From Salinimicrobium xinjiangense DSM 19287 (GTDB lineage: Bacteria > Bacteroidota > Bacteroidia > Flavobacteriales > Flavobacteriaceae): 61,251 bases of DNA. The stretch lies in the NCBI RefSeq assembly GCF_000423585.1, contig NZ_KE384055.1, forward strand, positions 1 to 61,251. Reading direction: 5' to 3'. Shown here piece by piece: positions 1-61,251 of this stretch. A program made the translations under genes and the position numbers. Position 1 is the first letter of the stretch. Every line of letters begins with the position of its first letter. The notes below the pieces were generated by a model. The model was not told the DNA's origin and searched no databases. It was given only the letters and a program-made list of their open reading frames with translations.

Positions 1-421
1 ACAAATCTCTCAAAGTTTTATACATTGGAGACATAGGCTCCCAGTTCTCCAATTCTCTTTCTATTCCAAAACTGGCAATGGTCTTTGCATCTACCTTATC
101 TGTTTTGGTTTTCACATTCAGACTTTTAATGTAGTTTTTTATTTTATTAGCTAACACCACTGACACCTTCTGGTTCTGAGAATGAAGATAGTAAGCAAGG
201 TTTTCGTAATATACTCCTGTTGCTTCCATTACAAATCTTACCGACCACTCATCATCTTTTTTTTGTTTTAAAGACCAGGATAAGAAATTTTCAAATCCCT
301 GATCTGTATTTTCAAAGGAACGAGTTCCTTTTATCTTAATACTGTTATCTTCTGTTCTTACTTTAATACAGGCATAGAAGTCATTCATCGAAATGTCAAT
401 ACCAATAATTAGTTTACTCAT
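1..421 (-). CDS. IS110-family transposase, N-terminal part (cut by window start)
   Basis: This is the N-terminal 140 residues of a DEDD (RuvC-like) transposase of the IS110 family, the recombinase of insertion sequences guided by a structured bridge RNA. The start at 421 gives MSKLIIGIDISMNDFYAC. Visible acidic residues are D9 in the GIDIS strand, E66 in the MEATG motif and D108/D111 in the KTDKVDA motif, which match the conserved N-terminal pattern of the family. The serine-containing C-terminal Tnp domain lies outside the window, so integrity cannot be judged. The upstream neighbour on the other side of the noncoding flank is engB, a housekeeping gene, so this is an insertion between core genes. 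Family call is firm; activity is unknown. Confidence 0.9.
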   Translation of the reverse strand, partial: MSKLIIGIDISMNDFYACIKVRTEDNSIKIKGTRSFENTDQGFENFLSWSLKQKKDDEWSVRFVMEATGVYYENLAYYLHSQNQKVSVVLANKIKNYIKSLNVKTKTDKVDAKTIASFGIERELENWEPMSPMYKTLRDL

Positions 422-690
422 AATATGTTTAAAGTTTAAGGAATATCTTCTTTTATCTTTCCTCGTGTTTATACGGAATACAAACAACATGGCCTGTTTC
501 CTAGATACTATTCAGATTTTAAGAAGAAAAGAAACAAGTGCAAAGTCTCTGGGTCGATATACAAAATTTGTTATCTGGGGCGATGTTGCTATTCCTGTTT
601 CTTCCTATTATTAATTTTGAGGATTCAAGTAACTAAGATTATATATTTTAAAGTATTTATAGTGAACAAAATTCCTATTTTTCAAACATA
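422..690 (-). mobile_element. Noncoding flank of the IS110 element (candidate bridge-RNA region)
   Basis: About 270 bases separate the transposase start from a REP-like repeat that begins near 692. No convincing gene is present; a 73-codon plus-strand reading frame at 393-614 runs antisense over the transposase start and has no recognisable features. In IS110-group elements the noncoding end upstream of the transposase is transcribed into the bridge RNA that selects target and donor DNA (established for IS621-like elements). By position this stretch is where such an RNA would lie. I could not fold it or identify the guide loops, and the outer IS boundary is inferred from where REP homology starts. 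Confidence 0.35.
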
Positions 691-691
691 C

Positions 692-776
692 GAGGGGCGA
701 AATATTGGTAGCCCGGGGTGTAAACCCCGGGTTGTATATACAACCTAAGCATACCGTTCATAGGAGCGACCGAGGT
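692..776. repeat. REP-like palindromic repeat, copy 1
   Basis: The element begins GAGGGGCGAAATATTGGTAG and contains a perfect 8-bp inverted repeat, CCCGGGGT (712-719) and ACCCCGGG (724-731), with a 4-base loop, followed by a second motif near 760-776. A diverged copy lies at 36591-36640. The form resembles intergenic REP palindromes that are mobilised by RAYT transposases and used as IS110 targets. No RAYT gene is in the window. Confidence 0.6.
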
Positions 777-787
777 AGTCATATGAT

Positions 788-877
788 AGTGGTGAGAGGA
801 CAGTAGTCGGTTGTCAGGTCACGGTGGTTTTTAGAAAACTTTAAACCTTGAATCTTGAACTTTGAATCTTGAATTCT
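788..877. repeat. Degenerate short repeats (CAGT-type and CTTGAA-type)
   Basis: Bases 788-826 carry a decayed version of the (G/T)CAGT(G) repeats found elsewhere in the window. Bases 841-877 contain CTTGAA/TTTGAA hexamers at short regular spacing, running into the engB stop codon. They look like low-complexity intergenic filler; no function is evident. Confidence 0.5.
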
Positions 878-1484
878 ATTTCTGCGGAAGAAGGTTTTCG
901 TTGATGTTTTGGATATAAGCCAATACCTCTTCACTTCCCATTCCATTTGCAGATGAGGTGACGAAATACTGCGGCATTTCGGTCCAGGTTTGCAGCATCT
1001 CTGCCTGGTAGTCATTGATATTCCTTTCCAGAGCCTTTGGTTTCATTTTGTCGGCTTTCGTAAAGATGATACAGAAGGGCACCTGATGCTCTCCCAACCA
1101 GGTCATGAATTCCATGTCTATAGGTTGAGGTTTATGGCGACTGTCGATAAGGACAAAAGCACAGAGCATCTGCTCCCGTTTTTCAAAATACTGGGTGATG
1201 AACTTCTGAAAGGTCTTTTTGGCCGACTTGGAAACGCGCGCATAACCATATCCCGGCAGGTCAACCAGAAACCAGCTTTTATTGATCAAAAAGTGGTTGA
1301 TCAACTGGGTCTTTCCGGGCCGGCCTGATGTTTTTGCAAGGTCCTTCCGGTTAGTGAGAGCATTAATAAGAGAAGACTTCCCGACATTACTCCGGCCAAT
1401 AAAAGCATATTCCGGCAATTTTGTATCCGGACATTTGGATACATCAGAATTGCTGATCACAAATTCGGCCGACTTAATTTTCAT
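876..1484 (-). CDS. engB: EngB/YsxC/YihA ribosome-assembly GTPase
   Basis: A 202-residue TRAFAC-class GTPase that helps assemble the large ribosomal subunit. The GTPase motifs are all visible: G1 P-loop GRSNVGKSS (30-38), the switch-I threonine in GKTQ (58-61 region), G3 DLPGYG (75-80) and G4 TKAD (142-145). Length fits the family (about 195-210). The start gives MKIKSAEFVISNSD, typical of the flavobacterial homologues. It follows the alpha/beta hydrolase gene on the same strand by 9 bases, so the two are probably co-transcribed. No obvious terminator follows; short degenerate repeats start at its stop codon. Confidence 0.96.
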   Translation of the reverse strand: MKIKSAEFVISNSDVSKCPDTKLPEYAFIGRSNVGKSSLINALTNRKDLAKTSGRPGKTQLINHFLINKSWFLVDLPGYGYARVSKSAKKTFQKFITQYFEKREQMLCAFVLIDSRHKPQPIDMEFMTWLGEHQVPFCIIFTKADKMKPKALERNINDYQAEMLQTWTEMPQYFVTSSANGMGSEEVLAYIQNINENLLPQK

Positions 1485-1493
1485 GGCGTGGTT

Positions 1494-2258
1494 TTATAAC
1501 TTCCGGGCGGTCAACCACCTGTAGAGGATCTCATTAAAAGCATCAGGGTGTTCCATCATGGCGGCATGACCACATTTTTCGATCCAGTAAAGGTTGGAAT
1601 CGGGCAGAAGGCGGTGGAAATCTTCGGCTACCTCGGGAGGGGTAACGTTGTCATTTCTTCCCCAGATTATACAGGTGGGGGTAAACATCTTTGGAAGATC
1701 TTTTGACATATTGTGCCTTATTGCACTCTTTGCAATAGCCAAAGTTTTGATGAGTTTGTTTCGGTCATTAACTGTCTCAAAAACGTCGTCAACAATTTCC
1801 TTGGTTGCTATGTTTGGATCGTAAAAAACATTTTCTGCCTTTTTTCGAATGTATTCGTAATCCCCTCGCTTAGGATAACTTTCGCCCATTGCACTTTCAT
1901 ATAACCCGGAGCTTCCGGTGATGACCAGAGCCTTTATGCTTTCAGGATAGAGTTTTGTGCACAACAAAGCAATGTGTCCCCCAAGGGAATTCCCCAGGAG
2001 TATCGCTTGCTCATATTTTTTATGATCGATAAATTCTTTCAGAAATTTCGCGAAAGTCGCGACACTTGTCTTTAAAAGAGAAAGTTCGTAGAGTGGTAAT
2101 TTTAATAAAACGACTTTATATCCATTTGCCGGGAAAAAATTCAGTACCCCTTCAAAATTACTTAAACCTCCCATCAACCCGTGCAGGATAATAATAGGTG
2201 TTCCTTCACCTTCCTCTACATACTTGAATTTTCCTTCTTCCCTTAAATTATTTTCCAT
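1494..2258 (-). CDS. Alpha/beta-fold hydrolase
   Basis: A 254-residue soluble alpha/beta hydrolase. The oxyanion-hole HG motif follows strand 3 (LHGLMGG, 26-31), the nucleophile elbow is GNSLGG with S91, an acid is carried by WGRNDNVTP, and the catalytic histidine lies in CGHAAMMEHP close to the C-terminus. This complete triad predicts an active esterase, lipase or C-C hydrolase, but the substrate cannot be read from the sequence. No signal peptide is seen, so it is probably cytoplasmic. It lies immediately upstream of engB on the same strand, an arrangement I believe is common in flavobacteria. A -7 box at 2282-2289 sits 23 bases upstream of the start. Confidence 0.88.
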   Translation of the reverse strand: MENNLREEGKFKYVEEGEGTPIIILHGLMGGLSNFEGVLNFFPANGYKVVLLKLPLYELSLLKTSVATFAKFLKEFIDHKKYEQAILLGNSLGGHIALLCTKLYPESIKALVITGSSGLYESAMGESYPKRGDYEYIRKKAENVFYDPNIATKEIVDDVFETVNDRNKLIKTLAIAKSAIRHNMSKDLPKMFTPTCIIWGRNDNVTPPEVAEDFHRLLPDSNLYWIEKCGHAAMMEHPDAFNEILYRWLTARKL

Positions 2259-2281
2259 TGATGCCTTTGCTGTTAGCTTCG

Positions 2282-2289
2282 CAAATATA
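2282..2289 (-). promoter_or_regulatory. Candidate -7 promoter box of the hydrolase-engB operon
   Basis: The minus strand reads TATATTTG, an exact match to the Bacteroidetes -7 consensus TAnnTTTG, 24 bases before the hydrolase start. A TTG lies only 12 bases further upstream, so a well-spaced -33 box is not clear. Confidence 0.45.
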
Positions 2290-2463
2290 GTGATTTCCCT
2301 ACAAGTATATAGATTTTACAGAAGCTGCCATAATTTTTATAGCTGCAATTTTCACATTTCCTGACTTAGGGCCAATGAAAAAGTTTAATTTTTTTTAACA
2401 AATTTCTTTCACAACTAAAAGGGCTTCAAGTAGTTGGTTTAAGGGGTGCTTAAAGGGTATGAA

Positions 2464-2508
2464 GTGGAAAATTTATCAACAATGTGGTAAAAAGTGGTAA
2501 AATGTGGT
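2464..2508 (+). promoter_or_regulatory. Candidate MraZ operator: GTGG direct repeats
   Basis: GTGG tetrads start at 2464, 2484, 2494 and 2504, so the last three are spaced by exactly 10 bases (one helical turn) and each is followed by T/A-rich sequence. MraZ of other bacteria binds TGG-containing direct repeats with a 10-bp period just upstream of its own gene. A further GTGGTAAA lies at the mraZ start codon (2545). The array ends 11 bases before a -7 box at 2520, so a bound MraZ ring would cover the promoter. Autoregulation is inferred. Confidence 0.72.
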
Positions 2509-2519
2509 TTAAATTTCAA

Positions 2520-2527
2520 TATATTTG
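2520..2527 (+). promoter_or_regulatory. Candidate -7 promoter box of the dcw operon
   Basis: TATATTTG matches TAnnTTTG exactly, 17 bases upstream of the mraZ GTG. The expected -33 region coincides with the GTGG repeats, so there is no canonical TTTG there. This fits a promoter under MraZ control. Confidence 0.55.
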
Positions 2528-2544
2528 AAACGTAAACTATTAGG

Positions 2545-3015
2545 GTGGTAAATCTCATTGGCACATATGAATGTAAGGTAGACGCAAAGGGGCGGCTCAT
2601 GGTTCCTGCGCCTATGAAGAAGCAGTTAGTGCCTATTATCCAGGACGGTTTTGTGCTTAAACGCTCCTTGTTTGGCAACTGTCTGGAGCTTTATCCTATG
2701 GTTCGCTGGAATGAAGTCATGCAGGAAGTGGGAAAGCTCAACAGGTTTGTGAAGGAGAACATGGACTTTATAAGAAAATTTACAGCAGGTGTTAAAATTG
2801 TGGAGGTGGATGCTAATGGCCGTCTGTTAATTCCTAAAGACCTCATACGGGTTGCTGGTATTAATAAGGAGGTAGTTATCGCTTCTCCTATTGATATCAT
2901 TGAAATTTGGGATAAAGAAGGATACGAAAAGGCAATAGATACTCCCCCGGAAGAATTTGCCGAACTGGCAGAACGTGTAATGGGTAATAAAAACGGAGCC
3001 AATGAGCTATCATAA
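2545..3015 (+). CDS. mraZ: MraZ transcriptional regulator of the dcw cluster
   Basis: A 156-residue protein with two SpoVT/AbrB-like MraZ repeats: DAKGRLMVPA near residue 15 and DANGRLLIPKDL near residue 93, each carrying the conserved D-x-x-GR signature. The start is a GTG at 2545, because the family N-terminus (IGTYECKVDAKGR) must be included and no in-frame ATG lies far enough upstream. MraZ forms an octameric ring that binds repeats upstream of its own operon. Matching GTGG repeats are at 2464-2508. The gene overlaps rsmH by 14 bases, implying translational coupling. It is the first gene of the cluster. Confidence 0.95.
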   Translation: MVNLIGTYECKVDAKGRLMVPAPMKKQLVPIIQDGFVLKRSLFGNCLELYPMVRWNEVMQEVGKLNRFVKENMDFIRKFTAGVKIVEVDANGRLLIPKDLIRVAGINKEVVIASPIDIIEIWDKEGYEKAIDTPPEEFAELAERVMGNKNGANELS

Positions 3016-3901
3016 ACCGGTATTACTGGAAGAATCTGTAGATGGGTTGAATATTCAGCCTTCCGGTATCTATGTTGACGTCACCTTTGGTGGTGGCGGG
3101 CATTCCCGGGAGATTCTCAGCCGATTGGGGCCGCAAGGAAAGCTGTTCGCTTTTGATCAGGATAAAGATGCTCTTGTAAATAAAATTGACGACGAAAGAT
3201 TTACTCTCATCAATGAGAACTTCAGGTTCATTAAAAGATTTCTAAGGTTCTATGGAGTAAAAAAAGTTGATGGGATCCTTGGGGACTTTGGAGTCTCTTC
3301 TCACCAGTTTGATGTGGCAGAACGCGGATTTTCAACACGATTTGAATCTAAGCTGGATATGAGGATGAATCAGCAAAGCAGCCTAAGTGCTTTTGAGGTG
3401 GTGAATAATTATGAGGAGAAGCAGTTGAAAGCAGTGCTTTTTAATTATGGGGAATTGAGAAATGCTCCAAAGATCGCCCGCACCATTGTCACCGCCCGCA
3501 AAGAGGGTGAGATTGCTACCAGTGAAAGGTTAAAGGAGATCCTGCAGCCTTTTCTGCCAATGGGAAAGGAGCACAAGATCCTCGCGCAGATCTATCAGGC
3601 CATTCGGATCGAGGTGAATCAGGAGATCGAGGCTTTAAAAGAATTTTTGTTGCAGACGGAAGGTCTGCTTAAACCGGGAGGGCGATTAAGCCTTATTTCT
3701 TATCATTCCCTTGAAGACCGTTTGGTAAAGAGATATATAAGGAGTGGTCTGTTTGAAGGAGAGCCTGAAAAAGATTTCTACGGAAATATTTCAGTTCCCT
3801 TTCAAAAAGTCGGAAAAATGATCGTGCCTTCTTCCGAAGAAATAAAGAGAAATAACCGCGCCCGAAGTGCAAGACTAAGAATAGCCGAGAGGTTAGCCTA
3901 A
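3002..3901 (+). CDS. rsmH: 16S rRNA (cytosine(1402)-N4)-methyltransferase RsmH
   Basis: A 299-residue class I SAM-dependent methyltransferase (formerly MraW) that methylates N4 of C1402 in the 16S rRNA decoding centre. The SAM-binding strand and loop DVTFGGGGHS is at about residues 26-35, and the conserved GDFGVSSHQFD and SYHSLEDR motifs are present. Length and order of motifs are normal for the family. It overlaps mraZ by 14 bases and its stop codon directly abuts the ftsL start, so it is clearly within the dcw operon. Confidence 0.97.
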   Translation: MSYHKPVLLEESVDGLNIQPSGIYVDVTFGGGGHSREILSRLGPQGKLFAFDQDKDALVNKIDDERFTLINENFRFIKRFLRFYGVKKVDGILGDFGVSSHQFDVAERGFSTRFESKLDMRMNQQSSLSAFEVVNNYEEKQLKAVLFNYGELRNAPKIARTIVTARKEGEIATSERLKEILQPFLPMGKEHKILAQIYQAIRIEVNQEIEALKEFLLQTEGLLKPGGRLSLISYHSLEDRLVKRYIRSGLFEGEPEKDFYGNISVPFQKVGKMIVPSSEEIKRNNRARSARLRIAERLA

Positions 3902-4219
3902 ATGAAGGAAAGTTTATACGACATATTAAAAGGTAAGTTTCTAATAAGCAACGACGCTTTTAACAACTGGCGTTTTATCCTGTTTTGCACCTTGCTTGCC
4001 ATTTTTATGATTGGCAGCTCTCACAGTGCAGAACAAAAGGTACATGAAATAGCAAAGCTCAATGATGAGGTGCTGGAGTTGAGGACGCAGTTCCTTGACG
4101 GAAGATCCAATCTCATGAAGCTCAAAATGGAATCGACCATTACCAGAAGGATGGTGACCCGGGGGATCAAACCTTCAGATGTGCCACCAACCAAGATTGT
4201 AGTTAAAGAAAAAAAATAA
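3902..4219 (+). CDS. ftsL: FtsL-like septum protein
   Basis: A 105-residue bitopic membrane protein: a short cytoplasmic N-terminus, one transmembrane helix at about residues 23-40 (starting WRFILFC), then a periplasmic segment with leucine/heptad spacing (AKLNDEVLELRTQFLDGRSNL) that suits a coiled coil. This topology and its position between rsmH and ftsI identify it as the FtsL equivalent, which joins FtsQ and FtsB and activates the FtsWI synthase. FtsL is poorly conserved in sequence, so the name rests on synteny and topology. It starts on the base after the rsmH stop. Confidence 0.82.
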   Translation: MKESLYDILKGKFLISNDAFNNWRFILFCTLLAIFMIGSSHSAEQKVHEIAKLNDEVLELRTQFLDGRSNLMKLKMESTITRRMVTRGIKPSDVPPTKIVVKEKK

Positions 4220-4224
4220 GCCAA

Positions 4225-6231
4225 ATGGCAACCACCGAAAAGCACATATTGTACCGCATCTATTTTGTGGCAGCCTGCATGTTCTTGTTCGCGATTGCGG
4301 TGGGTGTGAAGCTGCTTAATATCCAGATCGTGGAGGGGGAAAATTACCGGGAGATCGCCGAGCAGCGTACCTACCGGAATTTTGTTATTCCGGCAAACCG
4401 GGGGAATCTTTATGATACCAATGGAAATCTTCTTGCTACTTCCATTCCTAAGTACGACATCAGGTTTGATGCGGTGACCGTATCAGAAAAACACTTTCAG
4501 GAAAATGTAGGGCCATTATCAGAAGAGCTTTCGGAGATGTTCGGGAAATCTTCTTCTCACTGGGCTCAAAAACTTAGAACTGCAAGGGCCAATAAACACA
4601 GATACCTTCTTATTGCCCGTAATCTTGGCTACTCAGAATATATTAGGGTAAAGAAGTTCCCTATGTTTAAGCTGGGTTCCAATCGCGGCGGAATTATCGT
4701 GGAGCAGAGGACGGTACGCGAACATCCCCTCGGTACTATGGCTGAAAGGACCGTAGGCTATGAGCGGCAGGATGACAGTGGATACTTTACCCGTGTAGGC
4801 CTGGAAGGAGCTTTTGGACCTTATTTAAGAGGGAAAGAAGGTAAGCGTCTTAAACAGCGGATCGCTAAAGGCCAGTGGAAACCTATTAGTGATAATAATG
4901 AAGTCGAACCAAAAGACGGTTACGATCTGATCTCAACGATTGATGTAAAGATCCAGGACATTGCGCATCACGCCTTGCTGCAGCAGCTGGAAAAGTATGA
5001 AGCCGATCATGGCTCGGTGGTGGTTATGGAAACCTCCACGGGAGAAATAAAAGCTATTTCAAATCTTGGCCGTACCTCGAAAGGAACTTATTTCGAAAAG
5101 CTCAACTATGCAGTGGGCGAAGCTCATGAGCCGGGTTCTACGTTTAAATTAATGGCCATGGTTGTAGCTTTGGAAGACAAGGTGATCGATACCAGCACAG
5201 TTGTAGATACAGAAAAAGGGATCATGGTGATACACCGTCGTAGAGTGCGGGATTCCAAGCACGGAGGTTATGGAAAGATCACTGCAGGAAAAGCATTTGA
5301 GGTGTCTTCCAACGTCGGAATTGTGAAACTGATCTACGATAATTACAAAGACCAGCCAAAGAAATTCGTTGACGGCCTCAACACAATGCATCTAAACGAA
5401 AGCCTCGGTTTGGCTATCAAAGGGGAAGGTACTCCTTATATACCCTATCCGGGGGATAAAACCTGGTCGGGTCTTTCTTTGCCGTGGATGGCTTATGGCT
5501 ACGGAAGTATCCAGCTCACTCCGCTGCAAACCCTCACTTTTTACAACGCGATTGCCAATGGCGGTGAGATGGTAAAGCCGCGTTTCATAAAAGAAGTCAA
5601 GGAATGGGACAAGACCATTGAAAAATTTGAAAAGAAAGTGATCGATCCGCAGATATGCAGTCCCGAAACTGTGGCTAAAGTGACAGACATGCTGAAGAAC
5701 GTGGTGGAACGTGGAACCGGAAAGAGTTTATATGAGCCTAATTTTTCAATGGCCGGCAAAACGGGAACTGCTCAAACAGAATACTGGAAAGAGGGCTGGG
5801 CCCAGAATCCCCAGTACATCTCTTCATTTGTTGGATTTTTCCCTGTTGAAAATCCGAAGTATTCCTGCATCGTGGTGATCCATAAACCAAATAATAAGAC
5901 AGGATATTATGGGGCCGACGTAAGCGGGCCGGTTTTTAAAAGGATTGCGCAAAAGATCTTTACAGATACACCGGTGCTGGATGAGTTTGAGAGTCTTGAG
6001 GCGACCAAACCTGAAATTGAAAAGAATTTTGAAAAATATTTTGCCACAGCGCGAAACCTGAATGAGGTAATGCCCGATCTAACCGGAATGCCCGCTATGG
6101 ATGCTGTTTCCCTTTTGGAAAACCTGGGAGTGAAATATGAACTTTCCGGAAATGGAGAGGTAAGTCAGCAATCTGTACAGCCGGGAACGAAGATCGGAAA
6201 AGACCAGGTAATAAAATTAAAATTAAGTTGA
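4225..6231 (+). CDS. ftsI: FtsI/PBP3 septal transpeptidase with C-terminal PASTA domain
   Basis: A 668-residue class B penicillin-binding protein that crosslinks septal peptidoglycan with FtsW. It has an N-terminal transmembrane helix (about 12-30), a PBP dimerisation/pedestal domain, and a transpeptidase domain with all three active-site motifs: STFK with the acylated S305, SSN from S361, and KTGT from K512. Residues about 605-668 form one PASTA domain (starting MPDLTGMPAMDAV), an addition seen in Bacteroidetes and Gram-positive homologues but not in E. coli FtsI. It lies 5 bases after ftsL. Its TGA stop overlaps the TTG start of murE. Confidence 0.97.
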   Translation: MATTEKHILYRIYFVAACMFLFAIAVGVKLLNIQIVEGENYREIAEQRTYRNFVIPANRGNLYDTNGNLLATSIPKYDIRFDAVTVSEKHFQENVGPLSEELSEMFGKSSSHWAQKLRTARANKHRYLLIARNLGYSEYIRVKKFPMFKLGSNRGGIIVEQRTVREHPLGTMAERTVGYERQDDSGYFTRVGLEGAFGPYLRGKEGKRLKQRIAKGQWKPISDNNEVEPKDGYDLISTIDVKIQDIAHHALLQQLEKYEADHGSVVVMETSTGEIKAISNLGRTSKGTYFEKLNYAVGEAHEPGSTFKLMAMVVALEDKVIDTSTVVDTEKGIMVIHRRRVRDSKHGGYGKITAGKAFEVSSNVGIVKLIYDNYKDQPKKFVDGLNTMHLNESLGLAIKGEGTPYIPYPGDKTWSGLSLPWMAYGYGSIQLTPLQTLTFYNAIANGGEMVKPRFIKEVKEWDKTIEKFEKKVIDPQICSPETVAKVTDMLKNVVERGTGKSLYEPNFSMAGKTGTAQTEYWKEGWAQNPQYISSFVGFFPVENPKYSCIVVIHKPNNKTGYYGADVSGPVFKRIAQKIFTDTPVLDEFESLEATKPEIEKNFEKYFATARNLNEVMPDLTGMPAMDAVSLLENLGVKYELSGNGEVSQQSVQPGTKIGKDQVIKLKLS

Positions 6232-7691
6232 TCTATTTAAAAGACATATTATACAGGGTTTCCCTGGAGGCGGTTATTGGAAACACCAACATTGCTGTTA
6301 ATGATATTCATTTCGATTCCCGAAAAGTCGGGTTCAATGATGTGTTTGTGGCAATAAGAGGTACGCAAACAGATGGTCACACTTATATTGACAAGGCTGT
6401 GGAGCAGGGTGCCCTTGCGATTATTTGCGAGGAGATGCCTAAAGCTACTGTGAACGGAATTACTTACGTGAAAGTGAAAAATTCACAGCAGGCATTGGCG
6501 TATATAGCCGATAATTTCTACGGAAATCCTTCCGGAAACCTGAAACTTGTTGGTGTTACCGGTACCAACGGCAAAACCACTGTTGCTTCCCTGCTCTACC
6601 AACTCTTTACAAAAGCCGGATTTAAAGTGGGATTACTTTCTACCGTTAAAGTGAGGGTAGCAGGGGAAACTTTCCCAGCCACACATACCACACCGGATTC
6701 TCTTACCATTAACTCCTACCTCAGGAAGATGAATGAAGCCGGTGTTGAGTATTGTTTCATGGAAGTGAGTTCACACGGGATCGCTCAACACCGCACCACC
6801 GGATTAAATTTCGCGGGTGGGATCTTTACCAATCTTACTCACGAGCACCTCGATTATCACAACAGCTTCGCAGAATACAGGGATGTCAAAAAAGCCTTTT
6901 TTGACCAGCTTCCTGCTTCAGCTTTCGCTTTGACCAACAGTGATGATAAGAATGGAAAGGTGATGCTTCAGAATACCAGGGCCAAAAAATATAGTTACGG
7001 GCTCAAGTCTGTAGCCGATTATAAGGCACAGATCCTGGAAAATGGTTTCGGCGGAATGCTGCTTAAGATCAACGAACAGGAAGTCTGGACCAAATTAATC
7101 GGAAATTTCAATGCCTATAACATTCTGGCGATCTATGCCGCTTCAGAATTACTCGGACTAACAACTCTTGAGAGTCTCAAATACATCAGTGAACTTGATG
7201 CTGTAAGCGGAAGGTTTCAGTACCATATTTCCGAAGGAAAGATCACTGCAATTGTAGATTATGCCCACACCCCCGATGCACTTCAGAATGTGCTCGAAAC
7301 CGTCAATAGCATACGCACAAAGAATGAGGAATTGATCACTGTAGTAGGATGCGGCGGAGATCGTGACCGCTCAAAAAGGCCAAAAATGGGGCACATTGCT
7401 TCGGCACTTAGTACAAAAGTGATCTTTACCAGCGACAATCCACGAACAGAAGATCCCGATAAGATCATTGAAGAAGTGGAAGCGGGTGTGGAGCCTCAGA
7501 ATTTTAAGAAAGTAATGTCGGTTACAAACAGGTTACAGGCAATAAAAACTGCCTGCCAGCTGGCAAATCCCAATGATATCATCCTTATCGCCGGGAAAGG
7601 CCATGAAACTTATCAGGAGATCAATGGCGTAAGAAAGGATTTTGATGATTTCAAGATCGTAAGTGAAACCTTAAAAGAATTAAACAAATAA
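6228..7691 (+). CDS. murE: UDP-MurNAc-tripeptide ligase MurE (meso-DAP type)
   Basis: A 487-residue cytoplasmic Mur ligase adding the third amino acid to UDP-MurNAc-L-Ala-D-Glu. The ATP-binding GTNGKT is at 112-117. The DNPR motif (403-406), the signature of meso-diaminopimelate specificity, predicts a DAP-type peptidoglycan. The start is taken as TTG at 6228, giving [11 protein letters not shown] as in relatives; it overlaps the ftsI stop as TTGA, a typical coupled arrangement. No closer ATG would keep the conserved N-terminal LKDILY segment. Mur_ligase, middle and C-terminal domains are all present. Confidence 0.96.
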
Positions 7692-7717
7692 TTTCTCCCG
7701 GAGAAGAACTAAAACAT

Positions 7718-8959
7718 ATGTTATACCATCTGTTCGAATATCTTGAAGAAGCCTATACCTTTCCGGGGGAGAGACTATACCAGTATATCTCCTTTAGATC
7801 GGCAGTGGCTATTATCCTGTCTTTGGGGATTTCGACCATTTACGGAAAAAGGATCATCAATTTTCTTCAGAAAAAACAGATTGGAGAGAGCGTAAGGGAC
7901 CTTGGACTTGAAGGCCAGACACAAAAAGCGGGAACTCCTACAATGGGTGGAATCATCATCATCATTGCCACTCTTATTCCCGTATTGCTGCTTGCGAAAC
8001 TCGATAACATTTATGTGATCCTCTTGATCGTGACCACCCTTTGGATGGGGGCGATTGGATTTCTGGATGATTATATCAAGACCTTCAGAAAAGACAAAGA
8101 AGGTTTAAAAGGTATTTTTAAGGTGATAGGCCAGGTAGGGCTTGGGATCATTGTTGGAGCTACAATTTATTTTCACCCGGATATTACCATTAATGAGAAT
8201 CCGCAGCTGCCGGGAGTGAATCAGCAGGTGGAGCTGATCTCTTCAGCTGAAAATCCCGTACCGACTTCTGCGGAAGAAAAATCGACCAAAACGACAATTC
8301 CATTTGTAAAGGACAATGAATTCGACTATGCAAGTCTTATAACCTGGATTAATCCAGCGTATGCTCAATATGCCTGGCTGATCTTTATTCCAATAGTGAT
8401 CTTTATTGTAACCGCAGTTTCCAACGGCGCTAATCTCACCGACGGCATTGACGGCCTCGCAGCGGGAACTTCGACGATAATTGTGCTTACCCTGGGGATC
8501 TTCGCCTGGGTATCGGGTAACATCATATTTTCAGATTACCTGAATGTGATGTACATACCAAGAACGGGGGAGATGACGATCTATATTTCAGCCTTTGCGG
8601 GAGCATTGGTTGGATTTCTTTGGTATAACACTTTCCCCGCCCAGGTTTTTATGGGGGATACGGGAAGTCTTACCATTGGGGGAATCATTGCTGTACTTGC
8701 ACTTGCCACCAGGAAAGAATTATTGATCCCAATTCTCTGCGGCGTGTTTTTAATTGAGAACCTGTCTGTAGTGATGCAGGTAGGCTGGTTCAAATATACC
8801 CGGAGAAAATACGGGGAAGGAAGAAGGATCTTCCTGATGTCGCCTTTACACCATCATTTTCAAAAGGCAGGATTTCATGAAAGTAAGATCGTAGTAAGAT
8901 TTTGGATCATTGGGATCTTCCTGGCCATCGTAACCATAGTAACACTGAAGATTAGATAA
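7718..8959 (+). CDS. mraY: Phospho-MurNAc-pentapeptide transferase MraY, with large extra loop
   Basis: A 413-residue polytopic membrane enzyme that transfers phospho-MurNAc-pentapeptide to undecaprenyl phosphate, forming lipid I. Conserved catalytic features are visible: the LDDYIKT motif, [17 protein letters not shown], and the histidine cluster PLHHHFQK near the C-terminus. The protein is about 50 residues longer than E. coli MraY (360), because of a polar insertion at roughly residues 155-210 between membrane helices. I believe Bacteroidetes MraY proteins share this loop. The stop overlaps the murD start (TAATG). Confidence 0.96.
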
Positions 8960-10320
8960 TGCCAACAGAAACAAAAAATAAAGACCGCAATTTCCTCGTC
9001 ATTCTTGGCGGAGGGGAGAGCGGTGTGGGTACAGCCATCCTGGGCAAAAAGGAAGGTTTCCGCACATTTGTTTCAGACAAAGGAAAGATAAAAGATCAAT
9101 TCAAGGCTCGGCTTAATGAACATGAAATAGACTGGGAAGAGGAGCAACATTCCGAAGAAAAGATCTTCAAAGCCGACCTGGTAATGAAAAGTCCGGGGAT
9201 ACCTGACGATGCCCCCCTCGTCAGTCGGCTAAGAGGAAAGGGAATTCCGGTGATCTCAGAGATCGAATTTGCCTACAGCTTTACCAATGCAGTTTTGGTA
9301 GGTATTACCGGGAGCAATGGAAAAACGACCACCACCATGCTCACACACCACCTGTTGAAAGACGGCGGACTAAACGTGGGGATGGCCGGCAATGTGGGCC
9401 AAAGTTTTGCCAAACAGGTCGCCGAAACCAATGCAGATCATTATGTGCTGGAGCTTAGCAGTTTTCAGCTGGATGGCATAGAGGAATTCCGTCCGCATAT
9501 TGCAGTATTAACAAACATAACCCCGGACCATCTGGACAGGTACCGGCATGATTTCAACCAGTACATCGCCAGTAAATTCAGAATTGTAAAGAATCAGACA
9601 AAAGAAGATTATTTCATTTATGATGCAGATGATCCTGTGATCATGAAATGGCTTAGAGAGAACCCAATACAATCCCAAAAATTGCCTTTTTCACTCCTGG
9701 AGGAATTTGAAAAAGGAGCTTTTATAAAAGACCAACAACTTATTATTCGCACAGATAACTCAGAATTGACCATGTCTACATCCAATTTAACCTTAGAAGG
9801 AAAACACAACGCCAAAAATGCGATGGCCGCAGCTACTGTTGCACAATTATTACGCATTAGAAAAGAAACGATCAGGCAAAGTATGGAAAGCTTTCAGGGG
9901 GTGGAACACCGTCTTGAAAAGGTGCTAAAGATCAACAATGTCCAGTATATCAATGATTCCAAAGCAACAAATGTTAATGCTACTTACTATGCTTTGGAAA
10001 GTATGGAGTCTGAAACCGTTTGGATAGTAGGCGGCGTAGATAAAGGCAATGAATATGCAGATCTATTGCCGCTGGTCAATGAAAAGGTCAAGGCAATAGT
10101 TTGTCTTGGAGTAAATAATGAACCAATTCTAAGTGCTTTCGGAAAATGTGTCGATGTGATCGTAGAGACCCGCTCGATGGAAGAGGCAGTGCAACAGGCA
10201 TACAGTCTTGCCGAAAGAGGAGATACGGTATTGCTGTCTCCGGCTTGTGCAAGTTTTGATCTATTCCAAAACTATGAGGACAGGGGAAGGCAATTCAAAG
10301 AGGCGGTAAGAAACCTGTAA
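8959..10320 (+). CDS. murD: UDP-MurNAc-L-alanine:D-glutamate ligase MurD
   Basis: A 453-residue cytoplasmic Mur ligase adding D-glutamate to UDP-MurNAc-L-Ala. It shows an N-terminal Rossmann-like domain (LGGGESGVG), the ATP-binding GSNGKTTT from about residue 118, the middle-domain LSSFQLDG and NITPDHLDR motifs, and a C-terminal NDSKATN. Length is normal. Its ATG overlaps the last base of the mraY stop codon. The next gene, ftsW, begins 27 bases later. Confidence 0.97.
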   Translation: MPTETKNKDRNFLVILGGGESGVGTAILGKKEGFRTFVSDKGKIKDQFKARLNEHEIDWEEEQHSEEKIFKADLVMKSPGIPDDAPLVSRLRGKGIPVISEIEFAYSFTNAVLVGITGSNGKTTTTMLTHHLLKDGGLNVGMAGNVGQSFAKQVAETNADHYVLELSSFQLDGIEEFRPHIAVLTNITPDHLDRYRHDFNQYIASKFRIVKNQTKEDYFIYDADDPVIMKWLRENPIQSQKLPFSLLEEFEKGAFIKDQQLIIRTDNSELTMSTSNLTLEGKHNAKNAMAAATVAQLLRIRKETIRQSMESFQGVEHRLEKVLKINNVQYINDSKATNVNATYYALESMESETVWIVGGVDKGNEYADLLPLVNEKVKAIVCLGVNNEPILSAFGKCVDVIVETRSMEEAVQQAYSLAERGDTVLLSPACASFDLFQNYEDRGRQFKEAVRNL

Positions 10321-10347
10321 AACAATAAGTATCAAAAAAGGAAATTA

Positions 10348-11556
10348 ATGACAGGACTTTTTTCAAGGATAAAAGGTGATAAAACTATCTGGGCTTCGGC
10401 CGGATTGCTGGCGATATTTTCGTTCCTTCCGGTTTACAGCTCCAGTAGTAACCTGGCGTACCTGTACGGGGACGGAAGTACTTTCCCGTACCTGGTAAAC
10501 CATTTCATCTACCTCTTCCTTGGCTTTGTGATCATGTTCTTTGTACATAAAGTTCCCTATCATTATTTTGTGGGACTTTCTATCCTGGTACTCCCCATTC
10601 TTATACTGCTGCTGGCCTTTACGGTCTCGCAGGGAATGGTCATAGACGGGGCAAATGCCAGCCGCTGGGTCACCATTCCATTTTTAAATAAGACATTCCA
10701 GACCTCCACGCTGGCCTCGGTAGTCCTACTAACCTACGTGGCGAGGTATATGGCAAAAATGAAAGATCAAACTTTCACTTTTAAGAAATCTATTTTACCG
10801 CTTTGGGTACCGGTTGCATTGGTGTTAGGATTGATCCTGCCGGCCAATTTTTCAACTACAGCCATTTTATTTGCCATGGTACTTCTGGTGGTGTTTATTG
10901 GAGGTTATCCTTTGAAATACATAGGAGCCATTCTTGGCGCCGGCATCATTTTCCTGTCAATTTTCATGTTGTCAGCAAAGGCATTTCCGGGATTATTTCC
11001 GCATAGGGTGGATACCTGGATTAGCCGGGTCGAGAATTTTACGAATGATGAAGTGACTGAAGCCGATTACCAGATCGAAAAGGCAAAGATCGCCATCGCC
11101 AGTGGTGGAATTGCCGGCCAGGGAATAGGAAAAAGTGTGCAGCGGAATTTCCTGCCGCAGTCCTCTTCAGATTTTATTTACGCCATTATAGTTGAGGAAA
11201 TGGGGCTCATTGGAGGAATAGGAGTGATGTTAGCCTACCTCATGCTGTTTTTTAGAATAATTATTGTGGCTACAAAAGCCAATTCGGTTTTTGGGAAATT
11301 ACTGGTCATTGGCGTGGGCCTGCCTATAGTTTTTCAGGCGCTGGTGAACATGGCCGTGGCAGTGGAGTTGTTTCCGGTTACGGGGCAGAACCTGCCATTG
11401 ATCAGTAGCGGGGGATCGTCCATCTGGATGACCTGTCTTGCTCTGGGAATGGTTTTGAGTGTTAGTGCCAAACGCGAGGAAGAACTGCAGCAGGAAAAAG
11501 ACGAAAGACCGGCAGATGAAGATAATCCATTGGAAATTTTAAGCGAGGCAATATGA
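10348..11556 (+). CDS. ftsW: FtsW peptidoglycan glycosyltransferase (SEDS family)
   Basis: A 402-residue SEDS-family membrane protein with about ten hydrophobic helices. It polymerises lipid II at the septum together with FtsI. Characteristic features are the large extracytoplasmic loop with ISRVENF, the [14 protein letters not shown]-like segment (starting [10 protein letters not shown]), and [13 protein letters not shown] close to the last helices. A hydrophilic, acidic C-terminal tail follows. It overlaps murG by 4 bases (ATGA). Confidence 0.96.
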
Positions 11557-12656
11557 CAAATCAGTTACGGGTTATAATATCAGGTGGCGGCACGGGAGGA
11601 CATATCTTTCCGGCAATTTCTATTGCCAATGAATTAAAGTTGCGCTATCCCACCTGCGAGATCCTGTTTGTAGGAGCCGAAGACAGGATGGAAATGCAAA
11701 AAGTCCCTGAGGCTGGCTATAAAATAGAAGGATTGTGGATTAGCGGAATTCAGCGCAGGCTTACTGCCAAAAATCTGCTGTTCCCGGTAAAGCTTGTGAA
11801 AAGCTTGTGGAAGGCACGAGATATTATAAAGAAATTTCAGCCAGATGTGGTGATTGGTACCGGCGGATTCGCCAGCGGACCTCTATTGCAAATGGCTAAC
11901 AGGGAGAATATCCCCACTTTGATCCAGGAGCAGAATTCCTATCCCGGGATCACCAATAAATTGCTTGCGAAAGGGGCAAATACTATTTGTGTTGCTTATC
12001 CAGATATGCACAGGTTTTTCCCTGCGGAAAAGATCGTACTTACAGGTAACCCGGTAAGACAGGATCTTTTGGATGTGACTTCAAAACGTGAAGAGGCGCA
12101 AAAATTCTTCGGAATTGATCCTTCAAAGAAGACAGTACTTGTTCTTGGCGGGAGTCTTGGAGCCAGGAAGATCAATCAATTGATCGAAGACAACCTGAAG
12201 GAGTTTGAGAAACACAATTTGCAGGTGCTATGGCAAACCGGAAGTCTTTACTACGATGAATACAGTAAATATGCTGAAAAAGAACATATCCAGACTTTCG
12301 CATTTTTGAAGAGGATGGATCTTGCATATTCCGCGGCAGATATTATTATTTCGCGTGCGGGTGCAGGGACAGTCTCAGAATTGTGCATTGTTGGAAAGCC
12401 GGTGGTTTTCATTCCGTCGCCTAATGTGGCCGAAGATCACCAGACAAAGAATGCCATGGCCGTGGCCGAAAAGGACGCTGCCGTAATACTTTCAGAAAGT
12501 CATTTGGAGCAGGGCTTCAGGTCAATTTTCTTTCCGCTTGTAGAATCGGAAGAGAAAATGAAGAGTCTGGGCAAAAACATCAAAGCTCTGGAGAAGCCTT
12601 TTGCTACAGGAAACATTGTGAATGAAGTGGAAAAATTATTGAAGACCAGAAGATAA
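11553..12656 (+). CDS. murG: UDP-GlcNAc:lipid I transferase MurG
   Basis: A 367-residue peripheral membrane GT-B glycosyltransferase that adds GlcNAc to lipid I to give lipid II. The N-terminal glycine-rich loop [11 protein letters not shown] (about 11-21), a second glycine-rich LGGSLGA loop, and the donor-binding [11 protein letters not shown] motif are visible. Length is typical. It starts inside the ftsW stop (ATGA) and ends one base before murC, so it is tightly coupled on both sides. Confidence 0.97.
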
Positions 12657-12657
12657 T

Positions 12658-14013
12658 ATGGGATACTACGATAACATAAAGAACATTTATTTCATAGGGA
12701 TTGGAGGCATAGGCATGAGTGCCCTTGCCCGCTATTTTCATTCCGATGGAAAAAATGTTTCGGGTTATGACCGTGTCCATTCTGAGATTACGCGCGAACT
12801 TCAAAAAGAAGGAATACAAGTGATCACGTCAAGCGCAGTCGAAGATCTGCCAGAAGCGATCTTACAAGACCGCGAATCCCTGGTAGTTTACACTCCTGCC
12901 ATCCCCCAGGATCACCCACAATATGTGCATTTTACAGCCGATAGCTATACCATGGAGAAACGTGCGGGGGTGCTTGGAAATCTTACCGCCGGTCATCTTA
13001 CGCTTGCAGTCGCGGGAACTCATGGAAAAACCACCACCAGTACTATGCTGGCACATTTGCTCAAGGAAACAGGCAATAAAATAACTGCATTTTTGGGAGG
13101 TATATCAGAGAATTACGCATCTAATCTTATACTAGGTGGTGATGAGGCTATGGTGGTCGAAGCAGATGAATTTGATCGTTCCTTTTTAAAGCTTTCACCC
13201 AATCTGGCAGCCATTACTTCTATGGACGCCGATCATCTCGACATTTACGGGGATGATATCCAGATCAAAGAATCTTTCAGGGCATTTGCAGCCCTGGTAC
13301 CGGAGGACGGAAAACTGTTTTTTGCAAACGGGCTTCCGCTTGAGGGGATATCTGTAGGAGTGGACGATGATGCCGACATAGCTGCGGTTAACATAAGTGT
13401 CAAAAATGGCAGTTATCACTTCAATTTAAGAACTAAAGAAAAAACATATAAAGGCTTCGAATTGAGCCTTCCGGGAAAACATAATTTACAGAATGCAGTC
13501 ACAGCTTTGGCAATGGCAATTGAATTCGGTGCCCCCCCCGAAGCACTTGCCAAAGCTTTGGCTTCATTTAAAGGTGTGCAGCGAAGGTTTTCCTATCGCA
13601 TACAGCAGGAAAATCTGGTATTAATTGACGATTACGCCCATCATCCTGCCGAGATTTCGGCGGTGCATCAGGCGGTTCGGGAAATGCATCCGGGGAAGAA
13701 GGTTTTGGCAGTTTTTCAACCGCATCTCTTCAGTCGCACACGGGATTTTGCTGAAGGCTTTGCGGAAAGCCTGGGAATGTTTGATGAGTTATTGCTGCTG
13801 GATATTTATCCGGCGCGGGAAAAGCCAATTGAGGGAATTACTTCAGAATGGCTTCTGAAGCTGGTCAAAAATGATAAAAAACAGCTCGTTTCAAAAGAAG
13901 AGCTTTCCGAAGCAATAAAATGTAAAAATGCTGAGGTAGTGGTGCTTATGGGCGCCGGGGATATTGGAGAAGAAGTAGAAAAAATAAGAAAGAAACTGGC
14001 AGGTGAAAATTAA
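12658..14013 (+). CDS. murC: UDP-MurNAc:L-alanine ligase MurC
   Basis: A 451-residue cytoplasmic Mur ligase that adds the first residue, L-alanine. The N-terminal nucleotide-binding GIGGIGMSALA motif, the ATP loop GTHGKTTT (120-127), EADEFDRSF, and the C-terminal DDYAHHPAE motif are all present. Length is normal. It overlaps ftsQ by 11 bases. Confidence 0.97.
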   Translation: MGYYDNIKNIYFIGIGGIGMSALARYFHSDGKNVSGYDRVHSEITRELQKEGIQVITSSAVEDLPEAILQDRESLVVYTPAIPQDHPQYVHFTADSYTMEKRAGVLGNLTAGHLTLAVAGTHGKTTTSTMLAHLLKETGNKITAFLGGISENYASNLILGGDEAMVVEADEFDRSFLKLSPNLAAITSMDADHLDIYGDDIQIKESFRAFAALVPEDGKLFFANGLPLEGISVGVDDDADIAAVNISVKNGSYHFNLRTKEKTYKGFELSLPGKHNLQNAVTALAMAIEFGAPPEALAKALASFKGVQRRFSYRIQQENLVLIDDYAHHPAEISAVHQAVREMHPGKKVLAVFQPHLFSRTRDFAEGFAESLGMFDELLLLDIYPAREKPIEGITSEWLLKLVKNDKKQLVSKEELSEAIKCKNAEVVVLMGAGDIGEEVEKIRKKLAGEN

Positions 14014-14719
14014 CTGGAATTACATAAAAACCTTCTTGGTGATTGGCGTTGCGTTCTTTTTATTTGCATTCGCCGAAAAGCGCAATCACGCCCGGATTCT
14101 TTCCGAAGTAAATCTGCAATTTACCAATGATGAAAACCTGTATCTCACTGAAGAAGCGGTTAATAAATTGTTAATACAAAATGAGATAAGGGTTAAGAGT
14201 ATAGGTAAAGAAACTTTAGATTTGAATAGGGTGGAAAGCCTTCTGGAATCACATGAGATGGTCGAAAATGCTGAAGTTTTTCTTAGTGTTGACGGAAAGA
14301 TGGGAGCAAAGATCACCCAGAGAAAACCTTTGGGTAGAGTGATGGCAAGTGCACCTTTTTACCTTGACAGACAGGGCTTTAAAATGCCTCTTTCAGAGTA
14401 TTATTCGGCAAGAGTGCCTGTGTTGACGGGCGTTAGGGAAGAGCACCTAAAGGAAGTTTTCCCGCTGGTGGACTATATCACAAAGGATGAATTTCTCACC
14501 AGGCATGTAACAGAACTACAACGCAGGAGAGATGGGAAGTACGAAATATCACTGAGAAAGCTGGATTTTGTGCTGGTGTTTGGAGAAGTAAAAGACATCG
14601 AATTAAAGTTTAAAAATTTTAAAGCTTTTTATCAGAAGGCACTGAAAGATAAAAAGCTTGACGCATATCAAAAAGTGGATCTGCAATTTGGTGACCAGGT
14701 TGTATGCACTAAAAAGTAA
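14003..14719 (+). CDS. ftsQ: FtsQ/DivIB-like cell-division protein
   Basis: A 238-residue bitopic protein with a very short cytoplasmic N-terminus and one transmembrane helix (about 6-23), followed by an extracytoplasmic region with POTRA/FtsQ-like organisation: VESLLESHEMVENAEV followed by KITQRKPLGRV. FtsQ scaffolds FtsL and FtsB at the septum. The assignment relies on this motif order and on the invariant position between murC and ftsA. The start at 14003 lies inside the murC end. Sequence conservation with proteobacterial FtsQ is low, as expected. Confidence 0.88.
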   Translation: MKINWNYIKTFLVIGVAFFLFAFAEKRNHARILSEVNLQFTNDENLYLTEEAVNKLLIQNEIRVKSIGKETLDLNRVESLLESHEMVENAEVFLSVDGKMGAKITQRKPLGRVMASAPFYLDRQGFKMPLSEYYSARVPVLTGVREEHLKEVFPLVDYITKDEFLTRHVTELQRRRDGKYEISLRKLDFVLVFGEVKDIELKFKNFKAFYQKALKDKKLDAYQKVDLQFGDQVVCTKK

Positions 14720-14722
14720 AGT

Positions 14723-16060
14723 ATGGAACAGAACGACATCGCAGTAGGATTAGATATTGGAACTACTAAGATCGTAGCCATGATCGGCCGTAAGAATGAT
14801 TACGGAAAAATGGAGATCATTGGAATAGGAAAGGCCAAGAGCCTTGGGGTGCACCGTGGAGTGGTAAACAATATTACCCAGACGATACAGTCCATCCAGC
14901 AGGCGATACAGGAGGCAGAGGCCGATAGCGGAATGAAGATCAAAGATGTGGTGGTAGGTATAGCCGGTCAGCACATTCGCAGTTTACAGCACAGTGATTA
15001 TATCACGCGTCCTAACCCGGATGAGGTTATCGATGCCAGTGACATTGAAACCCTTTGTAACCAGGTACACAAGCTGGTGATGCTTCCGGGAGAGGAGATC
15101 ATCCATGTTTTACCTCAGGAATTCAAGGTTGACGGGCAGGCTGAAATTAAAGAGCCTATCGGGATGTACGGCGGAAGGCTTGAAGCCAATTTTCATGTGG
15201 TAGTTGGACAGGTTTCTTCTATTAGAAATGTTGGAAGATGTGTGAAGAGCTCAGGATTGGAACTTTCGGCAGTCACCTTAGAACCACTGGCATCTGCAAA
15301 TGCGGTTCTAAGTCAGGAAGAAAAAGAAGCCGGAGTGGCGTTGGTTGATATTGGTGGTGGTACTACAGATCTTGCCATCTTCAAAGATGGGATTATTCGT
15401 CACACAGCAGTAATTCCATTTGGTGGCGGTGTGATCACAGAAGATATCAAGGAAGGCTGTTCGATCATTGAAAAGCAGGCAGAGTTGCTAAAAGTGAAAT
15501 TTGGATCGGCCTGGCCGGGAGAGAACAAGGACAATGAAATTGTTTCAATTCCCGGACTTCGAGGTAGAGAGCCAAAAGAAATAACACTAAAAAATCTGTC
15601 CAAGATCATCCACGCCAGAGTTGTGGAGATCATTGAGCAGGTTTACCTCGAGATCAAGAATTACGGTCACGAAGAGCAAAAGAAAAAATTAATTGCCGGT
15701 ATCGTATTGACCGGAGGTGGTGCACAATTAAAGCACATCAAGCAGCTGGTGGAATATATCACCGGAATGGATACCAGGATTGGATATCCTAATGAACATT
15801 TGGCCGGGGACAGTGATTCTGAAACTACGAGCCCGGTATTTGCCACCGCAGTTGGGCTTGTGTTGAACAGCCTTGAGATCAACAGCAAGCATCCTCATAA
15901 GGAGGAAGAAGAAGAGACAGTAGCGGCAGGCACTACTCCCACAGCTGTTCCAACAGAGGAAGAGGAGCGGGAAGAGCCAACTACTATTAGTCAGCCACGC
16001 AGAACAATATTTGAGAAATGGTTTGAAAAATTCAAAGATTTTTTAGACAACGCCGAGTAG
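14723..16060 (+). CDS. ftsA: FtsA, actin-like membrane tether of FtsZ
   Basis: A 445-residue actin-fold protein that anchors FtsZ filaments to the membrane. Phosphate-1 motif GLDIGTTK (9-16), phosphate-2 motif DIGGGTTDLA (about 207-217) and the adenosine motif LTGGGAQLKH (about 328) are visible. After the core there is a roughly 35-residue acidic/proline-threonine linker and a terminal amphipathic helix (starting TIFEKWFEKFKDFL), the expected membrane-targeting sequence. It starts 3 bases after ftsQ. The 69-base gap to ftsZ holds no clear terminator. Confidence 0.97.
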   Translation: MEQNDIAVGLDIGTTKIVAMIGRKNDYGKMEIIGIGKAKSLGVHRGVVNNITQTIQSIQQAIQEAEADSGMKIKDVVVGIAGQHIRSLQHSDYITRPNPDEVIDASDIETLCNQVHKLVMLPGEEIIHVLPQEFKVDGQAEIKEPIGMYGGRLEANFHVVVGQVSSIRNVGRCVKSSGLELSAVTLEPLASANAVLSQEEKEAGVALVDIGGGTTDLAIFKDGIIRHTAVIPFGGGVITEDIKEGCSIIEKQAELLKVKFGSAWPGENKDNEIVSIPGLRGREPKEITLKNLSKIIHARVVEIIEQVYLEIKNYGHEEQKKKLIAGIVLTGGGAQLKHIKQLVEYITGMDTRIGYPNEHLAGDSDSETTSPVFATAVGLVLNSLEINSKHPHKEEEEETVAAGTTPTAVPTEEEEREEPTTISQPRRTIFEKWFEKFKDFLDNAE

Positions 16061-16129
16061 GAAAGTCGGCATAAGAATTACTATGAAAAAGAAAGATAAA
16101 AGAAGTACAAAACCAGTAAAACAGAATTT

Positions 16130-18103
16130 ATGAGCAGCACAGAATTCGGAAACATTACATTCGATCTCCCCAAGAATCAATCGAACGTTATAAAAGTTAT
16201 TGGTGTAGGTGGAGGCGGTAGTAACGCGATCAATCACATGTTCCAGCAAGGGATAAAAGGGGTGGATTTCGTTATTTGCAACACCGATGCACAAGCCCTT
16301 GAAAACAGTCCCGTTCCCAATAAAATCCAGCTTGGAGTTAGAGAAACGGAAGGACTGGGTGCAGGCGCCGATCCTGAAGTCGGTCGCAAGGCAGCAGAAG
16401 AAAGTTTTGATGAGATACGGGCTCTTTTGGACACCAATACCAAGATGGTATTTATCACTGCCGGAATGGGTGGTGGTACAGGAACAGGAGCTGCGCCAAT
16501 AATTGCCAAACAAGCTAAGGACATGGGGATACTCACGGTGGGGATCGTGACTATTCCATTTCAGTTTGAAGGGAAAACTAGGTGTGAACAGGCACAACAC
16601 GGAGTAGAAAACCTGCGTTCGCACGTGGATTCTCTTATTGTGATCAACAATAATAAGCTGCGGGAGGTTTATGGAAATCTTGGTTTCAAAGCCGGATTTT
16701 CCAAGGCAGATGAAGTACTTGCCACTGCTTCAAGAGGTATAGCCGAAGTAATTACCCATCACTATACGCAGAACATTGACTTGCGGGACGCCAAGACCGT
16801 TCTTAGTAACAGTGGTACCGCTATAATGGGATCTGCACAGGCATCAGGTGGAAACCGTGCGCAGGATGCTATATGCAAGGCTTTGGATTCTCCGCTGCTT
16901 AACGATAATAAGATCACAGGTGCCAAAAATGTGTTGCTGCTTATCATTTCCGGTTCCGAAGAAATTACTATTGATGAGATAGGAGAAATAAGTGATCATA
17001 TCCAGGCAGAAGCCGGGCACAGTGCAAATATTATTATGGGTGTTGGAGAGGATGAAAGCCTTGACGATTCTATTTCGGTAACTATCATCGCTACAGGATT
17101 TGACGTAGAACAACAAAATGATATTGTAAATACAGAAGCAAAAAAGATCATCCATACATTAGAGGATGAGCAAAAGGCAGAACATGAACTTTCACCGAAG
17201 AAAACCTCTTCGGCTTATGAAGGTCCTTCTGCTACTCCTAAGGCAGCAGAAGAGAAGATCGTTCACACCCTTTCGCTGGAGGACGAGGAGATAGAAGAGG
17301 AGCCGGAGAGCAATAAACCTTCGGCAGCCGTCAGAGAAATGGATGTGGAATATGAAGAAGTAAAACCTGTAAAAGAACCAGAATTTGTTATCACAGACAG
17401 GGTGAAGGATATTGAAGTACAGGAACCTGAGGTTGTAAATCCTGAACCACAGGAACAGCAGTTTATGTTCACTTTTGATATGCCTCGCAATACTTCCGAA
17501 GAGAATCAACCACAACAAATATCTTCTGAAGAAAGACCGGAACCTGCGCGGGAGGAAAAGATCGTCCACAGACTTTCTGAGGATATGGAGGAAAAAACCG
17601 AATTGAATAAGAAAGAACTTTCTGCCCAGGCTAAAAATACGCATAATGGAATCACCCGGTACTCTCTGGATGATTACATGCAGGTAGAAGAAATGCTTAA
17701 AGGCTCGCAACCAGTTAAGCAACAGAAGCCCGAAATTGAGCCGGAGCTTAAAAAAGCGCCTGCTCCCATACAACCTCCAATAGCGAAATTGCCAAATACC
17801 CCGGAGGTGAAGAAAACCCCTGAAGATGATGCGGATCCCTTCAATATCCCTATCAATGAAAGCCTGGTTAAAAGAGCTGCCGAGAGGAAAGCAAAAATGA
17901 AGGAGTTCAATTACAAATTCAGAAACAATCTTTCTAAGGTAGATGAGTATGAAAGACAGCCGGCCTATAAAAGACGCGGAATTGATCTCGACACTTCAAA
18001 ACCCGGAGAGGAAAAACTTTCCAGAACCACACTGGGCACAGGTGATGATGATGAAATACGATTCAGAACGAATAATTCGTTTTTACATGATAATGTAGAT
18101 TAG
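16130..18103 (+). CDS. ftsZ: FtsZ with a very long, motif-bearing C-terminal linker
   Basis: A 657-residue tubulin-like GTPase that forms the division ring. The GTPase core occupies about residues 15-330, with GGGGSNAI near 27 and the tubulin signature GGGTGTG at 114-120. The remaining ~325 residues are a charged, proline/glutamate-rich, probably disordered linker, far longer than in E. coli FtsZ (383 residues in total). The linker holds three copies of KI(I/V)H(T/R)L followed by acidic residues (from 339, 376 and 477). A conserved-looking basic block, PAYKRRGIDLD (about 611-621), precedes the terminal FLHDNVD, presumably the partner-binding peptide. It is the last gene of the operon, followed by a strong terminator. 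Confidence 0.97.
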   Translation: MSSTEFGNITFDLPKNQSNVIKVIGVGGGGSNAINHMFQQGIKGVDFVICNTDAQALENSPVPNKIQLGVRETEGLGAGADPEVGRKAAEESFDEIRALLDTNTKMVFITAGMGGGTGTGAAPIIAKQAKDMGILTVGIVTIPFQFEGKTRCEQAQHGVENLRSHVDSLIVINNNKLREVYGNLGFKAGFSKADEVLATASRGIAEVITHHYTQNIDLRDAKTVLSNSGTAIMGSAQASGGNRAQDAICKALDSPLLNDNKITGAKNVLLLIISGSEEITIDEIGEISDHIQAEAGHSANIIMGVGEDESLDDSISVTIIATGFDVEQQNDIVNTEAKKIIHTLEDEQKAEHELSPKKTSSAYEGPSATPKAAEEKIVHTLSLEDEEIEEEPESNKPSAAVREMDVEYEEVKPVKEPEFVITDRVKDIEVQEPEVVNPEPQEQQFMFTFDMPRNTSEENQPQQISSEERPEPAREEKIVHRLSEDMEEKTELNKKELSAQAKNTHNGITRYSLDDYMQVEEMLKGSQPVKQQKPEIEPELKKAPAPIQPPIAKLPNTPEVKKTPEDDADPFNIPINESLVKRAAERKAKMKEFNYKFRNNLSKVDEYERQPAYKRRGIDLDTSKPGEEKLSRTTLGTGDDDEIRFRTNNSFLHDNVD

Positions 18104-18122
18104 ATAGTCCCCCAACTATTTT

Positions 18123-18156
18123 AACCCGAAACCTGCCCCCCGGTTTCGGGTTTTTT
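18123..18156 (+). terminator. Rho-independent terminator after ftsZ
   Basis: AACCCGAAACC (18123-18133) pairs with GGTTTCGGGTT (18142-18152), followed by a T run. It lies 19 bases after the ftsZ stop and closes the dcw operon. Confidence 0.93.
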
Positions 18157-18172
18157 ATTGACTTTAAAGTTC

Positions 18173-18203
18173 TTGCGCCACGGATATTTACTGATTATCT
18201 TAG
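18173..18203 (+). promoter_or_regulatory. Candidate promoter of the YqeY-like gene
   Basis: TTG (18173-18175), a 20-base spacer, then TATCTTAG (18196-18203), one mismatch from the Bacteroidetes -7 box TAnnTTTG. It lies just after the ftsZ terminator and 24 bases before the next start codon. Confidence 0.55.
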
Positions 18204-18227
18204 CGATGCAAAAATAAATTGATCAAA

Positions 18228-18677
18228 ATGAGTCTACAGGATAAAGTAATGACTGAAATTAAGGCTGCCATGCGGGCCAAAGACAGTAATAAACTGGAAG
18301 CTTTACGCGCAGTTAAAAGTGCGATCCTTCTGGCACAAACGGATGCATCAGGAAAAGACGGTTTAAATGAAGAAGAGGAATTAAAGCTGTTGCAGCGCCT
18401 GGTAAAGCAGCGAAAGGAAAGTGCGGCCATCTATAAGGAGCAGGGGAGAGAGGACCTGGCCCAACCTGAACTTGATCAGGCTGCAGTGATAGAAGGATTT
18501 CTGCCTGAGCAGATGAATGAGCAGGAGATCGAGGCAGAAGTTGACAAAATTATTGCTCAAATCGGTGCCAGTGGAATGCAGGACATGGGAAAAGTAATGG
18601 GGGTGGCTTCCAAAGAACTTGCCGGAAGGGCCGACGGAAAGACTATATCAATGGTGGTGAAACGGAAACTGGCTTAA
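18228..18677 (+). CDS. GatB/YqeY domain protein
   Basis: A 149-residue YqeY-family protein, small, charged and soluble. The sequence MSLQDKVMTEIKAAMRAKDSNKLEALRAV and the C-terminal GMQDMGKVMGVASKELAGRADG block are characteristic of the family, which is related to the tRNA-binding tail domain of GatB. Its cellular role is not well defined; links to tRNA-dependent amidation or tRNA quality control are suggested for the family. I chose ATG 18228 over an in-frame TTG nine bases upstream. It is separate from the dcw operon, since a terminator and promoter lie between. Confidence 0.9.
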   Translation: MSLQDKVMTEIKAAMRAKDSNKLEALRAVKSAILLAQTDASGKDGLNEEEELKLLQRLVKQRKESAAIYKEQGREDLAQPELDQAAVIEGFLPEQMNEQEIEAEVDKIIAQIGASGMQDMGKVMGVASKELAGRADGKTISMVVKRKLA

Positions 18678-18774
18678 CGACTGAATCTACCTTCCTTATC
18701 TTAATAAAGGGTTAAATACTGTTTTATAAGGCTTAAAGTTTAACTAAACCTGTTATGAGGTAGACCAGAAGATA

Positions 18775-18782
18775 TAATTTTG
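18775..18782 (+). promoter_or_regulatory. Candidate -7 promoter box of the small lipoprotein gene
   Basis: TAATTTTG is an exact TAnnTTTG match, 66 bases before the start codon. No clear -33 TTTG is seen at the expected distance. Confidence 0.45.
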
Positions 18783-18848
18783 TTCTCAAATGAAGTTGCT
18801 TCCTTATGAAGTAAGCGCTTCTAATCGTAGAATTAAAAATATATCGAA

Positions 18849-19271
18849 ATGAAAAGATACTTTTTAAACTTGGGACTTGGAGCACTAGCCTTTGCTGCTG
18901 TTGTTTCATGTAAAAATGGAGAAGAACGTGAAGTTGATGACGTTGCACCGGTTGGTGAGATCGAAGCGACTTCAGATAATATTTCCGGTCAGCAGGTTTC
19001 CGGTCAGGAAACTAAAGAACTTGAGAATACTCAGTTGGTGCCTTCCGGCACTTACACCGGGGAAGCAATTATAGTCGATTCTCAACAGAAGGAGGTTTAT
19101 GTAAGGCTAAACGACACCACTACAATTGAACTGTATTTCTCGAACGATACTCAAATCATGAGAAACGGTGAGCAGGTTCAGTTTGATGCCCTACAGCAAG
19201 GGCAAACTTTGGAGGTTGAGGTTGAAAGAAGCGGAGAATCTCTTAAGCCAAAGAGAGTTTCCATAAAATAA
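18849..19271 (+). CDS. Small hypothetical lipoprotein
   Basis: A 140-residue protein with a lipoprotein signal peptide: MKRYFLNLGLGALAFAAVVSC, with the acylated cysteine at 21. An acidic stretch follows the cysteine (EEREVDD), a charge pattern that in Bacteroidetes often favours surface exposure, though the exact export motif is not met. The mature part has an acidic/serine-rich linker and a ~75-residue C-terminal region predicted to be beta-rich (GTYTGEAIIVDSQQKEVYVRL). I do not recognise the family. It is monocistronic, with its own -7 box and terminator. Confidence 0.75.
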   Translation: MKRYFLNLGLGALAFAAVVSCKNGEEREVDDVAPVGEIEATSDNISGQQVSGQETKELENTQLVPSGTYTGEAIIVDSQQKEVYVRLNDTTTIELYFSNDTQIMRNGEQVQFDALQQGQTLEVEVERSGESLKPKRVSIK

Positions 19272-19301
19272 GAGTCTTAGAATTCTTCAAAAAGCAAAAT
19301 G

Positions 19302-19333
19302 AAAATCCGCAGTGAGAGCTGCGGATTTTTTTA
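19302..19333 (+). terminator. Terminator between the lipoprotein and subtilase genes
   Basis: AAAATCCGCAG pairs with CTGCGGATTTT around a 6-base loop, followed by a T run on the plus strand. A run of A on the other side allows use in both directions by the two convergent genes. Confidence 0.88.
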
Positions 19334-19347
19334 TTGTTTATCCTGTT

Positions 19348-21420
19348 TTAAAATTGAACAGTCACTTCATTAGAACAGGAGGAGGTTCCCGATCCACATA
19401 TCTTATATGTAAGAGTACCACTACCTTTCATATCTGTGAAATCCCAGTAATATCCCGAATTAGGTATTTTTTTGTAAAAAGTGCCATTCCGGAAAATATC
19501 GATCTCCTGTTCAGGAACAGAAGACCAGGTGAGCAAAGTTCGCCATTTCCCTTTCTCTTTAGATCCTTCGGCCGTGAGTTCATATTCTGCAGTGGGTGGT
19601 TCCTGGTCTCCTACAGTTATACTCTTTGTATGACTGCTACTACTTCCTCCATTGTCGGTGACAATTAATTTAACTGAATAACTTCCCGCTTCATTGAAGG
19701 AATGAAATGGGTTTTGTTCTGATGAAAAGGTATTATCTCCAAAGTCCCAATCCCAGGCCACTATTGATCCATCCGGATCGCTGCTGGTGTCGGTAAATTG
19801 GACATCAAGGACATTAATTGAGTAATTAAATCCTGCAGAAGGTGATGCATTTACGGGCTCGGTACCGCCGTCTCCAAATATTAGCGTTATCTCCTCAGAA
19901 CAATTGTCATAGCCCACCTCACATATTTGAAGGATATAAGTGGCATTTCTGCCTTTATCCCGAAGTCTTATTTGCTGTTCTCCATCGTTATAATGTTCTG
20001 TAAAATGCACTACCCCGTCTTCAATAATCCGAATGCTATGTGCTTCTGTGAGATTCCAGGTGAGATTGGCAACATAGTTTGACCTAACTTTTTCTCCTGT
20101 GGCCTGGAACATAAGATCTGGCGGAGTTGGCGGAACAAATTCTACAGGCTCCCATAGACTGTAAAGCAGGTTATTTGGCCCCGAGGGAACATTTGAAATT
20201 AAGTTGGGCGTTGTATTTTCGACTATTGCCGAATGTACCTGGGCAGGGGTCGAGGTTGGATTAACTTCCAGGAAGAGAGCAACAACTCCCGCTACGTGGG
20301 GAGCTGACATCGAAGTACCATTGTACAATTTATAGGAAACATCATCCTCGTTTGATGCAGAAGAAATAGAAACGCCAGGCGCATACAGGTCGAGGCAGGT
20401 TCCATAGCTTGAGAAACTGGCTCTGTTGTTATCGATATCACTAGCACCTACTGTTATAGCTTCTGTTACTCTTGCAGGACTGTTTTTGCATGCGTCATCA
20501 TTGCTATTTCCAGCCGAGATAGTAAAATTTAAACCTGCGGCTATAGCGTTGCTCACAGCTGCATCTGTTGCAACCTGATTTTCCGGATCATCAGTGAAAC
20601 CAAGACTCATGTTGACTACTGCAGGATACGCAGCGTTAGCGGTTATCCAATCTATAGCAGCAACATATCTTGAGCGAGGTGTAGCTCCTGTACAGCCAAA
20701 AACTCTTACGGAAACTAGATTAACATTTTTTGCGACTCCCACAGTATTACCTCCTACCGTTCCTGCAACGTGTGTACCATGACCCATGCAATCCTCCCCC
20801 GGTTCCTGCTCCGGATCAGTATTTTCCGGATCATCTTGAAGGACAAAGTCATATCCCAGACTAGCTCTTCCACCAAATTCATTATGAGAATATCTAATAC
20901 CCGAGTCGATAATATACGCCGTCACTCCTGTTCCCGATGCCGTAAAGGCATAGGCTCTATTTAACAGACTTTCCCGCTGGTCAATTTTATCAAGACCCCA
21001 AACCGGGTATTGTTGAACAGCGACTTCACCAGAAGGATAGATGTATGAATCCGGTTCAATATTTTCCACACGAGGATCTTTTCGCAGTTTTTCAACTTGT
21101 TTATCTGTTAGTTTTGCAGCAAACCCGGTAAGAACATGGCTGTACTTTCTGCTAATATTAGCTTCCGGCATCTGTCCCACTTCTTTTGAAAGGGCTTCAA
21201 GAGCTGCAAGAGCCTGTGGATTTTCCTTGCCCGGGAGAGTAGAGAGCACTACAATGTAGTGACCTTCTATTATATCATTTTTTTCTGCTTTTGGTGTCGA
21301 AAGGTCATATGTTATATCCTCCGCTTCCAACAACGGATCCTTAGAACATGATAGAATAAGGCACAGGCTTAAAACAAATAAAGCTCCAAAACAAAAATGT
21401 GAGATCACTGAATCTTTCAT
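19348..21420 (-). CDS. Lipoprotein subtilisin-like protease (S8) with PKD domain
   Basis: A 690-residue secreted serine protease, proteinase K-like. The start is set at 21420, where MKDSVISHF opens a lipoprotein signal with lipobox cysteine C25 (LILSC). An inhibitor-I9 propeptide spans about 51-130. The S8 catalytic triad is complete: D172, H214 in GHGTHVAG, and S370 in GTSMSAPHVAG, with the oxyanion asparagine N305. A fibronectin-like region (about 435-515), a PKD domain (about 525-605, with WDFGD) and a second beta-rich domain end the protein. No type IX secretion tail is evident, so it is probably lipid-anchored to the outer membrane. It is transcribed divergently from the AraC gene. Confidence 0.93.
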   Translation of the reverse strand: MKDSVISHFCFGALFVLSLCLILSCSKDPLLEAEDITYDLSTPKAEKNDIIEGHYIVVLSTLPGKENPQALAALEALSKEVGQMPEANISRKYSHVLTGFAAKLTDKQVEKLRKDPRVENIEPDSYIYPSGEVAVQQYPVWGLDKIDQRESLLNRAYAFTASGTGVTAYIIDSGIRYSHNEFGGRASLGYDFVLQDDPENTDPEQEPGEDCMGHGTHVAGTVGGNTVGVAKNVNLVSVRVFGCTGATPRSRYVAAIDWITANAAYPAVVNMSLGFTDDPENQVATDAAVSNAIAAGLNFTISAGNSNDDACKNSPARVTEAITVGASDIDNNRASFSSYGTCLDLYAPGVSISSASNEDDVSYKLYNGTSMSAPHVAGVVALFLEVNPTSTPAQVHSAIVENTTPNLISNVPSGPNNLLYSLWEPVEFVPPTPPDLMFQATGEKVRSNYVANLTWNLTEAHSIRIIEDGVVHFTEHYNDGEQQIRLRDKGRNATYILQICEVGYDNCSEEITLIFGDGGTEPVNASPSAGFNYSINVLDVQFTDTSSDPDGSIVAWDWDFGDNTFSSEQNPFHSFNEAGSYSVKLIVTDNGGSSSSHTKSITVGDQEPPTAEYELTAEGSKEKGKWRTLLTWSSVPEQEIDIFRNGTFYKKIPNSGYYWDFTDMKGSGTLTYKICGSGTSSCSNEVTVQF

Positions 21421-21670
21421 AATTATTAATTTAAGTTGTGTTAGGTGTAAAATCGTAGGGAGGAAATTCAGAGAAACCATTATTACCTGCTAACCTGCGA
21501 AAAGTGCTTCTCGTCGACTTTTCTTTATAATAAATTAATTATCAGATATTTAGGTTATCTTTAAAAGATAAAACTATACAATTTCTATTTTGTAACATTG
21601 GAGATTTCGGACATTCCCTAAAAGTCCTGTAAAGATCTTCAACTCTGTCTGGTTTGCTGAATGTTGACAA

Positions 21671-22510
21671 ATGATTGAACTCTTTTCTGAGGAAATAGAC
21701 CTGGAGGTACCGGCCAAACTGCGGGGTCTTGTACTGGCGTTTATTCTTGGAGAAACCGGTAAGATTATTCAGGAGAGGATTCCAATGTACCCCACTGGTC
21801 TTCCATTGTTGGTAAATCTTTTCGGAAGTATTCCGCTCGTAACAGTTAACGGAAAAAAAATTCAAATCACATCACGTATTCTTCTCACCGGCCAGATCTG
21901 TGGTGCCGAGATCCATTCTTACTTCGACGGTTTTTACAAACAGTTGGGAATAGTTCTTTATCCATCTGCTCCTTATTATCTTTTTCATAAAGGCGGTGAG
22001 GACTTAATAAACAATTTAACGCCTTTTGGGGAAATTTCTCCCATAAATTCTGCGATGTTAAATAAAAATTTAACCGTGGAAAAATTGTCTAAGACAGAGC
22101 GGCTCGGAAAACTTGTAGATCACCTGGAGCTTTTAGAGGAGAATCGTTTGCCTCGCATAGAATGGTTGGAAGAATCCTTATCCCAAATATTCAAAGAGAA
22201 TGGAAAAATTGATCAGAAAGATCTTCTGGAAAATTCAGGTGTAGGTTCCCGACATTTTAGAAGGATTTTTAAAAAGGTAATTGGAGTGTCACCCAAGTAC
22301 TTTTGTAAGGTGATACAAATGAACACTGCCTTTGAAGCCATCAACAATTCAGATCCTGTAGAGTTACATCATATTGCACTCGATTGTGGTTATTATGATC
22401 AATCCCATTTTATTAATGATTTCCGGAATATGTTTGGATCGAGTCCTGAAAAATTTCTCAACGGTAAACATGCCTATATCAAGAATTTTATGGGAAGAAG
22501 GGGAACCTGA
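21671..22510 (+). CDS. AraC-family transcriptional regulator
   Basis: A 279-residue regulator. The C-terminal ~100 residues form the AraC double helix-turn-helix, with RHFRRIFKKVIGVSPKYF and the signature ALDCGYYDQSHFINDFR followed by GSSPEKF. The N-terminal ~150 residues lack obvious cupin motifs but look like the small ligand/partner domain (DUF6597-like) common in Bacteroidetes AraC proteins. The inducer cannot be predicted. It is divergent from the subtilase gene across 250 bases, so regulation of the protease is possible but unproven. Confidence 0.88.
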   Translation: MIELFSEEIDLEVPAKLRGLVLAFILGETGKIIQERIPMYPTGLPLLVNLFGSIPLVTVNGKKIQITSRILLTGQICGAEIHSYFDGFYKQLGIVLYPSAPYYLFHKGGEDLINNLTPFGEISPINSAMLNKNLTVEKLSKTERLGKLVDHLELLEENRLPRIEWLEESLSQIFKENGKIDQKDLLENSGVGSRHFRRIFKKVIGVSPKYFCKVIQMNTAFEAINNSDPVELHHIALDCGYYDQSHFINDFRNMFGSSPEKFLNGKHAYIKNFMGRRGT

Positions 22511-22773
22511 ATATTCCGGGAGTAGCTATTAAATTCTTTTCTATTCTAACCCGGGGAAAAAACATTAAAAACTGAATTGAATTATAATGTTAAACTAAAA
22601 TTAATCCATCCTTTTTAATTCACATCTCCTACTGTTACGAAGGTTTTTATTTCCCGTGTTTTTTCCCTGACCGGGACTTATATAAGATTTAGGAAAAATT
22701 TATCAACGCCTGAAGCTTTTTTGAAGAGCTATATATTATCTTAAGTAAAGGAGTTTAATGAATTTCGAAAAAA

Positions 22774-23803
22774 ATGGAAAAACTGAACGACCCATTCAGA
22801 AATATTATTGTCATTGGTGCATCTGCAGGCGGAATTCCTGCTGTGAATAATCTTCTTTCCGGTTTTACATCCGAAATGGATGTTGCTGTTATAGTTGTAA
22901 TTCACGTTTCACGAAATCAAACAGTAAGCACATAGCCAGTAGCTTCCAAAGAAATTCTACTCTCACTGCTCAAGTTGCAGAAAAAGGGATGACTATTCAA
23001 AAAGGTCATTTATATGTTGCTCCTCCCGAGCATCAGCTAATGGTTAAAAATAATAGAATTCTTCTCACTACCGGGCCGCATGAAAATAAGTACCGTCCCT
23101 CCATTGATGTTCTTTTTCGTTCTGCCGCAGTTCATTACCGTAACCGGGCGATCGGCATAATTTTGTCAGATTATTTGAGGATGGTACTTCGGGGATGCAT
23201 ACTATAAAGAAGTGTGGGGGAATCTGTATAATTCAGGATCCGGCGGAGGCCCAGTTTTCAGACATGCCCAGAAGCGTGCTTAATAAGATTGAGGTAGATC
23301 ACAAGGCTAATCTCGATGAGATGCCTTCAATAATTAAAGAAATATTAGGGCAACCCCTTCCACCGGAAATACCGGTCCCCAGGGAAATTAGCATCGAAGC
23401 TGAATTAACAGAAAAAATGATGACAGATATTAATCAAATAAAGAAAATTGCAGATCACACAGATTTTACCTGTCCCGATTGCGGAGGTGGACTGTGGGCT
23501 ATTAAAAATGATCCTGTACACCGCTATAGATGTCATACGGGACATGTCTATACAGAGAATAAACTACACGACCTGCAGGATGGGAACATTGAGGAGTCTC
23601 TTTGGGTGAGTATTCGCATGCTGGAGGAAAAAGAAAATCTTCTTCTTTTGATGGCGAAGCGTGAAGGTGAAGACGAGCAAACGGGAATCTCCTCTTTTCA
23701 CCAGGAAAGGGTGGATGTTATTAGAAAACACATAGACCGTTTAAGATCTTTGTTGTCTGCTTTAAATGAAGACCTGCACCGAAATTTACCTCCTGCCGGT
23801 TGA
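22774..23803 (+). pseudogene. CheB-type methylesterase gene broken by two one-base deletions
   Basis: The three reading-frame pieces join into one CheB-like protein-glutamate methylesterase with a C-terminal zinc-ribbon extension. Piece 1 from 22774 has the nucleophile motif GASAGG and VIHVSR, then shifts near 22915; restoring one A gives RKSNSKHIASSF. Piece 2 has the YVAPPEHQL segment, then shifts near 23178; restoring one G gives YLEDGTSGMHTI, the catalytic aspartate region. Piece 3 holds the VDHKANLDEMP segment and CPDCGGG...CHTGH zinc ribbon (about 23470-23560). No receiver domain is present. Both losses are next to homopolymers, so sequencing error remains possible. It converges on a receiver gene. 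Confidence 0.82.
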
Positions 23804-23826
23804 CCTGCTTTTTGTACCAGTATATC

Positions 23827-24216
23827 TCAGGTACTTTTCCTTGTTTTGTTGTTAAGTGCCTTTTCAAGTGTCCGGAGTAGATCATTTATTTCGAAAGGTT
23901 TGGAAATGAAACCATCGGCACCTGCATTTTTGCAGGTTTGGCTCACTCCTGTTAGTGCAGTCATCATAATAATAGGAATATCTGAAATTTCTTTATCATC
24001 CTTCAATTCTGCACAAATTTCTGTACCGTCTACTCCTGAAAGCCGCACGTCCAAAAGAATAATATCGGCATTATATTTTTGTATATTCTTTTTTGCCTGC
24101 AAAGGTTTATCGGAGACGACAGCCTTATAATCACTAAACTCCAGCAGTGTTTTTAACATTTCACCAATTCCGGGATCGTCATCAATAATTAGAACATTAG
24201 CCTTTGCATTTTTCAT
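23827..24216 (-). CDS. Stand-alone response-regulator receiver protein
   Basis: A 129-residue single receiver (REC) domain without an output domain. The acidic pocket (IIDDD, 11-13), phosphoacceptor D56 in LLDVRLSG, the conserved switch threonine in MMTAL, and the lysine in SKPFE are all present, so phosphorylation is expected. It starts 1 base after the stop of the CheB-CheR kinase gene upstream on the same strand, which implies co-transcription and that the kinase is its partner. It may act as a phosphorelay intermediate or by protein binding, as no DNA-binding domain exists. Confidence 0.92.
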   Translation of the reverse strand: MKNAKANVLIIDDDPGIGEMLKTLLEFSDYKAVVSDKPLQAKKNIQKYNADIILLDVRLSGVDGTEICAELKDDKEISDIPIIMMTALTGVSQTCKNAGADGFISKPFEINDLLRTLEKALNNKTRKST

Positions 24217-24217
24217 A

Positions 24218-27200
24218 TCAGTTCTTTATTGCATTTGGTAAGGTAAAAGTGAAGACAGAGCCTTTTCCAAAATTACTTTTCACTAAAATTTTTCCTCCGT
24301 GTCGCTCCACGATTTCCTGGGCCAGGAACAACCCTATTCCCAAGCCGGCATAGGTTTCTTCGCTTTTTCCTTCAACACGGTGAAAACGCTTGAAAATTTC
24401 CTTTTGATCCTTTTCGCTTATTCCAATTCCCTGATCTGTCACACTCACAGCAGCTACTTTTTCCTCAATCTCAAAGATCTTTACTTTAACGGTTCTGCTT
24501 TCCGGAGAATATTTAATGGCATTCGTGACAAGATTAATGATTACCTGGCCAATTCTATCTTTATCTGCCTCCACCCGAAAGTTTGCTTCCTCTTTAATTT
24601 CGATTTTATGGACAATTTCTGTTCGGTTAATATCTTGAATAGTTTCCTTCACAAGATCGTTTAAATTCAGGTTTGTCTTCTTAAGGTCCAGTTTATTTTC
24701 CTCAATTCTGGAGAGGTCCAGAATTTCAGAAATTAACCGGGTTAATCTACTTACCTGTTCATTGATGCGATAAAGTGAAGGTTCAATGGGGAGTTGATTT
24801 AAATCCTGTTGTTTTTGCTGCAGTAAGCTAAGAAGTAGCTGCACGTAACCTTTAATTGAAGTTATAGGAGTTTTGAGTTCATGGCTTACCAATTGCAAAA
24901 ATCCTTCTTTCCGCTTCTCTTCTTCCTTAAACTTTTCGATCTCTGTAGTTGCCCCAATCCAATTTTTTATTTTTCCTTCTTCATCTTTAATAGCAATTGC
25001 ACGGGTACTATGCCATCTGTAATCTCCTTTTTTATCCCGGAGCCTCATTTCCATCTCCAGTTCTACACCGGTTTCGGCACTCTTTTTCCATTTTGTTATA
25101 GTTTCAGGAAGGTCATCAGGATGGACCAGTTCTAACCAGCCCCTTTCCAGTAATTCTTCATGACTCCAGCCGGTGTAGTCGAGCCAGTTCTTATTATAGT
25201 AAGTAACTTCTCCCTCTGCATTCGCATTGGTGACCTTCTCGGGGATAAGCTCTGTAAATTGCCTGAATTGTTCACTGCTCTTTATCAGCGTTTTTTCTGC
25301 CTGTTTATGGGTTTCAATATTGGTATTGGTTCCAAACCATTTCATGATCTCTCCATCTGAACCAAACAGCGGGAGCGCTTTTGCCAGAAACCAGTTGTAG
25401 TTACCCTCTGCGTCCATTAATCTATACTCTATTGAAAAAGGATCTCCGCTTTTAAGACATTCTTCCCAGTGTTCTTTCACACCTCTTTTATCATCAGAAT
25501 GGACAAAATCAAGCCACTTATCTATTTCAGAATCAGTATTGGCAGACCCGGTATAGCTTTTCCATCTGGAATTGTAGAATTCGGGTTTTCCCTTAGCATT
25601 GGTGATCCAGATCAATTGTGGGATCGTCTCAACCAAAAGTCTGAACCTGAATTCACTTTTTTCAAGAGATTTCTCGGCCATTCTTTTATCGGTGATGTCT
25701 CCAAAAACCAGTAAGACCAGTTTTTCTCCGCCTTCTTCTCTTACCACTTCCCTGGCATTGATGAGCATTGTGCGTTCCCCTACAACAGGAAATTCCTGGG
25801 TGATCTCGTAGTTTGATATGGGAATTTTTTCCTGGAGGACCTGCTTTAGTAGTTTCTCAAGTTCGGGCAGGTCCCAGTCCCTGTTACCAAGGCTTAAGAG
25901 AGATTTATTCTCAACTGCAGCTTCAGATGTTCTAAAGGTCCTGTAGAATACTTTGTTGGCTGATTTGATCCTGAGACTACTATCAAGCACAAGCCATGGT
26001 TCTCTTACTGTTTCCAGGATGTCAACTGCAAAATTCTTCGCCGTTGTAAGATTTCTGTTCATGCTTAGCAGCTCCTGATTAAGGCTGGTAAGTTCCTCGT
26101 TGGTGCTTTGCAGTTCTTCTTTACTTGTTTCCAGTTCCTCGTTGAGGGTTTGGAGCTCTTCGCTTCCGCTCTGTAGCTCCTCATTGGCACTTTGCAACTC
26201 CTCGTTAGTAGCTTCCTGGTCTTCGGTAATGCTGCGCATGTCCTCCCGTGCCTGTGCGAGTTCTCTTTCAAGCTGAAGAATTAGCCGGTCTTTTTCATCT
26301 GCACTACTTTCTCCCGAATATGTTTTTCTTTCTATGTGCCTTAACTGCGGCATGTTTGGCTGCGCCTCAGGATCGTGAAATAATACTAAATGGTAAGGCT
26401 CTGCAAGGCCTGTCATGGGTATTGCTTCTATAGACAATGAACGCTGCTCTCCTCCTTCCTGTATTGGGATATTCTCACGAATTATAGATTCTCCCTGTTT
26501 TTTCGCATGATGGATTATGCTTCTCAGTTCAAAGGCCAGACCGGGTTTGGCCATTTTCATAAGGTTCAAATCAGGTTTCCCTGCCTGTGGTTCAAGATAT
26601 GAACCTGTACGGCCGCGAAAATGTACAATATCCATAGCCTCATCGACGACTACCCCTGCAGGTGTATAACGGTTTAAGATGATTTCATCTGCTGTACGCT
26701 GAAAGTCTGTTCGGGCATTTTCTGCCTTTACCGGCCGGCTATAATTCCGGATACTTTCTTCCCTGCGCTGTCCCGCAACCTGAATAAATTTTCCGGGGCG
26801 GTTCTTTGGTGTGAAAATTCTGTGATTTTTTTCTTCCGAATTAAAGAGATCGGGCGCATTTCCGGTTGTCTCAGATTTCCCCAGCAATAAATATCCCCAC
26901 TTTTGAAGGGCATAATGAAAGGTCGTAAGTGCCTTTTTTTGCAGGTAAGGCTGAAGGTATATGAGCACATTACGGCAGGAAATGATGTCCATTTTTCCGA
27001 ATGGCGGATCCTTTAGAAAATTATGATATGAAAAGATGCACATCTCGCGCACCTCCTTGTTGATCTGGTAATCATTATCACGTCGACCAAAGAAGCGTTC
27101 CAGGCGCAAAGGACCAATGTCTTCAACTTCGGCCTTCCTGTAGATTCCACTACGTGCCTTTTTTATTGCAGGTTCATTAATGTCGGTGCCAAAGATCTGC

Positions 27201-28255
27201 ACGTTGACATCAACATTATTTTCTTCTATGTATTCCAGTAGACATATAGCTATACTATATACTTCCTGACCTGTACTGCAGCCAGCCACCCAAATCCTCA
27301 CAGAATCTTGCCCGCTTTTGTTTTTAAAGATTTCAGGAAAAATTGAGCTGGAAATCCTGGCAAAAATCTCTTCATCTCTGAAAAAACTCGTGACCGGGAT
27401 CAAAAGATCCTGCTGTAGAATGTCCTGCTCGAGATGGTTTTCCCGTAGATGTTGCAGGTATTCTGCAGGGTTTTTTTTATTACTGAGGGCCATTCTGCGT
27501 AAGATCCTTCGACGAATGGTACTTTGCTTGTAGTATGTAAAGTCTATCCCTCTTCTAATTCGAAGTAATGCCAGGATCTGCTTATAAATATCTGCGTTCT
27601 CTGTTTCCAGTTTCTTTTCACCACCGTCTACTCCCAGGAAGCTTTCTGTCACTTCTAAGATTTTTTGGGGAATTTCCCTGGGAGGAAGAATAAAGTCCAC
27701 CACTCCTTCATCTATGGCCGAATGTGGCATCGAAGCATATTCTGCTGTATCTTCACTTTGAGCAAAGGTGATCCCTCCATTTTCTTTAATTGCCTTAAAG
27801 CCCGCTGTACCATCAGCTCCATTCCCGGTAAGAATAACACCAATAGAATGAGCCTGGTAAACTTCTGCAAGCGATTTGAAGAACAGATCTATGGGAAGAT
27901 TTACTGATCCATCCTTTTTTTCGGGTCGGGGACTGAGTTTAAGTTTGCCGTCATAAGACATCAGCATTCTATTGCTCGGAATAACATAAATATGATTAGC
28001 TTCGACCGAAAGATCGTCAGATATTTCAAAAACAGGTATTTCCGAACATTTTTGAAGCAGCTCAGGCAGCAGGCTTTCATGATTGGGATCCAGGTGTTGA
28101 ACAAGTACATAGGCCATTCCTGAATTATCCGGAATTGCCTGAATGAATTCCTTAAATGCAGCCAGACCTCCCGCCGATGCGCCTACTCCAACCACCGGAA
28201 ATGGATTGGCAGATTTTTTCAATTCACTTAATAAACTTTCTTTATCTGCAGGCAT
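24218..28255 (-). CDS. CheB-CheR-PAS hybrid sensor histidine kinase
   Basis: A 1345-residue soluble fusion. In order: a CheB methylesterase domain (about 18-205; S27 in GASAGG, H54, D148), a CheR methyltransferase domain (about 225-485; SAM motif AGCSTGQE, then ISCRNVLIYL), a linker with NEELQS-type coiled-coil repeats (about 655-735), three PAS domains (about 740-860, 870-985, 995-1110), a HisKA domain with phospho-acceptor H1125 (SHELKTP) and an HATPase_c domain ending at 1340 (DQGIGIS, GLGIGLF). CheB-CheR-PAS proteins are a known family. A full C-terminal kinase makes this a complete two-component sensor. There is no membrane helix. It is followed at once by a receiver gene. Confidence 0.95.
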   Translation of the reverse strand: MPADKESLLSELKKSANPFPVVGVGASAGGLAAFKEFIQAIPDNSGMAYVLVQHLDPNHESLLPELLQKCSEIPVFEISDDLSVEANHIYVIPSNRMLMSYDGKLKLSPRPEKKDGSVNLPIDLFFKSLAEVYQAHSIGVILTGNGADGTAGFKAIKENGGITFAQSEDTAEYASMPHSAIDEGVVDFILPPREIPQKILEVTESFLGVDGGEKKLETENADIYKQILALLRIRRGIDFTYYKQSTIRRRILRRMALSNKKNPAEYLQHLRENHLEQDILQQDLLIPVTSFFRDEEIFARISSSIFPEIFKNKSGQDSVRIWVAGCSTGQEVYSIAICLLEYIEENNVDVNVQIFGTDINEPAIKKARSGIYRKAEVEDIGPLRLERFFGRRDNDYQINKEVREMCIFSYHNFLKDPPFGKMDIISCRNVLIYLQPYLQKKALTTFHYALQKWGYLLLGKSETTGNAPDLFNSEEKNHRIFTPKNRPGKFIQVAGQRREESIRNYSRPVKAENARTDFQRTADEIILNRYTPAGVVVDEAMDIVHFRGRTGSYLEPQAGKPDLNLMKMAKPGLAFELRSIIHHAKKQGESIIRENIPIQEGGEQRSLSIEAIPMTGLAEPYHLVLFHDPEAQPNMPQLRHIERKTYSGESSADEKDRLILQLERELAQAREDMRSITEDQEATNEELQSANEELQSGSEELQTLNEELETSKEELQSTNEELTSLNQELLSMNRNLTTAKNFAVDILETVREPWLVLDSSLRIKSANKVFYRTFRTSEAAVENKSLLSLGNRDWDLPELEKLLKQVLQEKIPISNYEITQEFPVVGERTMLINAREVVREEGGEKLVLLVFGDITDKRMAEKSLEKSEFRFRLLVETIPQLIWITNAKGKPEFYNSRWKSYTGSANTDSEIDKWLDFVHSDDKRGVKEHWEECLKSGDPFSIEYRLMDAEGNYNWFLAKALPLFGSDGEIMKWFGTNTNIETHKQAEKTLIKSSEQFRQFTELIPEKVTNANAEGEVTYYNKNWLDYTGWSHEELLERGWLELVHPDDLPETITKWKKSAETGVELEMEMRLRDKKGDYRWHSTRAIAIKDEEGKIKNWIGATTEIEKFKEEEKRKEGFLQLVSHELKTPITSIKGYVQLLLSLLQQKQQDLNQLPIEPSLYRINEQVSRLTRLISEILDLSRIEENKLDLKKTNLNLNDLVKETIQDINRTEIVHKIEIKEEANFRVEADKDRIGQVIINLVTNAIKYSPESRTVKVKIFEIEEKVAAVSVTDQGIGISEKDQKEIFKRFHRVEGKSEETYAGLGIGLFLAQEIVERHGGKILVKSNFGKGSVFTFTLPNAIKN

Positions 28256-28767
28256 TATTTAATTCCAAATATTAAGGGCGTGAGGAGAAATCCACGGAAA
28301 TTTGCAGGGGGAGAAATGCGTGAATTCTTCAGATATGAAATATAGAACTTTAAAGCTTGTTTAGAAATTTTTTTAAAGAATTTTTTATAAAGAACAAGAG
28401 TCAGGAAAAAATCTGAACTCAACGGCCGGAACATTCGAGAGATGAGAATGAAATACATCGTGGCCCGGGAAGAATCCCGAGAGTAGGAGATTTTTGTTAA
28501 GATTTTTGACAAAATATTCTCCCCCCTCAAGTAGTTTAGAAATGTCTGTGGTCGGCACTAGCAGGCGGGTTAAGCAACTCCTTCTTTTAAATGGAATACA
28601 ATATTTGAAGAATACTGTTTTTCCAGTTAGTCTTAAGCCGCTGTTCAAAAAAAGTCAGCACCTATCTCTGCCAACCTTAATTTCCGGTACGGAGAAGCCT
28701 TGGAATATATGAACCAGAAGAGCTTTCCTGCTTCGTCCTTATATGCATAAAAATCCCTGTTATAGGT
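28256..28767. other. 512-base gap without a supportable gene
   Basis: Lies between the CheB-CheR kinase start and an upstream receiver gene on the same strand. Several overlapping 70-90-codon reading frames occur on both strands, but none has recognisable motifs or a lead over the others. A 39-codon minus-strand segment just after the receiver gene (DFYAYKDEAGKLFWF, about 28650-28755) reads like protein and could be a remnant of a decayed gene. The promoter of the kinase gene should lie here, but I see no exact -7 box close to its start. Confidence 0.4.
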
Positions 28768-29145
28768 TTAGGCTTCAAAATTCTTTGCCTTATTGATGGT
28801 ATCTTCTATGCTTTGGAGAAAGCTGTCTACTTCAAAGGGTTTGGCAATAAAATTACTTGCTCCGGCAGCAATACAAGTTTCTCTGGCCCCATCAAGTCCC
28901 GACATCATTAGTATTGGAGTACTTGAAATTGATTCTGTATTTCTTACTTCACTACAGATTTCTGTTCCGTCGATACCACTTAATAATTTATCCATTATGA
29001 CAAGGTCAAATTCATCTTCCAAAAGATATTCAACAGTTTGTCTGGGTGATCGTAACAGCTCTACTTTATAACCATGCATTTCCAGCTGATCATTAAGAAT
29101 GAGGCCTAGATGATAATCGTCCTCAACCAGTAAAATTTTATACAT
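28768..29145 (-). CDS. Stand-alone response-regulator receiver protein
   Basis: A 125-residue single REC domain. Acidic residues E8-D9-D10, phosphoacceptor D52 in IMDKLLSG, the switch serine in MMSGLDG and the lysine in AKPFEV are present. It resembles the receiver at 23827-24216 (same LLSG-x-DGTEIC layout), so the two probably arose by duplication. It is divergent from the giant poly-HAMP kinase (258 bases between starts) and lies upstream of the CheB-CheR kinase. No output domain is present, so it is a likely relay or adaptor protein. Confidence 0.9.
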   Translation of the reverse strand: MYKILLVEDDYHLGLILNDQLEMHGYKVELLRSPRQTVEYLLEDEFDLVIMDKLLSGIDGTEICSEVRNTESISSTPILMMSGLDGARETCIAAGASNFIAKPFEVDSFLQSIEDTINKAKNFEA

Positions 29146-29403
29146 CTTCTTTATTTTAGTATGAATTTTAAATACTGTACCTCTTTAAAATATGCTTTGT
29201 TAATTCTCAATTTCTGTTCTCGTGAATTTTTAAAACCTTCTTCAATGGCCAAAAATAGGTTTAGAATCAGAGTTTTTTTTAGTTTTCACATAAATTTCAC
29301 ACAACTTTTAGATATAAAGAGTTTTTTTTACGGGCCATTAAGAAGAGTTATTTCATTCTACAAATAATACAGTTAAGATTATTTAAAAAAAAACGCCACC
29401 GAA

Positions 29404-32400
29404 ATGTCAAAAACTGCCACGTCTCCCAGGAAAAATAGTAAGGCTTCTTCAGGGGACGTTAAACCAACAAAGCGCCATATTGTAAAAAAGTCTAAGAGGG
29501 TACCAGATAGAGATATGTTTAAGGACAGTGACTATGTTCATGAACAACTGGATAGATTAATATTTGCACTTGAGGCCTTTAGGGAAGGAGATATTTCTGT
29601 TCGCCTTTCCAAAGAACGAAATGATAAGTTTGCCGATCTGGCCGAAGCCTACAATACGATGGTTGAGATGATTGGGGGTGTAAGTACAGAGGTATCGCGT
29701 ATTTCGCGTGTTGGTGGTATTGAAGGTAACCTGGATGCCCGGGCAGAATTCAGAGCTTCCAGCGGGGTATGGAAGGATATGATCGATAACATTAATATTC
29801 TTATTGAAGCCATTGCAAAGCCGGTACTTGAAGTAAGCCGAATTCTGAACAGTATCGCTGCCGGGAAACTGGAAGATAAATTTAGCCTGACGGTAACCGG
29901 AGATTTCCGGGCGATGGCCGATGTAATTAACCGCACCCTGGGTAGTTTGAATATTTTTGCAGAACAGGTAACCCTTGTGGCCCGGGAGGTGGGTGTCGAA
30001 GGAAAACTGGGAGGGCAGGCAAGTGTGCCAAACGTTTCGGGAACCTGGAAGGATCTTACAGACAATGTGAACCACATGGCGAGTAACCTTACCGAACAGG
30101 TACGGGAAATAGCCCGGGTTACTACAGCGGTGGCCGATGGAGATCTTTCCAGAAAAATTACTGAAGAAGGTAAAGGAGGGGAAGTTCTTGGCCTCTCCAC
30201 TACAATTAACCGGATGGTGGACTCGCTAAACATTTTTGCAGCAGAGGTTACCAATGTGGCCCGCGAGGTGGGGGTTGAAGGAAAGCTGGGAGGTCAGGCC
30301 GATGTACCCGATGTGGCAGGAACCTGGAAAGATCTTACAGTGAACGTAAACACTATGGCATCCAACCTTACTGCTCAGGTGCGGGAGATCGCAGGGGTAG
30401 CAACCTCGGTTGCAAATGGTGACCTTTCTAAAAAGATCTCTATTAATGTAAAAGGAGAAATTGCTGAACTTAAAGACACCATCAACCAGATGGTGGATTC
30501 CTTGAATATCTTCTCTGATGAGGTAACCCGTGTGGCACGTGAGGTGGGAACTGAAGGAAAGCTGGGAGGGCAGGCCGAAGTTCCGGATGTAGCCGGTACC
30601 TGGAAAGATCTTACAGATAATGTGAATACCATGGCGAGTAATCTTACGAACCAGGTACGGGAGATTGCATCGGTAACCACCGCGGTGGCACAGGGAGATC
30701 TTTCACAAAAAATTACCGAAGAAGGAAAAGGAGGAGAGGTACTGGTCCTTTCCAATACTATTAACAGCATGGTCGATTCCCTGACCTTGTTTGCTGCCGA
30801 GGTAACCCGTGTGGCACGTGAGGTGGGTACCGATGGGAAACTGGGAGGGCAGGCAACTGTACCAACCGCAGCAGGTACCTGGAAAGATCTTACCGATAAT
30901 GTAAATATCATGGTAAGTAACGTAACCACACAGGTACGGGAGATCGCCAATGTAGCTACCGCGGTGGCCGATGGAGATCTTTCCCAGAAGATTACTATTG
31001 ATGTAAAAGGAGAAATTGCTGAACTTAAAGACACCATCAACCAGATGGTGGACTCGTTGAACATTTTCTCCGATGAGGTAACCCGGGTGGCCCGGGAGGT
31101 AGGTACAGAAGGTATTCTTGGAGGGCAGGCGAAAGTTCCTGATGTGGCCGGTACCTGGAAAGATCTTACCGATAATGTGAATTACATGGCATCTAACCTT
31201 ACCACACAGGTACGGGAGATCGCAAATGTGGCAACTGCGGTGGCAAAAGGAGATCTGGCTCAGAAAATTGCTATTGAAGCTAAAGGAGAAATAGCAGAAC
31301 TTAAAGAAACCATCAACACGATGGTGGACTCGCTGAATATCTTCTCTGATGAGGTAACCCGTGTGGCCCGGGAGGTGGGTACAGAAGGTATTCTGGGTGG
31401 ACAGGCAGAAGTCCCTAATGTTGGGGGAGCCTGGCTGGAACTAACAGAGAATGTGAATACGATGGCATCCAACCTTACCACCCAGGTACGGGAAATTGCC
31501 TCGGTAACCAAGGCGGTGGCAAACGGGGATCTTTCCAAAAAGATTTCTGAAGAAGAAAAAGGAGGAGAGGTACTTGAGCTCTCCACCATTATCAATACGA
31601 TGGTGGACTCGCTGAACATTCTTTCAAACGAGGTAACCCGTGTGGCCCGTGAGGTGGGAACCGAAGGGATGCTGGGTGGTCAGGCAGAAGTGCCAAACGT
31701 GGCCGGTGCATGGCTGGATCTTACCCGAAATGTGAATACAATGGCAAGTAACCTTACCAGCCAGGTACGGGAGATCGCAAATGTGGCAACTGCGGTAGCC
31801 GACGGGGATTTGTCTCAAAAGATCTCCATTGATGTAAAAGGAGAAATAGCCGAATTAAAAGATACTATTAACCAGATGGTGGACTCGCTGAACGTATTTG
31901 CTGCAGAGGTAACCCGTGTGGCACGTGAGGTGGGAACCGAAGGTAAACTGGGAGGCCAGGCCGAAGTACCAAACGTTGCAGGTACCTGGAAAGGCCTTAC
32001 AGATAATGTGAACACGATGGCGAGTAACCTTACTACGCAGGTGAGGGAGATCGCATCGGTAACAACGGCGGTAGCACACGGGGATCTTTCGCAAAAGATC
32101 TCTGAACAGGGTAAAGGAGGCGAGGTACTTGAACTTTCTACCACGATCAACATCATGGTAGACGCGCTAAACATATTTGCAGATGAAGTAACAAACGTGG
32201 CACGTGAGGTGGGTACAGAAGGTATCCTTGGAGGCCAGGCAGAAGTGCCGAACGTGGCAGGTTCCTGGAAAGACCTTACAGAGAATGTGAACCAGATGGC
32301 GAGTAATCTTACCTCGCAGGTACGTGATATCGCAGGAGTATCTACGGCACTTGCCCGTGGCGATTTCTCCAGAAAGATCGATGTGGAGGTTAAGGGTGAA

Positions 32401-35343
32401 GTACAGGAGCTTAAGAATAACATCAATGCGATGGTAGACAGTTTCACGACCATCGTAAAAGCGGCCAATACAATTGCTGAAGGAAATTTTGCCATTGAAA
32501 TGCCACTTCGTTCTGAAGCCGATCAATTGGGTATCGCCCTGAACACGATGACCGAAAACCTGAAGCGAATATCTGAAGAGAACGAAAATGAAGCATGGAT
32601 AAAAACAGGACAGGCAGGATTAAATGACAGGATGAGAGGAGAGCAGGATCTTACTACCTTATCAAAGAATATTGTTTCTTATCTGACAAAATATCTGGGA
32701 GCTCAGGTTGGGATCATTTATCTGGCAGAAAAACACAATGATAAGAAACGTCTTAGAATGACCGGTTCATATGCCTTTACCCGCAGAAAATCTCTGAAAA
32801 CGACATTTGATTTCGGAGAAGGTCTTGCAGGACAGGCTGCGCTTGAAAAGGAAGTGATCGTCCTTTCCGGCATACCTACAGATTATATAAGCATTTCATC
32901 GGGTCTGGGACATACGAAACCGCAGCACATCCTGGTTCAGCCCTTTATCATAGATGGGGAAGTAACCGGCGTTATTGAAATAGGTTCGTTTAAAGCCTTT
33001 AATGACAGTCAGCTGGAATTGATGCGATCTGTGGGAGAAAACATTGCGATCACCACCAACTCATCGTTGGATAGGGAAAAGATGAAAGACCTGCTGGAGG
33101 AATCACAGCGCCAGTCTGAAGAGCTTTTGAAACAACAGGAAAAATTAAAGATCCAGAGTAAGGAATTGCAAATGGCCAATGACGATCTTGAATCGAAGAC
33201 CAAGGATCTGGAAATGCAAAAAGAAGATCTTCAATCCAGCAGGGTGGAAGTGGAACGCAAAGCCGAGGAATTAGAACTTGCCAGCAAGTATAAATCTGAA
33301 TTCCTGGCTAATATGTCCCACGAATTGAGAACACCTTTAAACAGTCTTCTCATTTTGTCCAAAGATCTTAGCGATAACAGGAAAGGAAACTTATATAAGG
33401 ACCAGCAAAAAGCGGCCAGTATTATATACGAAGGTGGCTTAAGTCTGCTCAACCTTATTAATGATATTTTGGATCTTTCCAAGGTAGAAGCCGGGAAACT
33501 GCAAATACATCCTGAGGAAGTTCTGTTAGAAAATCTTGTAAATAATCTGCAGGATCAATTCGAGCCTCTGGCAAAATCCAAAAAATTAAAATTTACAATT
33601 GAAACCAAATTCAATGCACCGGCAAGGATCATTACCGATGGGCAGCGCCTGGAGCAAATAGTCAAGAACCTTATTTCGAACGGGATCAAGTTCACTGAAA
33701 AAGGTTCAGTAGATGTTACGATTGGGAAACCCGATGAAAAGATCAAATTCCGGGAAATTACCCTTCCAAGATCTGAAGTTCTGGAAATTTCAGTTAAAGA
33801 CACCGGAATTGGTATTCCTGAAGCTAAACGCATGATGATCTTTGAAGCTTTTCAGCAGGCAGAAGGAGGGACTAGCAGACAGTATGGGGGTACAGGACTT
33901 GGATTGACCATATCCAGAGAACTTTCAAGGTTATTGGGAGGAGAGATCCATATAGAAAGTACAGAAGGTGAGGGTAGTATTTTTACCGTATATGTTCCCT
34001 TAGACCTTACAAGTGCACCTATTAAAGAAATAGACGATGCCATTTCTTCTTACAGGGAATCGAATTACGAGACCACTCAGAAAAACAGCCTGCCGGAAGC
34101 CAGGAGTACGGTAGTGAATCGTTCCGAAAATTCTGAATTTCAGGATGACCGGGAGAATTTGAAAACTTCAGAATATTCACTGTTGATCATTGATAATAAT
34201 AAATTTTCTGCACAAACCGTGAAGAAGATCGTCCAGCAATCCGGCTACAAATTTCTTTTTGCCAGAGATGGGAAAGAAGGAATGAAATTGGCGGCCCAAT
34301 ATCAGCCTAACGGTATTTTGCTCGATGAGCAGTTGCCGGACATGAAGGGAATTATTGTGCTGGAACATTTGAAATTCAATCTTAAGACAAGACATATTCC
34401 GGTGTATTTAATGGCTAAGGAAGATCACAGGCGGGAGGCTTTGAGTAAGGGAGCAGTAGGTTTTAGCTTGAAACCGGTCTCTTACGAGGATTTCGAAAAG
34501 GCCATCCTAAAGATGGAAAAATTTCACGCTTCACCAGTTAAGGAACTTCTGATTATTGAGGACGATGCAGCCACTCTTAAAGCTGTTAAAAAGATGCTGG
34601 GAAATAAAGGCATCAATATTTCTGAAGCTACCAACGGAAAGGAAGCTTTAAAACAAATAAGATCCACACGCTTTGATTGTATTATCCTGGACCTTAATTT
34701 GCCCGATCTTGATGGCTTTGAAATATTGAAAAAGCTAAAGTCCAAACAGGAATTAAATGATATTCCCGTGGTGATCTATACAGGAAAGGAGCTTAAAAAA
34801 ACTGAAAAAAAGGAACTGGAAAAATTTGCAGATAGTATCTTGATCAAAGGTGCCTCTTCGCCTGAAGTTTTGCTGGATGAAGTGTCATTATTTCTGCACA
34901 GTGACGAAAATAAGCTCTCATCACGGCAAAAGAAGATAATGGCCGATCTACATGATCCAAAGCATGTTCTAAAAGACAAAAAGGTACTTTTAGTGGATGA
35001 TGATAAAAGAAATTCCTACGCGCTTTCTAAAACCTTGAATGAAGCCGGTATGAAAGTGATCATTGCTGAAAACGGGAAATTAGCTATTGAGAAATTAGAG
35101 GAAGAAAAAGATGTAGATATTGTCCTTATGGATGTGATGATGCCGGTTATGGATGGTTATGAAGCTACCGCCAAGATCAGGAAAGATAAGGCATATAATG
35201 ATCTGCCTATTATTTCCCTAACCGCTAAGGCAATGCCCGAAGATAAAGCCAAATGTCTTGAAGCAGGTGCGAATGATTACCTTACAAAGCCGGTAGATGT
35301 TGATAAACTGCTAAACATTGTTCGCCTGTGGTTACATCAGTAA
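29404..35343 (+). CDS. Giant soluble poly-HAMP hybrid histidine kinase
   Basis: A 1979-residue hybrid kinase without transmembrane segments. After a basic N-terminus come a divergent HAMP pair (about 45-190) and nine near-identical ~92-residue units marked by VAREVG, from residue 192 to about 1020. Each ends in NVNxMASNLT and holds GDLSxKI. The linker alternates between [12 protein letters not shown] and [12 protein letters not shown] types. A GAF domain (about 1080-1225), coiled coil, HisKA with H1306 (SHELRTP), HATPase_c (about 1400-1540, DTGIGIP) and three receivers follow (about 1590-1705, 1712-1830, 1858-1979; D1910 in the last). The layout resembles fungal group III (Nik1/Os-1) osmosensing kinases. 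Receiver 1 lacks part of the acidic pocket. Confidence 0.95.
29977..32480 (+). repeat. Tandem ~276-bp coding repeats (nine poly-HAMP units)
   Basis: Nine consecutive units of 276-279 bases inside the kinase gene. VAREVG codons begin at 29977, 30256, 30532 and so on to 32197. Units are close to identical at the DNA level over long stretches, including synonymous sites, which points to recent duplication or gene conversion. Two linker types alternate in the order A B A B B A B A B. Confidence 0.93.
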
Positions 35344-35373
35344 ATATTTGACCATTAATTGGTAAAGTGCGAG

Positions 35374-35395
35374 AGTCCATATGAAAGTATGGACT
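35374..35395 (+). terminator. Hairpin after the poly-HAMP kinase gene
   Basis: AGTCCATA (35374-35381) pairs perfectly with TATGGACT (35388-35395) around a 6-base loop, 31 bases after the stop codon. The following tract is only weakly T-rich (TTCTGCTTT), so efficiency is uncertain. Confidence 0.55.
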
Positions 35396-35611
35396 TTCTG
35401 CTTTAAAGGAACTTCAGGAGGATTAACAGTGCCTTTCCTTATTGTATTTTTATTCGAATTGAAAAATAATTATCGGCGTCTTTTGGGGTCTGATCTTTTC
35501 AATTTTCCGGTATTTTACCCGATAAAGGAATTAGAAAAATTTGAGAAGAAATTAGCTGAAGAAAGCCTTTCAAGAGTTCAAACTTTTTGCTTAAATTGCG
35601 CCATCTTAAAA

Positions 35612-35685
35612 GGCCCCGTGGCGCAACTGAATAGCGCATCAGATTTCGGCTCTGAGGGTTGGGGGTTTGAATCCCTCCGGGGTCA
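35612..35685 (+). tRNA. tRNA-Arg (anticodon TCG)
   Basis: The 74-base sequence folds as a full cloverleaf: acceptor GGCCCCG/CGGGGTC (one G-T pair), D stem GCGC/GCGC, anticodon stem TCAGA/TCTGA with loop TTTCGGC (anticodon TCG, reading CGA arginine codons), 5-base variable region, and T stem GGGGG/CCCTC with loop TTTGAAT. The discriminator base is A. CCA is not encoded, so it must be added after transcription. A terminator hairpin follows 12 bases downstream. A 127-codon reading frame over this site (35381-35764) is therefore spurious. Confidence 0.95.
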
Positions 35686-35697
35686 CTTAAAGCAGAA

Positions 35698-35727
35698 AAT
35701 CCACAGCGAAAGCTGTGGGTTTTTTTT
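35698..35727 (+). terminator. Rho-independent terminator of tRNA-Arg
   Basis: AATCCACAGC pairs with GCTGTGGG(TT) around a GAAA tetraloop, followed by eight T. It is followed directly by the GAAGCCGAAC palindrome that also opens repeat copy 1. Confidence 0.92.
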
Positions 35728-35737
35728 GTTTTCTGAA

Positions 35738-35850
35738 GAAGCCGAACTTGTTCGAAGCTTCTGAAGAAAACAAAAAAATCACACCGACTGCAGGAGGTGT
35801 GGATTTTGTATTTTCAGGTGGGAACACGAAGGGAAAGGCGCAGCCAATCC
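35738..35850. repeat. Long intergenic repeat, copy 1
   Basis: A 113-base unit: a palindrome GAAGCCGAAC-TT-GTTCGAAGCTTC, an A-rich run, a hairpin CACACC...GGTGTGG (35770-35793 region), and a conserved tail ending AAGGCGCAGCC. On the minus strand the hairpin followed by a T run reads as a terminator. Copies 2 and 3 lie at 35897-36010 and 36292-36400. Two overlapping reading frames across copies 1 and 2 are repeat artefacts. Confidence 0.88.
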
Positions 35851-35896
35851 AATCAAGGAAATTCCAAAACTCAAGCATCAAATTCCAATCTCTCTT

Positions 35897-36010
35897 GAAG
35901 CCGAACTTGTTCGAAGCTTCTGAAGAAAACAAAAAAATAACACCGACTGCAAGGAGGTGTGGATTTTGTATTTTCAGGTGGGAACACGAAGGGAAAGGCG
36001 CAGCCAATCC
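35897..36010. repeat. Long intergenic repeat, copy 2
   Basis: Nearly identical to copy 1 over 114 bases, in the same orientation, with a short shared upstream block (ATTCCAATCTC). The hairpin loop has one extra base relative to copy 1. Confidence 0.88.
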
Positions 36011-36291
36011 AAACAAAGAAATTTCAAAAGACAAACCATTGTTGTCCGATGAAAAAAGAAGGAACCTCTGAAAAAGCCCGCTAATGCTGATCAGAGATCT
36101 TATCTATCAGTCTGAGGGGGTGGTTTTTAGTTCTTTGAATTTTCAAATATTCTACCAATGAAAAGAATTTTTCACAACATTGAATTTCAGTATCTTATAA
36201 AAAAGTCTTGGTTCTAGATTCTAGAAGCGGAGCGGTCTAGATTCTTTTTCCGGACAACAATGAAGACAAACACCAGATTCCAATCTCCCTT

Positions 36292-36400
36292 AAAGCCGAA
36301 CTTGTTCGAAGCTTCGGAATAAAACAAAAAAATCACACCGACTGCAAGGAGGTGTGGATTTTGTCTTTTCAGGTGAGAACACGAAGGGAAAGGCGCAGCC
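36292..36400. repeat. Long intergenic repeat, copy 3
   Basis: The most diverged of the three copies (109 bases), same orientation, preceded by the shared ATTCCAATCTC block and followed by CAGT-type short repeats at 36410-36440. Confidence 0.85.
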
Positions 36401-36409
36401 TTTTGAAAG

Positions 36410-36440
36410 TGCTCAGTGATCGGTAATCAGTGTTCAGTAC
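36410..36440. repeat. CAGTG-type degenerate repeat cluster
   Basis: Successive GTGCTCAGTGATCGGTAATC-like words; the same words occur at 41480-41543, 41634-41705 and 61177-61213. Confidence 0.5.
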
Positions 36441-36590
36441 TTCACCCTGCTAATTCGGGGAACTACCACGCCAAATGACTCTATTTAATTTTTTTAAACA
36501 TAAAGAATAGCATAGACATAATAATGACTAGAAAGGTAGAAGTTAGGCTTTAGGAATATGAATTTTGATTTTCTGTCTTTGCCGGTCCCA

Positions 36591-36640
36591 GAGGGCGAAA
36601 ATATTTATAGCGCCGGGTTTTAATCCTGGATTGGTTATAC
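36591..36640. repeat. REP-like palindromic repeat, copy 2
   Basis: GAGGGCGAAAATATTTATAG followed by an imperfect CCGGGTT/AATCCTGG palindrome. It aligns with the REP-like element at 692-731. The 36401-36770 stretch around it otherwise shows no gene. Confidence 0.55.
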
Positions 36641-36770
36641 CACTTTATCCAGGCTTTTTTAAAGATGTTCATTGTTCAGTTTCGGGAATGATCTTGCCTC
36701 CAGTGCAATAAAATTTTTGCTAGTAAATAGGATTAAGCTTTCAGATCTTTTTTAAGCTGACAAGAAATTA

Positions 36771-36896
36771 TTAACTAACAATTAAGCCCAGCAGTACCAG
36801 AAAGATAAAGAAAACTGCCACAACGAAATGATCAGACCAGACTTCAAAGTCTGTTGTTTTGTCCTTTTCTGAATTATCTCTTTTTCCTGTGCTCAT
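36771..36896 (-). CDS. Probable 41-residue single-helix membrane protein
   Basis: An ATG at 36896 opens a 41-residue frame: a polar, charged N-terminus (MSTGKRDNSEKDKTTDFEVW), then one strongly hydrophobic helix (about residues 25-41, VVAVFFIFLVLLGLIVS) running to the stop. Amphipathic layout, high lysine/aspartate content and an uninterrupted hydrophobic helix argue for a real small membrane protein. I do not recognise a family. It lies about 130 bases downstream of the second REP-like element and 1.7 kb from selO on the same strand. Confidence 0.5.
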   Translation of the reverse strand: MSTGKRDNSEKDKTTDFEVWSDHFVVAVFFIFLVLLGLIVS

Positions 36897-37081
36897 CTCC
36901 ACTTAATTTTAAGGTTTAGAAGCAAAGCTTCATAATCTTTAGTTAGAAGGTCGAATATTTCTCAATTTATAAATTTTTCGTATTCCTACAAAGCTGAGGC
37001 TGTTAAATATCTGTTTCTGAAAGAAAAAGCTTTTCCGGGTGAAGAGAACAAGGATGTTTTTCTGCATAAAATTTTTAACAC

Positions 37082-38635
37082 TTATGAACTACAAGATAGC
37101 ATTGAGCAGCCGGCTTTGGTTTCTGCCCACTGCGGCCTCTTTTGCACCAGATCCTCAAATCCTTCTGAAGCATAGGGAGTTTTCATTGCTTCCTGCAGTC
37201 TCAGAAAGAGTTTGTTTTCTCCTTTTTCCAGTTCCTCTATAGCCTGGTGTAAAAGGTAGTTCCTGAGAATGATCCTCGGATTATTCCGGTTCATTAGCCT
37301 TTTAATAGCTTCTTCAGAAAGCCTGCTGTTTTTTCGCATTTTTGAGTAATCAGTGAGGAGTGTTGCTAAAACCTCCTGTTCCTTTGGTTTGAGATCATTA
37401 TAAAAAGCCGGTTCCAGGTGCTTAATTATGACTTCAGGAGTAGCTTCAGAAGGAAGATCGGCTAACAGGCGGTAGAAAAGAGTGATGTCCGGCTGAATTC
37501 CGGAGAGAACTTTTTCAAAACGCGAAATCAATTCCTTTTCATCCTTTCCTACTTTCTCAAAACCTAATTTTCTACCCATCATTCCGTAGTAATAATCCCA
37601 GAATATCTTTTCATAAGATTCGAGAGCTTTTTCCAACTCTTCGGTGTCTTCAAAAAGCAGGGAAATGGCATTGGCTAACCGACCGAGGTTCCAGTAACCA
37701 ATAGAAGGCTGATTGCCGAAAGCATAGCGGCGGCCGGGAAGATCTGTAGTGTTTGGGGTAAAACTGTGATCGTAATGGTCCAGGAAAGAGAAAGGCCCAT
37801 AATCAATAGTGAGACCGAGAATGGACATATTATCTGTGTTCATCACTCCATGAACGAAACCAACACGTTGCCACTCACTCATTAAAAATGCTGTTTTTTG
37901 CACTACTTCTTCAAACCATTTTATGATGCGGTCACTTTCTGTGAGATGCGGATAATATCGATCAATGGTCCAGTTGACCAGCTGTTGGAGTTTTTTGGTT
38001 TCCCGTTGTGCAGCGAGAAGTTCAAAGTTCCCGAAGCGCAAAAAAGAGGGAGCTACGCGGGTGACGATTGCGCCGGGTTCATATTCGGGATTTCCGTTGT
38101 AGAACATATCGCGCAAGACCTTGTCTCCGGTGGAAACCAAAGCAAGTGCCCGGGTGGTGGGAACACCCAGATGATGCATAGCTTCACTCATTAAATACTC
38201 CCGAACCGAGGAACGTAAGACCGCACGTCCATCGGCATGTCGGGAATAAGCAGTTGGACCGGCACCTTTTAATTGCAGCTCAAAAATGCCATTTTTGGAA
38301 CTCCATTCCCCAAGGGTTATGGCACGACCATCACCTAACTGCCCCGCCCAGTTTCCAAATTGATGCCCCGCATAACAGGCAGCATAAGGTTGCATACTGT
38401 CTGTCAGTTTATTTCCTGAAAGGATCTCCACCTCTTCCTGAGAAGGAGGATCTATTTCCATTTGGGTGGCCAGTTCTTTGGACCAGGCGAGTAACTCAGG
38501 GGATTCAACGGGAGTCGGTGCTGCCCTGCTATAGAGTTTTCCGGGAGTTTGCCGCGGAGTACGATCGCCACTGTCGTCACCTTCAAATGCCTGAATAAAA
38601 GCATTTTGGAACTCTTTTTCATTAAGTGCTGCCAT
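37082..38635 (-). CDS. selO: SelO/YdiU protein adenylyltransferase
   Basis: A 517-residue pseudokinase-fold enzyme of the SelO (UPF0061) family, which transfers AMP to protein hydroxyl side chains, acting in redox homeostasis. Family blocks are clear: YAGHQFGNWAGQLGDGRA, LKGAGPTAYSRHADGRAVLRS, GVMNTDNMS and the metal-binding DYGPFSF segment. The C-terminus ends CSS, with cysteine at the position that is selenocysteine in eukaryotic SelO. Length is within the family range. The start at 38635 gives MAALNEKEFQNAF. It is monocistronic, with repeat-rich DNA downstream. Confidence 0.95.
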   Translation of the reverse strand: MAALNEKEFQNAFIQAFEGDDSGDRTPRQTPGKLYSRAAPTPVESPELLAWSKELATQMEIDPPSQEEVEILSGNKLTDSMQPYAACYAGHQFGNWAGQLGDGRAITLGEWSSKNGIFELQLKGAGPTAYSRHADGRAVLRSSVREYLMSEAMHHLGVPTTRALALVSTGDKVLRDMFYNGNPEYEPGAIVTRVAPSFLRFGNFELLAAQRETKKLQQLVNWTIDRYYPHLTESDRIIKWFEEVVQKTAFLMSEWQRVGFVHGVMNTDNMSILGLTIDYGPFSFLDHYDHSFTPNTTDLPGRRYAFGNQPSIGYWNLGRLANAISLLFEDTEELEKALESYEKIFWDYYYGMMGRKLGFEKVGKDEKELISRFEKVLSGIQPDITLFYRLLADLPSEATPEVIIKHLEPAFYNDLKPKEQEVLATLLTDYSKMRKNSRLSEEAIKRLMNRNNPRIILRNYLLHQAIEELEKGENKLFLRLQEAMKTPYASEGFEDLVQKRPQWAETKAGCSMLSCSS

Positions 38636-38847
38636 GTCAATTTTTTTATTTCAAGTTACAAAACTTCCGAAGCAGGAAAAAGCACCTACAAATGCCTGCA
38701 GAAGAAACTGTTTCAGGTAAGAAATTTCTTTAGAAAATTAACTTCAGCTTATAGAATACTAGGAATTTAAGTTAAAGCTAAATTAAAGTGTATTTGAAGC
38801 ATGAGTAACTGCCTTATTTTTAAACAAAAATTAAAAAAACAAAAGCT

Positions 38848-39210
38848 ATGACCTCATATCAAAGTAGAAGTGAAATCCAGGAGCAGCTAAAAAAGCTGTT
38901 ACCTTACCAGATCGAAGAATGTAAGACTTGCGATGAGCTGCCAAAAGCTCTTAAGGATTTGATCCAGCACAACTTCCAGGCTAGTTTCGTTTGTTACGAT
39001 AAAAAAAGCAACACTATTGAAGTTGGTGTGGAAGACCAGAATGAAAAGGATATTTACCCTCAGATCACGGTACACAAATTCAGGCTGGAAGAAGCAGTTT
39101 CTAAACTTTCAAGGACCTTTAGGAAGGAAGATGCCGACCTAAAATTCTACGGAAAAATTCTTGCCGGTCACGGAAGCTCTACCAGGATTGACGACGTAGT
39201 GCTTGTATAA
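38848..39210 (+). CDS. Hypothetical 120-residue protein
   Basis: A small soluble protein, not recognised. It is rich in charged residues, with two cysteines in the N-terminal half (IEECKTCDELPK, a CxxC motif at about 24-27) and another at about 49. The predicted pattern is an N-terminal helix, a central beta-rich part (SFVCYDKKSNTIEVGVEDQ) and a C-terminal GHGSSTRIDDVVLV. The CxxC could bind metal or act in redox chemistry, but no family supports this. It has its own terminator, so it is monocistronic between selO (divergent) and tex. Confidence 0.75.
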   Translation: MTSYQSRSEIQEQLKKLLPYQIEECKTCDELPKALKDLIQHNFQASFVCYDKKSNTIEVGVEDQNEKDIYPQITVHKFRLEEAVSKLSRTFRKEDADLKFYGKILAGHGSSTRIDDVVLV

Positions 39211-39234
39211 ATAATTGCAAATTACCTTAAAGAG

Positions 39235-39266
39235 GCCTTCCGAAGTAGTTTCGGAGGGCTTTTTTT
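39235..39266 (+). terminator. Terminator after the hypothetical gene
   Basis: A 10-base-pair stem, GCCTTCCGAA with TTCGGAGGGC (one G-T), around a 5-base loop, followed by seven T. Confidence 0.92.
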
Positions 39267-39288
39267 ATGAGGATAGGTTTAGGCGGCT

Positions 39289-39296
39289 TATCTTTG
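39289..39296 (+). promoter_or_regulatory. Candidate -7 promoter box of tex
   Basis: TATCTTTG matches TAnnTTTG exactly, 22 bases upstream of the tex ATG and just after the previous terminator. The -33 position overlaps the terminator T run. Confidence 0.55.
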
Positions 39297-39318
39297 GAAT
39301 TCAATTTCAGCTTCAAAA

Positions 39319-41445
39319 ATGGCAATTTCAGACTATATTATTTCCCGCGCCTCCCTTCCGCAGAAAAGCGTTTTAAATACACTTTCACTTTTAAACCAGG
39401 ACGCGACTATTCCTTTTATTTCCCGTTACCGGAAAGAAACAACGGGAAACCTGGATGAGGTGCAAATTGGCCTGATCCTCAAGTATAAGGCGGAATACGA
39501 AGAGCTGGAAAAGCGAAAAAAAGCCATTCTAAAAAGTATTTCTGAACAGAATGCCTTAACCCCTGAACTGGAATCCAAAATTACTTCGACTCAGGATCTC
39601 CTGCAGCTTGAAGATCTGTACCTTCCCTTCAAAAAAAAGAGAAAAACCAAAGCAGACACTGCCCGGGAACAAGGGCTGGAGCCATTGGCGAAAATGCTAA
39701 TGGCACAAAATTCGCCCAATATTAAAGCTGCTGCGGAAAGGTTTACCGGTAAAGATGTCACCAGTGTTGAGGAAGCTCTGCAGGGAGCAAAAGATATTGC
39801 CGCCGAATGGATCAACGAACATGAAGGGGTTAGAAACCGGCTTCGGAAGCAATTTCAGCAAAAAGCCATGATCTCTTCTAATGTGATTAAAAAAAAGGCG
39901 GAAGAGGATGATGCACAGAAATTCCGGAACTATTTTGAGTGGGTGGAAAAACTGAAATTTATTCCTTCTCACCGGTTACTTGCAATTCTTCGGGCAGAGA
40001 AAGAAGGTTTTGTGAGAGTTAAAGTGGAGGTAGAGCAGGATGAATCTTTTCGTATAGTGGCAGGTTTTATCCTGAAATCACATAAAAATTCCTGTACAGC
40101 ATATATAGAAGAAGCTATTGACGATGCTCTTAAGCGTTTACTTTTTCCCGCCCTTTCAAATGAAACTTTAGTTTTAGCTAAAGAGAAGGCCGATGAAGAA
40201 GCAATACATGTTTTTGCCGATAATTTAAAACAGTTGTTGCTCGCACCACCACTTGGTAATAAGCGTATACTCGCGCTGGACCCTGGTTATAGATCGGGCT
40301 GTAAACTGGTTTGCCTGGACGAGAAAGGAGATTTGCAGCACAATGAGACAATTTATCCGCATCCGCCGCAAAAGGAGGTGGCCATGGCTTCAAAAAAAGT
40401 GAAATCTTTAGTCAATGCCTACAACATAGAAGCCATTGCTATTGGAAACGGAACCGCTTCCCGGGAAACCGAGTTCTTCATTAAAAACATTCGCTTTGAC
40501 CGGGATGTGCAGGTTTTCGTGGTAAACGAGGCCGGTGCTTCGGTATACTCAGCTTCAAAAATAGCAAGAGCCGAATTTCCCAATTTTGATGTAACGGTAC
40601 GGGGTGCAGTTTCCATTGGCCGCCGACTTGCAGATCCGCTGGCTGAATTGGTAAAGATCGATCCCAAAGCTATTGGAGTAGGACAGTACCAGCACGATGT
40701 TGACCAGGTAAAATTGAAGAACGAGCTGGACAGGGTAGTGGAGAGCTGTGTTAATTCAATAGGGGTAAACCTTAATACTGCGAGTGCGCCGCTTTTGAGT
40801 TATGTTTCGGGCATTGGCCCTGCTTTAGCCGAGAACATTGTCAACTACAGAAGTGAAAACGGAGAATTCTATTCCCGAAAAGAGCTGCTGAAAGTTCCTC
40901 GGCTGGGTGCAAAGGCCTTTGAACAGGCCGCCGGATTTCTCAGAGTCCCAACTTCTGAAAATCCGCTGGACAATTCGGCCGTCCATCCCGAAAGTTATTC
41001 CATAGTAGAAAGAATGGCCGCCGATCTTAACGTGCCGCTGAAGGAGCTTGTGGGCAACAAAGAACTCATTTCAAAAATTACTCCTGAAAATTACATTTTT
41101 GACAGCATAGGATTACCTACTATTAAAGACATTTTGCGGGAGCTGGAAAAACCGGGAGTAGATCCCCGGAAGTCGGCCAAGGTTTTTGAATTTGATCCCA
41201 AGGTCAAAACTATAAAAGATCTCCATCCCGGAATGAAACTGCCCGGAATTGTGAATAATATCACCAACTTTGGATGTTTTGTCGACATCGGGATCAAAGA
41301 AAGCGGACTCGTACATATCTCAAAGCTGAAAAATGAATTTGTGAGCGATGTGAATTCGGTCGTGAAATTACATCAGCACGTACAGGTGACCGTTATGGAA
41401 GTGGATGAAGCGAGAAAGCGGATACAGTTGTCGATGATCGATTAA
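39319..41445 (+). CDS. tex: Tex-family S1 RNA-binding protein
   Basis: A 708-residue Tex (toxin expression) protein, a bacterial relative of eukaryotic Spt6 implicated in transcription. In order: N-terminal helical Tex domain (about 1-190), a YqgF-like RNase H-fold domain (about 310-460; LALDPGYRSGCK), a helix-hairpin-helix module (about 480-560; VSGIGPALAENIVNYR and VPRLGAKAFEQAAGFLR), and a C-terminal S1 domain (about 635-705; GIVNNITNFGCFVDIGIKES). Length is somewhat shorter than E. coli YhgF (773). It appears monocistronic. Confidence 0.96.
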   Translation: MAISDYIISRASLPQKSVLNTLSLLNQDATIPFISRYRKETTGNLDEVQIGLILKYKAEYEELEKRKKAILKSISEQNALTPELESKITSTQDLLQLEDLYLPFKKKRKTKADTAREQGLEPLAKMLMAQNSPNIKAAAERFTGKDVTSVEEALQGAKDIAAEWINEHEGVRNRLRKQFQQKAMISSNVIKKKAEEDDAQKFRNYFEWVEKLKFIPSHRLLAILRAEKEGFVRVKVEVEQDESFRIVAGFILKSHKNSCTAYIEEAIDDALKRLLFPALSNETLVLAKEKADEEAIHVFADNLKQLLLAPPLGNKRILALDPGYRSGCKLVCLDEKGDLQHNETIYPHPPQKEVAMASKKVKSLVNAYNIEAIAIGNGTASRETEFFIKNIRFDRDVQVFVVNEAGASVYSASKIARAEFPNFDVTVRGAVSIGRRLADPLAELVKIDPKAIGVGQYQHDVDQVKLKNELDRVVESCVNSIGVNLNTASAPLLSYVSGIGPALAENIVNYRSENGEFYSRKELLKVPRLGAKAFEQAAGFLRVPTSENPLDNSAVHPESYSIVERMAADLNVPLKELVGNKELISKITPENYIFDSIGLPTIKDILRELEKPGVDPRKSAKVFEFDPKVKTIKDLHPGMKLPGIVNNITNFGCFVDIGIKESGLVHISKLKNEFVSDVNSVVKLHQHVQVTVMEVDEARKRIQLSMID

Positions 41446-41841
41446 AGGAAGTTAGATTTTAGAAGGACGAAGTTAGAAGGAGTGGTCAGTGGTAGGTGGT
41501 CAGTTAAAGATTAGTGATCAGTGCTCAGTGATCAGTGTTCAGGAAAATAATTCTCTGCGCCCTTTCTATTTCCTCTGGTTGCTGCGTGAAAAAATGTTAG
41601 GAGTGAGCCCGGAATAATTCAGAAATTCGTTCTTCAGTCAACAGTCGCACTTATTAGTCGGCAGTTAAAGATTAGTGATTGTTAGTCAATAATCGGGGTT
41701 CAGAGTTTCTGAACTGGAAACATGGAAGCAGCAATTTTTTCACCTGCAAAGAGTAAAAGCATCAAATTACAAACCCTTAATTCCAATTTTTTCTCAACTC
41801 TCGACGAACAACGGGCAACTTCCCCATCTTAAAAAATTCTC
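41446..41841. repeat. Gene-free gap with CAGTG-type degenerate repeats
   Basis: A 396-base intergenic stretch between convergent tex and ypdA. Bases 41480-41543 and 41634-41705 are built from variants of (A/G)(T/G)CAGTG, such as GTGATCAGTGCTCAGTG. No gene and no strong terminator is seen. Confidence 0.55.
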
Positions 41842-42834
41842 CTAACTCTTTACTTTGTGAACAATATCCTCCACAATCATCTTCGCGTGCACCCTGGAAT
41901 TCTCGATAAACCATTTATGCGTTTCCACACCGCCACAGATGACTCCGGCGAGGTAAAGGCCGGCGACGTTAGATTCCATGGTCTCCGGATCGTATTCCGG
42001 GATCTTTCTTCCATCGTCCGAGAGTTTGATGCCCATACGCTTCAAAAATTCGAAATTGGGTCGGTACCCGGTAAGAAGCAGTACCCAGTCATTCTCCAGT
42101 ACCTGATCTCCTTCTTTTGAAGTAATAACTACGTCGTTCTCTCTGATCTCTTTTATTTCGGCATTAAAAACGGCTTTAATGCTGCCTTCATCTATGCGGT
42201 TATCAATATCTGGCTTTACCCAATATTTGACTCGTTCTCCAATTGCCGGGCCGCGGACTATCATGGTAACATCCCCGCCTTTGCGGTAGATCTCCAGTGC
42301 AGCATCTACTGCCGAGTTACTTGCGCCAACAACGATGGTCTTCTGAATAGCGTAAAAATGTGGATCGCCATAGTAGTGAGCCACTTTTGGTAGATCCTCT
42401 CCAGGCACATTCAGGTAATTAGGAATATCATAAAATCCGGTGGCAATTATTACATTTTTGGAAGTGTAGGTGGATTTAGTAGTGGTAACCTGGTGTAGAT
42501 GATCCCCTGCGGACTCCACTTTTTCTACCTTCTCAAAAAGATGAATTTTAAGATGATTTGAAGTGACTATCCGCCTGTAATATTCAAGAGCCTCCTGTTT
42601 GTGAGGTTTCGGATTGGTACTGATAAAAGGGATTTCGTCCAGCTCCAGCTTTTCGGAAGTGGAGAAAAAGGTCATGTTGGATGGATAATTGTACAGGGAA
42701 TTCACCAGGGTACCCTTCTCTAAAATGACATAGTTGAGACCTTTCTTTTTTGCTTCCAGTGCACAGGCAATTCCTATGGGACCACCACCAACAATGATAA
42801 TATCGTATGTATTGTCTTCTTTAGGAGTTGACAA
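41842..42834 (-). CDS. ypdA: YpdA-type FAD/NAD(P) oxidoreductase (putative bacillithiol disulfide reductase)
   Basis: A 330-residue flavoprotein related to thioredoxin reductase but lacking its CxxC redox motif. The FAD-binding VGGGPIGIACALEA loop is at about 15-28 and the NADPH-binding VVGASNSAVDAALEIYRKGG at about 167-186. A C-terminal LAGVICGGVETHKW block matches the YpdA family, which reduces bacillithiol disulfide. Bacteroidetes of this kind commonly make bacillithiol, but no bsh genes lie in the window, so the substrate is inferred. The start overlaps the rpe end by 14 bases; the two form an operon. Confidence 0.88.
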   Translation of the reverse strand: MSTPKEDNTYDIIIVGGGPIGIACALEAKKKGLNYVILEKGTLVNSLYNYPSNMTFFSTSEKLELDEIPFISTNPKPHKQEALEYYRRIVTSNHLKIHLFEKVEKVESAGDHLHQVTTTKSTYTSKNVIIATGFYDIPNYLNVPGEDLPKVAHYYGDPHFYAIQKTIVVGASNSAVDAALEIYRKGGDVTMIVRGPAIGERVKYWVKPDIDNRIDEGSIKAVFNAEIKEIRENDVVITSKEGDQVLENDWVLLLTGYRPNFEFLKRMGIKLSDDGRKIPEYDPETMESNVAGLYLAGVICGGVETHKWFIENSRVHAKMIVEDIVHKVKS

Positions 42835-43483
42835 GTTCTTTTAGTTCTTTAATGGTTTGCGTGGGATTTTCAGCCTTGAAAACAAAACTTCCGGCTACCA
42901 GTACGTCGGCACCGGCTTCTATTAGTTGTGCTGCATTTTTATTAGTAACGCCTCCGTCTATTTCAATAAGAGTAGAGGCATTATTTCGTTCGATGATCTG
43001 CTTCAGTTTTCTGACTTTTTTATAAGTATTTTCAATGAAGCTTTGTCCGCCAAACCCGGGATTTACGCTCATCATACAAACCAGGTCAATGTCATTTATT
43101 ACATCTTCCAGAAGTTCCACAGAGGTGTGGGGATTTAAGGCTACTCCGGCTTTCATTCCTTCGGCCTTAATTGCCTGTAAGGTACGATGCAGATGCGTAC
43201 AGGCTTCATAATGAACAGAAAGATTATTAGCTCCAAGGGCAGCAAACTCTTTGATGTACCTGTCGGGATCCACGATCATAAGATGTACATCTATTGTCTT
43301 CTTAGCGTGTCTTTGGATTGCCTCAAGCACCGGCATTCCGTAAGATATATTGGGAACGAAGACTCCGTCCATGATGTCTATATGAAACCAATCGGCTTCA
43401 CTTTGATTGACCATTTCGACATCCCGCTGGAGATTTCCGAAGTCGGCTGCCAAAATTGAGGGAGCAATAAGTTTGTTTTTCAT
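42821..43483 (-). CDS. rpe: Ribulose-phosphate 3-epimerase
   Basis: A 220-residue TIM-barrel enzyme interconverting ribulose 5-phosphate and xylulose 5-phosphate in the pentose phosphate pathway. Catalytic and metal residues fall in the family motifs: S9 (APSILAADF), HIDIMDG (about 34-40), VHLMI (about 66-70), MSVNPGFGGQ and the C-terminal IDGGV. The start at 43483 (MKNKLIAPS) is chosen over one ten codons upstream because it fits the family and follows a -7 box at 43502-43509. It is the first gene of an operon with ypdA. Confidence 0.97.
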   Translation of the reverse strand: MKNKLIAPSILAADFGNLQRDVEMVNQSEADWFHIDIMDGVFVPNISYGMPVLEAIQRHAKKTIDVHLMIVDPDRYIKEFAALGANNLSVHYEACTHLHRTLQAIKAEGMKAGVALNPHTSVELLEDVINDIDLVCMMSVNPGFGGQSFIENTYKKVRKLKQIIERNNASTLIEIDGGVTNKNAAQLIEAGADVLVAGSFVFKAENPTQTIKELKELVNS

Positions 43484-43501
43484 GTTGTGTTTGTTGCAAT
43501 G

Positions 43502-43509
43502 CAAAAGTA
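43502..43509 (-). promoter_or_regulatory. Candidate -7 promoter box of rpe-ypdA
   Basis: The minus strand reads TACTTTTG, an exact TAnnTTTG match, 19 bases before the rpe start. The -33 region has TTTTAG only. Confidence 0.5.
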
Positions 43510-43605
43510 ACAAGAATTATGCTAAAACAGAGGGAAGGTTGTGGCTCAATCCTGTAGGGAGATTTTTGTATCTTTAAGAGTAAACCACAACCAAAAAAGA
43601 AAATT

Positions 43606-43731
43606 ATGGAAGTTGAAGAAAAAAGTAAAAAAAGAAATTACGGTAAAATGGGTTGCTTTGTAGCTATTTTGCTTCTTATTATAATTATAATAGCTATTTA
43701 TTCGGGACTGATCAATTTCCCCGATTCCTGA
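43606..43731 (+). CDS. Probable 41-residue single-helix membrane protein
   Basis: An ATG at 43606 opens a 41-residue frame with a charged, lysine-rich start (MEVEEKSKKRNYGKMG), one very hydrophobic helix (about residues 17-33, CFVAILLLIIIIIAIYS) and a short polar tail. This inside-positive layout is typical of small bitopic membrane proteins. No family is recognised. It is divergent from rpe and convergent with rpoD, and a hairpin (43796-43820) follows. It was too short to be picked up by a 60-codon search. Confidence 0.6.
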   Translation: MEVEEKSKKRNYGKMGCFVAILLLIIIIIAIYSGLINFPDS

Positions 43732-43795
43732 TATTCTTAATTCGCCCCGGTACCCGGAATTTCCAGGAGGTTTTTTTGAAATGATATAAAATGGT

Positions 43796-43820
43796 GAACC
43801 CCGGTAATCAGCCGGGGTTC
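43796..43820. terminator. Hairpin between the small membrane protein gene and rpoD
   Basis: GAACCCCGG (43796-43804) pairs perfectly with CCGGGGTTC (43812-43820) around a 7-base loop. It lies between convergent genes, so it could stop transcription in both directions, although no long T run follows on either strand. Confidence 0.65.
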
Positions 43821-43875
43821 TTCATCAATCAATCAAAAAACGAACAGTAATCAACTGTTGCATTGTTACCGGGAA

Positions 43876-44739
43876 TTACCCCAGGTATGTTTTTAAGATC
43901 TTGCTTCTGGAGGTATGTTTCAACCTTCTTATAGCTTTTTCTTTAATTTGTCTTACTCTTTCCCTTGTTAGATCAAAAGTCTCGCCAATTTCTTCAAGAG
44001 TCATTGGGTGCTGGTCTCCAAGTCCAAAATAAAGACGAATTACATCGGCTTCACGGGGAGTTAGAGTTTCAAGAGCTCTTTCGATCTCTGTGCGCAAAGA
44101 TTCGTGCAAAAGCTCTCTGTCTGGGTTTGGAGATTCTCCTGAACGTAATACGTCATACAGGTTAGAATCCTCACCTTCTACAAGCGGAGCATCCATGGAT
44201 ACGTGACGACCGGAATTCTTCATCGATTCCTTTACATCATTAATGGTCATATCCAATTCTTTCGCGATCTCTTCGGCACTTGGCGGACGCTCATGCGACT
44301 GCTCAAGGAAAGCAAAAGTCTTGTTGATCTTGTTTATGGAACCAATCTTGTTGAGCGGTAAACGCACAATACGTGATTGTTCTGCTAAAGCCTGAAGAAT
44401 AGACTGGCGAATCCACCAAACGGCATAAGATATGAATTTGAAACCACGGGTTTCATCAAATCGTTTGGCAGCCTTTATTAATCCTAAATTTCCTTCGTTA
44501 ATAAGGTCGGGAAGGGTCAATCCCTGGTTTTGATATTGTTTCGCTACAGATACTACAAAACGAAGGTTCGCTTTTGTAAGTTTCTCCAAAGCACGGTCAT
44601 CACCCGCTTTAATTCGTTGTGCCAACTCCACCTCTTCATCTGCGGTGATCAGGTCAACTTTACCAATTTCTTGCAAATACTTATCCAGCGAAGCAGTTTC
44701 ACGGTTTGTTACCTGCTTCGTAATTTTAAGTTGTCTCAT
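43876..44739 (-). CDS. rpoD: Primary sigma factor RpoD (short Bacteroidetes type)
   Basis: A 287-residue sigma-70 factor. Region 1.2 starts at [22 protein letters not shown]; region 2 has the core-binding [11 protein letters not shown] and the -10-recognising [14 protein letters not shown]; region 3 and region 4 ([43 protein letters not shown]) are complete. Region 1.1 and the long non-conserved insert of E. coli RpoD are missing, as is usual for Bacteroidetes, whose primary sigma factor reads TTTG/TAnnTTTG promoters like those seen here. A Shine-Dalgarno-like AAGGAGA lies 6-7 bases before the ATG, unusual for this phylum. Confidence 0.96.
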
Positions 44740-44817
44740 CTAACGTCTCCTTGGATTTTAATTATGAATAACTCTTGTATTAGTTATACGTAAGATGGGT
44801 TGGAAATGTTACAAGAA

Positions 44818-45888
44818 TTAAAGATAATGAAATTTTTTTTTCTGTTTCAATTTTTTTGCAGGTTTTCCCTGTCTCCAAACGAGGTAGCCGGTGATTGATA
44901 AAAAGGGGCCGGACAAGCCCACTAAGCAATACAAAAGTTTGGTCCAGATGCCGCCGTACTGACCAAAATGTAAGGGGATTAAAGTGCTGGAGAGTTTAGT
45001 CTGCAAATCTGCTTCCTGCACTCTTACTACAGCTTCTATTTCACCGGAAGTGTGATTTGCTTGTACGCTGTTGTAAAATTCTGAATAAAAGAATGCATCG
45101 TCATCAAACAAGCCATACACTGTAAGGTTGCCTTCAGAATTCAGGGGTAGCCTTATATAAGTAGGAGTGAAGTCGGGATATTGGGATTCAATCCGGTTGA
45201 GCAAATTCTCTACAGAGGTACTGATTTCCGGAGTTTGTGGTATAACAGGAGATTTAAGGCCTGCAGCAGCTACAGACCAGGCTAGAAAAACTCCTGTCAC
45301 TACAAGAACAAGATTGAACAGCAGGGCCCAGGTCCCCACAATGCGATGCAGGGAAGAATAAAAGGTGCGCCTGGTCTTCAGGTTCAAACGGGTGCTGCAG
45401 GCAAGGGTTTTAAGAACGCTCTTGCGGTAAAGATATATTCCGGTAATAAGGGAGAAGAAAAAAATAACGCCAATGATAAAAACAAGTATCCTTCCGGCCG
45501 AGCCGGCCTGAAAGGAGTAGTGGAACTTCAGCAGCCATCTGGTGAAAGTGGTTAATTCATTGACTTCTTTTATGATTTTACCGGTGGATGGATGTACAAA
45601 AACGAACAACCTTTCCGTAGGTTTCCGAAGGTTAAAGATCAAAGCCTCCTGCTCTTTAAAATGTTTGAGCCGGATGTCCCAGCCGGGATACTCTTCCTGG
45701 ATCTTCCGGATTGCGAGGTCAATATTAAGACCTGAATAATTTTCTACCTCCTTGTATTCCTTCCACTGATAGTCTTCAATGTCATATTGAAAAACCAGTA
45801 TGGAGCCCGAAATTCCCATGAGCACCAGAAAAACTCCGGCAATAAGGCCGGCAATAGAATGGTATTTAAGTATTTTTCTGTTGTTCAT
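44818..45888 (-). CDS. PepSY-associated transmembrane protein (iron-uptake accessory)
   Basis: A 356-residue membrane protein with four predicted helices (about 13-35, 132-155, 186-208, 317-340) and two extracytoplasmic PepSY-like regions between them. Conserved histidines lie at the membrane borders (H10, H123, H181), consistent with a heme-binding reductase-like role proposed for some relatives in ferric-siderophore reduction. The gene follows the TonB-dependent receptor on the same strand by 47 bases, supporting a role after iron uptake. The exact function is inferred. A perfect hairpin sits immediately before its start codon. Confidence 0.85.
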   Translation of the reverse strand: MNNRKILKYHSIAGLIAGVFLVLMGISGSILVFQYDIEDYQWKEYKEVENYSGLNIDLAIRKIQEEYPGWDIRLKHFKEQEALIFNLRKPTERLFVFVHPSTGKIIKEVNELTTFTRWLLKFHYSFQAGSAGRILVFIIGVIFFFSLITGIYLYRKSVLKTLACSTRLNLKTRRTFYSSLHRIVGTWALLFNLVLVVTGVFLAWSVAAAGLKSPVIPQTPEISTSVENLLNRIESQYPDFTPTYIRLPLNSEGNLTVYGLFDDDAFFYSEFYNSVQANHTSGEIEAVVRVQEADLQTKLSSTLIPLHFGQYGGIWTKLLYCLVGLSGPFLSITGYLVWRQGKPAKKLKQKKKFHYL

Positions 45889-45898
45889 GAATAAAAGA

Positions 45899-45923
45899 GG
45901 CAGCTATGAATATCATAGCTGCC
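45899..45923 (-). terminator. Intergenic hairpin between receptor and PepSY gene
   Basis: GGCAGCTATGA (45899-45909) and TCATAGCTGCC (45913-45923) form a perfect 11-bp stem with a 3-base loop. On the minus strand it is followed by TCTTTTATT and, 10 bases on, by the PepSY start codon. It could act as an attenuating terminator or an RNA stabiliser that lowers PepSY expression relative to the receptor. Confidence 0.75.
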
Positions 45924-45935
45924 GTTTACATTTTA

Positions 45936-48278
45936 CTAAAGATTTACTTTAAAAGAGAGATTCAGCCTTGCCCCGTTTCCTTTGATATAATTATCTGGTC
46001 TTGCATCCCACTGCGAAATAGGCAGGTAGTAATCTTCATTAAGCAGGTTTTGCACTCCCAGACTCAACATAGTATTGGCAGTCATATTATAATTGGCCGA
46101 AAGGCTTACCAAATTAAATGCTTCTACAGGACCCTGGCCGTAGACGTAGCTGCCGTTGGGACGGGGATCAAACTTTTTCCTGTTCCCGCTGTAAATATGT
46201 GAAAGACGCATGTTGAGTTTATCAAACATATTATAGCTGATATAACTGGCCACCTTTACCGGTGGAATACGATCACCATTCATATAATTTTCAAATTCGC
46301 CGTCATCTTCTGCATCAAGTTTTCCTTCAATATAAGAAACGGAGGTCCCAAAAGTAAGATCTTCCAGTAGTCTTGTATCAAGAGCAAGTTCAAAACCGTA
46401 TACTTTTTCAGGCTGACGGGCGATCTGGAATACGCCGTTTACTTCCCGGTAAGTTGCTCCAAGTTCTGAAGTACTTATGAAATATGCTCCGCTAAGGCTG
46501 GTATTTCCGAAGTAACTATTGAATCCTGCTTCGTAATTATTGGCGATCACAGCTTCCGAAGAGATTTGATCAATCGTATTCTCGGTAGCACTTCTTAAGG
46601 TGCGGCCAAGGTCGGCAATGGAGAAACTTTGAGAAAAGCTCACAAAAGGTTTAAATACCTCCCAACGGTTATAGCGTAAACCTGCATTAAAGGTAGTAGC
46701 GTCATATTTTAATTCACCTCCTTCTACAGGAACATTTCCCTGGGCAGTACCACCATTTGGCATAATATAGATTGTGGTATAATCCGGAATATCAATATTG
46801 ATATTTTCAAAACGTATCCCGGCCTTTAAAACCAGATCCCGGTAAATCGTCTTTAACTGAGCATAGGGAGCATAGTTCTTCATATCCACTTCCGGTACCC
46901 ATAGTCTGCCATCAACCAGATATTGAGAAGTTACATCATTTAGAATATCAACCCCATACAGGATGTCTCCGCTAAAACTATCACCAAAAGCATAGGGAGT
47001 TTTAAAATTTGCGCGGAGTCCTTTTTTGTCAGATTCTATCATGGATTGTCCGCCTTCGTATCCGGTTTCGCTGTTAAAGAAGAATGGGGAGTATCCGTAA
47101 ACGGTCTGAAAATCCTGAAAGTAAAGGTTGGCACTAAAATCGGTGTTACCAATCAGGTTATACGAATTGTAGGTTAACTGGCCGTTATGGTTGTACCTGT
47201 TTCCCTGGTCAACTCCCAGGTCCTCTCCAATAACTCCTATAGCAGGACGTACTCCGTATACTCCGGGCTGATTAATATATTCTGTATCCTGATTGCTGCT
47301 GAAATAATTGTACATGAATTCCAGATTGTTATTATGGTCTATATCATAATTCAGCTTTCCAAAAAGGTTGTACTGGTTTGTTTCACCTAAACCATAGGAG
47401 GGAGAAATAACCTCCCCGTTAGCATCTCTGAAGATACCGGTTTGTCCAAAGCTCGCATTTGCAACATAACCCAGGTCACCTGCCTGTCCTGCAAATGTTT
47501 GGGATAATTTGGAGCTCAGGGTATGTTCAGTATTTACCAGGGAAATCCCGCTGCTAAGCTCTGTGGTGCTTTCAAACTTTTTATAGGCTTTGGGTTTTTT
47601 CGTGATGTAGTTGATGATCCCGCCGTCTGCACCATTACCGTATATGGCTGTTGCGCCCTTAATGATCTCTATACGCTCAATTACATTAGGATCTATGGTA
47701 TTCACATCTCTGCTCCCGTTTCGCAGGGGAGTGGATTGCGGAATTCCGTCAATGAGGATCAGCATTTTTCGTCCTCTTAAAGTTTGACCTGTACTGCTGG
47801 TTTGACTGGTGCTAATAGCAAGGCCGGGAACTTCATTCATAACATCGGCAATAGAATTACTTGTAAGGTTGTGTCTCTCAATATCCCTGGAGTTTAAAAC
47901 AGAAACGGAAGAGGGTACTTCATCAAGGGTTTCGGTACGTCGGTTGGTTGTAATAACTACTTCGGCAAGGTCCTTTAATTCTTCTTCCAGAACAATATTG
48001 AGTATTCTTGATTCTCCCGGTTTTAGCTGAATTCTTCTTGTAGCGGTGTTAAAACCGGGGGAGCTAATCTGGAGATAATATTCTCCCGGAGATAGGCTGG
48101 GGAAGTTGTATGATCCATCGGCATCTGCGGTTGTTGAGAGGCCGGTATTTTGGAAACTAAGACTGGCATAAGGAATGGATTCATTCTGAGGTCCGGTTAT
48201 TTTACCGGATAAGCTTGCATTTTGAGCATTCGCAATAAAACCCGATAGTAATAAAGCGAGAAGGAGGGGAAATCTCAT
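45936..48278 (-). CDS. TonB-dependent outer-membrane receptor (probable siderophore/iron)
   Basis: A 780-residue outer-membrane protein. A Sec signal peptide (about 1-19, cleaving after IANAQ) is followed by a carboxypeptidase-regulatory-like beta domain (about 20-105), a plug domain (about 110-230; with SVSVLNSRDIERHN and IERIEIIKGATAIYGNGADGGIINYITKKP-type motif, starting IERIEIIKGA) and a 22-strand-type barrel ending in LNLSFKVNL. The plug pattern and barrel are typical of siderophore receptors. The companion PepSY gene and a dyad over the promoter support iron-regulated expression. The ligand is not known. Confidence 0.92.
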   Translation of the reverse strand: MRFPLLLALLLSGFIANAQNASLSGKITGPQNESIPYASLSFQNTGLSTTADADGSYNFPSLSPGEYYLQISSPGFNTATRRIQLKPGESRILNIVLEEELKDLAEVVITTNRRTETLDEVPSSVSVLNSRDIERHNLTSNSIADVMNEVPGLAISTSQTSSTGQTLRGRKMLILIDGIPQSTPLRNGSRDVNTIDPNVIERIEIIKGATAIYGNGADGGIINYITKKPKAYKKFESTTELSSGISLVNTEHTLSSKLSQTFAGQAGDLGYVANASFGQTGIFRDANGEVISPSYGLGETNQYNLFGKLNYDIDHNNNLEFMYNYFSSNQDTEYINQPGVYGVRPAIGVIGEDLGVDQGNRYNHNGQLTYNSYNLIGNTDFSANLYFQDFQTVYGYSPFFFNSETGYEGGQSMIESDKKGLRANFKTPYAFGDSFSGDILYGVDILNDVTSQYLVDGRLWVPEVDMKNYAPYAQLKTIYRDLVLKAGIRFENINIDIPDYTTIYIMPNGGTAQGNVPVEGGELKYDATTFNAGLRYNRWEVFKPFVSFSQSFSIADLGRTLRSATENTIDQISSEAVIANNYEAGFNSYFGNTSLSGAYFISTSELGATYREVNGVFQIARQPEKVYGFELALDTRLLEDLTFGTSVSYIEGKLDAEDDGEFENYMNGDRIPPVKVASYISYNMFDKLNMRLSHIYSGNRKKFDPRPNGSYVYGQGPVEAFNLVSLSANYNMTANTMLSLGVQNLLNEDYYLPISQWDARPDNYIKGNGARLNLSFKVNL

Positions 48279-48292
48279 TGTATTTTTATTTG

Positions 48293-48329
48293 GATTGATT
48301 ATAAATTGGAGGCAAATGTAGAATCAATC
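48293..48329. promoter_or_regulatory. Dyad operator candidate at the TonB-receptor promoter
   Basis: GATTGATT (48293-48300) and AATCAATC (48322-48329) are perfect inverted repeats separated by 21 bases that enclose the -7 box. The placement is that of a repressor site; an iron-responsive regulator is inferred from the gene. Confidence 0.5.
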
Positions 48330-48343
48330 TAAATAAAAACAAA
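48313..48343 (-). promoter_or_regulatory. Promoter of the TonB-dependent receptor gene
   Basis: On the minus strand TTTG (48343-48340), a 19-base spacer, then TACATTTG (48320-48313). Both boxes match the Bacteroidetes consensus exactly and lie 35 bases upstream of the start codon. Confidence 0.75.
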
Positions 48344-48399
48344 GAAAGAAATAAGGAAAATTTTCAGTGTGATTTATCTGGTTGAAAATGAGCATAAAA

Positions 48400-48427
48400 A
48401 AACGCCCTGCGTAAAGGCAGGGCGTTT
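48400..48427 (-). terminator. Terminator of pnp
   Basis: AAACGCCCTGC pairs with GCAGGGCGTTT around a 6-base loop, with a T run on the minus strand, 20 bases after the pnp stop. Confidence 0.93.
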
Positions 48428-48447
48428 AAAAATATTGAAATTAGGTC

Positions 48448-50682
48448 CTAATTTCTGTCATTTCTATCTCTGTTCCCTCTGGAACGATCGTCACGTCCAC
48501 GATTATCGCGTCCGTCGCGTCTCCTGTCATCACCACGATTATTATCTCTTGGTGGTCTTGGAGCGTATCCTTCAGGCTTAGGCAAAAGTGCTTTGCGGGA
48601 AACTTTCGGTTTTCTTGTTTTAGGATCCATTCCCAGGTATTTCACTTCAAAAATATCCCCCATGTTCACAACATCCGAAACATTTTCTGTGCGTTCCCAT
48701 GCCAGTTCAGAAACGTGAAGCAGTACCTCATTTCCTTTGGCTTGCGTGTATTCCACAACAGCTCCAAAATCAAGCATTTTCACCACCCGAACTTCGTAGG
48801 TTTTACCAACTTCCGGTTTAAAGGTTATTGCTTTTATTCGCTTCTTAACTTCATCGATCATCTCCTGGTTCACACCAAGAATTTCAATGATCCCCACATC
48901 CTCGACTTCTTCAATTACAATGGTTGTACCGGTTTCCTTCTGCATTTCCTGGATAACTTTTCCACCAGGTCCTATCACAGCGCCAATGAATTCCTGAGGA
49001 ATCTCCACTTTTTCCATTTTTGGAGCATGTGCCTTCACATTTGCTTTAGGTTCAGAAATAGTTTCGGCCATTTTATCAAGAATATGCATACGTCCTGCTC
49101 TCGCCTGTTTTAAAGCTTTTACAAGAATTTCATAAGGAAGGCCCTTTACTTTGATATCCATCTGGCAGGCTGTGATACCGTCGGCCGTTCCGGTTACTTT
49201 AAAGTCCATATCTCCCAAGTGATCTTCATCTCCCAGAATATCTGAAAGTACCGCATAACGTTCTCCCTCAGAGATCAATCCCATGGCAATTCCAGATACC
49301 GGTTTTTTCATTTGAATACCTGCATCCATTAGGGCCATAGTTCCCGCACAAACTGTTGCCATAGAAGAAGAACCGTTAGATTCCAATACTTCCGAAACTA
49401 CTCTTACTGTATATGGACAGTCTTCGGGGATCATATTTTTAAGGCCTCGCTGCGCCAGGTTTCCATGTCCAATTTCCCTACGGGAAGTTCCTCTTAGAGG
49501 ATAGGCTTCACCGGTACTAAAAGGAGGGAAGTTGTAGTGTAGATAGAAAGTCTCCTCTCCCTGGTGAGTCGGCATGTCGATCATGTTAGCTTCTCTCGAA
49601 GTTCCAAGTGTCACCGTTGCCAGCGCCTGAGTTTCTCCACGGGTAAAGATAGCAGAACCATGAACTGAAGGAAGATAGTCGATCTCTGTCCAAATAGGGC
49701 GGATCTCATCTGTTTTTCTTCCGTCAAGACGCAGTCCTTCAGCAAGGGTCAATTCCCGCACTGCCTCTTTTTCAGTTTTGTTAAAATACTTTTTGATCAG
49801 ATCTGTGTTTTCCTCAAGTTCTTCTTCAGAAAACATGGCCAGTACTTCATCTTTCACTGCTGAAAATGCTTCCCCGCGATCTCTTTTACTGTGACCGCCC
49901 TTGGCGATATCATATATTTTTTGATAAGCTGCCTCACGCACTTTTGCTTCAATAGCTTCATCTGACTTTGCTTCGGGATATTCCCTTACCGGCTTTCTTC
50001 CGAAGGCATCGGCAAGACGATGTTGTGCTGCAATTTGATCTTTTATGGCTTCATGAGCGAATTTGATAGCATCTGCCATTTCTTCTTCGCTTATTTCCTT
50101 CATTTCACCTTCTACCATCATCACAGAATCCTCTGAAGCTCCAATGATCATATCGATATCAGATTGCTCCAACTGGCTGCGGCTTGGGTTGATCACGAAT
50201 TCGCCGTTGATCCTTCCTACACGGGCTTCAGAAATTGCCGTTTCAAAAGGAACGTCTGAAAGTTGGATAGCTGCTGAAGCTGCCAGTCCTGCAAGAGCAT
50301 CGGGCATTACTTCTTCATCGTGAGACATCAACTGAATCATCACCTGGGTCTCTGTCTTATAATCTGAAGGGAAAAGTGGACGCAGTACGCGGTCAACAAT
50401 TCTCATTACAAGGACTTCACCATCACTTGGACGGGCTTCTCTTTTGAAGAAACCTCCGGGGTAACGTCCTGCGGCTGCAAATTTTTCGCGATAGTCTACT
50501 GTTAAAGGAAAGAAATCCATTGTGCTTTCCTTGTAAGAAGAAACCACTGTACAAAGTAACATGGCGTCTCCCATTTGTACAACAACAGAGCCATGGGCCT
50601 GTTTTGCTAACTTACCGGTCTCGATGGAGATAGTTCTACCATCTCCAAGATCGATGACCTCTTTAAATGTCTTTGGAATCAT
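48448..50682 (-). CDS. pnp: Polynucleotide phosphorylase with R/D/N-rich tail
   Basis: A 744-residue 3'-to-5' phosphorolytic exoribonuclease. Two RNase PH domains (first about 15-145, second about 325-545 with the FFP/GTSR region and the [16 protein letters not shown] active-site block), an all-helical linker, a KH domain (about 565-625; [12 protein letters not shown]) and an S1 domain (about 630-700; [23 protein letters not shown]) are visible. A ~40-residue arginine/aspartate/asparagine-rich tail ([17 protein letters not shown]) extends past S1, unlike E. coli. It is preceded by a long, structured leader and by rpsO, the usual neighbour. Confidence 0.97.
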
Positions 50683-50965
50683 AAATTTTAAATTCTACTC
50701 CTGCTCATTTGCAGGTTTGTTAAACAATGGTCTCCCGTTATGTCTGAACGGGACAGGTTGTGTTGTTGTTGTTGTGGGTTGTGAAGACCAATGAAAAACT
50801 GCCTTTTGTTTTCTCACCTGTAAGGTCAGAAAAACTACAGGTGTCAAAAATGAGCTTTTATTACTGAATTATTTCAGGTTAAAAATTACGGAGATTTTTC
50901 AAAGAAAAAGAAAAATCTGTACTTAATTTTTTCAAAAAGCTGATTTTTAAAAGGAATGATATAAA
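50683..50965 (-). promoter_or_regulatory. Long leader of pnp with two stem-loops
   Basis: About 280 bases between the rpsO terminator and the pnp start hold no gene. Two inverted repeats stand out: CACCTGTA/TACAGGTG (50815-50843, 8-bp perfect stem) and CCCGTT/AACGGG (50734-50752). In E. coli, PNPase autoregulates through an RNase III-cut hairpin in its leader. A similar role is plausible here but not shown. Confidence 0.45.
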
Positions 50966-50990
50966 AAAAGGGGCCATAATAGCCCCTTTT
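50966..50990 (-). terminator. Terminator of rpsO
   Basis: AAAAGGGGC pairs with GCCCCTTTT around a 7-base loop, with further T on the minus strand, directly at the rpsO stop codon. Confidence 0.92.
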
Positions 50991-50992
50991 AA

Positions 50993-51262
50993 TTATTTTC
51001 TTAATCCTAATTCTTTAATGATCGCACGATATCTCAAAATATCCTTCTTCATCAAATAATCCAGTAAGCTTCTTCTCTTACCTACCAGCATTACAAGTGA
51101 CCGCTCGGTATTATAATCTTTACGGTTTTTCTTTAGGTGCTGAGACAAGTGTTCGATACGGTGAGTAAATAAAGCGATTTGACCTTCGGCAGATCCTGTG
51201 TCGTTCTTACCCTTACCGTGTTTTGCAAAAAGTTCTTCTTTTGCTTCCTTAGTTAAATACAT
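50993..51262 (-). CDS. rpsO: Ribosomal protein S15
   Basis: An 89-residue small-subunit protein that binds the 16S rRNA central domain early in assembly. The family core is evident: GSAEGQIALFTHRIEHLSQHLKKNRKDY followed by RSLVMLVGKRRSLLDYL. Exactly the usual length. It precedes pnp, as in many bacteria, but a terminator and a long leader separate them here. A -7 box lies at 51316-51323. Confidence 0.98.
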   Translation of the reverse strand: MYLTKEAKEELFAKHGKGKNDTGSAEGQIALFTHRIEHLSQHLKKNRKDYNTERSLVMLVGKRRSLLDYLMKKDILRYRAIIKELGLRK

Positions 51263-51315
51263 TCCAATATTAATTTTAATGATTTTTATGTATTGGCAGT
51301 TTTTCTACCAGGGCG

Positions 51316-51323
51316 CAAATATA
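51316..51323 (-). promoter_or_regulatory. Candidate -7 promoter box of rpsO
   Basis: The minus strand reads TATATTTG, an exact match, 54 bases upstream of the start; the region beyond is a TATA-rich tract without a clear -33 TTTG. Confidence 0.5.
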
Positions 51324-51388
51324 ATATAATATAAAATATGAGCGATGTAATTTTTTACTTTTCTGGAAATCAGGATAAAAATGCTGTT

Positions 51389-52246
51389 TTAAGCTCTTAT
51401 TGGCTGATTTAGAATAAGATCAAGATATTGATTTACCCTGTTCTTAAGTTCAGATCTTTTAGTGATAAAATCCAGAAATCCATGTTCCAGAAGGAATTCT
51501 GATGTTTGGAAATCATCCGGCAGGTCTTTTCCTGTGGTGTCTTTTACTACGCGCGGTCCTGCAAAACCTATTAAGGCTCCGGGTTCGGCAATATTAATAT
51601 CTCCCAGCATGGCAAAAGAAGCAGTGGTGCCACCTGTAGTAGGATCTGTACATAGAGAGATATATGGAATTTTAGCATCTGCAAGCTGGGCCAGTTTTGC
51701 TGAAGTTTTAGCCAGCTGCATCAAAGAGTAGGCTGCTTCCATCATTCTTGCCCCACCAGATTTCGAGATCACCATCAACGGAATTTTATTTTCCAGGGCA
51801 TAGTCTGCCGCACGGGAAATCTTTTCACCTACCACAGAACCCATTGATCCTCCAATAAAAGCGAAATCCATACAAGCTACAACAAGATCTTTTCCCTTTG
51901 ATTTACCCACAGCTGTACGTACTGCATCTTTTAATCCCGTTTTTTTCTGTGCTTCCTCAAGCCTGTCTGTATACTTCTTGGTGTCTTCAAATTCCAGTGG
52001 ATCCCGGGAAGAAAGGTTTTTGTCTAGCTCAGTATACTTGTTATCGTCAAAAAGAATCTTAAAGTATTCATTGCTTCCAATTCTTACATGGTACCCATCT
52101 TCGGGACTTACGTAAAAATTCTTCTCGAGCTGTTCTGCATCAACGATCTTTCCCGTTGGAGATTTGTACCACAAACCTTTTGGTACATCCTTCTTATCTT
52201 CTGTAGCAGTTTGTATTCCTTTTTGTGTTCTTCTAAACCAGGCCAT
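51389..52246 (-). CDS. accD: Acetyl-CoA carboxylase carboxyltransferase beta subunit without zinc ligands
   Basis: A 285-residue crotonase-fold subunit that, with AccA, transfers the carboxyl group from biotin to acetyl-CoA in fatty-acid synthesis. The crotonase core is normal ([45 protein letters not shown]). The N-terminal region aligns with the E. coli zinc ribbon (GLWYK, then LEKNFYV), but all four cysteine ligands are replaced: KSPTGK and VSPEDGYH. The fold must be kept without zinc. I believe related flavobacteria share this. It lies downstream of fbaA, separated by a terminator. Confidence 0.95.
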
Positions 52247-52266
52247 ATTGTAAGGGATTAAATAAG

Positions 52267-52299
52267 ACAGGCTGCAAAAATAGCTTTTTTGCAGCCTGT
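52267..52299 (-). terminator. Terminator of fbaA
   Basis: ACAGGCTGCAAAAA and TTTTTGCAGCCTGT form a 14-bp perfect stem with a 5-base loop, between the fbaA stop and accD start. The minus-strand right half contains TATTTTTG (52282-52275), an exact -7 match that might help start accD transcription. Confidence 0.85.
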
Positions 52300-52311
52300 T
52301 CTATATAGGTT

Positions 52312-53379
52312 CTAAAGTGTATCGATATTATTCAGGTCTTCAAAAGCTTTTTTCAAGCGAGCTTTGAAAGTTAATTCTCCTTCCCGTACCCATTTTCTTG
52401 GGTCGTAGTGTTTTTTATTTGGAGAATCTGCGCCATCGGGATTACCTATTTGGGACTTCAGATAATCTGCCTTTTCACCCATGTAATCACGAATACCTTC
52501 CATGTAAGCATATTGAAGGTCGGTGTCAATGTTCATTTTGATCACACCATATCCAATCGCTTCTCTGATTTCTTCCACGGTAGAACCGCTTCCGCCGTGA
52601 AAAACGAAATCTATCGTATTCTTTCCAACTCCGTACTTTTCAGAAATAAAATCCTGGGAATTTTTCAGGATCACAGGGGTAAGCTTTACGTTTCCGGGCT
52701 TATAAACACCATGAACATTTCCAAAGGCTGCGGCAATAGTGAATTGATCACTCACCTTACTTAATTCTTCGTATGCATATGCAACCTCGTCTGGCTGGGT
52801 GTATAATTTAGAAGAATCGATATCTGTATTGTCTACTCCATCTTCTTCCCCGCCTGTCACTCCAAGTTCGATCTCAAGGGTCATACCCATTTTGCTCATT
52901 CTCTCCAGGTACTTTTTACAGGTTTGGATGTTCTCTTCAAGAGGCTCTTCAGATAGATCAAGCATATGAGAGCTGTAAAGGGGTTTTCCAAACTGTTCGA
53001 AATGTTTTTCGCTGGCGTCAAGCATTCCATCTACCCATCCGGTCAATTTCTTTGCACAATGGTCAGTATGAAGAATAACGGTAGCGCCGTATGCTTCTGC
53101 AAGTTCATGTACGTGTTTTGCGCCGGCAATAGCTCCTGCTATTGCTGCTTTTTCATCTTTATTGGAAAGACCTTTACCTGCATTGAACTGGGCTCCTCCA
53201 TTGGAGAATTGTATAATAACGGGGGAATTTAATTCGGCGGCGGTCTCAAGTACAGCATTAATTGTACTTGAACCTATTACGTTAACCGCAGGAAGGGCGA
53301 AATTCTTTTTTTTCGCATATTTGAAGATTTCCTGTACCTCTTTGCCTGTGGCTACGCCGGGTTTTATATTATGGCTCAT
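52312..53379 (-). CDS. fbaA: Class II fructose-bisphosphate aldolase
   Basis: A 355-residue zinc-dependent TIM-barrel aldolase splitting fructose 1,6-bisphosphate in glycolysis and gluconeogenesis. Zinc ligands and active-site blocks are visible: HTDHCAKK (about 107-114), LEIELGVTGGEEDGVDN, FGNVHGVYKPGNVKL and the phosphate-binding FHGGSGST followed by KMNIDTDLQ. Length and motifs match the E. coli FbaA subtype (359 residues). Its start lies 43 bases after the tamL stop; it is probably transcribed with or from within that region. A strong terminator follows. Confidence 0.97.
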   Translation of the reverse strand: MSHNIKPGVATGKEVQEIFKYAKKKNFALPAVNVIGSSTINAVLETAAELNSPVIIQFSNGGAQFNAGKGLSNKDEKAAIAGAIAGAKHVHELAEAYGATVILHTDHCAKKLTGWVDGMLDASEKHFEQFGKPLYSSHMLDLSEEPLEENIQTCKKYLERMSKMGMTLEIELGVTGGEEDGVDNTDIDSSKLYTQPDEVAYAYEELSKVSDQFTIAAAFGNVHGVYKPGNVKLTPVILKNSQDFISEKYGVGKNTIDFVFHGGSGSTVEEIREAIGYGVIKMNIDTDLQYAYMEGIRDYMGEKADYLKSQIGNPDGADSPNKKHYDPRKWVREGELTFKARLKKAFEDLNNIDTL

Positions 53380-53422
53380 AAAAATTGTATTTAGGGTAAC
53401 AAAAATAAGAAAAATAGTCGGG

Positions 53423-55987
53423 TTAGAAAGGATAATTGATACCTACATTGAATACTGCTTTGTTCAATTTATATCCCCTAAACCATCGCTCTCCTTCTGG
53501 AAGTGAAGGGTCATATGTTTTAAAGCCGATATCAAATCTGAGGACGAAGAAATCAAAGTCATAGCGCAATCCCACACCTGTTCCCACAGCTAATTCTCCC
53601 AGGTCTGAAAAACTTGTAAAGGTGGAAGCTTCTTCTTCGACTATGTCAAAGACATTCCAGATATTTCCGGCATCTGCAAACAGGGCGCTGTTGAGGTCGC
53701 CAAAAAGATTAAACCGGTATTCCGCACTAAGGGCAATCTTCATGTTCGCCTCGTTAAACTCGTTTCTTCCACCACTGCTTCCGGGGCCGAGGGAATACGG
53801 CTGCCATGCCCTGTTGTCATTTGGTCCTCCGGCAAAGAACGACCTTATGAATGGAATGCTGTTCGAATTTCCGTAGGGAATTGCGATACCGCCAAAAGTG
53901 CGGACGGCAATGACATTTTCGCGTCCCAGGTCCCAATGTTTTATATAATCAATTTCAGTCTTAACATACTGGGAAAAATTGACGCCAAAAAGATCATATT
54001 TATCCTCCTCATTCTTTTGAATACCTCCAAGCTTAGCGACAGCCGAAAGAAGATTACCTGCAGTTTCCAGTTTTACCCGGAGACGAGAAAAATCCTCATC
54101 ATAAATATTCTCCTTCTTGTTTAAGATGTAAGAGAAATTGCTGGCAAAAATAAGATTGTCTTCAGAGAGCCTGTTCTTCCTTTCCCTTAGATCATTCAGT
54201 ATTTGAGTTTGAGTTGCCGTGAGATCTCCAATCTCTCCCAGACGGGCAGATCTTAAGAAGGCATTTGCACCTTCCGGGATTTGAAGAAAACGATTCCCAT
54301 TGTCATTGAAAACAAAATATTCATCGGGAGCATTCACATTTTCAGATGTTGCCACCCGGTTAAGTTCAATGTAGGAGTTACGATAGACATTGAAGTAGTT
54401 GTCTGTATTTAAATTCCGTATATATTGAATGTTTACAAGGTCCATGAGGTGGGTGAGATTGTCATTAGGTAGCCACCTGTAATTCATTACCGCGGTAAAA
54501 CTTTGCTTGTCAAGACCAATGTTTGTCTGCGTACTTGCACCAATTCCTAGAGTAGTGAAGGGGTACATGTATTTGGGTATGAATCTTTCTGTGGAGAAGG
54601 GGAAGAGAATGCGCGGAAGGGTAAGATCTACATCAACTCCAATCTCGGTTATATCAAAGAACCTGTCGGCATCATTGGCTGCGTCCTTGGAGGAGCCTAT
54701 ACTTCCACGCCCGGATACCTCGAGGATCTCTGCTCCTTTAAAAACATTTCTTATCAACAGGGAGCCCCCGAATCCAATACCAAACTTTTGAATATTACTT
54801 TGAGAAAGGTCAAATTCAAAGCCCAGGGAATACTTTTGACGGGGAGTGAGAAATACATTTGCAATGAGATCTGTCCCTGTAGTATCTGCAGGGTCTTCCA
54901 TATACTGAATATTCGGATATCTAAAGATCCTGAGCTGGTTGAGGCGGTTATAGGTAAGAGTGCGATCTGCGTCTGAATAAATACTTTCGGGCGTTATAAA
55001 AATAGCATCGGTCAACGCGCGGGGACGAAATTGTAATTCGTCAAAACTATAAAGATCATAGCCTTCATTTGAAGCCGTATCAGTAACAGGAGCATTCCGG
55101 TTTTCGTACCGGTAATCCGGGAATATATTGACCTTACTTATTTTGTGTACTTTATATGGAATGCGGGTTTGCACCCCGTTTACGGTTGCTTCTCTGTTTT
55201 GGATTATTACTGCGGTATTTACCTTATTACCTGTGTTTATGGTATCGGCCTCAAAGCTAATATATTCCTGTTCGAAGTGATACAATCCGTTGTTGCGGAA
55301 TAGCTGGGTAAGCCGCTCTCTTTCGGCTCCAAAATCCTGAGTGCGGTACTGCACCCCCGGAACAATTTTAGAATCTGCACGGTGGACGCTGTAAATAGAA
55401 TCTGCAACAATTGAGGCAATCCTGGTGGTGATGGAATCCAGGAAATATGGATCTTTAGGGGTAACATAATAATTGACTTCAGCCCTTTTCCTTTTTCCGG
55501 GAATGATCTCATAATCTGTTTCTGCATTGAACCAGCCATTGTTCCAGTACCAGGCTTTTAGCCTTTCGGCCGAACGCTGACTTTGTCCTTCTCCCACTAT
55601 GGCGGGAGGCTCCCCGCTCTCCTTCATCCATTCGTTGATGTTGACGTAAATATTTCCCAGTCGCACGACCTGTTTCTCTGATAGAATCTTTATAAGCCGT
55701 TCTTCTCTCCCCGGTTTCTTGTGAAGCCAGTTCAAAAAGGTGGTATCGGGATCGGGCTTTGCCTGATTATACAGGTATAACTGTAGCGGGAGACCAAGAA
55801 AACGAGTGTTTGGTTCCTGGTAAAGTTGATTGTAAATTTTTCTTTGTGAGATCTCCTCCCCGTCAACGTAAATTGTATTATCGGTTAACAGTCTTTGATC
55901 ATCTTCAACTCTTTTTACGGCGTTACACGAAGAAAGAAAGCAAGCAGTTAAGAGAATTAATGATATTTTTGCCCAAATATGTTTCAA
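53423..55987 (-). CDS. tamL: TamL: BamA/TamA-like outer-membrane assembly lipoprotein
   Basis: An 854-residue Omp85-superfamily protein with a lipoprotein signal (LLTACFLSSC; acylated cysteine at about 21), an acidic/basic linker, POTRA-like domains (about 35-400; first begins NTIYVDGEEISQRKIYNQL) and a C-terminal 16-strand-type barrel ending in aromatic F. The conserved Omp85 loop-6 region is represented by FFAGGPNDNRAWQPYSLGPG. Bacteroidetes use such a lipid-anchored TamA relative, TamL, in outer-membrane biogenesis. The distinction from BamA rests on the lipobox. Divergent from the methyltransferase gene with only 37 bases between; a near-perfect promoter lies there. Confidence 0.9.
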   Translation of the reverse strand: MKHIWAKISLILLTACFLSSCNAVKRVEDDQRLLTDNTIYVDGEEISQRKIYNQLYQEPNTRFLGLPLQLYLYNQAKPDPDTTFLNWLHKKPGREERLIKILSEKQVVRLGNIYVNINEWMKESGEPPAIVGEGQSQRSAERLKAWYWNNGWFNAETDYEIIPGKRKRAEVNYYVTPKDPYFLDSITTRIASIVADSIYSVHRADSKIVPGVQYRTQDFGAERERLTQLFRNNGLYHFEQEYISFEADTINTGNKVNTAVIIQNREATVNGVQTRIPYKVHKISKVNIFPDYRYENRNAPVTDTASNEGYDLYSFDELQFRPRALTDAIFITPESIYSDADRTLTYNRLNQLRIFRYPNIQYMEDPADTTGTDLIANVFLTPRQKYSLGFEFDLSQSNIQKFGIGFGGSLLIRNVFKGAEILEVSGRGSIGSSKDAANDADRFFDITEIGVDVDLTLPRILFPFSTERFIPKYMYPFTTLGIGASTQTNIGLDKQSFTAVMNYRWLPNDNLTHLMDLVNIQYIRNLNTDNYFNVYRNSYIELNRVATSENVNAPDEYFVFNDNGNRFLQIPEGANAFLRSARLGEIGDLTATQTQILNDLRERKNRLSEDNLIFASNFSYILNKKENIYDEDFSRLRVKLETAGNLLSAVAKLGGIQKNEEDKYDLFGVNFSQYVKTEIDYIKHWDLGRENVIAVRTFGGIAIPYGNSNSIPFIRSFFAGGPNDNRAWQPYSLGPGSSGGRNEFNEANMKIALSAEYRFNLFGDLNSALFADAGNIWNVFDIVEEEASTFTSFSDLGELAVGTGVGLRYDFDFFVLRFDIGFKTYDPSLPEGERWFRGYKLNKAVFNVGINYPF

Positions 55988-56006
55988 GTAGCCTTTTTAA
56001 TGTGCT

Positions 56007-56036
56007 CAAAAATACAACTTTGGTATGTTTAGCAAA
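56007..56036 (-). promoter_or_regulatory. Promoter of tamL
   Basis: On the minus strand TTTG (56036-56033), an 18-base spacer and TATTTTTG (56014-56007), both exact consensus boxes. The start codon is 19 bases further on. The -33 box lies inside the start of the divergent methyltransferase gene. Confidence 0.7.
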
Positions 56037-56768
56037 AGCCAAATCAAACTTATAAAAAGCCTCTCTCTAAAAAAGTTCAGAGTAAAAGAGGGCTTATTTA
56101 TAATCGAGGGCAAAAAAGGCATTTTCGAGCTTCTGGATTCACCGCTGATCTTACATTCCCTTTTTACTACGGAAGATATTTTTTCGGCAGAAAAAAGTCT
56201 GACTTTTCTCATTTCTGAAGCTGAATTAAAAAGGATCAGCAATTTAAATACTCCACAAACGGCTGTAGCCATTTTTCACATTCCGCAACCATCAAAGCCT
56301 GAAGCTACCGGACTACAGGTGGTTCTGGATGAGATCCAGGATCCCGGAAATTTGGGAACTATAATAAGGATGTGCGACTGGTTTGGAATTAAAAACCTCA
56401 TTTGTTCCCGTGGAACGGTAGATTGCTTCAACCCAAAGGTTGTACAAGCTACTATGGGATCAATTGCCAGGGTAAATATCAATTATGTGGATCTTCCGCA
56501 ATTTCTGAAAAAGGCAGAAGACGAACTTCCGGTTTACGGGGCATTCCTGGAGGGAGAAAATGTTTATACGCAGTCGCTGCCTTCAGAAGGATTCATAATA
56601 ATGGGGAATGAAGCAAACGGAATTTCTTCAGAAGTTGAAAAACTGGTGACAAAGAAGCTATCTATTCCTCAATTTGGGCAGTCTGCCGAAACAGAAAGCC
56701 TGAATGTTGCAACTGCAACTGCTATTTTTCTGAGTGAATTCCGCCGAAGAAGTCTTACTGGAAAGTGA
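56025..56768 (+). CDS. TrmH/SpoU-family RNA methyltransferase
   Basis: A 247-residue SPOUT methyltransferase that probably 2'-O-methylates rRNA or tRNA. An N-terminal L30e-like substrate-binding domain (about 1-95) precedes the knotted catalytic domain with the three SpoU motifs: VLDEIQDPGNLGTIIRMCDWFG, IIMGNEANGIS and SLNVATATAIFLSEFRR (each listed from its first residues). These resemble RlmB, but the exact target base cannot be assigned. It overlaps the convergent porT gene tail by 14 bases. An exact TATTTTTG box at 55964-55971, inside tamL, may serve as its -7 element. Confidence 0.92.
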   Translation: MFSKSQIKLIKSLSLKKFRVKEGLFIIEGKKGIFELLDSPLILHSLFTTEDIFSAEKSLTFLISEAELKRISNLNTPQTAVAIFHIPQPSKPEATGLQVVLDEIQDPGNLGTIIRMCDWFGIKNLICSRGTVDCFNPKVVQATMGSIARVNINYVDLPQFLKKAEDELPVYGAFLEGENVYTQSLPSEGFIIMGNEANGISSEVEKLVTKKLSIPQFGQSAETESLNVATATAIFLSEFRRRSLTGK

Positions 56769-57462
56769 AATTGAGAAATACACCCCGGGAAGACATTTTA
56801 TCTACATTCCCTGAATAAAAATTATTGGGGTTGTCATCTCTTACAAATTCATCATTAATGGCAAATATTCCGCGGACCGAAGGGGTGAATTTGAAATAGT
56901 AGAGATACAAGTCAATTCCAAAACCAATCTCGTAATAATAGTTGTTGGTAGTCATCCGGAATTGCCCATCGTCATTATCGTCGGGATTATTCTCGTTACT
57001 TGAGAGGTTCAAAGATGTAGAAACCCCTCCAACTACGAATGGCTTGTAATTGTTGATTCGGGTGGTTGAGAACTTTAGCAATAAAGGGATATGAACAAAA
57101 GTTGAATTGATCTCCCTGAAGGTTTTACTATCTGCTTTGGTGAATTGAAAATTGATCCTGTTAAAAGCCACTCCGGGTTCAAGCCTTAGATCCAGGTGAT
57201 CACTTAGCCGCATATTTCCAATAAGTCCCACATTAAACCCAATGGTTCTGTCTACAGAAAAATCCTTACCTGTTGCAGGACTGGCCACATAATTCTTATA
57301 GTCGATATCAAAGTCATAGGTGTTAAACCCAAGGAAGTATCCCCAGGAGAACCTTTGCATATCAAAGTTAGGGTTGTTAACTACGCCTTCTTTGCCAAAG
57401 AGTTGGGCGTGTCCCGGTAAGGCGTAGAAGAGGATTAGTGCCAGGATAAGGTACTTCTTCAT
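56755..57462 (-). CDS. porT: PorT, type IX secretion system beta-barrel protein
   Basis: A 235-residue outer-membrane protein with a signal peptide (MKKYLILALILFYALPGHAQ, cleaving after HAQ) and an eight-strand-type beta-barrel with alternating hydrophobic segments, ending in LNFTFQ. It resembles PorT/SprT, needed for protein secretion and gliding in Bacteroidetes. The ubiE-porT gene pair is typical of flavobacteria and supports the name. The start at 57462 is preferred to one seven codons upstream because it begins the signal peptide directly. It follows ubiE by 4 bases and overlaps the convergent methyltransferase gene. Confidence 0.9.
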   Translation of the reverse strand: MKKYLILALILFYALPGHAQLFGKEGVVNNPNFDMQRFSWGYFLGFNTYDFDIDYKNYVASPATGKDFSVDRTIGFNVGLIGNMRLSDHLDLRLEPGVAFNRINFQFTKADSKTFREINSTFVHIPLLLKFSTTRINNYKPFVVGGVSTSLNLSSNENNPDDNDDGQFRMTTNNYYYEIGFGIDLYLYYFKFTPSVRGIFAINDEFVRDDNPNNFYSGNVDKMSSRGVFLNFTFQ

Positions 57463-57466
57463 AATT

Positions 57467-58195
57467 TTATTTTGATGCAGCATAAATAGTCGCCACTCCC
57501 ATGGTTTGAGGTTTATGTCTTACATCTATAAACCCGGATTTTCTTAAAATATTGTTGAGCTCTTCCCCATATGGAAAAGCGGCGGCACTTTCACTCAAAT
57601 AGCTATAGGCTACCTTATCTTTTGAGAACAGCTTACCAATAAGGGGTAAAAGGTTTTTTGAATAGAAATGATACCCCTGTTTAAAAGGAAATTTAGTGGG
57701 TACAGAGGTTTCTAAAATGACAAAAATTCCTCCCGGTTTTAAAACTCTGAAAATCTCTGAAAGACCTTTTTCCAGATTTTCAAAATTACGGACTCCAAAG
57801 GCCACTGTGATCGCGTCAAATCGATCGTCTTCAAAAGGAAGCGATTCAGAGTCTCCCTGTATCATTTCAATTTTTTTGGATAGATTTTCCTGGGCTATTT
57901 TTTTTCGACCCACTGCAAGCATTCCTTCAGAAAGATCAAGCCCAATGATCTCTTTTGCTCCTGTTTTTGCAAGACTAATAGCAAGGTCTCCCGTGCCGGT
58001 AGCGATGTCCAGAACAGATTCCGGGTTGGTGGCTGCTACCATATTAATTACTTTTTTTCGCCACTTTACATCAATGCCAAAGGAAATGACCCTGTTTAAT
58101 CCATCATATTTGGTGGAAATGGTATCAAACATTTGCTCAACCTGTTTCTTCTTATTGAGGTCGGAATCTTTATAAGGAGTTATTTTTTTTGACAT
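57467..58195 (-). CDS. ubiE: UbiE/MenG quinone methyltransferase
   Basis: A 242-residue SAM-dependent C-methyltransferase acting in the last steps of menaquinone biosynthesis. The class I SAM motif [15 protein letters not shown] (about 58-72), the [12 protein letters not shown] block, and the family signatures [17 protein letters not shown] and RVLKPGGIF are present. In a menaquinone-only flavobacterium the demethylmenaquinone role (MenG) is the likely one. The start at 58195 is chosen, giving [11 protein letters not shown]; it follows an exact -7 box. It is first in an operon with porT. Confidence 0.95.
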
Positions 58196-58212
58196 CCGGA
58201 ACAAATTTTTGC

Positions 58213-58220
58213 CAAAGATA
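58213..58220 (-). promoter_or_regulatory. Candidate -7 promoter box of ubiE-porT
   Basis: The minus strand reads TATCTTTG, exact TAnnTTTG, 18 bases upstream of the start. The nearest TTTG lies 13 bases further upstream, shorter than the usual spacing. Confidence 0.5.
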
Positions 58221-58297
58221 CAAGAATATCCTCCAAATGATTATAGCTGAAAATCAAATTGTCAAAGCCTATTTTATTTTAGTTGAGGTAAATATCC

Positions 58298-58305
58298 TAA
58301 CTTTG
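58298..58305 (+). promoter_or_regulatory. Candidate -7 promoter box of trkA-trkH
   Basis: TAACTTTG, exact TAnnTTTG, 25 bases upstream of the trkA start. No TTTG at the ideal -33 distance; TTTTAG is nearby. Confidence 0.5.
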
Positions 58306-58330
58306 TCCCTCTTGAACTTACATAGCCCTC

Positions 58331-59680
58331 ATGAAAATAATCATTGCCGGTGCCGGTGAAGTAGGATTTCATTTAGCAAAATTGCTTTCATACGAATCAC
58401 AGGATATTACCCTGATTGATAACAATCGGGAAAATTTGGTTTATGCCGATGCTCATCTGGACATTCGTACCCTGAAGGGAGATGCGACTTCCATTGCAGT
58501 TTTAAAGGATGCGCAGGTAAAAGACGTCGATCTTTTGATTGGTGTTACCAGCAGTGAAACTACCAATATTACTGTTTGTGTCTTAGCTAAGCAATTAGGT
58601 GCCAAACGCACAATAGCCAGAATTGCCAACACAGAGTTCCTGGATAATAAGGAGGAAATTGGCTTTACCCAATTTGGTATTGATGAGCTTATTTCTCCCG
58701 AGGCATTGGCAGCAAAGGAAATTGAATTACTTCTCAACCAGTCTGCTTTTAATGATAGTTACGAATTTGAGGAGGGCGCTCTTACTATGGTTGGACTAAC
58801 TCTTTCCGATTCAGCCGCTTTTATTGGGAGAACGGTCCAGGCAACAGCTAAGATTTTTCCCGGAATACAGTTTATGCCTATCGCCATGAGGCGAAAAGAC
58901 AATGTTGAAACTATAATACCCCGTGGAAATACCTCCTTTAGAGACGGGGATCAGGTATATTTTGTAACTACCAGGGACGGTGTGAAGGAACTTTATAAAC
59001 TCACCGGCAAGAAGCGCCAGGAGATGAAGAATGTTATGATCTTAGGTGGAAGTAAGATTGGCAGAAAAGCTTCCATGGACCTTTGCAAAAAGAAATTGAA
59101 TGTGAAGCTCATAGAAAGTGATAAGGATACAGCTTTTGATCTTGCCGATGAATTACCTAAAGCTCTTATCATTCATGGAGATGGTCGAAATGTCGAATTG
59201 TTGGAGGAAGAAAGTATTCAGGATATGGACGCTTTTATCGCTGTGACAGGAAATTCTGAAACAAATATAATGACTTGCCTTGTGGCTAAGTCAAAAAATG
59301 TGAAGAGGACCATTGCGCTGGTAGAAAATATGGATTATTTTCAGTTAAGTCATTCTATTGGTATTGATACGCTTATCAATAAAAAACTATTGGCTGCCAG
59401 TAATATTTTCAGGTACATTAGAAAGGGTGAAGTTGTGGCAATGACACGCTTGAATAATATGGATGCCGAATTACTCGAATTTATTGTTAAGCCCACTTCA
59501 AAGGTTGCCAATAAAAAAATTGTCGACCTGGATTTTCCAAGATCTGCAATTATTGGGGGAGTTGTCAGGAACGGAATAGGAGAGATCGCTTTGGGAAATT
59601 TTAAAATATCTCCGGGAGACAGGGTTGTTATTTGCTGTTTGCCGCATGCGATTCAGAAGGTCGAAAAATTATTTCTGTAA
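58331..59680 (+). CDS. trkA: TrkA potassium-uptake regulatory subunit
   Basis: A 449-residue cytoplasmic regulator of a Trk/Ktr-type potassium transporter. Two tandem RCK units are seen: RCK_N1 with the nucleotide loop AGAGEVGFHLAKLL (about 6-19), RCK_C1 (about 145-225), RCK_N2 (about 232-350; ILGGSKIGRKAS) and RCK_C2 (about 370-449). NAD(H)/ATP binding to the RCK_N domains gates the partner channel. The stop overlaps the trkH ATG (TAATG), so the two subunits are translationally coupled. Confidence 0.96.
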   Translation: MKIIIAGAGEVGFHLAKLLSYESQDITLIDNNRENLVYADAHLDIRTLKGDATSIAVLKDAQVKDVDLLIGVTSSETTNITVCVLAKQLGAKRTIARIANTEFLDNKEEIGFTQFGIDELISPEALAAKEIELLLNQSAFNDSYEFEEGALTMVGLTLSDSAAFIGRTVQATAKIFPGIQFMPIAMRRKDNVETIIPRGNTSFRDGDQVYFVTTRDGVKELYKLTGKKRQEMKNVMILGGSKIGRKASMDLCKKKLNVKLIESDKDTAFDLADELPKALIIHGDGRNVELLEEESIQDMDAFIAVTGNSETNIMTCLVAKSKNVKRTIALVENMDYFQLSHSIGIDTLINKKLLAASNIFRYIRKGEVVAMTRLNNMDAELLEFIVKPTSKVANKKIVDLDFPRSAIIGGVVRNGIGEIALGNFKISPGDRVVICCLPHAIQKVEKLFL

Positions 59681-61176
59681 TGCCAAGACTGAATAAACCC
59701 ATCATTAGCCATATTATGGGTGTGCTTCTGGTCTGCAATGGAGGCTTTATGCTTACTGCTGCAGGGGTGAGCTTTTATTATGAAGACGGAGTAACTTTGG
59801 ATATTCTTGCCGCAGCCTTGATCACAATGGCAATAGGTGGTCTGGGAATGCTTCTTACCAGAGGACATAAAAAAGAGCTAAAGAAACGGGATGGATATCT
59901 AATAGTTACATTAGGATGGTTATTCATGGCGCTCAGTGGAACCTTACCATATGTCATAAGCGAAAGTATTCCCTCCTTTACAAATGCTTTTTTTGAAACG
60001 ATGTCCGGTTATACTACCACCGGGGCTTCTATTTTAAACGATATTGAATCTATTCCAAAAGGCTTATTGTTCTGGCGGAGTCTGACTCACTGGATTGGTG
60101 GGATGGGAATTATTGTTTTGGCTATTGCTATTCTTCCATTGCTTGGAATTGGAGGAATGCAGCTTTTCGCAGCTGAAGCACCGGGTCCCAGTGCCGATAA
60201 ACTTAAGCCCCGAATTACGGATACAGCAAAAAGATTGTGGTTTATATACGTAGGGTTAACATTTGCTGAAACGGTTCTCCTGTACGTTGCGGGAATGGGA
60301 TTGTTTGATGCAGTGAATCACTCCCTTAGCACACTCTCTACAGGTGGTTTCTCAACAAAGAATGCCAGTTTAGCGTACTGGAATGATAATCCTTTAGTAC
60401 AATATATCATCTGTCTTTTTATGTTCCTGGCGGGTACTAATTTTGTAATAAGTTACTTTGGTTTTAAGGGGAGATTTAATAAAGTGTTTGGGGACGAAGA
60501 ATTTAAATGGTATTCCTTTTTTATCATCGGCTTTACTACTATCGCTGCTCTGGTGATTTTCTTTAAAGCAGATCCCCGGGTTTCATCTATTGCCCATCCC
60601 ATGGTGTGGGGGGAATTTGAAAGTGCAGTTAGACACGGACTCTTCCAGGTACTGGCAATTGTTACAACCACTGGATTTGTAACGGCAGATTACACGGCAT
60701 GGACTCCCTTTTTGACTGTTTTCTTTTTCGGCTTTTTCTTTCTTGGAGGTTCTGCAGGTTCCACCTCAGGTGGTGTTAAGGTGATGCGTCACGTGATCAT
60801 GATCAGGAACGGACTTATTGAATTTAAGAGAACCTTGCATCCCAATGCTGTGCTTCCTGTTCATTACAATGGGAAAAGTATTAATAAGAAGATTGTTTTT
60901 AACATCCTGGGCTTTTTCATTCTTTACATGCTTTCTTTTATAATTGGAGCTGTTGTTTTAGCTGCAATGGGACTCGATTTTAAAACCGCCATTGGTGGAG
61001 CTGCTTCCGCCCTGGGTAATATTGGTCCGGCTTTTGGAGATCTTGGACCGGTAAATAACTTCAATGCCCTGCCAAACCTAGCGAAATGGTGGTGTACATT
61101 TCTCATGTTGATTGGAAGGCTCGAACTTTTCACTGTACTCATTTTACTGACACCTTTCTTCTGGAGAAACAGATAA
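59680..61176 (+). CDS. trkH: TrkH potassium-uptake membrane subunit
   Basis: A 498-residue polytopic membrane protein of the SKT superfamily with about ten helices. Four pore-like P-loop repeats carry selectivity-filter glycines: TTTGASIL, LSTGGFST, TTTGFVT and GNIGPAF. The SGGVKVMR loop before the third/fourth repeat is also conserved. The start is taken at 59680, the TAATG overlap with trkA, giving MPRLNKPIISHIMG; an upstream frame extension lies inside trkA. CAGTG-type repeats begin just after its stop. Confidence 0.95.
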   Translation: MPRLNKPIISHIMGVLLVCNGGFMLTAAGVSFYYEDGVTLDILAAALITMAIGGLGMLLTRGHKKELKKRDGYLIVTLGWLFMALSGTLPYVISESIPSFTNAFFETMSGYTTTGASILNDIESIPKGLLFWRSLTHWIGGMGIIVLAIAILPLLGIGGMQLFAAEAPGPSADKLKPRITDTAKRLWFIYVGLTFAETVLLYVAGMGLFDAVNHSLSTLSTGGFSTKNASLAYWNDNPLVQYIICLFMFLAGTNFVISYFGFKGRFNKVFGDEEFKWYSFFIIGFTTIAALVIFFKADPRVSSIAHPMVWGEFESAVRHGLFQVLAIVTTTGFVTADYTAWTPFLTVFFFGFFFLGGSAGSTSGGVKVMRHVIMIRNGLIEFKRTLHPNAVLPVHYNGKSINKKIVFNILGFFILYMLSFIIGAVVLAAMGLDFKTAIGGAASALGNIGPAFGDLGPVNNFNALPNLAKWWCTFLMLIGRLELFTVLILLTPFFWRNR

Positions 61177-61213
61177 GTAGTGTTCAGTGGTCAGTGATCG
61201 GTGATCAGTTTTG
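61177..61213. repeat. CAGTG-type degenerate repeat cluster after trkH
   Basis: GTTCAGTGGTCAGTGATCGG and similar words, the same family as at 36410, 41480 and 41634. The window ends 38 bases later without another gene. Confidence 0.5.
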
Positions 61214-61251
61214 AGATTAGATTTACAAGCTTGAAGTACAAATATTCAAGT

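Follow-up and report, generated by a model that had tools for sequence, protein, structure and literature searches.

The fungal group III kinases (Nik1/CaNik1p) carry repeats of about 92 residues, each a HAMP pair, ahead of a HisKA-HATPase-REC module (available part of PMC3848655), and are described as having no transmembrane region (accessible text of PMC7643160). The latter text also presents AskA and AskB (MXAN_0712, MXAN_6735) and Amb07 as myxobacterial group III-like poly-HAMP hybrid kinases without a transmembrane region; the length of the AskB tract differs between two Myxococcus species (excerpt of PMC4603909). In Aer2, which has three plus two HAMPs and a chemoreceptor output, conformers were reported to alternate between neighbouring HAMPs (PMC3570549, in the part available).

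We analysed a window of 61,251 nucleotides from Salinimicrobium xinjiangense DSM 19287 (contig NZ_KE384055.1), in which an ORF with an ATG start and exact bounds encodes a kinase of 1979 residues (Table 1). Fungal group III kinases are not known to carry a GAF domain and typically have a single receiver. The kinase of the window shares with them, as they are described in the texts above, N-terminal HAMP-pair repeats of about 90-92 residues, a HisKA, HATPase_c and receiver region, placed by Pfam C-terminal of the repeats, and the lack of a transmembrane segment; it differs in its nine regular units bordered by further HAMPs, its GAF domain, its three receivers and its two classes of canonical HAMP. 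The GAF domain and the three receivers therefore point to a bacterial relative rather than a Nik1 orthologue, and the HOG pathway of the fungal kinases is not to be expected in a bacterium. By description, it is also akin to AskA, AskB and Amb07, as a soluble, bacterial group III-like poly-HAMP hybrid (PMC7643160, same text). The protein is a bacterial poly-HAMP or group III-like, GAF-containing hybrid kinase with three receivers, a kind already known.

What is new is a unit type with a longer connector (type A, as opposed to type B), limited among the sampled arrays to one subfamily and its Fulvivirga relative. No A/B pattern was found in the accessible portions of the literature on Nik1-type and poly-HAMP kinases; the available texts describe no A/B classes for AskA, AskB and Amb07 (PMC7643160) and mention no such connector classes for Aer2 (PMC3570549).

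Table 1. Features of the kinase and of its vicinity (positions in the window)
Feature	Position	Strand	Basis
CheB-CheR-PAS-HK fusion near the kinase	24218..28255	-	Pfam
Single-domain response regulator, divergently placed	28768..29145	-	Pfam; neighbourhood comparison
Poly-HAMP GAF hybrid histidine kinase, 1979 aa	29404..35343	+	ORF and Pfam
Three N-terminal HAMP-like segments ahead of unit 1, residues ~43-192	29530..29979	+	
Unit 1, type A, 93 aa	29983..30261	+	anchors, alignment
Unit 2, type B, 92 aa	30262..30537	+	anchors, alignment
Unit 3, type A, 93 aa	30538..30816	+	anchors, alignment
Unit 4, type B, 92 aa	30817..31092	+	anchors, alignment
Unit 5, type B, 92 aa, doubled B with unit 4	31093..31368	+	anchors, alignment
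Unit 6, type A, 93 aa	31369..31647	+	anchors, alignment
Unit 7, type B, 92 aa	31648..31923	+	anchors, alignment
Unit 8, type A, 93 aa	31924..32202	+	anchors, alignment
Unit 9, terminal, B by connector length	32203..32478	+	anchors, alignment
Final canonical HAMP, residues ~1015-1063, overlap with the end of unit 9	32446..32592	+	Pfam HAMP E=1.6e-5 (fragment)
GAF domain, residues 1081-1216	32644..33051	+	Pfam GAF_2 E=3.3e-18
HisKA, residues 1297-1364, phospho-acceptor box SHELRTP	33292..33495	+	Pfam E=7e-16; sequence
HATPase_c, residues 1412-1534	33637..34005	+	Pfam E=4.1e-28
Receiver 1	34171..34503	+	one of 3 Pfam Response_reg stretches; bounds by eye
Receiver 2	34567..34908	+	one of 3 Pfam Response_reg stretches; bounds by eye
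Receiver 3, residues 1861-1973	34984..35322	+	best Pfam Response_reg stretch; usual key residues by eye

A soluble kinase with probable HAMP pairs

The highest 19-residue Kyte-Doolittle mean in the protein was 1.34, in agreement with the original prediction that the kinase has no membrane segment. The cytoplasmic input deduced there is reasonable, and the GAF domain, lying between array and kinase, adds a second possible input. Receiver 1 is perhaps degenerate, since its acidic pair is replaced by D-N and its Thr/Ser by Met. The GAF domain, the three receivers and the flanking HAMP-like segments had been absent from the original prediction. Long antisense ORFs lie over the array and are presumably due to its composition.

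Each unit of 92 or 93 residues is most likely composed of two HAMPs, one divergent and one canonical, and not of one as had been proposed. Pfam HAMP matched nine stretches of the kinase; the canonical halves gave E values of 1e-8 and 3e-12 and the divergent halves no match. Units 1-3 matched the solved HAMP units of PDB 9TRJ and 9TRK ('histidine kinase,Gcn4p') with E values of 6e-36 and 3e-77; these are close in sequence, with an aligned connector that is shorter and B-like. Two structure models of low confidence displayed the helix/connector pattern of serial HAMPs, and a structure search with them returned Aer2 (3LNR), whose HAMPs in series alternate in conformer (PMC3570549, available part), among the top matches. 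Pfam, these models and the solved relatives together indicate that the HAMPs follow one another through unbroken AS2-AS1 helices. An alternation of divergent and canonical HAMPs is suggested by the helix pattern and by the precedent of CaNik1p (PMC3848655, available part). A profile alignment of the two HAMP halves aligned only their shared edge.

Unit 1 comprises the second part of a divergent HAMP and a canonical HAMP with a long connector. Further HAMP-like segments border the nine units on both sides (Pfam on fragments); those at the N-terminus are, in order, canonical, divergent (by pattern only) and canonical, with fragment matches to HAMP (E=1.2e-4), HAMP_2 (E=0.011, partial) and HAMP_2 (E=1e-5). 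With two HAMPs to a unit, the chain would hold about 22 HAMPs.

Weak profile matches to HTH_6 and SpoIIID also overlap the array. Such matches were reported for AskA and AskB, together with a claim of DNA binding in vitro (PMC7643160, accessible text), and the kinase might likewise bind DNA through helix-turn-helix-like segments inside its HAMPs. We regard this as highly improbable: the matches fall below the Pfam cut-offs and coincide with the HAMP array, and the repeat itself is their simplest source.

Two unit classes in a fixed order

The nine copies of the repeat start at spacings of 279, 276, 279, 276, 276, 279, 276 and 279 nucleotides, and the REVG anchors of the protein lie at residues 194, 287, 379, 472, 564, 656, 749, 841 and 934. 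The anchor spacings of 93/92/93/92/92/93/92/93 residues read A B A B B A B A, the ninth unit being B by connector length, which confirms the nine units of about 92 residues and their originally predicted arrangement, A B A B B A B A B. "Near-identical", as they had been called, is too strong a term: the units are 60-85% identical to one another, and unit 9, the most divergent, which carries Ser at the position equivalent to Af1503 A291, is only 60-66% identical to any other.

A and B are real classes at the sequence level. In an alignment of 90 units from 10 relatives, 12 of 93 columns separated 40 A from 40 B units (overlap < 0.5; unit 9 of each protein kept apart). The differences include sites tied to HAMP packing. 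The canonical HAMP of B has Ala at the A291 equivalent, hydrophobic connector residues and Ala at the glycine position of DExG; that of A has mostly Thr at the A291 equivalent, a polar connector one residue longer and Leu at the DExG glycine position. All differences are confined to the canonical half, and the divergent halves show no grouping into A and B (AA 0.82, BB 0.77, AB 0.80; four members).

All 10 full-length members of the subfamily, from three phyla, have nine units arranged as A B A B B A B A B, in contrast with the variable tract of AskB (PMC4603909, excerpt); a fragmentary Fulvivirga copy departs from this order at unit 3, which is neither A nor B. Save for that one unit, the comparison of A/B order among relatives, called for in the original prediction, did not contradict it. 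A units make up 40 of the 90 units of the subfamily, occur also in the Fulvivirga relative, and were absent from the 261 units of the other sampled arrays. The doubled B is kept down to 82% array identity. As none of the 10 full-length members departs from this order, the doubled B was inherited, which excludes recent recombination at this site.

In the original prediction, A and B were taken for adjacent HAMPs of opposite conformation, and a functional boundary or a recombination join was suspected at the doubled B. The existence of two classes and the conservation of the doubled B would suit this interpretation, and HAMP conformers of opposite output are real in Aer2 (PMC3570549, available part). 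A divergent HAMP-like segment, however, separates the canonical HAMPs of A and B, and the join is not recent, so that we hold the interpretation to be quite unlikely. Conformer alternation between neighbouring HAMPs would instead lie inside each unit, A/B being a second, coarser pattern.

A and B could also lack separate functions: A may have arisen once, an AB block may have been copied in tandem, and the order may have been frozen as unequal exchange became rare. The repeat itself is far beyond chance. Among the 126 orders of four A and five B units, 15 have no adjacent A and nine have at least 8 runs. For a single ancestral array, which the relatives presumably inherit, the alternation does not clearly exceed what chance would give. 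The confinement of the differences to the canonical half and the unclassifiable third unit of Fulvivirga are also in line with this explanation. Against it, every one of the 40 A units in the 10 full-length proteins retains the long connector together with the A-type residues of columns 61, 68, 69 and 72, while synonymous sites approach saturation between the more distantly related members. In addition, for 6-9 of the 9 units (six pairs) the best cross-species match was the unit in the equivalent position, which argues that units are individually held and rules out concerted evolution for most positions. The array is demonstrably under strong constraint, and a purely historical order, while it deserves consideration, appears somewhat unlikely.

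Two other groupings of the units were not supported. Treating unit 9 as a terminal class would leave the palindrome ABABBABA, but the regular profile gave this unit 72 bits and the terminal profile 62. A kinship of A units with the penultimate units of other arrays was not borne out by mean profile scores, which favoured the regular class for units 1, 3 and 6; unit 8 tied between the two profiles. Loss of Lys at column 72 is still common to A units and those penultimate units.

Occurrence and descent of the subfamily

On a tree of the C-terminal region, outside the array, that also included 11 other poly-HAMP kinases, the subfamily formed one clade (support 100/100). The kinase was found in 4 of 12 sampled genomes of the host genus (4 of 10 among the nearly complete ones) and in 3 of 397 genomes of a family draw. 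Several members bear the names of marine genera. The array itself could be an osmosensor serving salt adaptation, as suggested for the fungal Nik1 kinases, which have the same 92-residue HAMP pairs and have been linked to osmosensing (PMC3848655, available part). So sporadic an occurrence would be odd for a general salt sensor, and the architecture, with GAF and three receivers, is not that of the fungal kinases; we consider such a role unlikely.

The C-terminal region was 76% identical to that of Salegentibacter, compared with 60% for the neighbouring Tex protein; a tree in which the genus was held together was not rejected (p 0.315), and loci L011 and L014 share downstream genes. Horizontal transfer within the Flavobacteriaceae is suggestive but not proven. 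Kinase identities to Alteromonas, Teredinibacter and Calditrichia were 72, 76 and 70%, against 47, 48 and 47% for Tex, in a comparison of only 10 genomes, two of which, both Gramella, had no match. Transfer across phyla seems the likelier reading of these sequences. In PLSDB, 167 records had a match at E <= 1e-30 and no plasmid record had one of at least 80% identity.

Proposed signal relay and neighbouring genes

The analysis establishes the architecture, the two classes and their fixed order; that A and B are canonical HAMPs biased to different states is what we infer from their residues. The reading towards which we lean, by a small measure, is that of a soluble GAF hybrid kinase in which a HAMP rod with two canonical versions relays a cytoplasmic cue to the kinase, which accords with the relay kinase with two unit types of the original prediction. 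The kinase would presumably be dimeric, and in its N-terminal half some 22 HAMP four-helix bundles would follow one another as a rod. The divergent and the canonical HAMP of each unit may prefer opposite packing states, as in Aer2, and A and B may favour different packing states or stiffnesses. The rod would relay, and perhaps threshold, the cue; a GAF input would join it, and output would proceed by phosphorelay via receiver 3, perhaps also via the single-domain regulator encoded nearby.

A bolder version, which we think doubtful, is a two-state ladder: A and B canonical HAMPs would be oppositely biased and interleaved with divergent HAMPs around a central BB node, the signal would be stepwise inverted or thresholded, and the order would be a functional code kept through horizontal spread across phyla.

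The subfamily bears on the purpose of long HAMP chains in sensor kinases and on whether each HAMP has a fixed conformation. It offers an internal comparison, with two canonical HAMP classes in one chain and few differing sites, some of which (Af1503 A291, the connector, the DExG position) work on single HAMPs has already linked to packing. Kept across three phyla by selection or by history, the order is a natural test of relay chains.

The vicinity of the kinase raises the possibility of a chemoreceptor-like control, in which CheR would methylate glutamates of the array or of the coiled coil and CheB would remove the methyl groups. CheR lies directly downstream of the kinase, on the same strand, at three loci (L016, L021, L022), and CheR and/or CheB occur in the flanks of 14 of 41 array loci. 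The CheB-CheR-PAS-HK fusion of the window is a possible modifier of the kinase. The HK-CheR-CheB layout resembles the cfcABCDE cluster of P. putida (PMC4951495), in which the hybrid kinase CfcA is grouped with CheR/CheB genes, as at L016, L021 and L022; the available text mentions no array for CfcA. There, P. putida mutants in other cfc genes kept the phenotype (an unpublished result of those authors). Moreover, CheR and CheB are absent from the flanks, of differing length, of 27 of the 41 array loci, and from those of 6 of 10 subfamily loci (the flavobacterial L011-L014, L017 and L018). We judge methylation control of the array to be distinctly improbable.

The single-domain regulator next to the kinase is a possible partner; a relative 71-73% identical to it adjoins the kinase at L011, L014, L017 and L018.

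Two unit types in a fixed order

The kinase ORF is intact and encodes 1979 aa. The original prediction of a nine-unit array with two unit types, ordered A B A B B A B A B, proved right: a repeat search gave nine DNA copies spaced 279, 276, 279, 276, 276, 279, 276 and 279 nt, and protein anchors placed 93- and 92-residue units in the same order, in agreement with the DNA spacing. A two-unit probe against the window's genome (3.76 Mb, 45 contigs) found no second array: its six matches were all inside the kinase gene. Weak Pfam matches to SpoIIID and HTH_6 lie over the HAMPs; matches of this kind are the basis of the DNA-binding domains proposed for AskA/AskB (PMC7643160).

The order was found in 10/10 full-length members of the subfamily of kinases carrying both unit types: those of the window, genomes G002, G011 and G007, Salegentibacter, two Gramella, Teredinibacter, Alteromonas and a Calditrichia bin. 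Unit 4 of loci L014 and L022, left undecided by the typing, was assigned to B by its linker text. The subfamily forms a clade with support of 100/100 in the C-terminal tree. The Fulvivirga copy (L024), split between two contigs, reads A B (other) B ... A B.

All 90 units of the full-length members were aligned, and 40 A units were compared with 40 B units, u9 being kept apart. The two types differed at 12 columns, every one in the canonical half: 45 and 47 in AS1, 61, 62, 63 and 65 in the connector, and 68, 69, 70, 72, 73 and 77 in AS2 (labels assigned by eye). No difference between the types was found in the divergent halves. The distance from the connector Gly to the AS2 Glu was 14 in 40 of the 90 units and 13 in the other 50. 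Column 69, the DExG glycine position, held Leu in 40/40 A and Ala in 40/40 B units; column 47 held Thr in 38/40 A and Ala in 40/40 B units. The latter column corresponds to A291 of Af1503 in a phmmer alignment that has no gaps but is weak (E 0.91), and also by structure (model 52..103 on 278..329). When position 291 of Af1503 carried bulkier hydrophobic residues, output fell and the packing shifted (PMC3585426). From u1 to u9 column 47 reads TATAATATS in 9/10 members and TAAAAAATS in the Calditrichia copy, which disfavours a strict tie between Thr and type A. From the sequences, we infer that A and B units may be biased to opposite states. Poly-HAMP kinases of this kind have been described before; within our samples and searches, the division into A and B classes and the constant order of the units are new, and provide a mechanistic lead.

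Distribution of the subfamily and of A units

Arrays were looked for in genome samples, each counting its own centre genome. Among 395 Bacteroidota, 13 had an array of any kind (E <= 1e-40); the class that holds Alteromonas gave 10 in 369 genomes (1e-100), the phylum to which the Calditrichia bin belongs 1 in 40, and that of locus L019 6 in 148. The window's family gave 3 in 397 (1e-250), and the order containing Teredinibacter 3 in 390 (1e-200). From the scan of named genomes the best 80 of at least 581 relatives were taken. Arrays from the Bacteroidota, Alteromonas-class and L019-phylum samples were typed, except that of G217, whose units were too weak; contig ends truncate some of them. The Teredinibacter-order arrays were read as well.

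Among 33 other array pieces, counting only units of at least 100 bits, the Gly-Glu distance was 13 in 263/265 units. Both exceptions sit in the Fulvivirga copy: one is a true A unit, and the second is an artefact of how its odd unit 3 was parsed. With the four Fulvivirga units set aside the distance was 13 in 261/261 units; within the sampled arrays, A units as read from sequence were therefore seen only in the subfamily and its Fulvivirga relative.

The other arrays had 5 to 14 counted units each, some being cut by contig ends. The penultimate counted unit lacked Lys at column 72 in 20/31 rows (L020, L124-L132, L170-L182), and 18 of these 20 units, counted by eye, had Val at the A291 equivalent: a position-specific unit near the kinase.

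The subfamily kinase is patchy, occurring in 4/12 genomes of the genus and in the 3/397 of the family sample. Its identity to the window's kinase is 72% in Alteromonas, 76% in Teredinibacter and 70% in the Calditrichia bin, versus 47%, 48% and 47%, respectively, for the neighbour protein Tex; transfer of the kinase gene between phyla is thus likely, and it may also have occurred within the family.

Conservation of the array

The window's array shares 98-99% identity with its counterparts in Salegentibacter and Gramella, with strongly diverged synonymous sites. Against Salegentibacter, dN was 0.013 and dS 1.19 in the array; dN was 0.071 in HisKA+HATPase. Since dS is lower in the array than in most of the remaining gene, there may have been some exchange, or some constraint on codons. 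In 11/11 measurable pairs, 7 of them from other families, the array was better conserved than the catalytic core with its surroundings (250 residues); pairs beyond the window's include L126/L127, L130/L131, L124/L129, L170/L173, L170/L172, L019/L023 and L130/L129. Stronger conservation of the array than of the kinase is, on these pairs, a general feature of poly-HAMP kinases, and a passive spacer does not fit it.

Neighbouring genes

A relative of the window's single-domain response regulator, 71-73% identical, adjoins the kinase in L011, L014, L017 and L018; the flanks of L012, L013, L016, L021 and L022 yielded none. Within the genus, regulator copies above 46% identity occur only in G000 and G002. 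CheR directly follows the kinase in L016, L021 and L022, CheR and/or CheB lie within the fetched flanks of 14/41 array loci, and in several phyla poly-HAMP kinase genes are followed by CheR and in part also by CheB or REC-HK genes. This layout resembles cfcABCDE of P. putida (PMC4951495) and is a lead that may point toward methylation control of the kinase.

Coordinates of the features in the window and at array loci of relatives
Feature	Coordinates	Remark
Cell-division/wall cluster	window 4225-18103 (+)	PBP, Mur ligases, glycosyl transferase family 4, FtsW-like, FtsZ
Two overlapping ORFs	window 22851-23803 (+)	different frames, each with weak CheB similarity
Single-domain response regulator	window 28768-29145	divergent, before kinase
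Kinase ORF	window 29404-35343 (+)	
HAMP array	window 29977-32475	
Weak SpoIIID and HTH_6 matches	window 30037-30117 and 31864-31944	residues 212-238 and 821-847
CheR (partly CheB/REC-HK) after poly-HAMP kinase	L016:15935-16774	
CheR (partly CheB/REC-HK) after poly-HAMP kinase	L021:15911-18413	
CheR (partly CheB/REC-HK) after poly-HAMP kinase	L022:15886-17998	
CheR (partly CheB/REC-HK) after poly-HAMP kinase	L019:14765-16197	
CheR (partly CheB/REC-HK) after poly-HAMP kinase	L207:10475-12105	
CheR (partly CheB/REC-HK) after poly-HAMP kinase	L210:3658-5144	

Elsewhere in the window there is a cell-division/wall cluster, and the pair of overlapping ORFs looks as if one CheB-like gene had been split by a frameshift.
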